From assembly GCA_032622095.1 (NCBI GenBank), contig CP136067.1, forward strand, positions 197,060,052-197,124,051: a stretch of 64,000 bases of DNA, in the 5' to 3' direction. Below the pieces are notes generated by a model. The model was not told the DNA's origin. It made no database searches and saw only the letters and a list, made by a program, of their open reading frames with translations. The first letter of the stretch is position 1; each line of letters opens with the position of its first letter. This DNA comes from Siphonodentalium dalli. Lineage: Eukaryota; Mollusca; Scaphopoda; Gadilida; Siphonodentaliidae. Both the position numbers and the translations under genes were made by a program. Below are positions 1 to 64,000 of this stretch, in pieces.

Positions 1-605
1 ATAATGTATAGTGCGACCAAAGGGAGCCGCAATATAATCTATATGTATATTGAACATGGAATAGAATATCTCGTTGAAATACCTTGTGACATATTTCACC
101 ACACACTAGTTCGGTTAGCATAGTAGATTGCCATATATTGAGCATGTATACATATATGTTACAGTTAAGAGCATTACGAATTACGTCATCAGAAACAGTA
201 TATAACATCAGGCACCTCGGGTGAGGACCATTTAACATTCAGGGATGAAAGGGTTAAGAAACATGTTACTACATCGCTGATAATTTGTTCTATCACAGAA
301 TGTTCAGATTTGACATCATTATCCTCAAATTACGGAGACCACGGTGGCTCAGTAGATGTACAGTGCTATAGGATACCAGAGCCATCCAGTGATGACGAAG
401 TTGGTTTGATTCACAATAAGTGCGAATTGATAATTGTTGCACTAGGAGCATTAATTACTTGAATCGTGTATCTGGGCGAATCTGCTTATCAGAGTTGGTG
501 GTCTCTACCTGCAGTATTAATATTTCACAGTGAATTCAATTCTCTTTGCAATCTTTCCTCCATTACTAATACTGACTGTGTTGAATAAATATATGTCTAG
601 CCCTA
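1..605. other. no gene supported
   Basis: Mostly unremarkable AT-rich sequence. An open stretch after tctatcacag (about 299-461) could code, but its start matches a dispersed repeat (see 33340-34060) and it lacks a clear donor. Confidence 0.4.
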
Positions 606-815
606 CAAGCCTGTAGTGATGCAAGAAATAAGTAAGATACACCTTAATACTTGTTTGTAGTTTAATATCACGAGCTTCCGGCCATTCAAGATTCCACTTG
701 AAATAGTTTCCGCCCTTTCAAGATTCCACTTGAAAAAGTACACTCAAATGGTCGGAAGCTCGTAATATTAAACTATGAACGAAGTCTTAAGATGTATCCT
801 ACTTATTTCTTAAAA
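606..815. repeat. 210-bp inverted repeat
   Basis: Left arm (taagtaagatacacctta..., gtttaatatcacgagcttcc) and right arm (ggaagctcgtaatattaaac ... gtatcctacttatttctta) are inverted copies. A small inner repeat of ttcaagattccacttgaaa is at the centre. MITE-like. Confidence 0.7.
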
Positions 816-909
816 CTGACTCTGTTGATGTGACCTTGGGGATGATACAATGCTATACCAGCACCAACTAATCTTTCTTAATTTCCAATGGCAGCAGCTA
901 CTGCAAAAT

Positions 910-1085
910 AAGTACAATGCTGCCCAGCGACACATCCCTCAGAATGGGGTGTCAAATTTAACCATTTATGTACAATTCTGCCCAGGGACACATCCCTCAG
1001 AATGGGGTGTCAAATTTAACCATTTAAGTATAATTCTGCCCAGGGACACATCCCTCAGAATGGGTTGACAAATTTAACCATTTCA
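910..1085. repeat. tandem repeat, about 60-bp unit, three copies
   Basis: Unit contains ttctgcccagggacacatcc and ctcagaatggggtgtcaaat. Confidence 0.85.
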
Positions 1086-1240
1086 TTACTAAATGGATTC
1101 TCACATCAGTTATAAAAATATATATCGGAATTGTCTATTATTATTTTGGAGGAGTGATCAGGATAGGACAGACAGAGAAACAGATAATACAAGAACACAA
1201 TTATTCCTGATTATTGGTGGGAAATGTTCAGATAATAAGT

Positions 1241-1642
1241 TTAACCCTTTACCCAACAGAACGGCCCTGTGCCAATGCATTCTCTTATATATGCGAGTCG
1301 ACCATAGGTCGCCTCGCATATATAAGAGAATGCATTGGCTTAACACATTAAAAATTATAAAATTGTTAAAGAATGTAAGAAAAAAATTGTAAAAAGTGTT
1401 AAAAAAAAGATTTTTTTTAGGCCAATGCATTCTCTTATATATGCGAGGCGACCTATGGTCGACTCGAATATATAAGAGAATGCATTGGCACAGGGCATAA
1501 CTGTAACTATCACAATGTGGTCAAGGAGCCGGTTCCAATGATATCCATATTTGTATGGTTTTATTGAGACAGACCGAAGATATTTTAGGCTGTTGAAGCT
1601 TTATTTGGCCGGTTTTGGCCGGTTTGTTGGGTAAAGGGTTAA
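1241..1642. mobile_element. TTAA element (CCCTTTACCC ends) with double hairpin cassette
   Basis: Ends TTAACCCTTTACCCAACA / TGTTGGGTAAAGGGTTAA at a TTAA target, piggyBac-like. Inside, two mirrored hairpins (about 1264-1340 and 1424-1498) flank an AT-rich spacer. A tail of about 140 bp (cataactgtaactatcac...) then leads to the right end. Confidence 0.85.
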
Positions 1643-1789
1643 CAAACGTCCGATGAACTTATTATCTCAACATTTCCTAAGTGAACTACTTGTCAATGAA
1701 TATTTATAGTAAAGAAAGGGTCAAAGTCTGAGATATGTTTCAAATAGCTATTTGGTGAATAAAATACAGATTAAACTGAAGATTGGGTA

Positions 1790-1972
1790 CAGTAATGCCC
1801 TAAATAATCTACTCCTTAACCACAGAAGAATTATGGAAAACTTTTCATTCATCGGAAAGTTCTCAGTGAGAGCTTTCCGATGAATGGCAAAAAGCCATAT
1901 TTCCGACTAAATCCTGAAAAATTACCCATAATTCTGCTGTGGTTAAGGAGTCGATTATTTAGGGCATTACTG
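1790..1972. mobile_element. palindromic TA-flanked MITE (family A)
   Basis: A near-perfect palindrome beginning CAGTAATGCCCTAAATAA and ending in its complement, flanked by TA, with a loop at GAGAGC. The ends and TA target are Tc1/mariner-like. No coding capacity. This is the reference description for family A. Confidence 0.85.
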
Positions 1973-2021
1973 TATAAGCAGATGACAGACAAGCGAAAAA
2001 CTAATACAAGTGAGAAGGATT

Positions 2022-2268
2022 CATAGTGCAGAGGGTTTCATAGTGCAGAGGGTTCATAGTGCAGAGGGTTCATAGTGCAGAGGGTTCATAGTGCAGAGGG
2101 TTCATAGTGCAGAGGTCATAGTGCAGAGGGATTCATAGTGCAGAGGGATTCATAGTGCAGAGGGATTCATAGTGCAGAGGTCATAGTGCAGAGGGATTCA
2201 TAGTGCAGAGGGATTCATAGTGCAGAGGGTTTCATAGTGCAGAGGGATTCATAGTGCAGAGGGAAGCA
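2022..2268. repeat. minisatellite, 16-18 bp unit
   Basis: About 15 copies of tcatagtgcagagggat with small length variants. Confidence 0.95.
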
Positions 2269-2322
2269 AGAAAATTTCCTATTAGGAAACTACTCGTGAA
2301 TGGGTATATAGTAAAGAAATGG

Positions 2323-2701
2323 TTAAAGGTACTCAATCCGAATTAACGCTCGCAAATTACTATTTCCTTGGCTTCTTGGGTAAAAAAATAATTGATTCGA
2401 GTCGAGGAGCCCACCCAATCTATTATTTTAATTTTAAGTGGCCCAATAAACAGTCGACGAGAAGACTTTCTCTGATCAAATTGCAAACGAAGATGGATAT
2501 CTCTAAATCAAGTGGCTTTTTTGTGTCAGATATTTGACAAACGCCAAAATTTCGATGACTATACTATACTATAGATGACTGGTTAGCATTATTTTTTGGG
2601 CAAATAATCGATTCTGACAACTGAAGCGGCATTTCAAAAAATGTTGTTGTTGTTGGAATCTGATGATATGGGGACCGTCGAATCGGATTGAGTACCTTTA
2701 A
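2323..2701. mobile_element. TTAA element (AGGTACTCAATCC ends)
   Basis: TTAAAGGTACTCAATCC at left and GGATTGAGTACCTTTAA at right. The interior has ttgttgttg and a dispersed core also seen at 29207-29654. This is the reference entry for the family. Confidence 0.8.
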
Positions 2702-3097
2702 CCCTTTACCCAACAGAAGGGCCCTGTGCCAATGCATTCTCTTATATATGCGAGTCGACCATAGGTCGCCTCGCATATATAAGAGAATGCATTGGCTTAA
2801 CACATTAAAAATTATAAAATTGTTAAAGAATGTAAGAAAAAATGGTAAAAAGTGTTAAAAAAAGATTTTTTTTAGGCCAATGCATTCTCTTATATATGCG
2901 AGGCGACCTATGGTCGACTCGCATATATAAGAGAATGCATTGGCACAGGGCATAACTGTAACTATCACAATGTGGTCAAGGAGACGGTTCCAATGATATC
3001 CATATTTGTATGGTTTTATTGAGACAGACCCAAGATAATTTAGGCTGTTGAAGCTTTATTTGGCCGGTTTTGGCCGGTTTGTTGGGTAAAGGGTTAA
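2698..3097. mobile_element. TTAA element (CCCTTTACCC ends) with double hairpin cassette
   Basis: Near-identical in structure to 1241-1642. Hairpins lie at about 2724-2800 and 2877-2948. It shares its left TTAA with the right end of the 2323-2701 element. Confidence 0.85.
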
Positions 3098-3187
3098 GCA
3101 TGCTAACAACTGGATCATCATTCCACCAAGCACATGGTGACGTAGCAATCATGGAGTCATCATTTCATTTTCAACATTATTATGGTA

Positions 3188-3494
3188 TGGCACAAGCCTT
3201 GAAATAGGGTGCCTGTCATTTGCAGAATGAGGTCCCCAGAGGGTGAATTTAGTGATGCTATCCCGCATGCAGAATGAGGTCCCCAGAGGGTGAATTTAGT
3301 GATGCTATCCCGCATAGCGGGCTAGCATCACCAAATTCACCCTCTGGGGACCTCATTCTGCTTACACCTCAGCAGAATGAGGTTCCCAGAGGGTGAATTT
3401 GGTGATGCTAGCCCGCTATTCGGAGTAGCATCACTAAATTCACCCTCTGGGAACCTCATTCTGCCAATGACAGACACACTATTTCAAGGCTTGG
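3188..3494. mobile_element. palindromic MITE (family B), double copy
   Basis: Outer ends caagccttgaaatag / ctatttcaaggcttg with ggtatggca at both sides. Inside are two successive palindromes of agaatgaggtccccagag type. This is the reference entry for family B. Confidence 0.8.
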
Positions 3495-3566
3495 TATGGC
3501 AGCTAGCAGATGAAACGTTGATAAATGATGATCAAACCTAACAATTCATCCATGTTATCTTTGCAG

Positions 3567-3630
3567 CCAAAGCCACTGGTCATGGGGAAACGTGTTGAAG
3601 ACATTCCATCCCAGATGATTTCCAGAAATG
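3567..3630 (+). CDS. candidate GULP1-like exon
   Basis: A good acceptor (gttatctttgcag) opens a 64-nt block, phase 0 in and 1 nt out, before AATG/gtagca. It would encode PKPLVMGKRVEDIPSQMISRN. The 1-nt overhang fits the phase needed by the exon at 5591, giving ISRN-V-SPPPP. The vertebrate protein has a broadly similar proline/serine linker ending in an RNG-like tripeptide before its PPP stretch. Support is phase plus weak similarity only; transcript data would decide. Confidence 0.4.
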
Positions 3631-3686
3631 GTAGCACAAATACAGCCGGAATCATGCCTATCTGTGAGTACAAATACAGCCAGTAC

Positions 3687-4080
3687 TCCGCACAGCGAGC
3701 TAGCATCACCAAATTCATCCTCTGGGGACCTCATTCTGCATGGCTTCATCTGATATGGGAGACCTAGACTCAGATTTAAATTCCCAGATGGTGAAGATTG
3801 TGATGTACACCCATTGGGAACCTCGATTATGCAATGTGTCGTCTGCCAATTTGGGGATATAGAGAAACAAACCTAAAAAAGAATCTTTTTGAAGAAGTTT
3901 CTAAAAAAAAAAAAAATTTTATAATTGAATGATACTTTCCAGAGAAGATGAGGCCTGAGGATAATGAGGTCCCCAGAAGGTGAATGTAGTGATGCTAGCC
4001 CACTGTACAGGGTAGCGTCACTAAATTCACCCTTCTGGGTACCTCATTCTGCAAATTTCCAGCACAATATTTTCAGACTT
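3687..4080. repeat. family B fragments
   Basis: A half-palindrome at 3687-3745, then a decayed full one at about 3958-4080 whose right end forms the candidate micro-exon acceptor. Confidence 0.65.
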
Positions 4081-4106
4081 GGTCTCAGCTCCGCCACCAT
4101 TGCTAG
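4077..4106 (+). CDS. candidate 30-nt micro-exon (GULP1-like)
   Basis: The block runs from an acceptor atattttcag to a donor CTAG/gtagtg and would encode LVSAPPPLL. It has 2 + 9 codons + 1 nt and so can be added or skipped without changing frame. The acceptor itself is the decayed outer end of a palindromic MITE (compare tatttcaaggcttg in intact copies). This may be a chance match. Confidence 0.2.
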   Translation, partial: TWSQLRHHC

Positions 4107-4252
4107 GTAGTGAACAAGAATGTTTCCTGAGAATTTTGGAATGTCAAATTTTGGAAGTTATATTCAATGATCTGCCTCTTGCATGGGTGTCTTTGGTTGG
4201 CCCTGCTGAGTGGGACAAAATGTCTTTTTGTGAAACTGACAACAAGTTTAGC

Positions 4253-4719
4253 TTAAAGGTACTCAATCTTATCATATGCTCCTAAATTACTATTTCTTTG
4301 GCTTTGGGGGTAAAAAATATTTGATTCGAGTCGAGGAACCCACCCATCAAAGCTCAGAGTGATCAGATATCAATTTTTGAAGTTTGGTATTTCTTGAGAT
4401 GTGTATTAATATGTGGCCCAGAAACACGCAGTCAAACGGAGGGTCTCGGACAAAATTGCGGATGAAGATGGATAACTCTAATATTATGTAGTAATATGGT
4501 CAAATTTTGTGATACTTTAGTGATAATACGGCCATATTTTTTTGAACAAAATGTTGATAAATAACAAGTTTTGGGAAATTTGATACCCTAGTTGACAGTG
4601 GTTAGCATTATTTTGTTGCAATAAATTGATTCTGATAACTAAAGCGTATTTTGAAGAAATGTTGTTGTTGTTGTATCTTGATGGTATGGTGACCATCTGA
4701 TCTGAATGAGTACCTTTAA
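4253..4719. mobile_element. TTAA element (AGGTACTCAATCC ends)
   Basis: Both ends present at TTAA, moderately diverged. In the GULP1-like gene, downstream of the candidate micro-exon. Confidence 0.78.
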
Positions 4720-5106
4720 TTTTGCACAATTTATGTAATCATTGCTCTCAACAATAGTTTCGTTGAATTTGCCATCATCTAAATTTTCTAAAAAGTCTAT
4801 CTTTCTCTTAAATTCATGAGTGTTGAGCAGACGACACACCTAGTATGTTATCCTTCTTTCTGTATATCTGCCATTATCACAAGTTCAAAAAAGGGACGAA
4901 ATATTGGAGAAATTTACATAAATCTGGAACATAGTTCTTCATCATGAATTTGAAAAACATTAGTCATAAACGGAATATACCCTATCTCTTAAGAAATGGA
5001 ATGAAACTCTTTGCGTTATCCATTAACAGTGGCGCCAGACTTGAAAATTTGACCTCCTCGATCCTGGTCTAATTTACAACACAATCATTTAGTTTTAGAC
5101 ATTTTG

Positions 5107-5246
5107 CATGTTCTACAAGCCTTGAAATAGTGTGTCTGTCATTTGCAGAATGAGGTCCCCAGAGTGTGAATTTAGTGATGCTACCCCGCATAGCGGGCTA
5201 GCATCACCAAATTCACCCTCTTGGGACCTCATTCTGCTTACGATAT
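5107..5246. mobile_element. family B palindromic MITE, right end truncated
   Basis: caagccttgaaatagtgtg start, a full stem with loop ccgcatagcgg, and loss of the right outer end. A second right half lies at about 5489-5566. Confidence 0.78.
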
Positions 5247-5590
5247 TTCCTCTATAAATTAGACAATAAAAGTAAAAACTACATAGTAAATGTTTTTCTT
5301 AAGAATACTTGTTAATTTGCATGTTAATATGTGTTATAGCTGATCATATTTTTTTTTATTTTTGTTGCCAAAATTATGAAAATGCAAAAGGAATCTGTAG
5401 GAATAAATTTTTTTTAAATCTCCCAGATGATGACCACGATCTCACGGAAAAACATGACCAATCTCCCGGAAAATATTTTGTGAGGTTAACAGGTCTGGTA
5501 GCATCACTAAATTCACCCTCTGGGGACCTCATTCTGCAAATGACAGACACACTATTTCAAGGCTTGATGAACTTAATGTTTTCTTTTCAG

Positions 5591-5677
5591 TGTCGCCACC
5601 TCCACCAGTTACAAAACCCAGATCAGCAAGCAGTCCGTCCAAAAATGTCACAGTCGCTTCCCAGCACCAGCAAGAAG
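5591..5677 (+). CDS. GULP1: GULP1-like exon, proline-rich linker
   Basis: The acceptor is a pyrimidine tract ending ttttcag and the donor is GAAG/gtacat. The exon is 87 nt (2 + 28 codons + 1) and encodes SPPPPVTKPRSASS followed by a Ser/Gln-rich stretch. Part of a palindromic MITE (around 5489-5560) lies just upstream in the intron, and its open frame runs into the exon by chance. Confidence 0.7.
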
Positions 5678-8600
5678 GTACATGCTCATTAATTGCTTAA
5701 TTGCTTACGGTGCATGTGCTTTTTAAAAGTTTAAATTAATCCTTTGATAATCCCTGGTACTCAATACTCCGTGACGAGTAGTTGACTTAAGTTTTGGGAT
5801 CTTTTGATGGTTCAGATAATAAGTTCAACTCATGGACCTTTGACCCCATTTTCAGCCCCGTTGAACAGATATCAATAAAAAGTTTGTTGATCGATTCTGT
5901 GTGATCTACAGTAATGCCCTAAATAATCGACTCCTTAACCATAGCAGAATTATGGGTAACTTTTCAGGATTTAGTCGGAAATGTGGCTTGTTGCCATTCA
6001 TCGGAAATCTCTCAGTGAGAGCTTTCCAATGAAAGACAACAAGCCATAATTAATTCTGCTGTGGTTAAGGAGTCAATTATTTAGGGCATTACTCTATTGT
6101 ATCACTCACACATTTTGGACAGGTTTGATTGAGATTACAGTAAACAGTCTTCGCATATGTTTTTAACACAATTGTTTTAACCATTTGAAGAGTACATGTA
6201 TTTATAACATCATATACATGAATTTAAATATTTTTTCTGTTTATGGCAGTTTTAACGGGTGTGACTATTTTATCAGCATACCCACCGCGAAGGCCGCCTG
6301 TATCTTTAATGTCGACATCATAGCAATAATTATTAACAAGTTCAGGTCAAGAGGGTCCAGTAATTTGTTTTAAAGGTTCTCAATCCGATTCGATGGTCCC
6401 CATATCATCAGATTCCAACAACAACAATTTTTTTGAAATGCCGCTTTCAGTTATCAAAATTGATTAATTGCCCAAAAATAATGCTACCACAGTCCACTAT
6501 AGTATCAAATTGCCCAAAACCTGTTATTTATCAACATTTTGTTTAATGAAATTTTGCCGGTTTGTCAAATATCTGACACAAAAACTTGATTTTAGAGTTA
6601 TCCATCTTCATCCGCTATTAGGTCTTCTCATCGACTTTTACTGGGCCACTAAATAATCCAGGTGGTGAAAAATAATAGATTTAAAAAATTGATATCTGAT
6701 CACTCTGAGCTTTGATGAATGGGTTCCTCGACTCGAATCAAATATTTTTTACCCCCGAAGCCAAATAAATAGTAATTGATGGTTGCTTGATCGGATTGAG
6801 TACCTTTAAGTTGAATTTATGTGTATTTTCTGTTTATGTGTGCCATCATAATCTATTGCTCTTATACATTGGGAAATTATATTAATCAAATTATCCTATA
6901 AAATTCATTCGTAAATGAGATGATTAATTGAAGTTATGTCTACATAAAAATGACACTTCCTGAAACGACATATATGTCGTTCCACTCACGAACCGTACAG
7001 CGACATATCTGTCGTTCTACTCACCAAAGGGTTCACATAGTTACCAATTAATGAAAAGAATTTGAACTGGGAACCGGTCTGTTCAATCTCTTTTCCACGT
7101 ATGTACCGCAATTATTTCGTATTGATTAAAATTGTGACATATTAAACGAGATTGAAAAAGATTGCATGCATGGCATTTTAGGACCATGCATGTAGCCCTG
7201 AGAAGTTGGAAATTGAATTTGCATGTTCTAATATTAGAAAGCCACCATGTGATTGGTCACATGATCACACATGCAGTCACATAAGAAAGATTCATGTAAT
7301 CATGAAGCTCTCCGAATGTGAATACAAAAACTGGAAGTAAGGACATATTTTATCTTCTTTAATTCATAGCATGTGGAGCTCCGTGGTCCAGTGGTTAGTG
7401 TGTCAGACTTGTATTCGCTGTAAACACAATGATATGGGTTCGCCGGTCTATTGTGAGTTTTCGCACAGCAGTGGCTTGGCCGCTTTGAGCGACATGCAAT
7501 TGTCAGATTGCTCGCTGTTTCAAAACCAAGTTGTGACCCTTGAGCAAGGTCGCTCGTACTGTGTCAGCTTCGCATCACTCAAGCGTTAAACGAGTACCAG
7601 TCAGCTTGTCATACTGATGAGTATCAGAGCATGTTCTGATCAAACTAGAGCAGTGCCTCAATGGCTGCAGCCAGTTCATTGGTTGGCTTGTACAAATGGC
7701 TGGGGTAATATTGTACCAAGCATGTTAGGGCAAGTAATTTGTTAATCGCTATATAAAACTGGTCAGTATATATTATTATTATTATTTAATAACGAAACAT
7801 ATTTATTCATTTTGCAGCCTCAGTTGCAGGCAACCCATTCCAGAATAGCGCTAGCGACCCATTCCAGAATTGCGCAGGCCAGGTGGATCAGTTTGGTATG
7901 GGGGAGTTTAACCCTTCTTCACAAGCTATTGATCAGGCAATCCAGAATTATGACAGAGAGTTTCTTGATATACAGGTGGGTCTTAAGATCACTACAAGCT
8001 ATATAGTATAGGAGTCACAACTAAATATCATTAATTTTTATTTGATTTAATTCATAGCATGCAATCATCCATTTCATCATTATGCGCTGTTATTATAACA
8101 GTGTGCATTATATTATAAAGGCATTATACAATGTTGTGTACAGTATGTGTTTTTCTTGTACGAGTCCAGGTTGTGGTGAAAAGTCATATTGGACGAGACA
8201 CGCAGTGTCGAGTCCAATATGACTTTTCAGCACAACCTGGACGACATTTTTATTATCCATCTGTCTTTTTATAAAATTTTTGGGAATAAAACTTTTGTGG
8301 TTATTTTTGGTATTTGTTGGCACTTAATTCTCTATAAAAGCCTGTATTTGATCATCAGAAAGCATGATTTGGAAAAGTAAACACGGAAATGAAAAAAACT
8401 CAATGCGGAAGTGAAACATCTGCTAAATCCACCAGTGTTGCGCGCGCATCACAATTTCACCGATTCATTTCGCAATAGTTAATTCGTGACGTCACAGAGT
8501 TCCGATAAAAAGTCATATTGCACACTTGGGAGTCCAATATGACATTCGGGAGTCCAATATGACTTTTTCCCGGATTATCATGTGGCGGCTTTTGGCCAAA

Positions 8601-10192
8601 CAGAAATAGTGTTAGTTAAGGGATGGATAATAAATTATCAATCTGTCTGCATGTCTAACTGCCTGGGCATCTGATATTTCACAAATCATTTCCAGATGAT
8701 ACCTTTAGTTTTGTTATCATAAATGTGATGATATTTGGTATACTTCCAGAAATTACATGTCAAGTTCTATTACTATAACCAGAATGTGACCCAATACAAC
8801 CGTTAAAGACTTAATATGAACTTGTTCGTGTGTGTGAAATTGATAAATTAGTACTCAGGTATGCCAACCTGGGGAATATAGCAATCTAATAACATCGCCG
8901 ACCATATCACTCCATAGAAAACATCGTCTGAACTACACTCAATTGTAAATAATTACATCTCGATTCAGGATGGAACTATGGGCGATAGACTAACACAATG
9001 ATTTTGCCACCGAGAGTCATTGCATTTAATTAATATTCAAGAATGAGGGTGTGTGTTGTCAATTTGGATTAATACTCATAAAAAATAACTACTTTTAGCA
9101 AGTTTATTATCAATTTCTATTTGATCGCCCTACCTATCATCCCAAACAATATCCCAAGCCTTGAAATAGTGTGTGTGTCATTTGCAGAATGAGGTCCCCA
9201 GAGGGTTAATTTAGTGATGCTACTCCGCATAGCGGGCTAGAATCACCAAATTCACCCTCTGGGGACCTCATTCTGCAAATGACAGACACATTATTTCAAG
9301 GCTTGCCAATATCCCAAGCTGTTGTGAAACGAGAAGACTAGTTCTACCCCAGAGTAGAGGGTGAATTTAGTGATGTAACCCTGCACAGTGGGCTACCTTC
9401 ACCAAACTCACTCTCTGGGGACCTCATTCTGTTTCTACCGGTATATCCAGCTGGTATCTCCCCTAATTCGCAGAAGATAAATTGTATAATCGAAGTGATG
9501 ATGGGTGAACATCACCAACTTCAACTAGGGAACTTCAATCTGATCATCGGTTTCCCAATCCACCCTCTGAGATTCCCAGAGGGTGGATTGGGTGATGCTA
9601 GCGCACTATGAGCCAGGCCTGGAAATCTGAGGAGGGCTATTTGATAGCCCTCCTACAGCCCTCGCAAAATTTACTCCAGGAGGGCTATTTTCAGCCCCCC
9701 CTAAAGCTAGTAAAAACTCGCCAACATGAAATTCACTTTGTGAAACTGTAACCTGTTAGGACATATAACAAAAACTTGCTGCTAATCTCTGACATCTTCA
9801 GGTATGTTCTCAGCAACAAAGAACCAGGCTGTGTTCATGCAATGCCACTAGAAATATCCACTTCACATATTAAACATGAGAAGAGAGGAAGAGAGGAAGT
9901 CTAGGTGGGCTATTAGCCATTCTAAGGCAACCCAAGAGGGCTATTTTAAGCCCTCCTGCAATTAACTGCCAGGCCTGAGTATTAACTCGGGTAAAATATC
10001 AAAACTGTAAAAGTTGAGGAGGGCTATAGCCCTCCTAGGCAAAGCTAGGTAAACTGATGAGCACTATTTGAAGGCTTGGTGTATTTATTTCTCTTTTTTC
10101 TTCCATTTCAGAGTGGCTTCAGTCAAGGATTATCAATTGGAACAGATAATTTCACACTGGAAGACTTTGATCCCCTCAACAAAAAGTCCTGA
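5591..10192 (+). CDS. GULP1: GULP1/CED-6-like engulfment adaptor, C-terminal exons (5' part outside window)
   Basis: Three exons at 5591-5677, 7818-7975 and 10112-10192 join in phase (1-nt split between the first two, phase 0 between the last two) and end in TGA. The joined protein has a proline-rich start (SPPPPVTKPR), then NPFQ and DPFQ tripeptide-type motifs, then IQSGFSQGLSIGTDNF and a terminal EDFDPLNKKS. From knowledge of the family, vertebrate GULP1 ends in the same order: proline stretch, DPF motif, then MQ-x-GF-x2-GL and a closing LDPL. GULP1/CED-6 is a cytoplasmic PTB-domain adaptor that links engulfment receptors (LRP1/CED-1 type) to clathrin and AP2 machinery. NPF and DPF motifs bind EH domains and the AP2 ear. 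The PTB domain and leucine-zipper coiled coil were not found and should lie 5' of the window. The identification rests on the C-terminus only; another NPF/DPF endocytic adaptor is the alternative. Confidence 0.68.
5909..6094. mobile_element. family A palindromic MITE
   Basis: A full-length copy with some decay in the right arm. It lies in an intron of the GULP1-like gene. Confidence 0.85.
6370..6809. mobile_element. TTAA element (AGGTACTCAATCC ends)
   Basis: Both ends at TTAA, reverse orientation relative to 2323-2701. In the GULP1-like gene. Confidence 0.78.
7374..7795 (+). mobile_element. tRNA-derived SINE
   Basis: The head has a pol III A-box-like ccgtggtccagtggttag (7381-7398) and a B-box-like gggttcgccggtc (7436-7448). 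A body with cttgagcaaggtcgc follows, and the end is gctatataaa then (TTA)n, the form seen in Deu/Meta-type SINE tails. Its 5' edge follows tttaattcatagcatg, which recurs at 8046-8061. Confidence 0.75.
7818..7975 (+). CDS. GULP1: GULP1-like exon with NPF and DPF motifs
   Basis: The acceptor is cattttgcag and the donor is ACAG/gtgggt. The exon is 158 nt, entered after 2 nt of a split Ala codon and left in phase 0. It encodes AGNPFQNSASDPFQNCAG and then an acidic/aromatic segment ending YDREFLDIQ. The NPF and DPF tripeptides are the EH-domain and AP2-ear ligands expected of an endocytic adaptor. A tRNA-derived SINE lies directly upstream, and a 16-bp direct repeat brackets SINE plus exon. Confidence 0.8.
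8165..8246. repeat. inverted repeat (tccaggttgtggtgaaaag family)
   Basis: 30-bp arms tccaggttgtggtgaaaag... and complement. Related pieces (agtccaatatgactttt) recur at 8505-8590 and around 31440-31990. Confidence 0.7.
8830..9115. repeat. dispersed repeat (family E), partial
   Basis: Shares catcgtctgaactacactc, cgagagtcattgcatttaat and gcaagtttattatcaatttc with copies at about 33340-34060, 42130-42470 and, reversed, 56280-56480. Confidence 0.7.
9156..9306. mobile_element. family B palindromic MITE with target duplication
   Basis: A full 150-bp palindrome between caatatccc (9147-9155) and caatatccc (9307-9315), a 9-bp direct repeat best read as the target duplication. A decayed second copy follows at 9345-9435. 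Confidence 0.83.
9436..10111. other. last intron of the GULP1-like gene
   Basis: A short family B remnant (about 9555-9600), then a diffuse repeat of agggctatttnagccctcc units (9625-10040). No other feature seen. Confidence 0.5.
10112..10192 (+). CDS. GULP1: GULP1-like terminal coding exon
   Basis: The acceptor follows a long pyrimidine tract (ctcttttttcttccatttcag). The exon has 27 codons including TGA, in phase 0, and encodes SGFSQGLSIGTDNF and then EDFDPLNKKS. The GF-x2-GL and DPL pattern at the extreme C-terminus is the main ground for the GULP1 call. A palindromic TA-flanked MITE begins 48 bp after the stop and so probably lies in the 3' UTR. I saw no convincing AATAAA close by. Confidence 0.8.
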   Translation, partial: SGFSQGLSIGTDNFTLEDFDPLNKKS

Positions 10193-10240
10193 TCATACTG
10201 TTCATACTGTTCTTGGATAGTCGCCAAGCTACGATATTTA

Positions 10241-10454
10241 CGGTAATGCCCTAAGTAATCGACTCTTTAACTACAGCAGAATTATGGGTAATTTTTCAGG
10301 ATTTAGTCGGAAATATGGCTTGTTGCCATTCATCGGAAAGCTCTCCCTGAGAGCTTTCCGATGAATGGCAACAAGCCATATTTCCGACTAAATCCTGAAA
10401 AGTTACCCATAATTCTGCTGTGGTTAAAAGAGTCGATTACTTAGGGCATTACTG
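10241..10454. mobile_element. family A palindromic MITE
   Basis: A full copy, TA-flanked, 48 bp after the GULP1-like stop codon, so probably transcribed in its 3' UTR. Confidence 0.88.
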
Positions 10455-10649
10455 TACAATTTTCCCAGAACTCTGGAACTCTAGTCAAAGTATAGATACA
10501 GTGCCTATCATTTGCAAGTCTTCCCCAGATGATTGTTGAATGTGACATACACTCAGCCATATAAATCCTATTATTACTGAATCGTTTTCTTAGTTATCAA
10601 AGTATAGATTGGAATAGTCAATTAGTAATTTTGAGGTGTGTATTGATAA

Positions 10650-10823
10650 TTATGTGTTATATACACAATGTGTTTGTATCGATTCATGTATTGTGACGAG
10701 GCTAGTTTTTGTGGCCATATACCGACGAGGTGACATTGGTTGCCGAGTCGCTATGTGGCCACGAGAACTATCTGAGTCGCGATACATGAATCGGTACAAA
10801 CACATTGTGTATATAACACATTT
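10650..10823. repeat. 174-bp inverted repeat
   Basis: Arms atgtgttatatacacaatg then tgtttgtatcgattcatgta, with inverted copies at the right; the loop is around 10735. Confidence 0.75.
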
Positions 10824-12248
10824 ATCTACCATTCGTGTGACAGAATCCATCACAAAAATAACATTTTCTGAGTTTTTTAAATGCCAAAATCGTTGGATTT
10901 GTGTCCAACATTTAGCTTTCTTGAGTAAATTCTCCCAACCTGCAAATGTATGTGTCACACAATTAGCATGATTTGCTAAATTCTCCCAACATGCAAGTTC
11001 ACGCGAATATGCCTAATGGAATTTGAATTCAATGGACAAAATCTCTTACACCTGCGTTTATTATATAATTGAATAATAAATACTCAGTTACTTTGTGATA
11101 TGTTATACCATAATATCGGAGGCAATGAACTAATGTCAAAAACCTAGAAACTTTTTTTTTATAGTATGCAACATTATTCATTGGAATGTTGTCTTGATTT
11201 TCACGCGATTGATGTGACGTCAGTTCATTCAAGACGTGTCTGCGACTGGCAGTAAATTTTGAAAGCGAAAGTAAAACAATAATCCGGGGGGTCAAGGTCA
11301 GGCTATTTTGGCAGAATTTTAATGTTGTGTCAAAACAAATTCCAATTATTTAATCGTACAGTCACAGTCGCAGACACGTCTTGTTCCTGGAATTTGTTTG
11401 ATGAATAAAGTTGAAAAATTGGGCACAAACACATCGTATGAATTAAAAAAAGGTATGGATGGCTTCGGAATGATGTGCGAAACATATATGAGCATTTATA
11501 GGTTATGTCATCGCGTTTAAGTACACGTTCGCGACAAATTATTGCTAAAAAATATTGATTTTATAACTAGGTCAATGGCCTCTGAGCGGACATGGAGATT
11601 GACGACCCGAATTCTTCGGTAGATTTGGTTAATTTCCGATACGATATCGCGACTTGTCTTTGTTTAATTTCGCCAAATTATATGTCAAATGAAAGGGAAT
11701 TTTATTGTCAATAAGGCACATCTGAGGATATTTTGGCTGCAATTATCAGTTTCTAGAATTTATTAGGGTTTTGATAGTTGGTGTGGTTTTAGCCAAAATC
11801 GATCATTTGAACCTTGTCACTGGTATAGTCTATATTGGTATTTTAGTAATTTTCCCCACGGGGCGTGTGGGTATATGTGGTCGCTGCTATAAACTTAATA
11901 TCCATTCAAGGCGACTGGATAATAATCGTGATCATGCATGTTGCTATTGCAGCCAACGAGAACCGCAGATAATGTGGCCACTATATACATCTATGAAATA
12001 AAGCATGTGGTTTATAAAATAAACCTGGCTGGTGAATATGTCTTGAATTTGTCTATAAATTGCTCACAAAACTAATGCATTTTGTGGTTTAGCTGTGGGT
12101 CATCGACTACACTGCATAGTATTCTTTATAGATTCATTACCCGTATTTATCAACTGATTATGAGGCGGGAGTGCCTGAGGAACAGATATTAATATTGTTC
12201 AGCTGTACATATACTTATGATGAGGCATAAATACTCATATTTTCTATA
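10824..12248. other. intergenic, no gene recognised
   Basis: AT-rich sequence with short open frames of no recognisable family. agacgtgtctgcgactg at 11232 recurs inverted at 11367, suggesting another old inverted repeat. Confidence 0.4.
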
Positions 12249-12439
12249 TTAACCCTTTCAGTGCCAAGTCCGATTTTTGTATCGACACATATTTCCTTAA
12301 TCTTTTTTTAAATTTATTGATTATAGTAATGTGATACATTGATGGAAATAGCTCTAAGAGCTATTTATCAATAAATTTCAAAAATGATCAAGGAAATATG
12401 GGTTGATACAAAAATCGGACTTGGCACTGAAAGGGTTAA
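12249..12439. mobile_element. TTAA element (CCCTTTCAGTGCC ends), simple palindrome
   Basis: Ends TTAACCCTTTCAGTGCCA and complement, with arms running nearly to the centre (agctctaagagct). This copy has no hairpin cassette and shows the basic form of the family. Confidence 0.85.
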
Positions 12440-12767
12440 ATAGATAATAAGTTAACAGCGGACCACAGTTCGTTTGTTGAACTTATTATCTGAACATATC
12501 CCACCAATGATTATTCTTGTATTATCTGTCAGTTGTCTGCTTTTATTACCTGTTCAACACCCCTCCAAATGAATAATAGTCCATTCCAATGTAGACTTTT
12601 ATGATTAGGAAAATCCATTGAGTACAGGACTAGAAACCACGTCCTTTGAATTTTGAAGTTTGGGGCTGATCTGACGAGTCTTGTCACTAAACTCAGGGCC
12701 AGGATCTAGATCATGCCATGAATCTCTACTCTGACTAACGCACGTAGAGATCATATTCCACCAGTGG
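12440..12767. repeat. dispersed repeat with gttgaacttattatctgaac
   Basis: Sequence 12470-12625 (cacccctccaaatgaataat, ccattccaatgta) recurs at 28470-28570, 28620-28735 and around the LINE insertion at 48160/50362. Confidence 0.65.
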
Positions 12768-12985
12768 ATCAAGGAACCCACCCATCAAAGCTCAGAGTGA
12801 TCTGATATGTGGCCCAGAAACACATGGTCAAACAGAGGGTCTTGGACAAAATTTGCGGATGAAGATGAATAACTCTGAAATCAAGTGGTATTACGGTCAA
12901 ATTTCGTGATACTTTAGTGATAATACAGCCATATTTTGTTGAACAAAATGTTGATAAATAACAAGTTGATTGAGTACCTTTAATG
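12768..12985. repeat. fragment of the AGGTACTCAATCC family
   Basis: Interior (aaggaacccacccatcaaagc) to right end (gattgagtacctttaa). The left end is missing. Confidence 0.7.
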
Positions 12986-13017
12986 CGTTACAGATAGCAA
13001 TTTTCTAATTGTCTAAA

Positions 13018-13494
13018 GCTATGGTAGAGATTACATTAGTGACATAGGTTCCATATCATCTTAAACTACGGTTTAGAGATTACATTAGTGACATAGGTTC
13101 ATGAACATCTGAAGCTACGGTTTAGAGATTACATTACTGACGTAGTTTCCTGAACATCTGAAGCTACGGTTTAGAGATTACATTACTGACGAAGGGTCCC
13201 GAACATCTGAAGCTACGGTTTAGAGATTACATTACTGACGTAGTTTCCTGAACATCTGAAGCTACAGTTTAGAGATTACATTAGTGACGTAGTTTCCTGA
13301 ACATCTGAAGCTACGGTTTAGAGATTACATTAGTGACGAAGGTTCATGAACATCTGAAGCTACGGTTTAGAGATTACATTAGTGATGTAGTTTCATGAAC
13401 ATCTGAAGCTACGGTTTAGAGATTACATTAGTGACGAAGGTTCATGAACATCTGAAGCTATGGTTTAGAGATTACATTAGTGACATAGGTTCCT
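13018..13494. repeat. minisatellite, about 49-bp unit, nine to ten copies
   Basis: Unit contains gtttagagattacattagtg and aacatctgaagctacg. Copies differ at a few sites (acgaagg / acgtagt / acatagg). Confidence 0.95.
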
Positions 13495-13715
13495 GGCCCT
13501 GAAACTAGATAAACCATGCTAAATGCCATTTATATATGTTTGTGCAATTCTTTCACTTGTAACATATTTGATAATTATATATATATCACCTCACAGATTT
13601 AGTGTCTTGATCATTTATTGTTGAAAAGTTGGGGACAGGGTTTGCCAAATTTGCCAATGGCAAAAATAATTCACATTTGGCAAAAAATATTGGCAAAAGT
13701 TTTGGCAAGTCATTT

Positions 13716-14915
13716 TTAGCTCCACTTACTTTGTAAGTTTGAGCTATTGCCATGGGTTGGCGTCCGTCGTCCGTGTGTGCGTGCATGTGTGCGTCCGTCA
13801 ACAATTTCCTTTGGCGCGGGCTACAGGTCTGATCTTTATGAAATTTGTCATGAATGTTGACATTGACATGTAGATGGGAACGAGTCATTTTGGGGTCATT
13901 CGGCCAAAAAATATGACCGCTGGTGGCCATCTTGGATTTCAAAATTAAATCCATTGGCGCGGGCTACAGGCCGTACTGTTTGTGTGATCATCATAAAATT
14001 TGTCATAAATGTTGACATTTACATGTAGATGGGAAACGAGTCATTTTAGGATCATTCGGCCAAAAAACATGGCCGCTGGTGGCCATCTTGGATTTTACTC
14101 TTTGCATCACTAAATCCTTTGACACATCCTACAGAACACATCTCTGATCCGATCATCACCAAACTTCATATGGATCATCGGGGCGACCTCTAGATGGAAC
14201 GAGTCATTTTGGGGTAATTTGGCCAAAAAACATTGCTGCCGTCAGCCATCTTGGATTTTACTCTTTGCATCACTAAATACTTTGGCGCGGGCTACAGGTC
14301 GTATCTTTGGTCTGATCTTTATGAAATTTGTCATGAATGTTGACATTGACATGTTAATGGGAATGAGTCATTTTGGGGTCATTCGGCCAAAAAATATGGC
14401 CGCTGGTGGCCATCTTTGATTTCAAAATTAAATCCATTGGCGCGGGCTACAGGCCGTACTGTTTGTCTGATCATCATAAAATTTGTCATGAATGTTGACA
14501 GTTACATGTAGATGGGAACGAGTCATTTTAGGATCATTCGGCCAAAAAACATGGCCGCTGGTGGCCATCTTGGATTTTACTCTTTGCATCACTAAATCCT
14601 TTGACACATCCTACAGACCACATCTCTGATCCGATCATCACCAAACTTCATATGGATCATCGGGGTTACCTCTTGATGGGAATGAGTCATTTTGGGGTCA
14701 TTCGGCAAAACAATATGGCCATTTTGGATTTTACTCTTTGTATGACTAAATATTTCTACAAAATCCATTAGCATGTCTTATAGACCGATCTCATTTACAT
14801 CTTGTCTTACTTAGACATTTCAATTAGCACCTTTCCTAATTCCTCCATATACTGTCAACCATTAAATTATTCCCCTACCTAAGTTGAGTTACAGTGTCAT
14901 TGACACTTTCATTTA
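13716..14915 (-). mobile_element. tandem-core element F (pearl/Helentron-associated type)
   Basis: The - strand 3' end has the hairpin acttacaaagtaagt followed by ggagctaa. A (ACGG)-like tract lies inside (about 13768-13800), then core units of ccatcttggattttactc type. The other end is aatgaaagtgtcaatgacac (14896-14915). It lies within the 13636-16399 hAT element. Confidence 0.65.
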
Positions 14916-15184
14916 ATTCTTCAAGCAATTTGAAAAATACTGGTCAATCATTACCGATCATTTCAGGAAACTCTTAAAACATAATTATATTAGTGGAGTT
15001 TTATAAGGTTTAGGGGAAGTTAACAACTCTGTTAACAAGCAGTTAATCTCGTAGCATTAGTACTTATGGTTGGAGGGATTACTAATCCTCCTGTGATATG
15101 CCCTTCTGACGAAGCAACCAGTCTACAATTGTATTGTTTGGTGATTGGCTTATTGTTGTATGATAAACCACAATAGAGATGCCA

Positions 15185-16232
15185 GTATAATTATACCCCC
15201 ACTTTCGAAGAAAATGGGGGGGTATACTGAATTGACTGCGTCTGTCCGCCACGCTTTCTCCCTCCGTGTGTCCGTCCGTCTGTCGTACCATCCATCCATC
15301 CGTCCGTCCGTCCGACCTCATAACTCGAACAACTATGAACCGATTTCAATAATGTTTTGTATGCAATCTCCTTAGGACTGCCTCTCCGCATGATGACTTT
15401 TATTTTTAAAGTTACACCTCATTTTCGACTTATTTTTTTTACTTAGAAAATTTCTCACTTTTTCGGTTTGGATCCTTTAATTGCAAATACCGTTTTAGAT
15501 CAGTCATATCAAGATACAGGTTGAGTTCGAATTTGAGTTTGATCCGATGATTTTTTCTAGAGTTATGGACTTTTTTCGACTTAGAAAATTCAATTTTACC
15601 TTCTTTTTTTTGGTTTCCGGATGATAACTAAAGTTTGGACTGTTGAATTGAAAATTCCGTTTTTGTGTGAGTCAATGATATCAAAATACAGGTCGAATTT
15701 GAGTTTGATCCGATGATTTTTCTCAGAGTTATGGGCTTTTCGACTTAGAAAATTCAATTTTCGTGTTTTTCTTTGGTTTCCGGATAACTCCAGTTTGGAT
15801 CGTTTAATTGGAAAATGTTTTTTTTGTGGGTCATTCATATCAAAATACAGGTCAAGTTCGAATTTGAGTTTGATCCAATGATTTTTCCCAAAGTTATGGG
15901 CCTTTCGACGTTGAATTTTTTTTTTTATAATTTTCTGTATGAGGGTACCTTCATGGTGTAATCAACTCCTCCTACAGTTTTGATCGTAGATATTTGAAAC
16001 TTCATTTTTTTTTGGATGCTATCACACTCGACAAAAGCCATCTTAGATGTTAAGGTTGCGTTTCATTTTCTACCCTTTTTTGGGTTTCTGCAATCATTCG
16101 AACAAATATGAACCAATATCGAAATTATTAATCCAAATTTTTCTTTAAAGTTAAAAATCTTTTTTGTTGTGTTTATGGATAATGCGGGTTGAATTTGCCA
16201 TGGTGGGGGTATGCTAGCACTCGAGTGCACAC
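15185..16232 (-). mobile_element. tandem-core element (pearl type) with CCGT tract
   Basis: Hairpin ataccccc...gggggtat (15194-15227), a (CCGT)n tract (15265-15315), about 165-bp degenerate cores with gagtttgatccgatgatttt, and end gcacacctcttgtt. Read on the - strand the start is aacaagaggtgtgc. Confidence 0.65.
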
Positions 16233-16403
16233 CTCTTGTTGATTATTAACTGCTTTTTCTATCGATATCAAAAGTCGTTCAACCCGCGAATGTCTAAACA
16301 TAATAATTAAGGTTGCAGAAAATGACACCATCAAGGATAGCATTTGGCAAAAAATATTTTCATTTGGCAAAAGTAAATTACGGTCCAGCGCGGACCCTGG
16401 TTG

Positions 16404-16500
16404 GGGATGCAGTGGCTCAGTTGGTTAGGTGCCTGGCATATGACTGGTATAAGCCAAGACAAGCCGCCCAATGATGGCGAAGCTGCTTCAAATCCTAGTA
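16404..16500 (+). mobile_element. possible tRNA-like SINE head
   Basis: gggatgcagtggctcagttg then gttaggtgcctggc resembles a tRNA 5' half with an A box; cttcaaatccta at 16486 could be the B box. It directly follows the 16400-16407 hAT duplication. Confidence 0.4.
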
Positions 16501-16558
16501 TTTCTATCGGATGTGGTGACAAGAAAATATTTCTCAAAAGCCAGATATTGTGAGACAA

Positions 16559-16822
16559 TTAAAGGGGTACTGTACACTAAATCCGGCCATTTATGGAACC
16601 ATCTCCTTTTATACTTGAGCAACAGAATATGTGCAACAAATGAATGTGTCGTAAACTCATTTTCATTATAATTACCATGTTGTTTGCATCGTTCATAGAG
16701 CGCATAAGTGTATTTTGTACTAATCCATGGCTCAAATTCGTTCATTTCTTGCATATATTCTGTTGAGTATAAAAGGAGATGGTCCCATAAATGGCCGAAT
16801 TTAGGGTACAGTCCCCATTTAG
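16559..16822. mobile_element. TTAA element (AGGGGTACTGTAC ends), palindromic
   Basis: TTAAAGGGGTACTGTACAC at left, with a long inverted copy (gaatttagggtacagtcccc) at right. The arms also share ccatttatggaaccatctcc. Confidence 0.72.
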
Positions 16823-16982
16823 TGCCTGAATTTAATTTGCACAAACTGTTCTATAGTTCACAACACTTGAGAAGGAGCATGCATATTCATTGAAAGGTAT
16901 ATATGTTTGTGAATATTTGTCCATGTGATATATGGCCAAAATTAAACAATTGGTCAGCTTCGAAACAGGAAGTTAATCGTTG

Positions 16983-19524
16983 TTAGCTCAACTTGACAGT
17001 TTGGGTTGGCATCCTTGCGTGCATCCATGCGTCAAAAATTTCCTAACAGGCCGCATCCCTCATCTGATCTTCACTAAACTGGATATGTAGCTTCAGGGTG
17101 ACCAATAGATGGGAGTTATCAAATTTTTCTGAATTTCGATGAAAAACATGGCCACCAGCAGCCATCTTGAATTGCAAATTTGAATCGATCGGCACACCCA
17201 ACAGCCCGGATCATTTTTAGTCGAGTTTTTTTCCAAAACTCGACTTATAGTTTGATGAGGGACGGCGGACGGGCGGGCGGGCGGGCGGCCTGTTTTACTT
17301 ATAACTCAACCGTTTATTGACGGATTAAAAAAAAATTTGGTGTGTGAGTACATATCCATCCACGTAAGCTGAGTTATGGCCCTTTGCCATTTTTCACTGA
17401 TTTTAGGCTCGTTAGCGCAACAACTTCAACAAACGTTATCTGATTCGATTGAAATTTGGGATATAGGTGTCTCCCAAGAATATCTCGGACGAGTTCGAAA
17501 ACCGGCCTGGTCCGATAAAATTTGATAGAGTTATGGCCCTTAATTAGTCATTTTTCACGAATTTTCAGCTCGTTAGCGCGATAACTTCAACAAACGTTAT
17601 CCGATTTGATTGAAATTTGGTATATAGGTGTCTCCCAAGAATATCTCGGACGAGTTCGAAAACCGGCCTGGTCCGATAAAATTTGATAGAGTTATGGCCC
17701 TTAATTAGTCATTTTTCACGAATTTTCAGCTCGTTAGCGCGATAACTTCAACAAACGTTATCCGATTTGATTGAAATTTGGTATATAGGTGTCTCCCAAG
17801 AATATCTCGGTCGAGTTCGAAAACCGGCCAGGTCCGATAAAAATTGATAGAGTTATGGCCATTAATTAGTCATTTGTTCACAAATTTTCAGCTCGTTAGC
17901 GCGATAATTTAACAAACATCATCCTATTTGATTGAAATTTTGATATATAGGTGTCTCCCAAGAATACCTCGGACGAGTTAGAAAACCGGCCCGGTCCAAT
18001 AAAATTTGATAGAGTTATGGTCCTTAAGTAGTCATTTTGTACGAATTTTGAGCTCGTTTGCTCGTTCAACAAACGTCATCCGATTCAACTAAAATTTGGT
18101 ATATAAGTGTCTTCCAATAATATCCTGGACGAGTTCGAAAACCAGCCTGGCCCAATAAAATTTGATAGAGTTATGGCCCTTAATTAGTCATTTTTCGTGA
18201 ATTTTTAGCTCGTTAGCGCGATAACTTCAACAAACGTCCTCCGATTTGTTTAAAATTTGGAATAGACGTACTTGCCAAGAATATTTCGGACGAGTTCGAA
18301 AACCAGCCTGGCCCGATAAAATTTGATAGAGTTATGGCCCTTAATTAGTCATTTTTCGATTTTACCTATTAATTAGTCTACCGATACTGATGCTCACCAA
18401 TTGGCGGTAGCCACCGGCGGTAAGCCACCGAAAACGAGACACAGCATCTCTGATGCCACCTCTTGTTTAATTTTGCAGCCACGATTGTGATCACCTGTAG
18501 ATGGGAGCTATCGAATTTGAACGATTTTCGATGAAAAACATGGCCGTTGGCAGCCATTTTGGATACCAAACTTCATATGGATCTTCAGGGTGACCTCTAG
18601 ATTGGAGCTATCAAATTTGAACTATTTTGAATGAAAAATATTGCTGCCGGCAGCCATCTTGGAATTTACTATTTGCATGACTAAATTATTTGGCACACTC
18701 AAAGACCACATCCCTCATCGGATCATCTCCAAACTTCACGTGGATCTTCGGGGTGACCTCCAGATGGGAGCCTCCCATTTTGACCGAAATTTTTTGGAAA
18801 AAAAATGGCTGGCAGCAGCCATCTTTGATTTCAAATTTGAATCCATTGGTATACCCCGCATTTATTTGAAAATTTACATGCATGTTTAGAATCACTTCTA
18901 GATGGGAGCTATCAAATTTTGAACAATTTTCGATGAAAAACATGGCCACCGGCAGCCATTGAGCCTATTTTGATATTGGTTGAAAATCATGGCTGCCAGT
19001 GGCCATCTTGGAATTTACTCTTTTATGACTAAAGCCTTTGGCGCACCCTACAGACCACCTCCTGCATCCGTTCATCACCAAACTTCATATGGATCTTCAG
19101 GGTAACCTCTAGATGAGAGCCTCATAGTTTGACCAAAATTTGTTGAAAACCATGGCATCCAGCGGCCATCTTGGAATTTACTCTTTGTATGACTAAATCC
19201 TTTGGCGCACCCTATGGACCACATCCCTAATCCGGTCATCAAATTTCATAAGGATCTTTGGGGTAACCTCTGGATTGGAGCCATTGATTATTTCTGAAAT
19301 TCATTATAAAATATGGCATCTTGGATTTCAAATTTGAATCCATCGGCACACCCTGCAGCCCAGATTTATTGGTGAAATGTTTGAAATAATAATTTCATCT
19401 ACACCATACAAGCCCTTTACTGTAACTTTTTGGCTTTCCTTCTTCTTTGTCATTCTATTCATTGCTCAGCAAAAAATAAACTCCTTCCCAAGTTGAGCCA
19501 CAGTGTCATTGACACTTTCATTTG
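16983..19524 (-). mobile_element. tandem-core element F, interrupted by element G
   Basis: Starts gttagctcaacttgaca (complement of the gagctaac end) and finishes aatgaaagtgtcaatgacac (19506-19525). Core units with gccatcttggaatttactc and acttcatatggatcttc recur. Element G occupies about 17216-18466. Confidence 0.65.
17216..18466 (-). mobile_element. tandem-core element G, about 161-bp unit, six copies
   Basis: The hairpin agtcgagttttttt / aaaactcgact sits at one end (17221-17252) next to a GGC/GGAC-rich tract. The anchor gctcgttagcgc occurs at 17407, 17568, 17729 and 17891, with variants at 18052 and 18208. The unit length matches bivalve BIV160-type satellites. The other end is cacctcttgtt, as in 15185-16232. 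Confidence 0.75.
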
Positions 19525-19585
19525 GAAATGTGCTGAATTATTTTCTGATGAGTTTACAGTTTTTCACTACACTACTCCACATGTA

Positions 19586-20775
19586 CAGTAATGCCCTAAG
19601 TAATCGACTCCTTAACCACAGCAGAATTATGGGTAACTTTTCAGGATTTAGTCAGAAATATGGCTTGTTGCCATTCATCGGAAAGCTCTCCCCGAGACAG
19701 TGTTCGCGCTGGACCGAAAAAAACTTTAGCCAAAATTTTAGCCAAATGACAATTTTATTAGCCAAATGAAAAAAACTTTAGCCAAATTTACTTTGGCCAA
19801 ATTAAAAAAAAACTATGGCCAAATTAAATCATCGTTTTCTGGTCGGTTCACAATTAATGACTAAACCGTCAAATCTAAGAGGCACAGGTAAATACACAAT
19901 AATTTAACTAATTGTGATGAACTAGAAATATTATTATATATATCATTTATTAAAAATTATTAATCTTTATGTGAAAGAGTGGGGGGGGGGGGGGCAATTC
20001 GGGATTGTCCTTCTTAATGTCATTATTTTTTTGTTTTATATCAATATCTTTTAAAAATCATTAAATATTAATTATCCTTGCGAAAATATCTAAGTGACAT
20101 CTGGAAACTAATAACTTAATATTGTTAGGCCATTATCAAATTACAATCTGTCATAAAAGCGTGCATATTATTTTGAATGTATCGGTATTGACGACAAATA
20201 GCCACAAAATATCTGTCGTGATTCACATTTGGCTGATTAAGCTATTGTCTTACACTTGGTGCTCATAAACCTTGACCGTCATAAATACAATGTCACCATA
20301 TACATGCATTGTGCAGGATCCCCGTGATTGACCAGACAGACAATGGGGGATTAGCGGATTCAATGTAAAATAATGATATGACCTTTTGCTGTTTCGTGCA
20401 GAGTGACGGGTTTCCCTTTGTACTGTCCGCGATCGGGTTTCCCTTTGTACAGTCGGCGATATATTCCCACTTACGTATGTGATGTTTTCGGACTAGATCG
20501 TTCACATCACAGAATTGAAAACCCACTTGCCAAAAATTCATGCTTCCAGTCTCCATTTGGGGGTCAACAAAAGTTTAGCCAAAATTTTAGCCAAATGAAA
20601 TTTTTATTAGCCAAATTCGAAAAAGATTAGCCATTGGCTAATTTGGCTACCGACAGCGCGAACACTGCCCCGAGAGCTTTCCGATGAATGGCAACAAGCC
20701 ATATTTCCGACTAATCCTGAAAAGTTACCCATAATTCTGCTGTGGTTAAGGAGTCGATTACTTAGGGCATTACTG
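19586..20775. mobile_element. family A MITE split by a hAT element
   Basis: The left arm is at 19586-19697 and the right arm at 20668-20775; the 970-bp hAT insertion lies between. Removing it and one ccccgaga restores an intact palindrome. Confidence 0.9.
19698..20667. mobile_element. 970-bp non-autonomous hAT-type element nested in a MITE
   Basis: Perfect 14-bp terminal inverted repeats CAGTGTTCGCGCTG / CAGCGCGAACACTG with the 8-bp duplication ccccgaga (19690-19697 and 20668-20675). It interrupts the loop of a palindromic MITE whose arms lie at 19586-19697 and 20668-20775. Subterminal tttagccaaa repeats at both ends resemble those of the 13636-16399 element. No coding capacity is seen inside; a poly-G run lies at 19981-19994. 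Confidence 0.92.
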
Positions 20776-21715
20776 TAATTATCATAATTATCATCATACA
20801 CACACGCACTGTTTTAATTACAAAGCTTTCAGCCTTAGGCCTTCATTGGTGAAAGTTAGAACGTCAAACAGTTACAGTTAATAATGAAATCCTCCATGCT
20901 GTACGATATTGTCCATCAAAAGTCATACTTTCTCTCAGAAATAGCTACTGGGAATTCATTATCAATCACTTTGGAATCGGAATATTCCTTTTCATGGATG
21001 ACTCCTTGGACGATAAATCACTATCTGCATTCTTACTTGGAGGGAACGTTACTGCACCTCCCCAGCATCTAACGGAGTATCTCGACGTACATATTACTTC
21101 ACTCAGCAGCATTTATTCTTGCAACTTGCTCTGTCATCAAAGGCCAAACTACTCTCAACACTAACGTTTGATGTGACACTCAAACCTTTAACATGGGTTC
21201 GAACTCTCACAACATTTACTGAACCTAGAAGATATTTTAATACGTGTTTTGATAACCATATGCATGTACATAACGCGGCAACATTGTAAATAACCTGTAA
21301 ATACTCTTCTCCATAATGGAGGTATTAGAATAAATATATGTAGGCTGCACTATACTCATAATAAAGGATTTACTCCACATGTTTGGGCTGAAATTTGCTG
21401 AACAAAATTGACAATTTTGTTCTTGTCACCTATTGTCACCCATATTAAAGACTTTAAGCGCATATTTGAAAGATGATTTATGTAAAGTGGGCAAATTTGT
21501 CAGTTGCATTCTGACATTTGCGGCATTCCTCCACACACAAAACTGATGTTGTGATACGACAAAGGGGCTGCAACATTAAACCCCAATAAACCAACCACTC
21601 TGTTGGTTGCAAATTTTTCAAATATGACCTTATAAATTGTGATCTGATTGAAAAAAAGAATTGTCAAAATTTTACCTTAATTGTGATCTGATCGAAACCA
21701 TGAACAAATTTAGCA
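20776..21715. other. intergenic, no gene recognised
   Basis: 20820-21360 reads like a degraded mobile element tail (agctttcagccttaggcc...), with no intact motif. The rest is plain AT-rich DNA. Confidence 0.35.
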
Positions 21716-22106
21716 TTAACCCTTTACCCAACAGATCGGTCCCGGTGCCAATGCATTCTCTTATATATGCGAGTCGACCATAGGTCGCCTCACATATATA
21801 AGAGAATGCATTGGCCTAACAATGCATTGGCTTAACACATATTAAAAATGATAAAATTGTCAAAGAATGTATAAAAATATTATAAAAATTGTTAAAAAAT
21901 GTAAGAATTTTTTTTTTAGGCCAATGCATAAGGCATAACTGGGCATAACTGTAACAGGGCATAACTGTAACCATCACAATGTGGTCAATGAACCGGTTCC
22001 AATGATATCCATATTTGTATGGTGTTATTGAGACAGACCGAAGATATTTTAGGCTGTTGAAGTTTTATTTGGGCGTTTTTGGCCGTTTTGTTGGGTAAAG
22101 GGTTAA
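21716..22106. mobile_element. TTAA element (CCCTTTACCC ends), one intact hairpin
   Basis: Same ends as 1241-1642. The left hairpin (about 21745-21830) is intact; the right hairpin has collapsed to gccaatgcataagg. Confidence 0.8.
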
Positions 22107-23467
22107 AATATTGGAACAATCTCCACTTATCTTCCATTCTGAGATTACCATCTTTTTAAATTTCATTCTCTACGAGTCCTAAAAAATTTGGTGGGATTTT
22201 ATAGTGAGAATCTCTCTCCCAAACACACCATGTCCCCCCTTATTGTGCTGGCCAACTAGATTGACCAATGAGAATTGAGATCTACTTAACAGGAGATGAG
22301 GGGCCATAAGGTTCACCGTCATATTGAAAGCCTTTGGAGGATATGCATTCATATCGGATCAATGGATGCCATCTTATTTTTTTCGTGGAACTCTGCTGCC
22401 TCAGGGATATTTACAGAGTATTTTAGTGCCAAGAAAAGGGATATCTGTGGGAAATCAGTTTCTACAAATTTAAAAACATTGTACCATTTACCAAAACCAG
22501 CATCTGATATATTTGAGGAATTCTAAAGACGATTGAATTAACCTATCAAGCTCAATTTGTTACGATATTTCTGGTGATGAGCCATTGACGATTGATGCCC
22601 ATGATGCATGACTGACGACGTTACATAAGATCTAGACAGCACATTTATCTTACCAGAATATAATGAACACTTAGTTCTCACATGGAAAGCATGATAAAAG
22701 CTTTACAGTTGCCGGCTAAGGTGTCATGTGAGGCTTAGCAAGATTAATATCAAGGCAAGGCGCTATTAATCTCACTTCGCCTCACATGACCCCGTATCCG
22801 ACAACAAATCGCCCTGTAACTTATGTCTGTAATAATGCCAGCCCACACATAGAGCCACACTACGTTGTTTTGGGTCCATGATTATTGCATGAAGGTGGAA
22901 GCATACCATCATAAGAACAGGAAGCTCGAGTGTTATCGTTAAAGGCACGGGTGGCATTCATTGCAGAAATATTCATATTTATTCAAATCGCCATCAACAG
23001 AAGGAATATTAAAATATATATAGTTTTGTTCATATGCCAAACATAATCAGCGCATAAATAGTATATTGTCGTCAAGACGTACGATGTATACGTAAACAAG
23101 AGCCTGCTCGTGTTACAGAAGTTGTGCTTCTGTTTACATAACACAGCACAATTCTATTGGTTAATCACACACAAATTATATAAACGCTCTTTATTATTTC
23201 CATATCAGGAAAACAGTAACAAAGAACGCTCTTTATGTTTACCATATCCGGATCTTAACAAAAGCCAGGTAACGTTTTTTGCTTTTGTTTACATAACAAA
23301 GGAAAAAACATTGACAATAACATACTGTTTATGCCATATTTCTGATTGGTATAAGAACAAAGTCTGTCTATATTTTACTATTCTTTCTGTTTATGGCAGT
23401 TTTTGAGGGAAGTGAATATTTTAACAGCATACCCACCGCCAACATCTTTAAGTGCTGCACCTATTCT
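22107..23467. other. intergenic, no gene recognised
   Basis: Contains a short dispersed repeat (tttctgtttatggcag and agcatacccaccgc at 23382-23445, also at 6235-6292). A 76-codon open frame at 22296 has no recognisable family. Confidence 0.35.
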
Positions 23468-23741
23468 TTAACCCTTTCAGTGCCAAGTCATATTTCCTTG
23501 ATCATTTTTCAAATTTATTGATTATAATAATGTGATACATTGATGGAAAGAGCTCTAAGAGCTCTTTCCATCAATGTATCACATTATTATAATCTATAAA
23601 TCAATTATAAATCATTATTATAATCAATAAATCTAAGAGCTCTTTCCATCAATGTATCACATTATTATAATCAATAAATTTGAAAAATAATCAAGGAATA
23701 TGGGTTAATACAAAAATCTGACTTGGCACTGAAAGGGTTAA
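23468..23741. mobile_element. TTAA element (CCCTTTCAGTGCC ends), centre duplicated
   Basis: As 12249-12439, but the central gagctctttccatcaatg part is repeated. Confidence 0.82.
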
Positions 23742-23936
23742 CCCAATACAACTGTGGTTCTATATTTCTTACACACCCGAAACACACAAAAAGTGTGATA
23801 TCATTCAGAGCTCTTCTGATCAACATTAGTAGTTTTGACATTGCAAACTTCTGAAATTCTCGTTACGTCACCAATAGCAATGTAATTACAATGTACATCT
23901 CCAGGGAGGATTAAGGATAGCCACTTAAGGAACTGA

Positions 23937-24034
23937 GAGCTTTCCGATGAATGGCAACAAGCCATATTTCCGACTAAATCCTGAAAAGTTACCCATAATT
24001 CTGCTGTGGTTAAGGGGTCGATTACTTAGAGCAT
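23937..24034. mobile_element. family A MITE, right arm only
   Basis: Starts in the loop (gagagctttccgatg) and runs to the outer end, degraded there. The left arm is missing. Confidence 0.7.
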
Positions 24035-24325
24035 TACATGTATGTTAATAAAAAATTATCTCACAATAATAGAAATACTTTCGATGAGACAAAAAAAGTG
24101 AAGTTTTTATCAAAATGTGTAAAAATTTTATTCTTCATATGTAAAACTTTTATATACATAATGAAAACTCGTAACACAATATGTATTTGTTACTCAATAT
24201 AAAAGAAAAGTAAGGCCATCAAAATAAAATATCTTGTTCTCAGGCAATTAGATCTTAATTTTGAGATGCGGATGTTTATTTTTTTCTCTCAAAATCTGGA
24301 AAACAAACTCGAGAAACAAACAACA

Positions 24326-25264
24326 AGAGCTACGCTGGGCGTGCAATATACTTGGGTCGGCGGAAACTGGTAAAAAAAGGGGCATAACTCTGGTAAAAAT
24401 TGGCGGACGGAACTCAAATTTGAACTTGACCTGTGTTTTGGTGGGAGAAAAGTAATATACCAAATTATCATTGAATCCGATAAGCTCTAGTAAAGTTATC
24501 ATCCGGACAACAAATTTCAGGGATTTTCTAAGTCAAATTACGTCAAATAAGGGGCATAACTCCGGTGAAAATTGGCGGACGGAACCCAAATTCGAACTTG
24601 AGCTGTCTTTTCTCCTAATAAACCCGCATACCAAATTTGATTGCAATCGGTTCACTCTAACGAAAGTTATCATCCGGACAACAAATTTCAGGGATTTTCT
24701 AAGTCAAATTACGTCAAAAAAGGGACCATAACTCTCGCAAAAATTATCTGATTAAAACGAAATTCGGACTTGAGCTGTATTTCGATATATGTAATCCGGG
24801 TTTTGCGTATAAACATTCCAAAATCGAGTTATCATCCGGAAACCAAAAAACATAAGAAAAACTGAATTTTCTGAGTCGAAAAAGGGGCATAACTCTGCCA
24901 AAAATGGTCGGACAGAACCCAAGTTCGAACTTGACCTGTGTTTTGGTCGGAGAAAGTAATATACCAAATTTGGATTCATTCCGATAAACTATACTAAAGT
25001 TATCATCCGGACAACAAATTTCAAGGATTTTCTAAGTAAAAAAACGTTAAATAAGGGGCATAACTCCAGTGAAAATTGGCGGGCGGAACCCAAATTCGAA
25101 CTTGAACTTACTTTTCGGCTAATAAACCCACATACCAAATTTTACTAATTTTGGTTCACTCTAACTAAAGTTATCATCCGGACAACAGGTTAACGGACGG
25201 ACGGACGCCCGCCCAGACGGACAGACCAATACTATAATATGGCCTTTTTTTCAAAAGGGCGTAT
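24326..25264 (+). mobile_element. tandem-core element H, about 170-bp unit, five copies
   Basis: Starts acaagagctacgctgg. Core anchor ggggcataactc (or variants) at about 24378, 24551, 24722, 24885 and 25055. A (GGAC)n tract lies at 25194-25226, then a hairpin of ggcctttttttcaaaagggc and the end. Pearl/Helentron-associated layout. Confidence 0.75.
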
Positions 25265-26299
25265 AAAAATCAGTTTAGTTGCTCAAATCCCAATATTTCT
25301 AACCAAAAATATCTGAAAAACTCAACTTATGGTTTTGGCTAGGGTCGGTTGGCGGGCGGGTCCAAACCTAAATAACATAGCCGTTTATTAATAGAATCTG
25401 ACAATTTTTAGGTGTTTATTGTCAAGAGCGACAGCTGCACACAGAAAATCAGGCCTGTCCCGACTTTCTAACCAGAGTTATGCCACTTGTTTCTATTAAT
25501 AGCAATTCTATTAACCCTTTACCCAACAAAACGGCCAAAACCGGCCAAATAAAGCTTCAACAGCCTAAAATATCTTCGGTCTGTCTCAATAGAACCATAC
25601 AAATATGGATATCATTGGAACCGGCTCCTTGACCACATTGTGATAGTTACAGTTATGCCCTGTGCCAATGCATTCTCCTATATATGCGAGTCGACCCATA
25701 GGTCGCCTCGCATATATAAGAGAATGCATTGGCACAGGGCCGTTCTGTTGGGTAAAGGGTTAATACAAATATCTTGATCGAATTCGAAACCAGGTTTGAC
25801 CAATTTTTTTTTACCTGATGAAGTACGTCCCTTAGTTTGTCTTTTTTTTTTAGCAATTATAGGAAATTTATTTCCGATAGCGCATTAACTTGAACAAATG
25901 TCAATCAATTTAATTCATAATTTAGTAAATGGATCTTTCACAACAATATCTCGAACGAGTTCGAAAACCAGGTTTGTCAAATTTAATATTTACCTGAGTT
26001 ATGCCCTAAGTTTGTCTATTTCTATGACTGTTAGTCCGATAACTTGAACAAACATCAACCAATTCCATTCATATTGGGTATATGGATCTTTGACAAAAAT
26101 ATCTTGATTGAGTTAAAAAACCCGGGTTTGTCTGATTTTATTTACCTCAATTATGGCCCTTAGATCTGAGTTATCAATTTTTAGTGATTCACTCGTGGGC
26201 AAAAAAAAAATTACCAGAGCCATCTTTGATGCACAATTTAACCCTTGATATTTATTTGGCCTAATATTTAACACAGCCATCAATACCTGCAACGTCATA
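25265..26299. repeat. degraded element G-like cores around the 25511-25763 TTAA element
   Basis: ttggcgggcggg at 25349, then units with ttcgaaaccaggtttg and tgagttatgccct at 25440-25490 and 25775-26160, resembling the 161-bp cores. Confidence 0.6.
25511..25763. mobile_element. TTAA element (CCCTTTACCC ends), single hairpin, reverse orientation
   Basis: A 253-bp form with one hairpin (about 25665-25740) and no AT-rich spacer. It is simpler than the double-hairpin form and could be a precursor or a derivative of it. Confidence 0.8.
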
Positions 26300-26472
26300 C
26301 AGTAGATGTTCAAACTGTATAATGCACTGAAATATGGCTTGTTGACATTCATCGGAAAGCTCTCATTGAGAGCTTTCCGATCAATGGCAACAAGCCATAT
26401 TTCCAACTAAATCCTAAAAAATTACCCATAATTCTGCTGTGGTTAAGGAGTCGATTATTTAGGGCATTACTG
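26300..26472. mobile_element. family A MITE with damaged left arm
   Basis: The inner left arm from about 26327 and the complete right arm are present. The outer left arm is not recognisable. Confidence 0.75.
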
Positions 26473-26593
26473 TAGGCCATTTGTTGAACTTATTTTCCCG
26501 GCCACCAAAGAATTTGACTCCTTATTTATTATATTTTTTTTATTTTATTATTATTTTTCCTGAACACATCTCCAGATAATAAATAGACAATAG

Positions 26594-27162
26594 TTAACTG
26601 TTCTGAGTAGCATATGGTTTTTCTCCTCGAGTGAGATGCGGAGGATTATTTTACGAAGCGCTAGCCGATTGAAAATAATTATAATCCTCAGCATCTCACA
26701 AGAGGAAAAAACCATATGTGACCCGCCATATCAAATCCAGTTGCAAGTCGAGGATTTTTTTACCCTGTGCCAATGCATTCTCTTATATATGCGAGTCGAC
26801 CATAGGTCCACACTCGCATATATAAGAGAATGCATTGGCCTACAACAATTTTTTACAATTTTAAATAATTTTTTTCTTGTATTCTTTAGACAAGTTTTAT
26901 AATTTCACCCATACATATATATGTGTGGGGCTCCCTGCAGGGTAATAGATGTTTTTTATTTTATGTCCTAAAAATTGTAAGAAACATTTATTTAAAAAAA
27001 AATGATAAAAAATTGTTAGGGCCAATGCATTCTCTTATATATGCGAGGCGACCTATGGTCGACTCGCATATATAAGGAGAATGCATTGGCACAGGGTAAA
27101 AAAATCCCGACTTACGACTGGATTTGATATGGCGGGTCACATATGCTACTCAGAACAATTAA
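26594..27162. mobile_element. TTAA element (TGTTCTGAGTAGC ends) with double hairpin cassette
   Basis: Ends TTAACTGTTCTGAGTAGC and GCTACTCAGAACAATTAA. Subterminal arms (catatg..., gacccgccatatcaaatcc) enclose two mirrored hairpins (about 26762-26840 and 27019-27098) around an AT-rich spacer. It is a third family carrying the cassette. Confidence 0.8.
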
Positions 27163-27239
27163 TTGTTGTATTTATTATATTTTCTAAACCAGTTTGTTAC
27201 AACCTAGACCATAATGAAACACATGGTTAGACCTAACAT

Positions 27240-28126
27240 TAGGGTCCGGCGAAGCTTCGAGATTCGATTCGATTCAAAATCGTCTTACTGATTCGATTCG
27301 ATTCGAAATCGATCTTGTGATTCGAATGTAGTTCGAATCACCATATTAACCTCATTATGTGCGAACTTGTTGAACAGCGTGTCCTACAAAAGCTCTAAAA
27401 CAAACGCACGCAGATGTCGTTGCGAACGCCGTCGGTGCACGAGATGCGGTCCTGTTTCGTTCAGTAAATTATTGCTCTTATATGGGTCGTCGTGGCGGCG
27501 AAATATCCATATCATCGATCCATCTCTTGTGCCCTTCACTACTTTTTATTTATCCAAAGTTATAATGGCGGAAATTAAAAGTTATTTTGAATGCAGCATT
27601 GACAAATTCAGGTGCAAATCGTGCACGACTGTACTATCAGTTCAGAAAACGGGCACTACCTCCCACTTATGGGCACACCTTAGCCGCAGTCATCCTGCAA
27701 TCCACCATAAGGGCAAAAGAAAAGAAAGACTCAAAACGAAAATTAACCGGCAACACGTCTAGTAGTAGCGGCGATGCGGGCGAGCCCCTAAAAAGAAACA
27801 GTTGTCACAAGCCACCTTTACGATGAAGAAAGAATTGGGCCCTGATGAAAAAAAAAGTACGACAGAGTACGATTTATCTCGTCATATTTTCATGTGCCGT
27901 TCTCAACATTTTGTATTGTGACGCAGGTCAACACGGCAAGCTGCCAAACACGCACAGGTGATGGTATGGGGAGACACTCGCGCTGCAGCGGGATCGCCGA
28001 CATAAATCTAGTTATTGTCGATTTACCACGGGGAGTAAGATTCGATTCGAGATTCGATGTGAAATCCGCGTGTCTGATTCAATTCGAGATTCGATTCGAA
28101 CAAAATCGCCGATTCGCCGGACCCTA
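27240..28126. mobile_element. hAT-type DNA transposon, internally deleted, with transposase remnant
   Basis: Terminal inverted repeats TAGGGTCCGGCGAA / TTCGCCGGACCCTA are flanked by the exact 8-bp duplication cctaacat (27232-27239 and 28127-28134), the hAT hallmark. Subterminal clusters of gattcgattcga occur at both ends. The interior (887 bp total) encodes only the N-terminal part of a transposase. Confidence 0.9.
27565..27921 (+). pseudogene. hAT transposase N-terminus with BED zinc finger, broken
   Basis: The segment MAEIKSYFECSIDKFRC, then KSC...TGTTSHLWAHLSRSHP has the BED finger spacing: C-x2-C, then H-x4-H in AHLSRSH. BED domains bind transposon ends in hAT transposases. After the finger the frame meets TAG codons near 27760; a neighbouring frame gives TGNTSSSSGDAGE, and the original frame resumes as KKKQLSQATFTMKKELG and then YDLSRHIF. 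This shows small frame slips plus loss of the catalytic hATC region. Confidence 0.75.
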
Positions 28127-29206
28127 CCTAACATGTTCATAAAGCTACAACACTACTTGGCTTTTTTGTTAAAATAACACGCAAGGATACTGAATGACGC
28201 AAAAATATGACGCCATGAGATAGTACTGAGAGTAGGATAACATTTATATTTTGACGTAAAAAATTTACGAAAATATAATAATTATTATCCATATGCATAT
28301 CCATATTACCTGTGGTCATTAATTACAATTAGCATATGATCATATTAATATTAATCCTTACTAAATACTCATTGATGAGTAGTTCCCTAGAACTTATTAT
28401 CTTATTATTTCATAGCAATGAATATGAATTATTCTGCTCTTGTCTATCTGTTTTTCTGTCATTCATCTGCTTTTATTACCTAATCACCCCTCCAAATGAA
28501 TAATAGACCATTCCAATGTATACTTTTATAACGGAACAGGTGAACCGATTTAGTGTAGAAAGGGTTAAAGATGTATACATCATAATCTTAAAGGTACTCA
28601 ATCCGATCAGATGCTCCTAAATTACTATTTATTACCTGAACACCCCTCCAAATGAATAATAGACCATTCCAATGTATACTTTTATAACGGAACAGGAGAA
28701 TCAATTTAGTATAAAAAGGGTTAAAGATGTATACATGGTTTTGAAACTAAAGGTACTCAATCCGATCAGATGCTCCTAAATTACTATCTCTTTGGCTTCG
28801 GGGTAAAAAATATTTTATTCCGCTATAAACTGGTGACGAGTTGTAGATTCTATTTATTACATGATCCAAAACCTCGACAAAACATACTTAAATCAATAAA
28901 TGGGACGTGAAACTAACATCGGCTTATTTTAGACTCTTTGGCATATTTAATGGCCTATATTTAATGACATAACTTTTCAAACTCTTCATACATTATAGTT
29001 TGTTGGAAAAATATTGGAAGCCATAGTATTTTGAGATGTAACATACGGAATGTAAACAGACGACAAACCAGAAGTCAAAGGTCACCTGGTACTATTTCCT
29101 GTTATTAAACGAACATTTAATATCACAATTTATAGAATGGGTTTATTGAATGGAATAAGGATAGGATCATGTAATAAATAGAAAAGAAGGTAATTCTGTT
29201 ACAGTA
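28127..29206. repeat. intergenic; 150-bp tandem duplication of a dispersed repeat
   Basis: 28478-28630 and 28631-28790 are successive copies of a chimera of the cacccctccaaatg repeat and the left part of the AGGTACTCAATCC family. Nothing recognised at 28140-28470 or 28820-29206. Confidence 0.6.
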
Positions 29207-29654
29207 TTAAAGGTACTCAATCCGAATTAACGCTCGCAAATTACTATTTCCTTGGCTTCGGGGGTAAAAAATATTTGATTCAAGTCGAGGAACCCACCCA
29301 TCAAAGCTAGGAGTGATCAGATATCGATGCTTGAAATCTATTATTCTTATTTTAAGTGACCAAGTAAACAGTAAACGGGAAGAACTTATCTGACCAGATA
29401 GCTATAGCGGGTGATTGATAACTCTTAAATCCAATGGCTTTTTAGTGTCAGATATTTGACAACCGGCAAAATTTCGTTGAACAAAACGTTGATAAATAAC
29501 AGGTTTTGGGCAGTTTTATACTATAGTTGACTGTGGTTAGTATTATTTTGGGGTAATTAATCAATTCTGATAACTGAAGCGGCATTTCAAAAAATGTTGT
29601 TGTTGTTGGAATCTGATTATAGGGGGACCATCGAATCAGATTGAGTACCTTTAA
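29207..29654. mobile_element. TTAA element (AGGTACTCAATCC ends)
   Basis: A well-preserved copy with both ends and TTAA on each side. Confidence 0.82.
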
Positions 29655-29922
29655 ACACTTCACCGTGATAAAATAATCATTGCTGTCCCTTGAAGATGTT
29701 TTAACCTTACTCTCCCATTCAGTTATAAAGATATACATTTAGAATGGTCTATTATTAATATGGAGGGGTATTCAGGTAATAAAAGCAGACGACAGACAGA
29801 TGAAAAGCTAATACAAGAGCAGAAGTATTAATATTCTTTGGAAGGAAATGTTCAGATAATAAGTTCAACAAACATTTGTTGAACCTATTATCTGAAAGAG
29901 ATTAGAGATACTGATGGGTATA

Positions 29923-30134
29923 CAGTAATGCCCTAAATAATCTACTCCTTAACCACAGCAGAATTATGGTAATTTTTCAGGATTTAGTCAGAAATATGGC
30001 TTGTTGCCATTCATTGGAAAGCTCTCACGGAGAGCTTTCCGATGAATGGCAACAAGCCATATTTCCATCTAAATCCTGAAAAATTACCCATAATTCTGCT
30101 GTGATTAAGGAGTCGAATATTTAGGGCATTACTG
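29923..30134. mobile_element. family A palindromic MITE
   Basis: Full length, TA-flanked, with few mismatches between arms. Confidence 0.88.
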
Positions 30135-30534
30135 TAGCTCCCTGTGATACTTCATTAAAATGTCAGACCAACTTGCATCCATACTCTATGGAACGCAACA
30201 AAATCAACATTCATGACTTATATTTACACTCAACCGAGTCAACTGGCAGAATAAAAGAGTTTTAAGCGTCCATTTCCAATGTTATTATCGTGACTCGGTG
30301 CAAGTTGCGTCTACACAAAAATGGATGCAAGTTGGGGTCAGCACGCGACGTCATGTGACTTTATATCTACCAACCAACGTCGTGCTTCATGTTCCACAGT
30401 ACGAATGCATGTGTGAGTGTAATGAAGGTGAGCGACACACATTATTAGGGGCCTGGGGAGACAAACAGGGGGAGACATGCCGGGGCTGGCTGCAGCCTCC
30501 TCAGTCTCGACTGACACCTGTACAAATACAAAAA

Positions 30535-31094
30535 TACAAAAGGTCCCCAGAGGGTGAATTTAGTGCCAGTACCCCGCCCAGCAGGCTAGCATAACTAAAT
30601 TCACCCTCTGGGGGCCTCATATTCTGGTATATATAGTCTCAAATTAACATTGTTTTTAGTTACTTTTTCCCTTCTGTTCAGTTTTATATCCCCTAATTTG
30701 CAGAAGATAAAATGCATATTAAATGTGACTAATAGCTATAGGTTAATATCACCAACTTCAACTGGGGAACTTCAATCTGATCTGAGGTCTCCAATAGCAG
30801 TTGAGGCCTAAGCAGAATGAGGTCTCCAGAGGGTGAATTTAGTTCACTAAATTCACCTTTGGGGACCTCACTCTGCAAATGTCAGACACAATATTTGAAG
30901 GCTTGGAAACCTTGATATGTATATTTACTGATAAGATCAAAAGTTGTTGAACCTAAAATTGTTGAGGCTGCAGCAGAATGAGGTCCCCAGAGGGTGAATT
31001 TAGTGATGCTACCCCCACAGCAGGATAAAATCACTAAATTCACCCTCTAGGGACCTCATTCTGCAAATGACAGGCAAACTATTTGCAGGCTTGT
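30535..31094. repeat. three family B palindromes in a row
   Basis: Stems at about 30538-30625, 30815-30906 and 30967-31094, separated by sequence (cttcaactggggaacttcaatc) also seen near 9510 and 36120. Confidence 0.75.
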
Positions 31095-31561
31095 ATACTG
31101 GGTAAAATGCCACATTGAGGGTTGTGTCCTTGTCCTCCAATGCTCCTGATACCCTTGCACTTCATTTGACATTTCTATGTCTAGAGTAAATATATATAAA
31201 TGTTTGGACTACAGTCTTATCAAAACACAACATAAAAGTATAAAAATAAACAACAATTTGTCAACAACATTTGTTACACCTCAAACAAATATAGGTGTAT
31301 TCCAATAAAATGCCAAAAATTTGCTATGTTGTGAGCAAATATTTTTTATTTGAAAATATTTTGTGCATTACTGTACAAATCTGAAGCTCTGGCAGGTTTG
31401 ACCGTAATATCATCGAAAATTTCTTCTAATATAAATTTATGTGTACAATGTGTTTTTCTTGTACAAGTCCAAGTTGTCATAGTCATAGTGTTACACGATG
31501 CTTAGCATGGAGACCAATATGACTTTTCACCACAAACTGGATGAGTATTAGATAACACATA

Positions 31562-31774
31562 CAGTAATGCTCTAATTAATCGACCTCTTAACCAAAGCAG
31601 AATTATGGGTAACTTTTCAGGATTTAGTCGGAAATATGGCTTGTTGCCATTCATCGGAAAGCTCTCCCCGAGAGCTTTCCGATGAATGGCAACAAGCCAT
31701 ATTTCCGACTAAATCCCGAAAAGTTACCCATAATTCTGCTTTGGTTAAGAGGTCGATTAATTAGAGCATTACTG
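31562..31774. mobile_element. family A palindromic MITE nested in another inverted repeat
   Basis: A full copy (variant end GATTAATTAGAGC) inserted in a repeat related to the one at 8165-8246. The host resumes on both sides (about 31440-31560 and 31776-31990). Confidence 0.85.
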
Positions 31775-31775
31775 T

Positions 31776-32516
31776 ACTGCACACAACATTGTATAAGGAC
31801 ATTTGTATTATCCATCTGTATGTTTATCCAATTGACGTCACCCGGAGTCCCGATAATTTGTATAAAAGTCATATTGGACTCGATTCAAGTCCATAATTAC
31901 TTTCCGGAGTCCAATATGACTTTTTCCCTGATTATCATGTGACAGCTTTTGCCCAATCAGAAATAGTGTTAGTTAAGGGATGGATAATAATGAATTTTAT
32001 CATATGACTCAATCATTATTTACATTGGAAAGTATGTCATAAATCAATTTCATATGAACTACTAGTTCATATCACCTTCCGATAATTTGATTGGTTTGTT
32101 GACAAAAAGTGTGTTCTGATTGGCTGAATGGCAGCCTGAGCCGAGCCGCATCTCTAACTAAATGCAGGTCAAATTCGTGCGCGTCAATCAACGCGATGCC
32201 GAAATTCTCGCAATTATAATCTTGAAATATATAGTTTTGGACATTGTTATACGATAAATAGAATATGTAATTCGTATTTATCTAATAAACATACGATATA
32301 ATGTCACAAACTGAGAACAGAATAGCGCACTATATCTTCGCGTGCATATTATTTCTGCTAGTTCACCAGGTGTAATTGGGCTTCCGGTGCAATGAAGTGA
32401 CGTCACATTAACCTTTTGCTGCCGATGTCATATAGCTATTTAGTGATTTGTGTGCGTTTTGGACATCATAATCAATTTATGTCATATGTCATATGATAAA
32501 TAGAAAATGTAATTCG
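31776..32516. other. intergenic repeats, no gene
   Basis: Right part of the agtccaatatgactttt repeat to about 31990 (compare 8500-8640), then unassigned sequence. Confidence 0.4.
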
Positions 32517-32632
32517 TGTTTCTCTCATATGATATTTATGAAACTCGTCACGAATTTTCAGTTTTCTCTCGCCGGAGGCTCGAGAAAACTGAAAATTCTT
32601 AGACTCGTTTCATAAATATCATATGAGAGAAA
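32517..32632. repeat. 116-bp near-perfect palindrome
   Basis: Arms gtttctctcatatgatattt ... attttcagttttctc and complement; the loop is gccggaggc at about 32570. Confidence 0.85.
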
Positions 32633-33134
32633 CACTCATTTCATATCCTCTATTTATTACCTGAATGAAGTAATAATTTGGCAAGTATTCATTAAATATT
32701 GACAGCATTGAATTCAACGCCAAACATGTCTTGGGTATCACCTAAAATATTTACATCACAGTATAGAGCCATATCTAGACTAATTGAAATTTCACTTAAA
32801 AATTGTAAAAAAATTTGGGCAGTTAGGATTTCAAAGGCAGTCAGTCGAGTTAGGCTAATCACACCTTTATTTTTATTATTACTAGTGTTTGCCATATGAG
32901 ATATCACAGGTATTTTACTTAAAGACATAGTGGACTTATTACAGTGAATAACATTGGCAAGTTAGTACCCAAAGTCTAAATTTTCACCCGAGTCTAAATT
33001 GAGAACAGAAAATGCAAACAACACAATGAATGGACCATTTTTTTAAAGTACCCATGGTGATGGATGACCGGTCCGGTCCGCATCACTAGTAACCATGGTG
33101 ATGGATGACCACTGGGACAATATATGGTGCTGGA
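32633..33134. other. intergenic, no gene recognised
   Basis: Overlapping 66- and 78-codon frames (32692-32928) match no family by eye. A short duplicated accatggtgatggatgacc lies at 33051-33110. Confidence 0.35.
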
Positions 33135-33230
33135 CATTTGCAGAATGAGGTCCCCAGAGGTTGAATTTAGTGATGCTAACCTGTCAACACATTCATCCTC
33201 TGGCAACCTCATTCAAAATGACCTCATCTG
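33135..33230. repeat. family B fragment
   Basis: cagaatgaggtccccagagg... and ctctggcaacctcattc with a partly deleted stem. Confidence 0.6.
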
Positions 33231-33339
33231 CTATGGGAGACCTAGACTCAGATTGAAGTTAACAGATGGTGAAGAGAGTGCATTGTGTCATATGCCAATT
33301 TGGGAATATAGAGAAACTAAACTTAAAGTCATATTATGG

Positions 33340-34060
33340 ACTTGTTCGGTTGCGTGAAATTGATAAGTTAGAACTCAAGTGGCTGGCACTATGCCAACTG
33401 GGGAATGTAGCATTCTAATAACATCAGGGAAGAATCCAGAGATAATTTGGGGACACCTGTTTCCAGCCGAGGATATGTACCGGTATCCCAATATAATTTT
33501 TAAATACGGCTTCTACACCGAACCAACACAGATACAAACGCATATATTATAAATATGACATAATATTTCTGATTTAAAAATTCAACATGCAAATGAAGGC
33601 TGTATTGCAAATGCAGATTTTTTATTTACATCGCATATTGTTGAATTGCCTTGAAAATTCAGGTTGACTCAATACTGTCCACTAGGAATTTGGGGTCATT
33701 TGGGCTTCTCGAGTTTGGGCGCCCATACCTGTAACAGGTATCAAAACAGCCCTGGAAATTTCCCTGAATAACATCTCCGAAAATTTCAAAGAAATCGACC
33801 ATACCGCTTCTTAGAAAACATCGTCTGAACTAAGCTCAATTGTAAATATTTACATCTTGATTGGGGACGCAATTATCAGCGATAAACTAAAAAAAATTAT
33901 TTCGCCATCGAGAGTCATTGCATTTAATTAATATATAAGAATGACGGTGTGTGTTGACAATTTGGATTAATATTTGTAAAAAAAATAACTACTTTCAGCA
34001 AGATTACTCTCAATTTCTATTTGATCAACCCACCGGATTGTTTCACATCACTTTAAATAG
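33340..34060. repeat. dispersed repeat family E, longest copy
   Basis: About 700 bp sharing blocks with 8830-9115 and 42130-42470. A stretch at 33470-33780 is particular to this copy. Confidence 0.65.
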
Positions 34061-34311
34061 AAAATAGGAAGTTTCTTAAGAAAATTACAAAATTTTTTAA
34101 TTTGATAATAAAGATACTGTAAAAGAAGATGAGGCCTAAGCAGAATGAGGTATGCAGAGGGTGCACTTAGTAATGCTACCACACTGTGAAAATGTCCAGC
34201 AACATATTTTCAGGCGTGATGACCATGCCACATTTCAGTGAGATTAAGAAACCCAGACTGGGATATCTGTGTAAAAAGTCAACAATTTGTCCTGCCACCA
34301 GGAGCTTTACC

Positions 34312-34500
34312 ACTGCTACCTCGCTGTACAGGACCGGTTCACAGGCGGTGATTACAGACTGCTACCTTGCTGTACAGGACCGGTTCACAGGCGGTGATTA
34401 CAGACTGCTACCTTGCTGTACAGGACCGGTTCACAGGCGGTGATTACAGACTGCTACCTCGCTGTACAGGACCGGTTCACAGGCGGTGATTACAGACTGC
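34312..34500. repeat. minisatellite, 46-bp unit, four copies
   Basis: ctgctaccttgctgtacagg, then accggttcacaggcggtg and attacaga; units are almost identical, so it is recent or homogenised. Confidence 0.93.
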
Positions 34501-34835
34501 TTGTGTGAGCAAGTTTCACTGAATAACTATCTTTTAGGAATCCTTTTGCAATTGATGAATATAAATAAGCTGAATTGGTCATTGTTGCATGATTTCGTGC
34601 AAAAAGTATTGTATGGTCGATTCAAGGATACAGAACTGCAGTGCAAATCAAACTCAAAGCGAACGCAATGATGTTTTAAAAAAAATGACATTTCGAGATG
34701 CTAGGTGACTTTTTGTATGTTTAGGAGATCCTGTGTGTCTTTTTCCATGAAACAATGACCAATTCAGCTATAACAGACCGTTCGAATGAATACTTTTGTG
34801 ACTGAATGGGAGAATCAATTTAACAAAGAGAGGTT

Positions 34836-35324
34836 TTAACCCTTTCAGTGCCAGGTCCGATTTTTGTATCAACCCATATATCCTGTGCCAATGCATTCAC
34901 TTATATATGCGAGTCGACCATAGGTCGCCTCGCATATATAAGAGAATGCATTGGCCTAACAATTTTTCATCATTTTTTATTATTTTTGACAATTTTTGAC
35001 AATTTTAATAATTTTTTCTTATATTCTTTAACAGACTTATTTTGTAGGTTTAGTGCCAGGGAATCTTACGTTTTTCATGGGCATCAAAATTATTACTATG
35101 AATACTTGGTGATAGTTTTGAGTTATAACATGCCCTTAAGGTTTTATCTAGTTTGTTTTTAAATTTGCTATTGCATACTTAAGCATACCCAAATTTTTTT
35201 TAACTAAAACCAAATAAATATCGAGAATAAAAAATTCAAAACATTTTTTTTAAATTTTTAGGGCCGATTTTACAGACTGTAAATTAGGGCCGATGAGATC
35301 GGCCCCTGGCACTGAAAGGGTTAA
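34836..35324. mobile_element. TTAA element (CCCTTTCAGTGCC ends) with hairpin cassette
   Basis: The outer ends match 12249-12439, but the interior holds one hairpin (about 34882-34955) followed by about 340 bp ending in repeats of gggccgat. Confidence 0.82.
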
Positions 35325-35404
35325 AAGTCATTGAATTAATTCAGACTGGCCGTGTAACGGAGGCTGCAGGTTTGATACAAGCCAACAACTGAAAATGCCA
35401 GGCA

Positions 35405-35581
35405 CAGTAACACCCTAAATAATCGACTCTTTAACCTCAGCAGAATTATGGGTTTAGTCGGAAATATGGCTTGTTGCCATTCATCCCCGATGAATGGCAA
35501 CAAGCCATACTCTGACTAAATCCTGAAAAATTACCCATAATTCTGCTGCAGTTAAGGAGACGATTATTTAGGGCGTTACTG
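35405..35581. mobile_element. family A palindromic MITE, shortened loop
   Basis: Both outer arms are present; about 35 bp around the loop and one side of the arm are lost. Confidence 0.8.
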
Positions 35582-35617
35582 TACGGTAAAAAAAATATTA
35601 AATTTGAAATCTGAATC

Positions 35618-36311
35618 ATTCAAGCCTTGAAATAGTGTCGGACATTTTCTGGAAGAGGTCCCCAGAGGGTGAATTTAGTGACTCTATCCCACATAGTGGG
35701 CGAGCATCACCAAATTCACCCTCTGGGGACCTCATTCTGCATGGCCTCATCTGCTAAGGGAGACATAGACTCATATTGAAGTTCCCAAATGGTGAATATT
35801 GTGATGTACACCCATTGGGATTATGCAATGTGTCGTCTGCCAATTTGGGGATATAGAGAAACTAAACTAAAAAAGAAATAGAATCTATGTGAAGAAGTTT
35901 TTATAGATAATAAAGAAACTTTCCAGAGAAGAAGAGGCCTAAGAAGAATGAGGTCCCTAGAGGGTGAATTTAGTGATGCTACCAAACAGCGCACCCTCTG
36001 GGGACCTCATTCTGCTTAGGCCTCATCTTCTGAGAAATATCTATAGTCTCAAATTAACATTGTTTTTAGTTACATTTCGTTTCTGTTCAGTTTCTATATC
36101 TCCTAATTGGCAGAAGTTAAAATGCATAATCGAGGTGCACAATGGGTGAATATCATGATCAAAAACTTAATTATAGCAGTGGCCTGAGCAGAATGAGGTT
36201 CACAGAGGGTGAATTTGGTGAAGCTAGCTCACTGTGCAGGATAGCGTCACTAAATTCACCCTCTGGGGACCTCATTCTGATAATGACAGACACCCTATTT
36301 CAAGGCTTGGA
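35618..36311. repeat. cluster of three family B palindromes
   Basis: Stems at about 35621-35742, 35946-36022 and 36187-36311, the last keeping the outer end tatttcaaggcttgg. The spacers resemble those at 3760-3960. Confidence 0.75.
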
Positions 36312-36376
36312 TTCATTGATATGTATATTTTCCGACAAGCTGAAAATTCTTGAACCTAAACTAGTTCCCTGGCTTA

Positions 36377-36589
36377 CATTAATGCCCTAAATAATCGACT
36401 CCTTAACCACAGCAGAATTATGGGTAACTTTTCAGGTTTTAGTCGGAAATATGGCTTGTTGGCATTCATCGGAAAGCTCTCAGGGAGAGCTTTCCGATGA
36501 ATGCCAACAAGCCATATTTCTGACTAAATCCTGAAAAGTTACCCATAATTCTGCTGTGGTTAAGGAGTCGATTACTTAGGGCATTACTG
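36377..36589. mobile_element. family A palindromic MITE flanked by 55-bp direct repeats
   Basis: A full copy with TA ends. The sequences just outside (36321-36375 and 36591-36645) are imperfect direct copies of each other. It sits immediately beyond the MyD88 stop codon. Confidence 0.85.
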
Positions 36590-36674
36590 TATGTATATTT
36601 TCCGACAAGCTGAAAATTGTTGAACATAAAATAGTTCCCCGGCTCAGATCATCATCTCTAACATCGTCAATGTG

Positions 36675-37105
36675 TCAAACAAGGTAGAATCCATTATCGT
36701 CAGTTATCTGATCTTCATGGTTGCCTTTAGGCTTTAGCTGTCTCCTTGACGACTGTATTGGTGTAGTCTGTTGTTTCACTATCTCAATCTTAGGACCAGC
36801 GGTTATGCTCCGTATTTCCTGTGTTTGGCTACAAGATGGTCCTGGAAACGGATGAACAGAGGCTACTGTACTAAAAGTGCATGCTGGACTCGGACTAGGA
36901 GAAGCGCATCTCTTTTGAAGTGTTGTACTTTCGGACCTGGTTTGTATTTTCTTCAGATGAGCCAGTGCCACGTTTATGTTTGGAGATGATACTGCACTTG
37001 TTTCTGATAGTTTTTGATTGGACGACTCATTACATGGCGTGGGAGATGACCTAGTTTGAGCTTCTCTGATTGTCGATGAGCTACTATTTCTTCTGGACTG
37101 CTGAC
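36675..37105 (-). CDS. MYD88: MyD88 exon 7: Ser-rich C-terminal tail and stop
   Basis: A 431-nt exon after acceptor tatttccag, ending in TGA at 36675-36677. It encodes 142 residues rich in Ser, Thr, Gln and Pro (RRNSSSSTIREAQTRSS, RCASPSPSPACTF) with a basic patch SSRRQLKPKGNHED near the end. I saw no P-x-E-x-x-(aromatic/acidic) TRAF6-type motif by eye. The palindromic MITE at 36377-36589 follows the stop by 86 bp and may lie in the 3' UTR. Confidence 0.9.
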
Positions 37106-40100
37106 CTGGAAATATATTTAGATTAAAGTGATGTGGAACACTTAGGTAATCGAATAGGAAAAAAACACGTATTTTGTCAAAGTAGTTAAAGATGCATAAT
37201 CCGAATTGACGCTCCCAAATTACTATTTCTTTGGATTCAGGGGTAAAAAATATTTGATTCAAGTCGAGGAACCCACCCATCAAAGCTCAGAGTGATCAGA
37301 TATAGATTTTTGAAATTTGTTATTTCCACGAGTTATGTAATTTCTGGCAGTCTGGCAATTATTCATCAAGCCGACAGTCTCAGACCAAATTGCAGATGAA
37401 GATGGATAACTCTAAAATCAAGTGGCTTTGGGTGTTAAATATTTAAAAATCTGGCATGTACACTTGTCCCCATTGTTATGAATAGACTCGTTCTATGTTT
37501 AACAAAAAGATTGAAGAGAAATATAAAGAATTAAAAACTTAGACAAAGCTGCGTCTTAGGATGGAATTAATTGATGGGCTGGTGGTGTTAAATAAATGGT
37601 CGTTGAACTTATTATCTGAACATTTTCTAAGGGAACCACTTGTCAATGAGTATTTAGTATTAGAGGGTTAAAATAACTTACTCTCAGGTATATTGGATGC
37701 CGCTGTTGAGTATGATGCTGACGATGAGTCGGAGAGAGACTCTATACTTTCGTATGTCGGGTCAGATGATTCCCAGTTCACCGATCCATCAAAACTCAAA
37801 CTGGTTGATCGCAAAAAGGTCTCATTGGTTATCATGACTTCTTTGGTGTCAAATGGTGCTGTAATAGCACTTGCTAGTCGTTCCCATGACCATCTCATGA
37901 GATCTGGCTTGGTAAAGTCACAGATTGTAACAAATCGGAGTATCTCTGGAAATGGGATGTTTTCTAACAAAACCGGAATGAGCTTTTTACTTCTTGCACC
38001 TGAAAAATAAGAAAAGAAGTTGACGAGGCTGTCAATTTAGTGAACGTTCAGACGACCACGATTCAATCGTAAGTGGAAGGATTTCCGTCGTAGAAAGTAA
38101 CCGGTAGTTAGACTGCGCATGCTCACGTAAAAAAAAAATCAAGCACTGTTTGATTTTAGATTCGACATCGTGGCGTATCCTTGGATACCTCCACTTGCGA
38201 CGTAATCGCAGTCGTGTGTATGTAAAAATTGCGGCTGGAAAGATCGCAGGGTAGTCAATCACATGCTTTACAAACAACCTATGATATCATCGTGTACGAC
38301 GACATCGCAATCGTGTGAACAAACTATCCACAATCTCGTCGGGCCCTGATTCCTCCACTTATGTTTGTATCGTGGTCGTCTGAACGTTCACTTAGTGTTG
38401 TGTACGTCACAAGGACCAGCCCAGAGGTTGCAAATTGGGAGAAGTCACTTCTTCATGTTTGGTTATTAGGGAGAAATGAACTGTTATCATGGAGAAGTAA
38501 TAACGGCTGAAGTTCAATTCACACGCCAGCCAACATCACACTTCTATAATCTAATAAGTTTTATGAAACTCAAGAGCCCAATTATAAACCATTATCGTGA
38601 GTAAGAACACCATTATATTAAATCAGTAAATATACTTTAAAATCAGCTGTTGGAATATGAGAGAGAAGTCATTCCTCCCTGGGACAAAAATAGGGAGAAG
38701 TGGGACATTTTAGGGAGAAGATGTCTCCCAAGTCACCCTCTAGGCTGGTCCCTGTCTCCCAAGTCACCCTCTAGGCTGGTCCCTGTAGTACGACCATGAT
38801 TTAACTAATAATATTTGAATATGGCTTGTGCTTTTTGTAAATTTGATAAAAGAGAGATATTTCATAACAAGACAGTCAAAGACTGTGGGGTCGCTCACCA
38901 GACTGCAAAGACTGATAAGACTGTGACTTTGGAGACCATAACAGTTAGAACTTTTCATAATCACTTTAAAAAAGTAGATCTAAACAGGATATGTAGATAG
39001 AGAGGCTTCATGTACCAACTGTACGCTACTGATCACCCCTCCCCCTCCTCCAGCTCATGTCCCTTCCCGATCAGGCTCCAGACTCCCCAGTCTTAGATTG
39101 GCAACTGTCATCTCAAACTTTCTCTATTGTTGCAAATTTCCAATCTCACAAGCACCTTTTTATAAAACTATTTAGACATGTTTGAAGCCCAATTAACCAT
39201 GGACCCAAAAACAGCATATATGTATGTCAGATTAATCAGTCAAGTAGTTCCAAGGTAGATGTTTTAATGAATTTTGTATTTTAATGATTTTATTAGACAC
39301 AAAAGTGTTAAGTCCCCATAGCCCGGTCATTTCTTAACAGGTTGCCTTATGTTAACAAATCTGAATCTCAGTCACTAAAGGATCCTCCATACTATATGTA
39401 AGCTAAATAGTCCAACCTCTCTTGAGAAGACATTTTAAGTATTACTATAGAGGCATACAGTTATGTATCGGGTCCCACCCTATATCTGATGGTAGATGAG
39501 AAGAAGTCGTTTTTAAGAATTACCATGGAGGGCAAGAGTTATGGCCCTGGCTTCACAACCATTTGAAAGAGTGACCTCATTTGAACAAATCTGAATATGA
39601 ATCACCTAGGGAAAATCCACACCAAATATGAACCCATTCAGTCTTATGATCTAGAGAAGATGTTCACAGAATTGTTGACAGATTGATGGACAGACAGAAA
39701 GATGAACAGGTGACAGATGAGAAGTGATGACTATAGCTTCGTCTCAGGTGAGCTCAAAATTACATTTCATTGAACAAATCTGTAAATCACCTCCCCAACA
39801 CTGTGGGGACATCCCTGCAAGAATATGACATTATCTTATTATACCAGTAGTGTACAGCATAGATACAGGTAGTGTGGGTGGGGTCTCTGCCCCTAATTGA
39901 ACAAAATGAATCCCCATCTCTGATATCTATTCATCTTATAATTATAAACATTCGCTTTTAAGAGTTGAAGTTAATTGATTTACCAAAAAGGCCCCCATTG
40001 GAACAGATCTAAACATGCCACCCAAGGACCCTGCATACACAAATATAAGCTAAATAGACTTGATGGTTCTTGAGTAGAAATAGTTGTTAGAATTACTATG

Positions 40101-43100
40101 GAGGGGAAATGTTATGGCCCTGGCACCCCTCCTATTTGACCTGGTGAACTTATTTGAACAAATCTGAATGTGAGTCACATTCAGGTAAGGAATTCATATA
40201 GATCTCTAGAAGAAAACAATTGTTGATGGATGGATGGACAGAACAATGGATGGAAGGACACTCCAACAGACCAACAGATTTAATCCAATATACCCCCACA
40301 CTTTTTTGTCCATAATAAGGTATAATGAGGTCACATAGCTAAGTGGTTAAGAAAATAATATTGGAACAGCCAAGCATGAATTTAGTGTGTCTGAGGTCCC
40401 AAAAGGGTGAATGTAGTGATGCTATTCTGTAAGGTAGGCTAGCATCACCCATTTAACACCTCAATTATGCATTTTAAAATCTGAACAGAAGGGAAAAGAG
40501 CTGCTAAAAATGTCAATTTGAGACTCTAGATACTTCCCAGAAGATGAAGCCTAAGCAGAATGAGGTCCTCCTAGGATGTATTTGGCGATGCTAGCCTCTG
40601 GGAACCTCATTCTACAAATGCCAGACACACTTAAAGCTCTGGGAAAATGAATTTAATCTGATATTAATGACCATTGTATTGTAAACAATGATGGTGCTAC
40701 TGACAACTTCAGAAAACAAATGTACAACACCATTAATCTCATTTAAATTATGAATGACATGAATACACTCCCTGGGGACTCTGCCTATAGCTATAGAAGA
40801 TCTCTTATATTTCTATCTGGCCCTGATTATAAACAACATGTGTCATGTCTGTCAGTTCAGAGCAGAGTTGGCTTGTAATGGGAATGCACAGATACTAGTA
40901 TTAAAAGGAATTTACTGAACATTTCTGTACATCTGTCTGTTCATCTTTTCTCCCAAACCCCTGATTTCAACCAAATTTAGTGGGGAGACTAGATGTACCT
41001 AACCCCCCCCCCCCGAAGATGTAATGTCACAAGTTCTTCAAAATTTTAATTAAATGTTTTTTATTTTATTTAATAAAAAAAAATATTTCTTAAAAATAAA
41101 ATATATATAATTTTGTTTTTTTTTGGTTAAATTGAGCAATAAGTTAAATCTAAAAAAAAAAATATTTCTTCAGATTTATGTCCATAGCCCCACCCACATT
41201 TGACCCAGTGACCTCATTTGAACAATCTGAACCACAGTCACTCAAGGTACCCTCATACCAAATATGAACCCAATCGGCCCGACAACTTCAGAAAAGAAGT
41301 CGTTTTAAGAATTACTATGTGGAAAAATAGTTATGGTCCTGACATCAAAACTATTTGACTTGGTGACCTCATTTGAAAAAATCTGAATAAGAGTCACCTA
41401 GGGAACATCCACACCAAATATAAACCCAATCGGTCTGATGGTTTCAGAGGAGAAGATGTTTAAAGAATTGTTGACGGACGGACGGATGGACAGACGGACG
41501 ATGGACGAGTAGTGATGACTATAGCTCCACCGGAGACTTCGTCTCAGGTGAGCTAAAAATGATTCAAAACCAGTGTCACACTAACTTTGTTTTTCTGAGG
41601 AAATAACATACCTCGATCCGCACGAATGATTATTCACGATGCTGTACTACAGTAATTCTCTCAGTGAGAGCTTTCCGATGAATGGCAACAAGCCATATTT
41701 CCGACTAAATCCTGAAAAATTACCCATAATTGTGCTGTGGTTAAAGAGTCGATTATTTAGGGCATTACTGTACAAGGAAGTCAATTAACATTCAATCACT
41801 CTAAATATTGTTACGAAGGAGAGATTTTTTGTTACATTAATGTCATCTAGAAAGGCATACCTGTGCCATTACTAAATAAAAGATCAGCCGACCACAGTGT
41901 CCCCCGACAACGTGGCAAGTCGATGCAAAAGAAATTATAAAAATGTTGAAATCTTCTAAGTCGAAAGGGTATATAAAAAATATTTTTTCCTAACCGTCCT
42001 GAACTGTCAAAAATATTTTTCCATCATCTATATACATGTTGCACATCTTCAATATATGGGCAACAATAATCGGAAGTTTCAAATCTCTAGGATGAAATCT
42101 GTAGGAGATGATTACACCATGAAGGTACACAAAAGTGTGATGGACGGATAAGTTAGTATTCAGCCACTATGCGAACTGTCAGAATATAACATTCTACTAA
42201 CATCGCTGAAAATATGAAGCAAATCTACTGTCAGAATCACTCCATGGAAAACACCGTCTAAACTATGCTGAATTGTAAATAATTACTACTCGATTCGGGA
42301 CGAATATATTGGTCATAAAATAACGAAATTGATTTCCACATCGAGAGTCACTACATTGAATTAATATATAAGAATGACGGTGCGTGTTTGTCAATTTAAA
42401 AAAATAACTACTCTGAACAAGATTATTCTCCATTTCTATTTGATCACCCTACCCGATGATTGGTTCACTGTAACTTATGCATAAGACTTCTTACCTGGGG
42501 CAAGAGCATGAGCAAATTTAGTCTGGAAGTCACACTGTGTGCTCCTTAGGTAACTGGACGACAATATGATTATCATTCTCTTACACCTGAAATCAAATCA
42601 GATATTTTAACCCTTTTTGATTGAAATCACCCATTCAGTTATAAAAGTATACATTGGAATGGTTCATTACTCAATTGGATTGGGTATATTGGTGACACAA
42701 GTGCAGAAAGCTGAGAAAAAACCAAATCAATTAAATGTCCAGATAGATCACATTATACACGACATATTCCATATTATATACCATAATACACAACATATTC
42801 CATATTATATACCATTATACATGACATATTCCATATTATATACCATTATACACGACATATTCCATATTATATACCATTATACACAACATATTCCATATTA
42901 TATACCACGACATATTCCATATATATGGAAGAGGAACCAAAAATATTCCATAAGAATACGGAACAACTGAGGCCAAGGATTGTCCAAAAAGTTACAGAGA
43001 TTCTCATATTCACACCAAGACACACCATTATTTACCCAGAATGCAATATAATTCATAACTAAGAGACAAAGTTATTCCCCTTTGATTGAGAATAATAGCC

Positions 43101-46100
43101 TTACAGTAGAGACCAGATCAAAATTAACAGAACACACTTCAGTACCTTGACAAAACAACATGTTTGCAGTTTATTTGAACGAAAGTTGATGCATTATTTT
43201 GGAGCTTCCTCTTTCAAATGGTATATACTATGGAATATGTTGTATATATTGTGATCTGGGCATTCAAAAATTAAGTGGGCCTTTACTGTGTCTTCAAAAT
43301 GTGACGAGAATTATTAGTCCTTGTTGTTGGGGTGTTCCCAGAAAGAGAGCCTTTAACTCTTTCAGTGACAAGGGCCGATCTCATCGGCCCTAATTTACGG
43401 TCTGTAGAGTGCCAAGGCTGATAAAATCGGCCCTAAATTTGTTTTGGGTATGCTTAAGTATACTATAGCGAATTTAAAAACAAACTGGATTAAACCTTAG
43501 GGGCATGTTATAACTCAAAGCTATCACCAAGTATTCATAGTAATAATTTTGATGCCCATGAAAAACTTAAGATTCCCTGGCACTAAACCTACAAAATAAG
43601 TCTGGCACTGAAAGAGTTAAAGAATATAAGAACAAATTATTAAAATTGTAAAAAATTGTAAAAAATAATAACAAATGATGAAAAATTGTTAGGCTAATGC
43701 ATTCTCTTATATATGCGAGGCGACCTATATATAAGAGAATGCATTGTCACAGGGTATATGGGTTGATACAAAAATCGGACTTGGCACTGAAAGGGTTAAT
43801 ATAATAATGTTCACAAATTCAAACCAACAATGTTGAAGTCTGACAATCAAATGATTGAACTAATTCTGAATATCAACACAATCAGTTAAAATTTAAAATA
43901 AGTGAACAAATTGAGATCCGACAACCATTGGTTGAGACATCTACCCAGAGGGACGGACAGACAGATGGAGGATTGATCATGGGGGTATAATAAATGAATG
44001 CACATTAGTCAAATAGATAAACCAGTATACCAACTACAGGTATGTCCTAATTAATCGACTCCTTAACCACAGCAGAATTATGGGTAATTTTTCAGGATTT
44101 AGTCAGAGATATGCTTGTTGCCATATTTCCGACTAAATCCTGAAAAATTACCCATAATTCTGCTGTGGTTAAGGAGTCGATTATTTAAGGCATTATTGTA
44201 TTCACCGAGGTCATCACTCATCTATGTTGTTTAATAAGTATATATATTACCTATCCTGTATGAGTTTGGCACTGATGGAGTATTTGGACCCTCCAGGCAA
44301 GTCGTCTCTCATTGGAACAAGCAACTTGAGTTTATGTGGTTCTACTTCCAACTTATCGATCATCTTCTGTACAAATCTCAGATCATCAGTGTTCTCGGGG
44401 TTATAGCAGACAAATGCATCATACAACTGACCAGGTCCATCTCGCACTGTTGATCAAATAGGCAGCATTAGTGTATATCTCAGGTTAACAAGTAATTTTG
44501 GGGAGATAACAGTTCTCATTAGGCCAGTTGATCAAATTAAAAAGCCAGTATAGATAATTTACAATATTTTTTTACCCTGTGCCAATGCATTCTCTTATAT
44601 ATGCGAGTCGACCATAGGTCGCCTCGCATATATAAGAGAATGCATTGGTCTAACAAATTTTTATAATTTTTTTAAAATAAATGTTTCTTAAAATTTTTAG
44701 GACATAAAATAAAAAACATCCATTACCCTGCAGGGAGACCCACACATATATAGAAGCATATAGAAGAGTGTCGTCTGCTCATGTTTGTCTGGGGCTCTGT
44801 ATGGGTGAAATTATAAAATTGTTAAAGAATACAAGAAAAAATTATTAAAATTGTAAAAAATTGTTAGGCCAATGCATTCTCTTATATATGCGAGGCGACC
44901 TATGGTCGACTTGCATATATAAAAGAATGCATTGGCACAGGGTATATGGGTTGATACAAAAAAACATTTTTGTTGAGATTTGACGATCTCTACGAGAGCG
45001 CACCAGTCATACTTCCTTTCTGACTATGTCACCGGCTGGGTACTAGTCTATGTTGCTATATTTAGCATGGGATTTTCCAGCAAAAATGGCGTAATGACAG
45101 AATGGAAAATCAGAGCGATAGTTTAGTTGATGATTTTCGCAAGCTACCCGTCAAAATTGCAGAAAATTAGAACTCTTGTGTTTGACAAGTTAAATTTTTT
45201 TTAGAACAGATTGACACAGCATAGATCAGTAATTTGTGATAAAACATTTCTTTACTGAATACTCATTGGCAACTAGTTACCTTTGGCAGCCAAAATTTCC
45301 CGCCAATCAATAGGAATCCTTATGCACTTGTACATGTGCAGTAATTCCCTAAATAAGCGACTCCTTAACCACAGCAGAATTATGGGAAGTTTTTCAGGAT
45401 TTAGTCGGAAATATGGCTTGTTGCCATTCATCGGAAAGCTCTCACTGAGAGCTTTCCGATGAATGGCAACAAGCCATATTTCCGAATAAATCTTGAAAAA
45501 TTACCCATAATTCTGCTGTGGTTAAGGAGTCGATTATTTAGGGCATTACTGTATTATCTTATCAAAGTTATCATCTGTCTGTCATCTGCTTATATTTCCT
45601 GAACATTTCTTCGGATGGATAGACCATTTAAATGTACATGTATACATTACATGTATATTAACCCTTTCATGAATGAAGAATCCTTAAATTTTGTAAAAAC
45701 CCTATGCCGATGCATTCTCTTATATATGCGCGTCTCCCATAAGAGAAAACATTGGCCTAACAATATTGACCATAACTGTGTAAACCAGTGCATTTTCTTA
45801 TACATGTGGGGCTCCCTAAGGAAGACTTGCATATATAAGAGTATGCACTGGCACAGGGTCTTTAATGCTGCACCCGCACAGCTCCTGTCATGAAAGGGTT
45901 AAACTAAACCTGAGAATATGTTCAGGAAAGAAGGTGTTAATGTCCTATCTTATCCCTCCTTTCATATTACATAGAAATACCGTAACTCAGGGGTACAAAT
46001 GAACCATGACCATTTACCCCTTTCAGTGCCAGGTCCGATTTTTGTATCAACCCATATACCCTGTGCCAATGCATTCTCTTATATATGCGAGTCGACCGTA

Positions 46101-49100
46101 GGTCGCCTCGCATATATAAGAGAATGCATTGGCCTAACAATTTTTCATCATTTGTTATTATTTTTTACAATTTTAATAATCTTTTCTTATATTCTTTAAC
46201 AGACTTATTTTGTAGGTTTGGTGCCAGGGAATCTTACGTTTTTCATGGGCATCAAAATTATTACTATGAATACTTGGTGATAGTTTTGAGTTATAACATG
46301 CGCCTAAGGTTTTATCCAGTTTGTTTTTAAATTCGCTATAGCATGCCCAAAAAATTCAACCCAAAAAACAAATTTATTTCTTATTTTTTTTAGCCTAAAA
46401 ATATTTATTTATTTTTTTTTTTAAGGGCCGATTTTACAGACCGTAAATTAAGGTCGATGAGATCGGCCCCTGGCACTGAAAGGGTTAATACCAGTACCGA
46501 CTGGTACTGATGCAGAAATTATTGCAGTGAGGTTCAGATAATTGAATACATACCATCTTGTATCGTCATGAATTTAGATTCATCAAAGTCCATATCAGAT
46601 TGCTCTGTAACAATCATTGGCGTACAAGTCGATACTGGAAACAAAAGAAGAGATCACATTAATTTATTTAACTATGGTAGGATGGTACATGTATATGCTT
46701 TTGATTTATAATAAATCATTCCAAAAATGTTAAGTGTTAAGCAAGCTGTTTCAGCATAGTGCACCATGTTGAAAACTGGAATATATGAAACAAGAGCATA
46801 GATGGGGCATGGCAAAATATGCTTGTCGTAATTACAACAAAGGGCCATAACTCTGGTGAAAAATGGCAGGCAGAGCCCAAATTTGAATGTGACATATATA
46901 CCAAATTTCAATGCATTCAGTTCAGACTTACTAAAGTTATCATCCGGAAACAAAATTGTGTGCAAATCCAACAAAAAGGGTCATATCATTGGTAAAAATT
47001 GGAGGGCGGAACACAAATTTCGTGCTAGTAAACCCATATACCAAATTTCATTCCATTCAGTTGAGACTATACTATCGCTACACTTCAGGTTTGTCTATTA
47101 AAGTTTACATATAACATCATGCATTCGTTGTAGTTATTCCTTTAATACTTTATGTTCGGTCGAGCTTAAAGGGGTACTGTACGCCACATGTTGTTGTTGG
47201 TTTCTATAGTCTCCGAGTCGGAGAATAAGGTAACAATTTTTCCATTATTTGAAAGTCTGTTGAGTACGAAGTCATGTTACGGATGACAAATTTACCGGAA
47301 TGCAAAAATAAAAATTGTCGTTGTCGAGTAATTTTTGTAAAGTTTTCAACCAAATGAATCAAATAAAAGTTATATTATATGCATACTAGTCCCATATAAT
47401 CATTTAAATTATTGTATCGTCGCTAGTCAGTGAGTGGCTTGAGTGTTCTCCCCGTATCATCATAATATTTTAAGCAATCGTGTGTGCGATCGGTTTAAAA
47501 ATCCAGTATCCCTCAATTACTATTTTTGATTACGTAATTTAATTGACGCCATTTTATGGCACCAGTCATAAATTCAATTTATATCAAATTATTAACTTTT
47601 AAATTATTAAATTTTAAGATAGCCTATTAACCTGAGCGTTTACAGAATACATCTTCGACTCAAATTACTTATGTTTCTATATATTATCGATATTAGATCG
47701 TTGTTGTCACCGGAAATTTAATGAAAATGGCATACAGTACCCCTTTAAAGCGAGTTAGAACATAATTAAAGTTATCCGGAAACAAATAAAAAGTGATTAG
47801 CAGACGGTCAGGAGGATGGACAGACCAATAACATACAATAATGCGCTAAATAATCGACTCCTTAACCAAAGCAGAATTATGGGTAGTATTAGGTACACTG
47901 AGATCTTTCCGATGAATGGCAACAAGCCATATTTCCTACTAAATCCTGAAAAGTTACCCATAATTCTGCTTTGGTTAAGGAGTCGATTAATTAGAGCATT
48001 ACTGTATGTCCCGTTTGAAAAAAATGTGCATATAAAAACTACTAAGGCATTGAAATGGAATCCTTGTGTCCTTGATCCCTTTCAATACTAAATATGCATT
48101 GATGAGTAGTTCATTTTGGAAATGTACATATAATAAATTCTTGTATTTAATATCTGTCTGTTTTATTACCTGAACACCCCTCCAAAGTAATCCCCATTCC
48201 TAAAATAAATAACTCTAAGGAAATAACAAACTATCGTCCAATTAGTATCCTACCATCTTTCTCTAAACTGCTTGAAAAAATAATGCAAAAACGACTAGTA
48301 GATTTTCTAAATGAACACGAAATCTTAAATAAACACCAATATGGATTTAGACCAAATCACTCAACATTTCATCCGATAATGCACCTTCTAGATCATCTCG
48401 TTAAAAATAACGATATACCGACACGGGATTCCACCTTAGCCGTATTTATCGATTTATCAAAAGCATTCGATACGATCGACCACAACATATTAATATCGAA
48501 ACTTGACCACTATGGCATCAGGGGTGTAGCGATGTCATGGTTCCATAGTTATCTGAATGATAGGAGGCAATACGTTGAATATAGTGGGAGTACCTCTAGC
48601 CTAATGAATACATCCTGTGGGGTCCCCCAAGGCTCAATTTTAGGGCCGATAATTTTTTTAATATACGTGAACGACATGGTAAATTCCACAACAATGGACA
48701 TCTTATCGTATGCCGACGACACCACACTGTTCACAAGCGGTAAAGATGGTGAACTAGTATACAGTTATGCCAACAAAGAATTAGCCAATGTATCCGATTG
48801 GTGCTGCTGTAACAAACTTTCAATAAATATTAATAAAAGCAATTATATGCTTTTACACCCACAAAACAATGACAAAAAATGGAATACTTCGAAATTAAAG
48901 CTGAATAACATTGAACTAAACCGAATAGGGAATCTTGGGCGTGAATCCTCGACAAAATTTTTAGGCATCCACATTGATGAGAACTTGACATTCAATAAGC
49001 ACATATCAGTAATCTGCTCGAAAATATCACATGCAATCTACTGCATGAATAAGGTGAAACATTTTTTCCCAAGTAAAGCATTGAAAACATTGTACTATGC

Positions 49101-52100
49101 ACTGATTCAAAGTCACTTAGTTTATGGTATCCAAGTATGGGGTCATGTTCCGGAAGTCAAGAGAATATTCCTATTACAAAAACGAGCATTGCGTATAATA
49201 TGCAATAAGAAGTACAGGAGTCACACAGATCCACTCTTTAAAAAAGAGAATATCTTGAAAATACATGACTTACACACTCTAAATTCCTCAATTTTCATGC
49301 ATGACTGGTGTTATAACCGCCTGCCCGCGTCTTTTGGAACCATGTACAACAAACGAGCAAAATCAACCCCAAGACACCCGAATCCCGTACTGTTAGAACT
49401 CCCTAGAACCAAGTGGTCAGGAAAACTACCACACCACGCCTTCCCAACAACATGGAACAATATGGAAAAAGACCATACTGCTTGCCAAAGCAGGCACACA
49501 TTCAAGAAGCGCTTACAGATAGCCATGCTGAAAAATTACTCCGAAAATGTACGCTGTAAAAACAAAGGATGTCCCGATTGTGCTCAATAAACTACACGGA
49601 TAATCATAGTCATACTCGTTGTAGTTGTATAATCATAATACTATTCAAATAAGTTTCTTCTCAGCTGCATGTGGACACACGTCGCATTCTCGTTCCTAAC
49701 ATGCCCATATATACTGCCACACATCATAAATGTTACCGTACATTATCATGATTTATCTAACGGGACTATTACCATACACCACCAGATATACATAAACAGA
49801 TATATATATGTAATATTGATAATTTGAATTATCCCAAAACCTCACTCAACAAAGAGACTTTCCGACGATCCATATAGATTCTCATTCTGTTTACCTATAT
49901 AAAGATGGCGGTATCTCTCGCCTGAAACCGTTGTAGCAACAGAAAACAAAATATTTTGTTCCTAATATATACCCATGGAACTGGAACTGGAACTGAAACT
50001 GTTAATATGTTTTAGATAATTTGAACAGTTCAAAAAATTCCTATGGAAAGATAGTACATCTTCGATCTGATAAATCGTCTGGATTGGCTCACAACCACGA
50101 CAATACTCATTTGTGATATGCCCTAAGTACTAGATTCTAAAAAGTTTTATATATGACTATAGTCTGTACAAGTGCGTGGATCTGAAATACAAGCATCTAT
50201 GCTATTACGTATAGTTATACTTGTTTTAGGGGGTAGCAGGAAGACAGCCCGATAGGGCTAAGCTACCCCCGACAATACACTGTTATAATTTATTATGTAT
50301 TACTGCCACTGTATCATTCGTGTGTATTGTAAATAAACTATCCTATCCTATCCTATCCAAATGAATAATAGATCGTTCCAATGTATACTTCTATAACTGA
50401 GTGGGATAATCCATTTAGTATATAAAGGGTTAAAGGGTGAGGGATGCAGTTGGACACCCCCACCTCTAGCCCTGTCTCTTTGTCTCTATAGTTAAGCAGT
50501 GGTACATATACAATACATACCTTCTGGTACTTGGTCGGGTGTCTTCAAATCTCTTTCCTTCGCATCCATGTAGGCTCTACAATCTTTAACTAAAAGAAGA
50601 AATAATGTATGGCATATCATATTAAATGGTTTGTGTGGTGATGTGGCAGTTCTCACTACTAACATTTCGAACAAAATCAAAGAACAATTAGGTATCACAG
50701 CTAATATTCACCCAGTTCCAATTAAAATTATAACAGATATTCACCATCAAAGAATGGACAAACTACTACAACCAGAAGCCAGGAAAATATATAAATGAAG
50801 GAGGCCTCTCAACGTGCAGTTGTCTGCTACACACGCCCACAAGACTAGACATATGAACAGGTATCCCAAGACATCTTTTAAACAAGGTAAAATAATGTCA
50901 AATGGAAGAGCCTCTCCCAAAACCAATAAATAAGAAAAGCCCCAATATTCATATAGGAGTGCATCAGTGCAATCCGAGCTATATATGGGTGCTAACAATC
51001 CAGAAATTGGTAAATATGATCATCGGTTTCTTGCTTTACTTTCAGTAGTTCCCATCTTTCAGGGAGTGACCCATACCTGGCATACATTATACATGCTATA
51101 TACATGTACAGTGTACTTAGTACATGTTTTGTACACCCACATTTGAAGATGTCACGTTGACCTGGTGATTACCATGCATTTGTGTGTGTGGTCACATTCC
51201 ACGTATGTATATGTAATTATGTATATGTACGGGTAATACATTTAACATTTTAATATATTGCAAAACTCTGGGTCTTATGTAATGTTATGTTGATGGACTA
51301 CAACTTTCCTCTTGTATATAGTCGCCGCAACACAGAAATTGTGCGAATATACTGGTACAAGGAGAAGGTGATCAAGTTGGAAGGAGAACTGGCTGAACCA
51401 CTCAAAAAAAAAGTGATAATCGCATTTAACCCTTTACCCAACAAACCGGCCAAAAACGCCCAAATAAAGCTTCAACAGCCTAAAATATCTTCCATCTGTC
51501 TCAATAACACCATACAAATATGGATATCATTGGAACCGGTTCATTGACCACATTGTGATGGTTACAGTTATGCCCTGTGCCAATGCATTCTCTTATATAT
51601 GCGAGTCGACCATAGGTCGCCTCGCATATATAAGAGAATGCATTGGCCTAAAAAAATTCTTTTTTAACACTTTTTACCATTTTTTCTTACATTCTTTGAC
51701 AATTTTATAATTTTTTCTTACATTTTTTAACATTTTTTATAATATTTGTCAACATTCTTTGACAATTTTTTCATTTTTAATATGTGTTAAGCTAATGCAT
51801 TCTCTTATATATGCGAGGCGACCTATGGTCGACTCGCATATATAAGAGAATGCATTGGCACAGGGCCGTTCTGTTGGGTAAAGGGTTAATAGGAATCAGA
51901 ATCTTAAAGATAAGCTAGTCAGAGCTATAATGTAAACTTGGTTAATTCAGTATCTAAAGTTCATCTGTTCTCTTTTTTTCTATTTCTATCTCCCACATTT
52001 CCCACGATGGTTACGTCGTTGTGTGGCTATCTCAGTTTTCATGGTGAATGCCCCATTAATTACATTTTGTGGCGCATATACTAGTTTCTCTTTAAAGCAG

Positions 52101-55100
52101 TTTTTATTTTAAACCTTTCGGACATCGATTCGGTTTTTAAGAGAGATGTCAGATAACTAATTATCTGCATAATATAACATATACATGTCACTTTATACAT
52201 GGTGTTTGTGTTGGATAGTGTTTTTGGCTCGGATTGTCAGTGGCTTCAAAGCATTGTGCATGGAGTTATGGATCTACAATGGAGAGTAACTGTGCATATA
52301 GCTTACTAGTATACTGTCAATTAGGCTCAAAACAGGAGTAAAACACTTACCACCTTTTTGAAAGAAATATGTTGGTTTAACCTTTGTTTATTTATTTAAT
52401 GTACTCAATCCGATTCGATCACATATTGTCAGATTCCAACAAAAACAACATTTTTGAAATGCCGATTCAGTTATCAGAATTGAGTAATTGCCCGAAAATA
52501 ATGCTAATCATAGTCAACTATAGAATAAAATTTACCAAAACGTGTTATTTATCAACATTTTGTTCAATAAAATTTTGCTGGTTTGTCAAATATCTTACAC
52601 AAAAAAGCCACTTGATTTTAGAGTTATCCATCTTCATCCGCAATTTTGGTCAGAGACCCTCTTCTCGTCGACTGTTTACTGGGCCACCAAAAATTATCAG
52701 TGGTGAAAAATAATAGATTTCAAACATCGATATCTGATCACTCTGAGCTTTGATGAGGGTGACGACCCCCCTTTTCGTACGCCGGATGCGGGGTCTGTTA
52801 TGGCGTATTCCGGATGCCAGACCACCGTACGCCGGATGCCGTCGGCCACATATATCGGATGCCGGATGCTTCCATTGATAATTTTCTTGACGTTAAACAG
52901 CAAAAACACAACGAAATTACGTCCGCTAATTTATATTTCTTTGCTCGGACACTTTATTTTCCACAATTTAGCTAATTTTACGTCTCGTTATCACATCTGA
53001 CATATCTAAATATAATTGATGTCTGCTTGGCAATAATTTTGAATATGTAATTAATTTTTATTAAATTTTGAAGAATGTAGTTAGAAGCCTGCATGCTACT
53101 TCAATTTAATAACACCATTAACAAGACAGTCAATGACTGTGGAGACGTTCACCAAACTGTAAAGACTAGGAAGACTGGGACTCGGAAGACCATAAGAGTT
53201 AGTACTTGTCATATTCACTTAAATTAAAAACAAGTAGCCATAAAGAGGGACATAGCCTAGAGGGTCTCCGTTGAGCAGTGGGTGTCCACCTTGAAATATG
53301 GTCCAGATCCCCCAACCCCACATAGTCCATAGTCTGCTCCCTCTCAACTGAAGCAAACACACTCCCAAGTTCGTAAAATTCCTTTGCACATGTTGGAATA
53401 ATACAACTGACACTTCAAGCTTTCCTAACTGTGACAAAGTTACAACCTGACATGCTCCCCTGTTTTAATGGTGGACCCCATTCAAACGAATTTTTATTCC
53501 AACTCTCCATAGGCCATTTACACCAAATGCCATTTCTTGATTGGTCGAACCCATTTTAACAAATATGTAACCCAGTCCCAAGTAACACAATGATCCTCCA
53601 TACTGGTTACTACATATAGGCTAAATATGACTGATGGCTCTTGAGGAGCGCCATTTTAAGAATTACTTTGGGGGGAAGAGTTATGTCAATGGTCGCACCC
53701 CTATTTGACCTGGTGAACCCATTTCAACAAATCTGAACCCAGTCACCCAATGACTCTCTATACCAAATGTATACCAAATATGCCAAACGGTTCTTGAGAA
53801 GATGTTTTAAAAATGAAAGTGTCAATGACACTGTAACTCAACTTGGAAAGGGAATAATTTCATGTGTTAAAGTCAATTGAGTTATTAGAAATGTGGAAAG
53901 TTGAAAGGCCTAGTTATGCAAAGAGTAAAATCTAAGATGGCTGCTGGCAGCCATGTTTTTTTGCCGAATGACCCCAAAAATGATTAATTCCCATCTACAT
54001 GTCATTGTTAACATCCGTAACAAATTTCATGAAGATCTGACCAAAGATACGACCGGTAGCGCGTGTCAAAGGATTTAGTCATGCAAAGAGTAAAATCCAA
54101 GATGGCTGCTGGCGGCCATGTTTTTTTGCCGAATGATCCCATAATGACTCGTTCCCATCTACATGTTAATGTCAACATTCATGACAAATTTCATAAAGGT
54201 CAGACCAAAGGTATGACCTGTAGCCCGCGGGGAAGGAAATTGTTGACGGACACATGGACACAAGGACGACGGACGCCAATCCATGGCAATAGCTCAAACT
54301 TACAAAGTAAGTTGAGCTAATAACTGATGAGGGAAAGAATTATGTCACTGGCTCTGACCAATTCTGAATCCTAGTCACCCATACCAAATATAAGCTGAAT
54401 AGGTCTTATGGTTCTTGATAGGAAGACATTTTAAGAATTACAATGGATGGCCAAGTTACGTCCCTGGCTCCGCCCTTATTTGACCAGGTGACCTCATTTT
54501 AACACATCTGTATCCCCGTCACCCAAAAACCTTCCATACCAATTATAAGGTAAATAGTCCCGATGATTCTTGAGATGTTTTAAGAATTACTATGGATGGA
54601 AAGAGTTAGGTCCCTAGATTCTTGAGAAGATGTTTTAAGAATTGCTATGGATGGAAAGAGTTAGGTTCCTAGCTATGCCACTTTTTTGACCATGTGACCC
54701 CCATTTGAACAGAACTGAATCCCAGCCACCTAGGGACCATCCACACAAAATATGTCTCAATTCTTCAGTTCAGGTAAGCTAAGAAAATGCCTCCATCTTT
54801 CTCATCCAGTTTCCGATATGTAATCGCCTGAGAAAACAGGTATTTAGTTTTACTGGCCTAACTGTCAGATTCACCATTCACACTTGGCCTTGGGAGTGGG
54901 GTTGTTATCATAAGCAGGGTAATTTATATACAAACTCTCTTACAGGCAGAGAAATTTAGGCTATTAATCAATGCTGTCATTCCAAACAGATTTTGTTAAC
55001 ACTGCCATTTCATTTATTACTTTATAATCAATGTGACTTCTATATGGTTTAAGCATGTTCTCGATTTTAGACTGATTTAAACCAAATTTTGTTGTCACCC

Positions 55101-55913
55101 TGGTGGATGTTATAATGGTGTTATTTTTTTTTAAATTGAGCCTGATTGAGCAAGAAATTAATCTCAATTAAAGTAAAAAAATTAAAAAAAAATTTGTTAA
55201 GAGTTGTGTTCCTGGCCCCGCCCACATTTGACCCAGTGACCTCATTTGAACAAATCTGAACCCCAGTCACCCAAGGATCATTCAAACCAAATATGAACCC
55301 ATTTGGCCAGATGGTATTTGAGAAGATGCTTAAAAGAATTACTATGGAGGGAAAGAGTTATGGCCCTGGCTTCGCAACTATTTGACCCAGTGACCTCATT
55401 TGAACAAATCTGAATGTGAGTCACATAAGGAACATCCACACCAAATATGAACTCATTCGGTCCATTGGTTCCAGAGGAGAAGATGTTCAAAGAATTGTTG
55501 ATGGACGGACGGACGGACGGTGGACGGATGGACGTACTGGCCAAAGTATACTTGTGGGGTGACTGCACATACCCATGAATACTTGTGGGGTGCGATCTTT
55601 TGTTTGAGTAAATTGTGGGGTGCAACCCACAACTGACGATTTTTTAAAGAGCGTATTTTTAAAGAGCGGGACAATGAGTGCCCGTGCCTCACAAATGCTT
55701 CAATAATTAATCACTGATCAAATTGCATGATATTGCGAGTGTGACATGATGAGGTGTTTGTAAACATGAATTATTATAATCTTAACTCCTAGAGTTATGT
55801 GAAATCATAACATTGTTAGATTTATTATACTATACTGCACATGTATAATGCTATACGTTTGTTAAAGGTACTCAACCCGAATCAACGCTCGCAAATTACT
55901 ATTTCCTTGGCTT

Positions 55914-55948
<35 letters not shown>

Positions 55949-58276
55949 AAAACATTTGATTCGAGTCGAGGAACCCATCCATCACAGCTCAGAGTGATCA
56001 AATATCGATGTTTGAAATCTATTATTTTAGGTGGCCCAATACGGAGACTAATTCCAATACCTCATGCCAACGTTCACTTCGTTCCCGAGTCTGTTTTCAA
56101 TAAATTTAATCAAATAGTATTCCGGATGCCGCCTCTCTGTTATGGCGTATTCCGGATGCCGGTGTCCATTTTAAGCCGGATGCTGGATGCCAGGGGGAGG
56201 GGGGTCGTCACCCTCTTTGATGGGAGGGTTCTTCGACTCAAATCAAATATTTTTTACCCCTGAAGCCAAGGAAATAGTTAAAGTGATGTGAAACACACCG
56301 ATAGGGTTCTCAAATAAAAATTGAGAATAAACTTGCTCAAAGTAGTTACTTTTTACGAATATTAATCCAAATTGACAACACACACTGTGATTCTTATATA
56401 TTAATTAAATACAACGACTCGCGATGGCGAAATCATTTGTGTTAGATTATCGATGATAGTTGCGTCCCGAATCGAGATGTAAATTTTGAGGCTATGAAAA
56501 TTTAAATCAGCACAAACTCAAGATTTCTATATGATTTCGATATCAAAATGATGAGCTTACTGATAATTTTATGCATGTACATATTCAAGTATATGGCATA
56601 CCAAAACACCACATGATATATGCTATGTTGACTCCTATACTTGAGATGCAATAAAAATAATTTGTTTAACCACAGTTGATGTTTTGCTCAGAGTCCCCCC
56701 TGCACTATAATTTGGGTCTGCACTTTTATTAACTTTCAATGGAATTCCCCCCCTGCACAGCCCTGCACTATTATTTGGGCCTGCACTTTTATTTGGAGCC
56801 CGAGAGTACATTTCGCCAGTTGGTATAGCGCCCGAATACTAACTTACCAGTTTCACGCACCCAAACAAGTACATAATATGTCTTTAATTCGGATTATGCA
56901 TCTTTATCTTCTATTCTGTTGATCCACAAACAAAATCAGGGTTTTTTTTTAGATGCGCCGGACTTCAGTAGGGTACTGCGTTATGCAGTAGGTCCCTAGA
57001 TTTGCGTAGGTCTCCGTAGGTCACTCAATTCGCGTAGGTCCCCGCAGTAATGCAATATATAGTAGGTCTACATGATTTATTGACTGATAAAATGGATTGA
57101 TGCCACTAAATGTTCATGTTCGATGTTACTTTGCATATTTTTTTTTATAATTAATTTTCCAATATCTGATGGGTTTGTTTGCTTAGTGATACTTAGACTA
57201 GAGGATGAAGCCTAACTAAAATTACGTGATTTCTGATCGGGAAAATAAGAGGATTATCTTGCTGGCTTCGGGATACAATCAAAACACGATCACTTAATTA
57301 GCAGGAATTTTTAATCCACTCTGCGAAGTTTAATCAACAGTTGGCGCGTTTAATCAACAGGTGTTGATTAATTGTAAAATTTGAACAGATGGCTTTATTT
57401 ATATAGTAAGATATGCGATCGTGCATGGTAGTTACATTTGTATACAAATAAAATGGTAAGTATAACATTGAAATTTAATTATTTATTTGTCACTCATCTA
57501 TGAGTAGGTGAAAAAGTACTAAGTTATGTTTAGTAAATAAATGCAAAAATATATCCAGTTATTAAATGAGTTATCCTCCAGTTAATATCTTATCCCGAAG
57601 CCAGCAAGATAATCCTCTTATTTCCCGATCAGAAATCACGTAAATTTAGTTAGGCTTCATCCTCTAGTCTAAGCATCGACGTATAAGTATCACTAAGCAA
57701 ACAAACCCATCAGATTTGGGAAACTAATTATAAAAACAAATATGCAAAGTAACATTTAACATGATCATTTAGTGGTATCATTCCATTTTTTCAGTCAATA
57801 AATCATGTAGACCTACTATATATTGCATTACTGCGGGGACCTACGCGAATTGAGTTATCTACGGAGACCTACGGAGACCTACGCAAATCTAGGGACCTAC
57901 TGCATAACGCGTCACCGCTTCAGTATAATATATTGAACTTACATATTATTACGTGGCATTCTTCTATGACATCATATCTTTCCAGAATCTTCAGGTTATC
58001 CCACAATTGTCCAATATTCGCTCCAGGTCGTCTTTCCCACTCGTCAAGCATTGCTGATGTATGCAGAGGCTGCCTTTCAAAGAGTCTAATTTCTTGTATA
58101 GAAAATCCAATGATTTCACTCATTCCTCGAAAATCTGTAACGTAGCCCTCTTGGCATTCTGTTACAGACTCAGAATCAAGAAATAAACTAAGTTTTCTCC
58201 TGGACGATGACCTTAACGCTGACACGGGCACCCTATCGTACCCAGGTTCCAGAATATATTGTTGATCCACTTCCAT
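36675..58276 (-). CDS. MYD88: MyD88, Toll/IL-1 receptor signalling adaptor; complete, seven coding exons
   Basis: Exons run 58276-57943, 50589-50521, 46634-46554, 44446-44251, 42586-42495, 37999-37682 and 37105-36675. All junctions are GT..AG with matching phases, giving 1521 nt or 506 residues. Residues about 17-106 are a death domain (KLSLFLDSE, MSEIIGF, MLDEWERRPGANIGQLWDNL). Residues about 107-161 are the intermediate segment. Residues about 170-306 are the TIR domain: box 1 YDAFVCYNPEN, box 2 VPMRDDLPGG with the BB-loop proline at 212, then LSSSYLRSTQCDFQTKFA, and box 3 with W294 and W296. Residues 307-506 are a Ser/Thr-rich tail ending NGFYLV. MyD88 joins receptor TIR domains to IRAK kinases through its death domain in the cytosol. 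Vertebrate forms are about 296 residues and stop shortly after the TIR, so the tail is an extension. An in-frame TAA 18 nt upstream supports the chosen ATG. Introns are packed with mobile DNA. Confidence 0.95.
37189..37455. repeat. fragment of the AGGTACTCAATCC family in MyD88 intron 6
   Basis: Contains ggggtaaaaaatatttgatt and cacccatcaaagctcag, shared with other copies. The left end is partly present (aaagatgcataatccg). Confidence 0.7.
37682..37999 (-). CDS. MYD88: MyD88 exon 6: TIR box 3 and start of tail
   Basis: A 318-nt exon between ttatttttcag and GAGA/gtaagt. It encodes ARSKKLIPVLLENIPFPEI, RFVTICDFTKPD and MRWSWERLASAITAP (box 3), then begins the Ser-rich tail (SLSFDGSVNWESSD, SIESLSDSSSASYS). 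A 352-bp inverted-repeat element ends 41 bp upstream of the acceptor. Confidence 0.95.
38040..38391. mobile_element. 352-bp inverted-repeat MITE, PIF/Harbinger-like
   Basis: Terminal repeats GTGAACGTTCAGACGACC and its complement are flanked by TTA on both sides (38037-38039 and 38392-38394), a 3-bp duplication as in PIF/Harbinger. Arms extend about 40 bp. It lies in MyD88 intron 5, 41 bp from the exon 6 acceptor. Confidence 0.7.
38392..41640. repeat. MyD88 intron 5: long tandem-core repeat region
   Basis: Block 38866-38966 recurs at 53121-53222. From 39300 on, degenerate units of about 155 bp (gacctcatttgaacaaatctga, accaaatatgaaccca, gagttatggccctgg) recur. They end twice in gacggacgg-type tracts followed by tcaggtgagct (39660-39760 and 41465-41552). 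A poly-C run lies at 41001. Confidence 0.6.
40375..40640. repeat. decayed family B copies in MyD88 intron 5
   Basis: Two weak palindromes (about 40395-40465 and 40550-40632) with gaggtcc and ggaacctcattct motifs. Confidence 0.55.
41650..41770. mobile_element. family A MITE, left arm deleted
   Basis: The first bases CAGTAAT are joined directly to the loop and a complete right arm. In MyD88 intron 5. Confidence 0.8.
41771..42494. other. MyD88 intron 5, remainder
   Basis: Family E repeat at about 42130-42470. The rest is unassigned. Confidence 0.5.
42495..42586 (-). CDS. MYD88: MyD88 exon 5: TIR centre
   Basis: A 92-nt exon between tttgatttcag and CCAG/gtaaga. It encodes CKRMIIILSSSYLRSTQC, then DFQTKFAHALAPG, the betaC-to-helixC part of the TIR fold. 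The CDFQ-KFA run is strongly MyD88-like. Confidence 0.95.
42750..42925. repeat. AT-rich minisatellite, about 31-33 bp unit
   Basis: Five to six copies of acatattccatattatatac plus ccattatacac, in MyD88 intron 4. Confidence 0.9.
43353..43799. mobile_element. composite TTAA element (CAGTGCC ends) with damaged hairpin
   Basis: Starts TTAACTCTTTCAGTGAC. It has an internal TTAA-type end at 43617-43620 and a partly deleted hairpin (about 43695-43753), then ends in GGCACTGAAAGGGTTAA. In MyD88 intron 4. Confidence 0.75.
44037..44198. mobile_element. family A palindromic MITE, loop deleted
   Basis: Both outer arms are present; the central GAGAGC loop region is missing. In MyD88 intron 4, about 50 bp downstream of exon 4. 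Confidence 0.8.
44251..44446 (-). CDS. MYD88: MyD88 exon 4: TIR boxes 1 and 2
   Basis: A 196-nt exon between gatcaacag and GATAG/gtaata. It contains LYDAFVCYNPENTDD (box 1, first beta strand), FVQKMIDKLE (helix A), LKLLVPMRDDLPGG (beta B and the BB loop with its proline) and YSISAKLIQDR. Confidence 0.95.
44572..44943. repeat. double hairpin cassette, orphan copy
   Basis: taccctgtgccaatg... hairpin (about 44576-44650), spacer with ctgcagggagacccac, mirrored hairpin (44872-44942), then the inner arm of a CAGTGCC family element (tatatgggttgatac). Terminal TTAA repeats are not complete. In MyD88 intron 3. Confidence 0.75.
45339..45551. mobile_element. family A palindromic MITE
   Basis: A full-length copy in MyD88 intron 3. 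Confidence 0.87.
45700..45862. repeat. diverged hairpin cassette pair
   Basis: ccctatgccgatgcattctc and gcactggcacaggg ends with degenerate hairpins inside. It is bounded by ttaaccctttcatgaatg (45659) and catgaaagggttaa (45901), apparently a further TTAA-flanked relative. Confidence 0.6.
46013..46488. mobile_element. TTAA element (CAGTGCC ends) with hairpin cassette
   Basis: Close copy of 34836-35324, with its hairpin at about 46062-46132. It ends 66 bp from MyD88 exon 3, in intron 3. Confidence 0.82.
46554..46634 (-). CDS. MYD88: MyD88 exon 3: intermediate segment
   Basis: An 81-nt exon between tgtttccag and GATG/gtatgt. It encodes an acidic linker, TEQSDMDFDESKFMTIQD, joining the death and TIR domains. 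It is poorly conserved in sequence in the family, so it is supported by splice signals and phase rather than similarity. Confidence 0.85.
46790..47830 (+). mobile_element. element H-like copy, interrupted by a TTAA element
   Basis: aacaagagcatagatgg start, cores with gggccataactctggtg and ttatcatccgga, ending in gacggtcaggaggatggacag. The 583-bp element at 47166-47748 lies inside. Confidence 0.65.
47166..47748. mobile_element. 583-bp TTAA element (AGGGGTACTGTAC ends)
   Basis: TTAAAGGGGTACTGTA / TACAGTACCCCTTTAA. It interrupts a tandem-core repeat: ...ggtcgagc before, agcgagttagaac after, with TTAA on both sides. In MyD88 intron 2. Confidence 0.82.
47836..48004. mobile_element. family A palindromic MITE, left arm partly deleted
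   Basis: The outer left arm is joined to the loop by a deletion and the right arm is complete. In MyD88 intron 2. Confidence 0.8.
48187..49590 (+). CDS. LINE reverse transcriptase, 5'-truncated but open frame
   Basis: The frame is open from the element's first base to TAA, 467 residues. The first in-frame ATG is at 48283, but the similarity begins before it (ITNYRPISILPSFSKLLEK), so the ATG is not the original start. Reverse transcriptase motifs appear in order: FRPNHST; FIDLSKAFDTIDHNIL with the first catalytic Asp; GVPQGSILGP; and YADDTTLF with the catalytic Asp pair. A thumb-like region and a Cys-rich end (VRCKNKGCPDCAQ) follow. No endonuclease or RNase H domain is present in this copy. 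It resembles CR1/jockey-group elements, but the clade cannot be fixed by eye. The lack of stops suggests a young insertion. Confidence 0.88.
   Translation, partial: VIPIPKINNSKEITNYRPISILPSFSKLLEKIMQKRLVDFLNEHEILNKHQYGFRPNHSTFHPIMHLLDHLVKNNDIPTRDSTLAVFIDLSKAFDTIDHNILISKLDHYGIRGVAMSWFHSYLNDRRQYVEYSGSTSSLMNTSCGVPQGSILGPIIFLIYVNDMVNSTTMDILSYADDTTLFTSGKDGELVYSYANKELANVSDWCCCNKLSININKSNYMLLHPQNNDKKWNTSKLKLNNIELNRIGNLGRESSTKFLGIHIDENLTFNKHISVICSKISHAIYCMNKVKHFFPSKALKTLYYALIQSHLVYGIQVWGHVPEVKRIFLLQKRALRIICNKKYRSHTDPLFKKENILKIHDLHTLNSSIFMHDWCYNRLPASFGTMYNKRAKSTPRHPNPVLLELPRTKWSGKLPHHAFPTTWNNMEKDHTACQSRHTFKKRLQIAMLKNYSENVRCKNKGCPDCAQ
48187..50355 (+). mobile_element. 5'-truncated non-LTR retrotransposon (LINE)
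   Basis: A 2.17-kb insertion flanked by the 6-bp repeat tccaaa (48181-48186 and 50356-50361). It interrupts an older dispersed repeat: the left flank ends ...acacccctccaaa and the right flank resumes tgaataatag, and the uninterrupted sequence is present at about 28484-28510. It starts within reverse transcriptase and ends with a (TCCTA)n tail after aataaac, so the 5' end is missing as usual for LINE copies. It lies in MyD88 intron 2, antisense to the gene. Confidence 0.9.
50521..50589 (-). CDS. MYD88: MyD88 exon 2: end of death domain / intermediate segment
   Basis: A 69-nt exon between ttcttttag and GAAG/gtatgt. It encodes KDCRAYMDAKERDLKTPDQ, charged and compatible with the C-x-K/R-Y region after the MyD88 death domain. 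Phase is 2 nt in, 1 nt out. Confidence 0.88.
50590..51425. other. MyD88 intron 1, proximal part
   Basis: Holds a 70-codon + strand open stretch (50589-50798; TNISNKIKEQLGITANIHP, TDIHHQRMDKLLQPEARK) that reads like real protein but matches nothing I recognise. It may be a fossil transposon ORF. The hydrophobic - strand frame 50747-50998 is not credible. Confidence 0.4.
51426..51889. mobile_element. TTAA element (CCCTTTACCC ends) with double hairpin, reverse orientation
   Basis: Mirrored hairpins at about 51574-51648 and 51792-51868 with a 140-bp AT-rich spacer. In MyD88 intron 1. Confidence 0.85.
51890..52395. other. MyD88 intron 1, no feature seen
   Basis: Unassigned AT-rich sequence. Confidence 0.4.
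52396..52756. mobile_element. TTAA-family element fragment (AGGTACTCAATCC type)
   Basis: The left end is slightly damaged (tgtactcaatccg). The body runs to gctttgatga, where a GGATGCC-rich sequence takes over (52757). In MyD88 intron 1. Confidence 0.7.
52757..52870. repeat. GGATGCC-rich repeat
   Basis: Starts gggtgacgaccccc and contains repeats of tacgccggatgc and tattccggatgcc. An inverted relative lies at about 56105-56216, ending ggggtcgtcaccctc. Confidence 0.65.
53100..55545. repeat. MyD88 intron 1: tandem-core repeat region with element F inside
   Basis: Block 53121-53222 matches 38866-38966. Degenerate 155-bp cores run 53600-53815 and 54330-55500, ending in a (GGAC)n tract (55503-55532). 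A 505-bp element F copy, 53816-54320, runs from aatgaaagtgtcaatgacac to hairpin acttacaaagtaagt and tgagctaa. Confidence 0.65.
55862..56280. mobile_element. TTAA-family element, interrupted, with poly-G tract
   Basis: TTAAAGGTACTCAACCC start. A run of 31 G lies at 55917-55947. A GGATGCC-rich insert occupies about 56041-56216, after which the family sequence resumes. The right end is lost. Confidence 0.7.
56281..56962. other. MyD88 intron 1: family E fragment and unassigned sequence
   Basis: 56281-56480 is a reversed family E piece. Two copies of ccctgcacta and ttatttgggcctgcac occur around 56695-56805. Confidence 0.5.
56971..57917. mobile_element. 947-bp long-terminal-inverted-repeat element in MyD88 intron 1
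   Basis: Arms of about 305 and 328 bp (56971-57275 and 57590-57917) are nearly perfect inverted copies. They start GCGTTATGCAGTAGG after a few mismatched bases and are flanked by the 8-bp duplication cttcagta (56963-56970 and 57918-57925). The 315-bp loop shows repeats of gtttaatcaacag. No coding region. Superfamily not certain; the 8-bp duplication is compatible with hAT. It ends 17 bp beyond the exon 1 donor. Confidence 0.85.
57943..58276 (-). CDS. MYD88: MyD88 exon 1: start codon and death domain
   Basis: This exon has 111 codons plus 1 nt and carries nearly all of the death domain. The consensus donor GTAAGT at 57942 was chosen over an earlier GTAATA (57952) because only it gives the 1-nt overhang needed by exon 2; the junction codon is Phe112. 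The start context is AAC-ATG-G. In-frame ATG-TAA lies just upstream, so either the true ATG is at 58276 or a 5' intron was missed. Confidence 0.93.
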
Positions 58277-59389
58277 GTTAAATTTTTTACAAACTTACAT
58301 AGCACTTTCACCAGTTTCAGAGTTTGCTTTATTTGACAAAATTAGAACTTAAAATCGACACGGAGGAATAACCACAATACACATGGTGGACACCGAATTA
58401 AAAACCTTCAGCGCGACAGCTTGTTAGAATGAGAAAACATCAGGAAACTATCAACGATTGACTCTCCACGACTGACTCTCCTTGTCACGAACTTCCTGGT
58501 CCATTCGCAAATGGGCTATCCTCAATTTGCGCAAGCTAGATAAAAATAGAATATTTATATTTAAAACATTCATTGACCCAATGAATCATAGAAATCGGAT
58601 ATAAACAGACTTTATATATCCGATTTGTATCGAATGAATTGAATCGAATGTATTTATTCAGTTCGCAAGGGGATTCCCCCAGAAAAAAACCCCACCACCC
58701 ACTCATTTGTTTTACTTTTTTTTAACACTGTAATGACGTTGGCGTTTCATAATTATGGCGCGTGGGAGACACAAGTTCGAGAATTTGGTTCATTTGGGGG
58801 GTGGGGGGGGGGGGGGGGTCCTGCTAAACAACGACACGAACACAAACGAATCCAGGTCCAAAAAGCGGAATACATGTATTGAAGGTGAAATGGGTTTGTG
58901 GGTGTCCTTTCTATGTGTATGTGACCAAAGTTATTTGCATTATTTGAATACAAAGCTACTAAACAACGTTTAATCCGTGCTATAGGGCCAATGTCATGTT
59001 CATTTGTGATGTTTTTTCCATGTAAAAGCGAAATAGATCATACATAATGATATGACATATTTAAATAGATCATACATAATGATATGACATATTTAAAGTC
59101 TTTGATATACTTTCTAATAAAAGTTGAAAAAAGGAAGGCGCCCATGCTCACATTTCCATGTATGTGTGATTGAATAAAAAACGTTCCAACATGCCCCGCT
59201 CTCCCCTACATGGGCCATGGGCGTTTTATTTATAGAAATGGGAATTTTTTGGGACGGATTAAAAGTCGAACTGCGACCCGGAGACCGAGTCCGGTATAAG
59301 GTGTAGTTGGGAATTCTGTGAGATGCACGAGAAACGTTCAGTGATAAGCCGTATATAGTTGTTGTAATAATTTGAAGGATTAGTTGCCC
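58277..59389. other. MyD88 5' flank and presumed promoter
   Basis: No TATA box or initiator can be assigned with confidence. Poly-G runs at 58796-58818 break the sequence; the short frames on both strands there are by-products. Confidence 0.35.
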
Positions 59390-59835
59390 AAAATGTGCTA
59401 TATTAGGGTTTTATATGGAGTGGCATGGTGTTCTGAACCGAAATACATATAATGTCCATTGGACATTATATGTATTTCGGTTCAGATTGTCCATGCATGA
59501 ACATGGATGTGGTTGTACCCCCCCCCCCAATTGATCACATAATTTAGACCTCAAGCTAGTGCCAAAAATGTGCTATATTAGGGTTTTATATGGAGTGGCA
59601 TGGTGTTCTGAACCGAAATATATATAATGTCCATGCATGAACATGGATGTGGTTGTACGTACCCCCCCCCAATTAATCAAATAATTTAGCCCTCAAGCTG
59701 GTGCCAAAAATGTGCTATATTAGGGTTTTATATGGAGTGGCATGGTGTTCTGAACCGAAATAAATATAATGCCCATGCATGCACCTGTATGTGGTTGTAC
59801 CCCCCCCCCCCCAATTGATCAAATACTACTAATAG
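59390..59835. repeat. three tandem copies of a 140-175 bp unit with poly-C
   Basis: Anchor tgtgctatattagggtttta near 59394, 59570 and 59711. Each unit ends in a C run. The first copy holds an extra perfect hairpin (59432-59486). Confidence 0.9.
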
Positions 59836-60417
59836 TTTGAAATTTTAACCCTCCAATTTAACAGCATGCAGTTGGAAAAATTCAGACTTTAAACAAGTAT
59901 AATCTTGATCTTTCTGACTGGATTTTAGTCTAAATTTGCATTTTTTTTATTTAGCCTATAGTTGAAAAATTCCAACTCAGTGGTGAAACGGTAGTCGGGT
60001 ATTTTGGGTGCTGAGTATAGTCGAGCAAATGGAACCCAAAAAGTACAAATACATACACCAAAATAAGATATTCCCTATATTTCACGGGGAGTATCATATC
60101 ATCAAACAGGACCAGGGACACCGGGTGCGAATATGCAGAGGGAACATGTGACCCCTGTCTAGGGGGGCGAGAGGTGCCATTTTGACGCCATACTGCATGA
60201 AGTCCATGTAAAATTGAAGGAATATGCAGGGAGTTGTCAAGTTATACACTTATATTAAACTGACGCGTGTGTATTACATTGGCTCAAGTTCAATGTTTAT
60301 TTACTTTAATCACAGTATGTGATGCAAGAGACATTTATAATTATACAGTGCATGGCATGTCATTGGTGTAATAATCAAAGTCGACAACAACAAAAATGGT
60401 TGTGATAGAAACGTATT

Positions 60418-61135
60418 CTATACGCACATAGTGTGCCAATGGAATGGTGGGGTTGATAAGGTCAGCGGTGATCCAAAATAATTTCGAAGATTTTTGATGA
60501 ATCCGCATAGCTTATATAGAAGCCTTACATTGTTTTTTGGGTTCATTATATTTATGAAATTATGAACATTTTTTTGTTCTGTCAAGTGTAAGGGTAAAAA
60601 TCGTCTCCGGAGTGAGTTCAATTGGTTACAGTCCATTATGTAGTGATATTCATTCCCTATTTCGCTCTTATTACACAGCGTGCATGTTCTCATTTGGTAA
60701 TCAATCTTGTACCATGCATGATCCAGTTTCTACGGGGAGGTGATGATTTGAACATCTGAATTTAGCTAGAATAACTGCTTGTTTTTGGTGGAGATCGGAT
60801 AAATATTTTTCTTGTGCGAATTTATATTTTATGATTCGATAATTATTTCGACACTTATTCATAGAGTTAATCTCGTTTCTCCACTGTTTTTGATATTTAT
60901 TTTCCAGAGCTTGTCGTGTGATATTTTTAACAGACTTCGGGTAAATTTCGTGTATAAACTGATTTGTCCAGATGTCGGGCAGTTCTAATTCTCCTAATGA
61001 CGTCTGGATGTAATTGACCCAGGGATGAGTGTAAGTTCCACTCTCAGATCTGTAGCCCATAACATACATATAAATTGCCCTTTTGTGTAGCCCATCCCAT
61101 TGCTTCCGATGCTTCTGGCGGACCGTGAACCCCAT
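60418..61135 (-). pseudogene. decayed LINE 3' end (C-terminus of reverse transcriptase ORF)
   Basis: Two frames in succession make one C-terminal LINE segment. At 61135-60701: LGELELPDIW, then a basic helix-rich stretch and AKFRCSNHHLPVETG. After a shift at about 60700, 60693-60418: MRTCTLCNKSEIGNEYHYIM and DCNQLNSLRRRF. The R-x3-LPVETG followed by C-x2-C-x8-EYHY-x4-C pattern is typical of the tail of many animal LINE polyproteins. It is non-functional (frameshift, no RT motifs). Upstream sequence to about 61400 may be more of the same element but is not recognisable. Confidence 0.7.
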
Positions 61136-62870
61136 TTCGACCTGTCGCTGATTTTATATACGCCCCATTTCTATATTTCAGATGGACGAATGGGGATTCT
61201 GCGATTTCCTGAACTAATGATTTATTGCTTTGCAACCGGTTCGTAATCCTCACGGAATTCGTATGTTCATTTGGCACTATCTCCTTGCCCTTTCTTTCAA
61301 TAGTTTCCGGTGTTACACCATACTGCCGAACTACCGATGTCATCGTGGAGTCCGGATTTTTCTGGCTAATTTTGATTGCCAATTCTTCTCTTGGTGGCTT
61401 CTTTTAGCATTGATCCACAAAATGTGATGCTAATTTGATGGCACGTCGTACACTCATACATATCCATATCAGGCGGATCCATGTCTGGAATATATAGAGT
61501 AAATAATTGCTAAAGGATTGCCATGTTCATGGATTGTATATATGTATAGCAATTAGAATCGGACAACGGAGATATTATTGAGGGTCAGTTTAACTCCTAA
61601 AATTAATTAGGTATATAGCTGAGGTAAGGGAATTATTGTGTCATAGTTAATTTATGTCAGCGGAAGATTCAAAATATTGTTCCATAAAATAGTCCAGGCA
61701 GACACCAGTTTGTGCATCGTACTGTTTGTTAAAAAATTACCCACACATGTCCAAACTGTGCGTGGTAAGGATAATTATGGTGAGCCACTCGTTGAATTTG
61801 AATATATTCGTGCACTCATGACAATTAGGTTCAATCAAAAAGCTGTATATATGATACTAGTATATGGAACTTTTGTAATCATAAAACGCTCTTTAAATAT
61901 ACGCCCATATGTGGGACTTAGGATGATCCGTATTATGTGTCGATATTATTGTATACCCACCAGCTTGTGCACATAGACGGTTTCGCTTTCTCGAGTGTAA
62001 CCTTGGAACCCCACCATCTTTGGTCGAAGGTAATATTTTACTTTCCTAAAACTATACTAGTATATAGTTTATACTGTGTTATATTGTGTTATTTCGAGAA
62101 CATCATATCATGTGACTTATTTCCACGAAAACAAGATACATTGTGTCGTATTTTGGACAAATTCTAACACATTATAAAATACTGTTAATCTATAGTTTTA
62201 AAATATAAAACTACCGTTTTACCATTGAGTTGGAATTTTTCAACTAGGCTAAATAAAAAATGCAACTTTAGACTAAAATCGACGTCACTTCAGTTTTCAC
62301 TCCAATATACAAAAATGTTTAAGTATAAGGCATTTTACATGGTGTAGTCGAATGTTTACCGTGCGTTAAATACAAATAATTAAAAAATTACTCGCCGTTC
62401 AATGTTTTTTTTGTCACATATTACCGGAAGTTCAAATCTGTTGGAGCACCACGCTTTGAAATCGGGCTCGTATGTCGAGAACACACAGGAAACAGGGACA
62501 AACGCTAAGCGTGGCTTTCAATGGGATATTAAGGCATCAAAAACATGTCTTTGTTATAAAATAAGACATGGTATAGTTTGGAAAATGTGCTTTTGATCGC
62601 AAACGTGACGAGTTTTTAGCACGAAAATAGGAGGTTTAACCTTGATTTTACGAGGAGAACTACATACGGCACTGAAACGAAATTAGTACGACAATGTAGC
62701 AGAACATACCCCCCATCGAGGCAGATTGGCACCCGGGCTGGCATTTTTACACAATTGGAGGGGAAAGACGAAAATATACGTACCGTAGTCAGTCTGAGGC
62801 GAGCGACTTTTATTTAAGTCCGATTACCGCAAACCAGCGTTCACTACCGTCCACACACAGTGAAAACATT
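61136..62870. other. unassigned sequence beyond the LINE tail
   Basis: Open stretch on the - strand at 61382-61136 without recognisable motifs. 62208-62282 is an inverted copy of 59925-59998. Confidence 0.35.
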
Positions 62871-63640
62871 AGTTGGAAATTTCACAGCAACAATAGGTTG
62901 AAAATGTTCTTGTAGTTTGATTTTCAAACAATTTGTTGGTGGGAATTAATTGTTTTTGGACCAATATTTGCCATATTTTCCTATTTTTGGTCAAAATTTT
63001 TGACTGAAATGATCATCAGTTGGAAATTTTCCAACCTCATGGTGGTGACAGGTTGGAAATTGCCAACACTTGGGAAAGCTTGTGTCTTGGTCCCTCCCCC
63101 GTGGCCAGTCAAAAACTGCTAGTTAATTAAAAAAAATATATATTATCATACATTTGGTCAACATTGTCATTGGAATTGTCATCAGTTGTAAATTTTCCAA
63201 CATAACTATTAAGTGGGGTGTCAGGTTTGGAAATTTCCCAACTCTAGGAATGCTTGAGGCTAGTCTAGATGCTAGGATTTTGCGATTTCTTATTCAGATT
63301 TCAAAATGTTCGCACACCGGGCCGAACCATGGTCGGCCCTGTGTGTCATTGTCTCTCCCCCGTGGCCAATACAAAACTGCTAATAAGTTTAACAATATTT
63401 AACTACATTTGGTCAAACTTGTGGACTGAAATGGTCATCAGTTGGAGAATTTTCCAACCTGAGGGGGAGTATGAGGTTTAAAATTTCCAACACTATAGGA
63501 AAGCTTCAGTTGAGGCCAGTCTAGATGTTAGGGTTTGCGATTTTCTTGTTCAGATTTCAACATTTTCTCACACCGGGCCGAACAACCATGGTCAGTCCGG
63601 TGTGTCGTGGTCTTTTGTGTGCATTTGTATGGAGTTAGAC
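62871..63640. repeat. degenerate tandem repeat, about 250-bp unit, three copies
   Basis: Each unit has gtcatcagttggaaattttc (or variant), ggaaagctt, and cccccgtggcca; later units add cacaccgggccgaac. Palindromic ttggaaattttccaa is at the core. The sequence from 63641 to the end is unassigned. Confidence 0.75.
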
Positions 63641-64000
63641 CACTAGTACTCTAGTAGCTCATGGTGGTTTTGTATGCACTGTTTGTCCAGAGCAAAACTC
63701 TTCATGAATCCACTAATTGAAGGTACACAAACAATATTTGGTTGGTTAAAACATTTCCCATTGACGGCGAAATGGGTCAAATGGCCACGCCCCCTTTTTG
63801 CGCGAAGTACTACCACCCGTCGTGACTATATCTCCAGAACCGTTGGACATAGGGGGTCGTGTGACCACTCAAAATGTGCGGAATGGCCACATTATTGGGG
63901 GTCAGTAATACATTTTCATATCCAAAAGTCAATGGTTTTTAAGATAATTGCCAAAAACCAAAACAAAAAACATTTTTGAGGGCCTGAACCCCAATTTTGG

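Follow-up and report, generated by a model that had tools for sequence, protein, structure and literature searches.

MITEs of the Tc1/mariner type such as Stowaway have TA on both sides and terminal inverted repeats, piggyBac-like MITEs have TTAA flanks and CCCT-type ends, and Spy elements insert without target duplication between runs of T and of A. Nested MITEs and MITE multimers were reportedly described in plants by Jiang and Wessler in 2001. The locus considered here is a 64-kb window (the whole stretch of DNA analysed, 64,000 nt of Siphonodentalium dalli, CP136067.1), and all counts and comparisons below were made within it. A short element with a hairpin at each end, which we call N, lies there in several host families (A, B, C, and E) and in one further copy (D). 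As with nested MITEs, small non-autonomous elements appear to have been inserted into each other and multiplied jointly; the difference is that here one element is present in several families with another target rule, and that its terminal repeats are themselves full hairpins. N resembles Stowaway-like Tc1/mariner MITEs in having TA on both sides in C and D as well as terminal inverted repeats, but no transposase was seen, its ends (CCCTGTGCC) matched no named family, and TA is missing in A and E. Hosts A, B, and E, on the other hand, are like piggyBac-like MITEs in having TTAA on both sides (the left TTAA of one copy, B46, is changed) and CCCTTT ends, whereas host C has TGTTCTGAG ends, which are not of the CCCT type, and no transposase was found in the scanned ORFs.

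The spread of cargo by a MITE burst is known from MER6 carrying the V domain of a SINE, as described in an excerpt of that report (PMC6887750). In the MER6 of that excerpt and in the present case alike, a foreign conserved segment would be spread by a MITE burst; the MER6 cargo comes from a SINE, however, whereas N looks like another DNA transposon and is found in several host families. For nested LTR elements, an excerpt of a further report gives a weak preference for palindromes (PMC6911290). Nesting of mobile elements is already known, and the points of note are that N would have been captured more than once and that its hairpin varies so little; a published report of element N was not found among the matches listed, as judged by title and the start of the abstract.

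Hairpin copies and element N

The 75-nt module consists of CCCTGTG and the 69-nt hairpin; a profile of it, which was built from 15 copies and used with a cut-off E of up to 1, gave 17 hairpin sites, each matched on both strands and all located within contexts A–E; this agrees with the original prediction, in which a near-palindrome had been counted about 17 times. The contexts are as follows, the strand being that of N:

1241..1642, minus strand: host A1, from TTAA to TTAA, with N and its two hairpins at 1265-1495
2698..3097, minus strand: host A2, with N and its two hairpins at 2722-2950
21716..22106, minus strand: host A3, with a full hairpin at 21741-21815, a spacer, and a stub of the second hairpin
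25511..25763, no strand given: host A4, with a single hairpin with both outer ends at 25658-25739, the spacer being absent
51426..51889, plus strand: host A5, with N and its two hairpins at 51573-51865
34836..35324, plus strand: chimera B34, composed of a B arm, the first half of N (from 34881), and a second TTAA element minus 12 nt of its inner end
43353..43799, minus strand: chimera B43, with the first half of N at 43617-43754 (hairpin internally deleted), an intact TTAA, and the second TTAA element at 43353-43620
46014..46488, plus strand: chimera B46, with the layout of B34; the left TTAA reads TTAC, in register with CCCCTTTCAG
26594..27162, plus strand: host C, a palindrome with TGTTCTGAGTAGC ends, whose central TA holds N (26763-27096) and whose left arm contains another palindrome
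44575..44942, minus strand: copy D of N, which has 368 nt and a TA on either side, with a hairpin pair at 44581/44868
45658..45902, no strand given: host E, with CCCTTTCATGA ends and a degenerate N at 45700-45858

Two sites each are found in A1, A2, A5, C, and D, one each in A3, A4, B34, B43, and B46, and two degenerate ones in E. The outer ends that had been claimed for the three families were also confirmed: namely, the five A elements (1241, 2698, 21716, 25511, and 51426) all have TTAACCCTTTACCCAACA exactly at both ends (10 of 10), CCCTTTCAGTGCC-type ends are present at 34836, 43353 (there CTCTTTCAGTGAC), and 46013, and the third type, TGTTCTGAGTAGC, is present at 26594.

The usual centre of the hairpin is TCGACCATAGGTCGC, and the 15-nt centre alone is matched 13 times with three mismatches or fewer, as compared with 0.49 expected; none of 100 shuffles reached 13. 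The 27-nt arms differ at 0-2 positions in 13 of the 14 listed copies, and the score of 12 in the remaining copy (27021) is due to a one-base insertion that shifts the comparison. When three of the 17 copies were folded as single-stranded DNA, all three gave z of -11.5 to -14.0 against shuffles, and the whole N of host C gave z of -22. The hairpin had been described as always lying between ccctgtg and cacaggg. This is true of the outer ends, with the variants CCCGGTG (A3), TCCTGTG (B34), and CCCTATG (E), but the inner ends read CCTAACAATT or CTTAACACAT, and the B copies retain one outer end only.

The layout of N is CCCTGTG, hairpin, AT-rich spacer, hairpin, and CACAGGG. The two longest copies, C and D, when oriented by their spacers, align from end to end with the spacer included; they differ by one 45-nt indel and several shorter ones (1-2 nt), and 6 of the 173 spacer columns are mismatched. 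The spacers of A have a TTCTTACATTCTTTRACAATTTTATAATTT stretch in common with those of C and D, while those of B correspond to the first half, and all are recognisably the same. Since the spacers are homologous across A, B, C, and D, the repeated unit is N and not the hairpin alone; judging from these alignments, the hairpin is the terminal repeat of one element and no loose cassette. The idea of a transferable module thus stands insofar as near-identical hairpins lie inside unrelated arms, but the unit that it referred to has to be replaced by N.

N is short (~335-370 nt in C and D), is present in several copies, and has terminal inverted repeats of 75-77 nt, as is the case with MITEs. It is flanked by TA on both sides in C and D and on the sole visible side in B; the flanks are TG and CC in A and, around the degenerate N, AA and TC in E. 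With eight flanking dinucleotides counted as independent, which was our own choice and in which B and D share one side, TA is found at 4 of 8 (P 0.002 at a TA frequency of 0.081). Neither an empty site of N with a single TA nor an autonomous N was found in the window. Nearly all copies of N are located inside other elements (16 recognisable host contexts), the exception being the pair in D.

Host families and chimeric elements

The junctions of N are common to all five A elements, barring point changes and the rearranged A3, and these common junctions are explained by one capture before the amplification of A. The A elements fall into two subfamilies, which are distinguished by 6 fixed differences in 146 arm columns. 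When the flanks of A1 were joined, an uninterrupted paralogue was found at 29791-29896 (79% over 106 nt; the target there is TTCA), and for the joined flanks of A2 such a paralogue was found at 4637-4788 (70% over 159 nt; the target there is TTAA). These uninterrupted paralogues argue that the A unit moved as a whole. For 8 of the 12 elements, the joined flanks gave no junction-spanning match within the window, and the matches for B34 and C were either weak or in the element's own flank; the ends of B43 and B46 were misplaced by one or two bases in this search. We also counted the rows of tetramer pairs with matching ends, namely TTAA 47, TATA 84, ATAT 99, AATT 46, TGCA 39, CTAG 6, CATG 5, and GATC 2. 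This count was discarded as evidence, because it does not discriminate TTAA (47) from TATA (84) or ATAT (99), and the status of TTAA rests on the exact family ends together with the uninterrupted paralogues of A1 and A2.

With its inserts taken out, host C forms a TTAA-ended palindrome, of which the arms differ by 3 mismatches and 1 gap. N sits there between TTTTTTTA and TAAAAAAA, at the central TA, which is one of the 8 TA sites of the empty host. A second palindrome (26611-26718), which matches its own reverse with 75% over 114 nt, is present in the left arm of host C only, lies between two copies of CATATG, and can be read as a TA-flanked insertion. Directly downstream of host C, an ORF at 27292-27762 has a match to the BED zinc finger (E 7.1e-05, Pfam).

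Copy D is flanked on one side by 20 nt of a B arm (44943-44962) and on the other by unrelated sequence, and no TTAA host element was recognised around its hairpin pair. The original prediction that the cassette sits inside TTAA-flanked elements is therefore borne out for A, B, and C but not for the pair in D. Host E adds a further type of ends, CCCTTTCATGA, with a degenerate hairpin pair, of which the right module has ~15 mismatches to the consensus and the left module has large gaps.

Each of the three filled copies of the second family is a chimera in which an N-bearing end is joined to a second TTAA element. B43, when reversed, reads TTAA, B arm, CCTGTG-type end, deleted hairpin, start of the spacer, TTAA, second element, and TTAA, where the second element has 268 nt with both TTAA included. 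B43 retains the inner TTAA and the inner end of the second element, while B34 and B46 are without 12 nt there. The outer flanks differ among B34, B43, and B46, which argues that the chimera moved in one piece, bounded by the outer B end on one side and by the far end of the second element on the other. Two further B-ended elements (12249-12439 and 23468-23741) have another, palindromic interior, that of 23468 being partly doubled, and there are at least two kinds of interior behind B ends. While these two, which had been proposed as cassette-free copies, do have B ends without the hairpin, their interior is different, and they are hence not clean empty sites.

Probable capture of N and the sameness of the hairpin

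Our main reading, to which we assign a probability of about 0.62, is that N is a non-autonomous TA-target DNA transposon (MITE), was captured about four times by TTAA MITE families, and was amplified as their cargo. N would insert at TA, with each terminal inverted repeat being a 69-nt hairpin after CCCTGTG; it would have been captured by separate TTAA-target MITE families about four times (in A, B, C, and E), in C at the central TA, and would then have travelled as cargo when the host moved. Since the hairpin is palindromic, an inverted pair of hairpins is at the same time a pair of near-direct repeats, and recombination or slippage can delete the spacer; a collapse of this kind would have removed the spacer between the hairpins of A4 and left one hairpin. 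In family B, a second TTAA element may have landed in a TTAA of the spacer of N, after which the outer B end and the distal end of this inserted element would have moved together, as one new chimera. Because the junctions of N are common to the A copies and a single chimeric arrangement to the three B copies, about four captures suffice for the 17 hairpins, which need not be regarded as so many separate acquisitions. We infer the collapse in A4, the order of events, a Tc1/mariner-like transposase for N, and piggyBac-like transposases for the hosts. A central position of N in B is suggested by one arm, and central insertion is seen in C only and may not be a rule.

Several observations nonetheless speak against parts of this reading: A and E have no TA flanks, which is against N as a TA inserter; the window yielded neither a single-TA empty site nor an autonomous N, and hardly any copy of N lies outside other elements; D has the 20 nt of B arm on one side only, which is not explained by plain insertion; and the hairpins, if mere cargo in A, should diverge like the rest of A but seemingly do not. 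We also considered insertion of the Spy type, between T and A runs and with no target duplication; this fits C but fails for A and B.

The sameness of the hairpin was compared in 14 of the 17 modules, with both E modules and the B43 module as well as the stub of A3 being left out. Between any two of these, no more than 4 of the 75 columns are different, and each copy has its own changes relative to one consensus. It is conceivable, albeit unlikely, that the hairpin itself is selected or homogenised, for example as an aid to transposition or replication, and was passed on by gene conversion or template switching instead of by insertion of N. Consistent with this, fixed differences between C and D on the one hand and A1 and A2 on the other are found in 0 of 150 columns of the hairpin modules and in 10 of 72 columns of the spacer (P 8e-6; one flank column per end was removed before the test, changing 2/152 to 0/150, and with these columns P is 0.0003). 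Also, A1 and A2 differ from A5 at 14 of 223 columns of arm plus spacer and at 1 of 150 columns of the modules (P 0.006), where changes private to A5 are indistinguishable from fixed ones. The absence of TA flanks in A and the part of a B arm in D would likewise be in line with transfer of the hairpin. The five-copy test in A, however, is not significant (6 of 146 columns in the arm vs 0 of 75 in the module, P 0.10; the arms of host A were cut to their last 146 nt), and in family A private changes are as frequent in the module as in the arm (P 1.0). Furthermore, these hairpin tests were chosen post hoc with the alignments already seen, AT-rich spacers align poorly, and the spacers travel with the hairpins.

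The overall pattern would fit constraint on the source copies followed by neutral decay. For A, with N as passive cargo, a constraint on the hairpin is hard to explain, and this is the main loose end of the cargo reading. That the hairpin is a selected cis-acting aid to the spread of unrelated TTAA elements, such that those acquiring it were amplified and it stayed unchanged while arms and spacer diverged, we consider improbable.

It is very improbable that all hosts are diverged forms of a single TTAA family that always had the hairpins. Although A, B, and E each start with CCCTTT after TTAA and CCCTTTCA is common to B and E, the arms of A, B, and C are unalignable past the first bases while the hairpins differ so little (≤4/75 columns), C has other ends, and the B-ended elements at 12249 and 23468 have no hairpins. 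Neither a single set of outer ends nor ends diverged from one family, the two outcomes named as fatal to the original prediction, was found within the window, since near-identical hairpins lie inside elements with unrelated arms. Least credible is a hairpin acting as a promoter or small-RNA source, since beyond the CCAAT and TATATAA-like strings, and the double-stranded RNA that a transcribed stem would give, nothing speaks for it, and Rfam gave no match at gathering score across the whole window.

If capture of N as cargo is true genome-wide, a single DNA transposon would have been taken up several times by families that follow another target rule. An exchange of ends would also have created a new chimeric element, of which B43 still shows the junction, while part of it is missing from the two other copies. 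With a hairpin this uniform, it becomes testable whether internal hairpins help MITEs to amplify.

Searches for relatives and other features of the window

Among the 33 ORFs listed in the window, 10 were scanned with Pfam, and no transposase domain was found in these 10. Viral contigs searched with four exact patterns, bacterial and archaeal genome contigs searched with one pattern, and plasmids searched with copy D (blastn) gave no match, which says little about animals because these sets are bacterial/archaeal, viral, or plasmid. A 13-nt string of the element occurs in published papers as single occurrences, apparently by chance, and strings of 9-10 nt gave non-specific matches among the matches listed; both were set aside.

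The window is eukaryotic and probably from an animal, as it contains an ORF with a death domain and another with a reverse transcriptase domain (Pfam). The former is a minus-strand ORF at 57920-58294, of which the best solved relative is MyD88 (E 3.3e-10), and the latter encodes 479 aa at 48151-49590 (RVT_1, E 4.8e-38). Tandem arrays with a period of ~155-171 nt are located at 13827-14720, 17388-18357, 24373-25187, and 53911-54224, and a run of 33 G at 55915-55947 is either genuine or an assembly artefact. We also noticed near-perfect palindromes of ~161 nt with CCACAGCAGAATTATGG-type arms at 10267-10427, 31588-31748, 36403-36563, and 45365-45525; the arms at 31588 are CCAAAGCAG, and in some copies the inverted arms run past TTAA.
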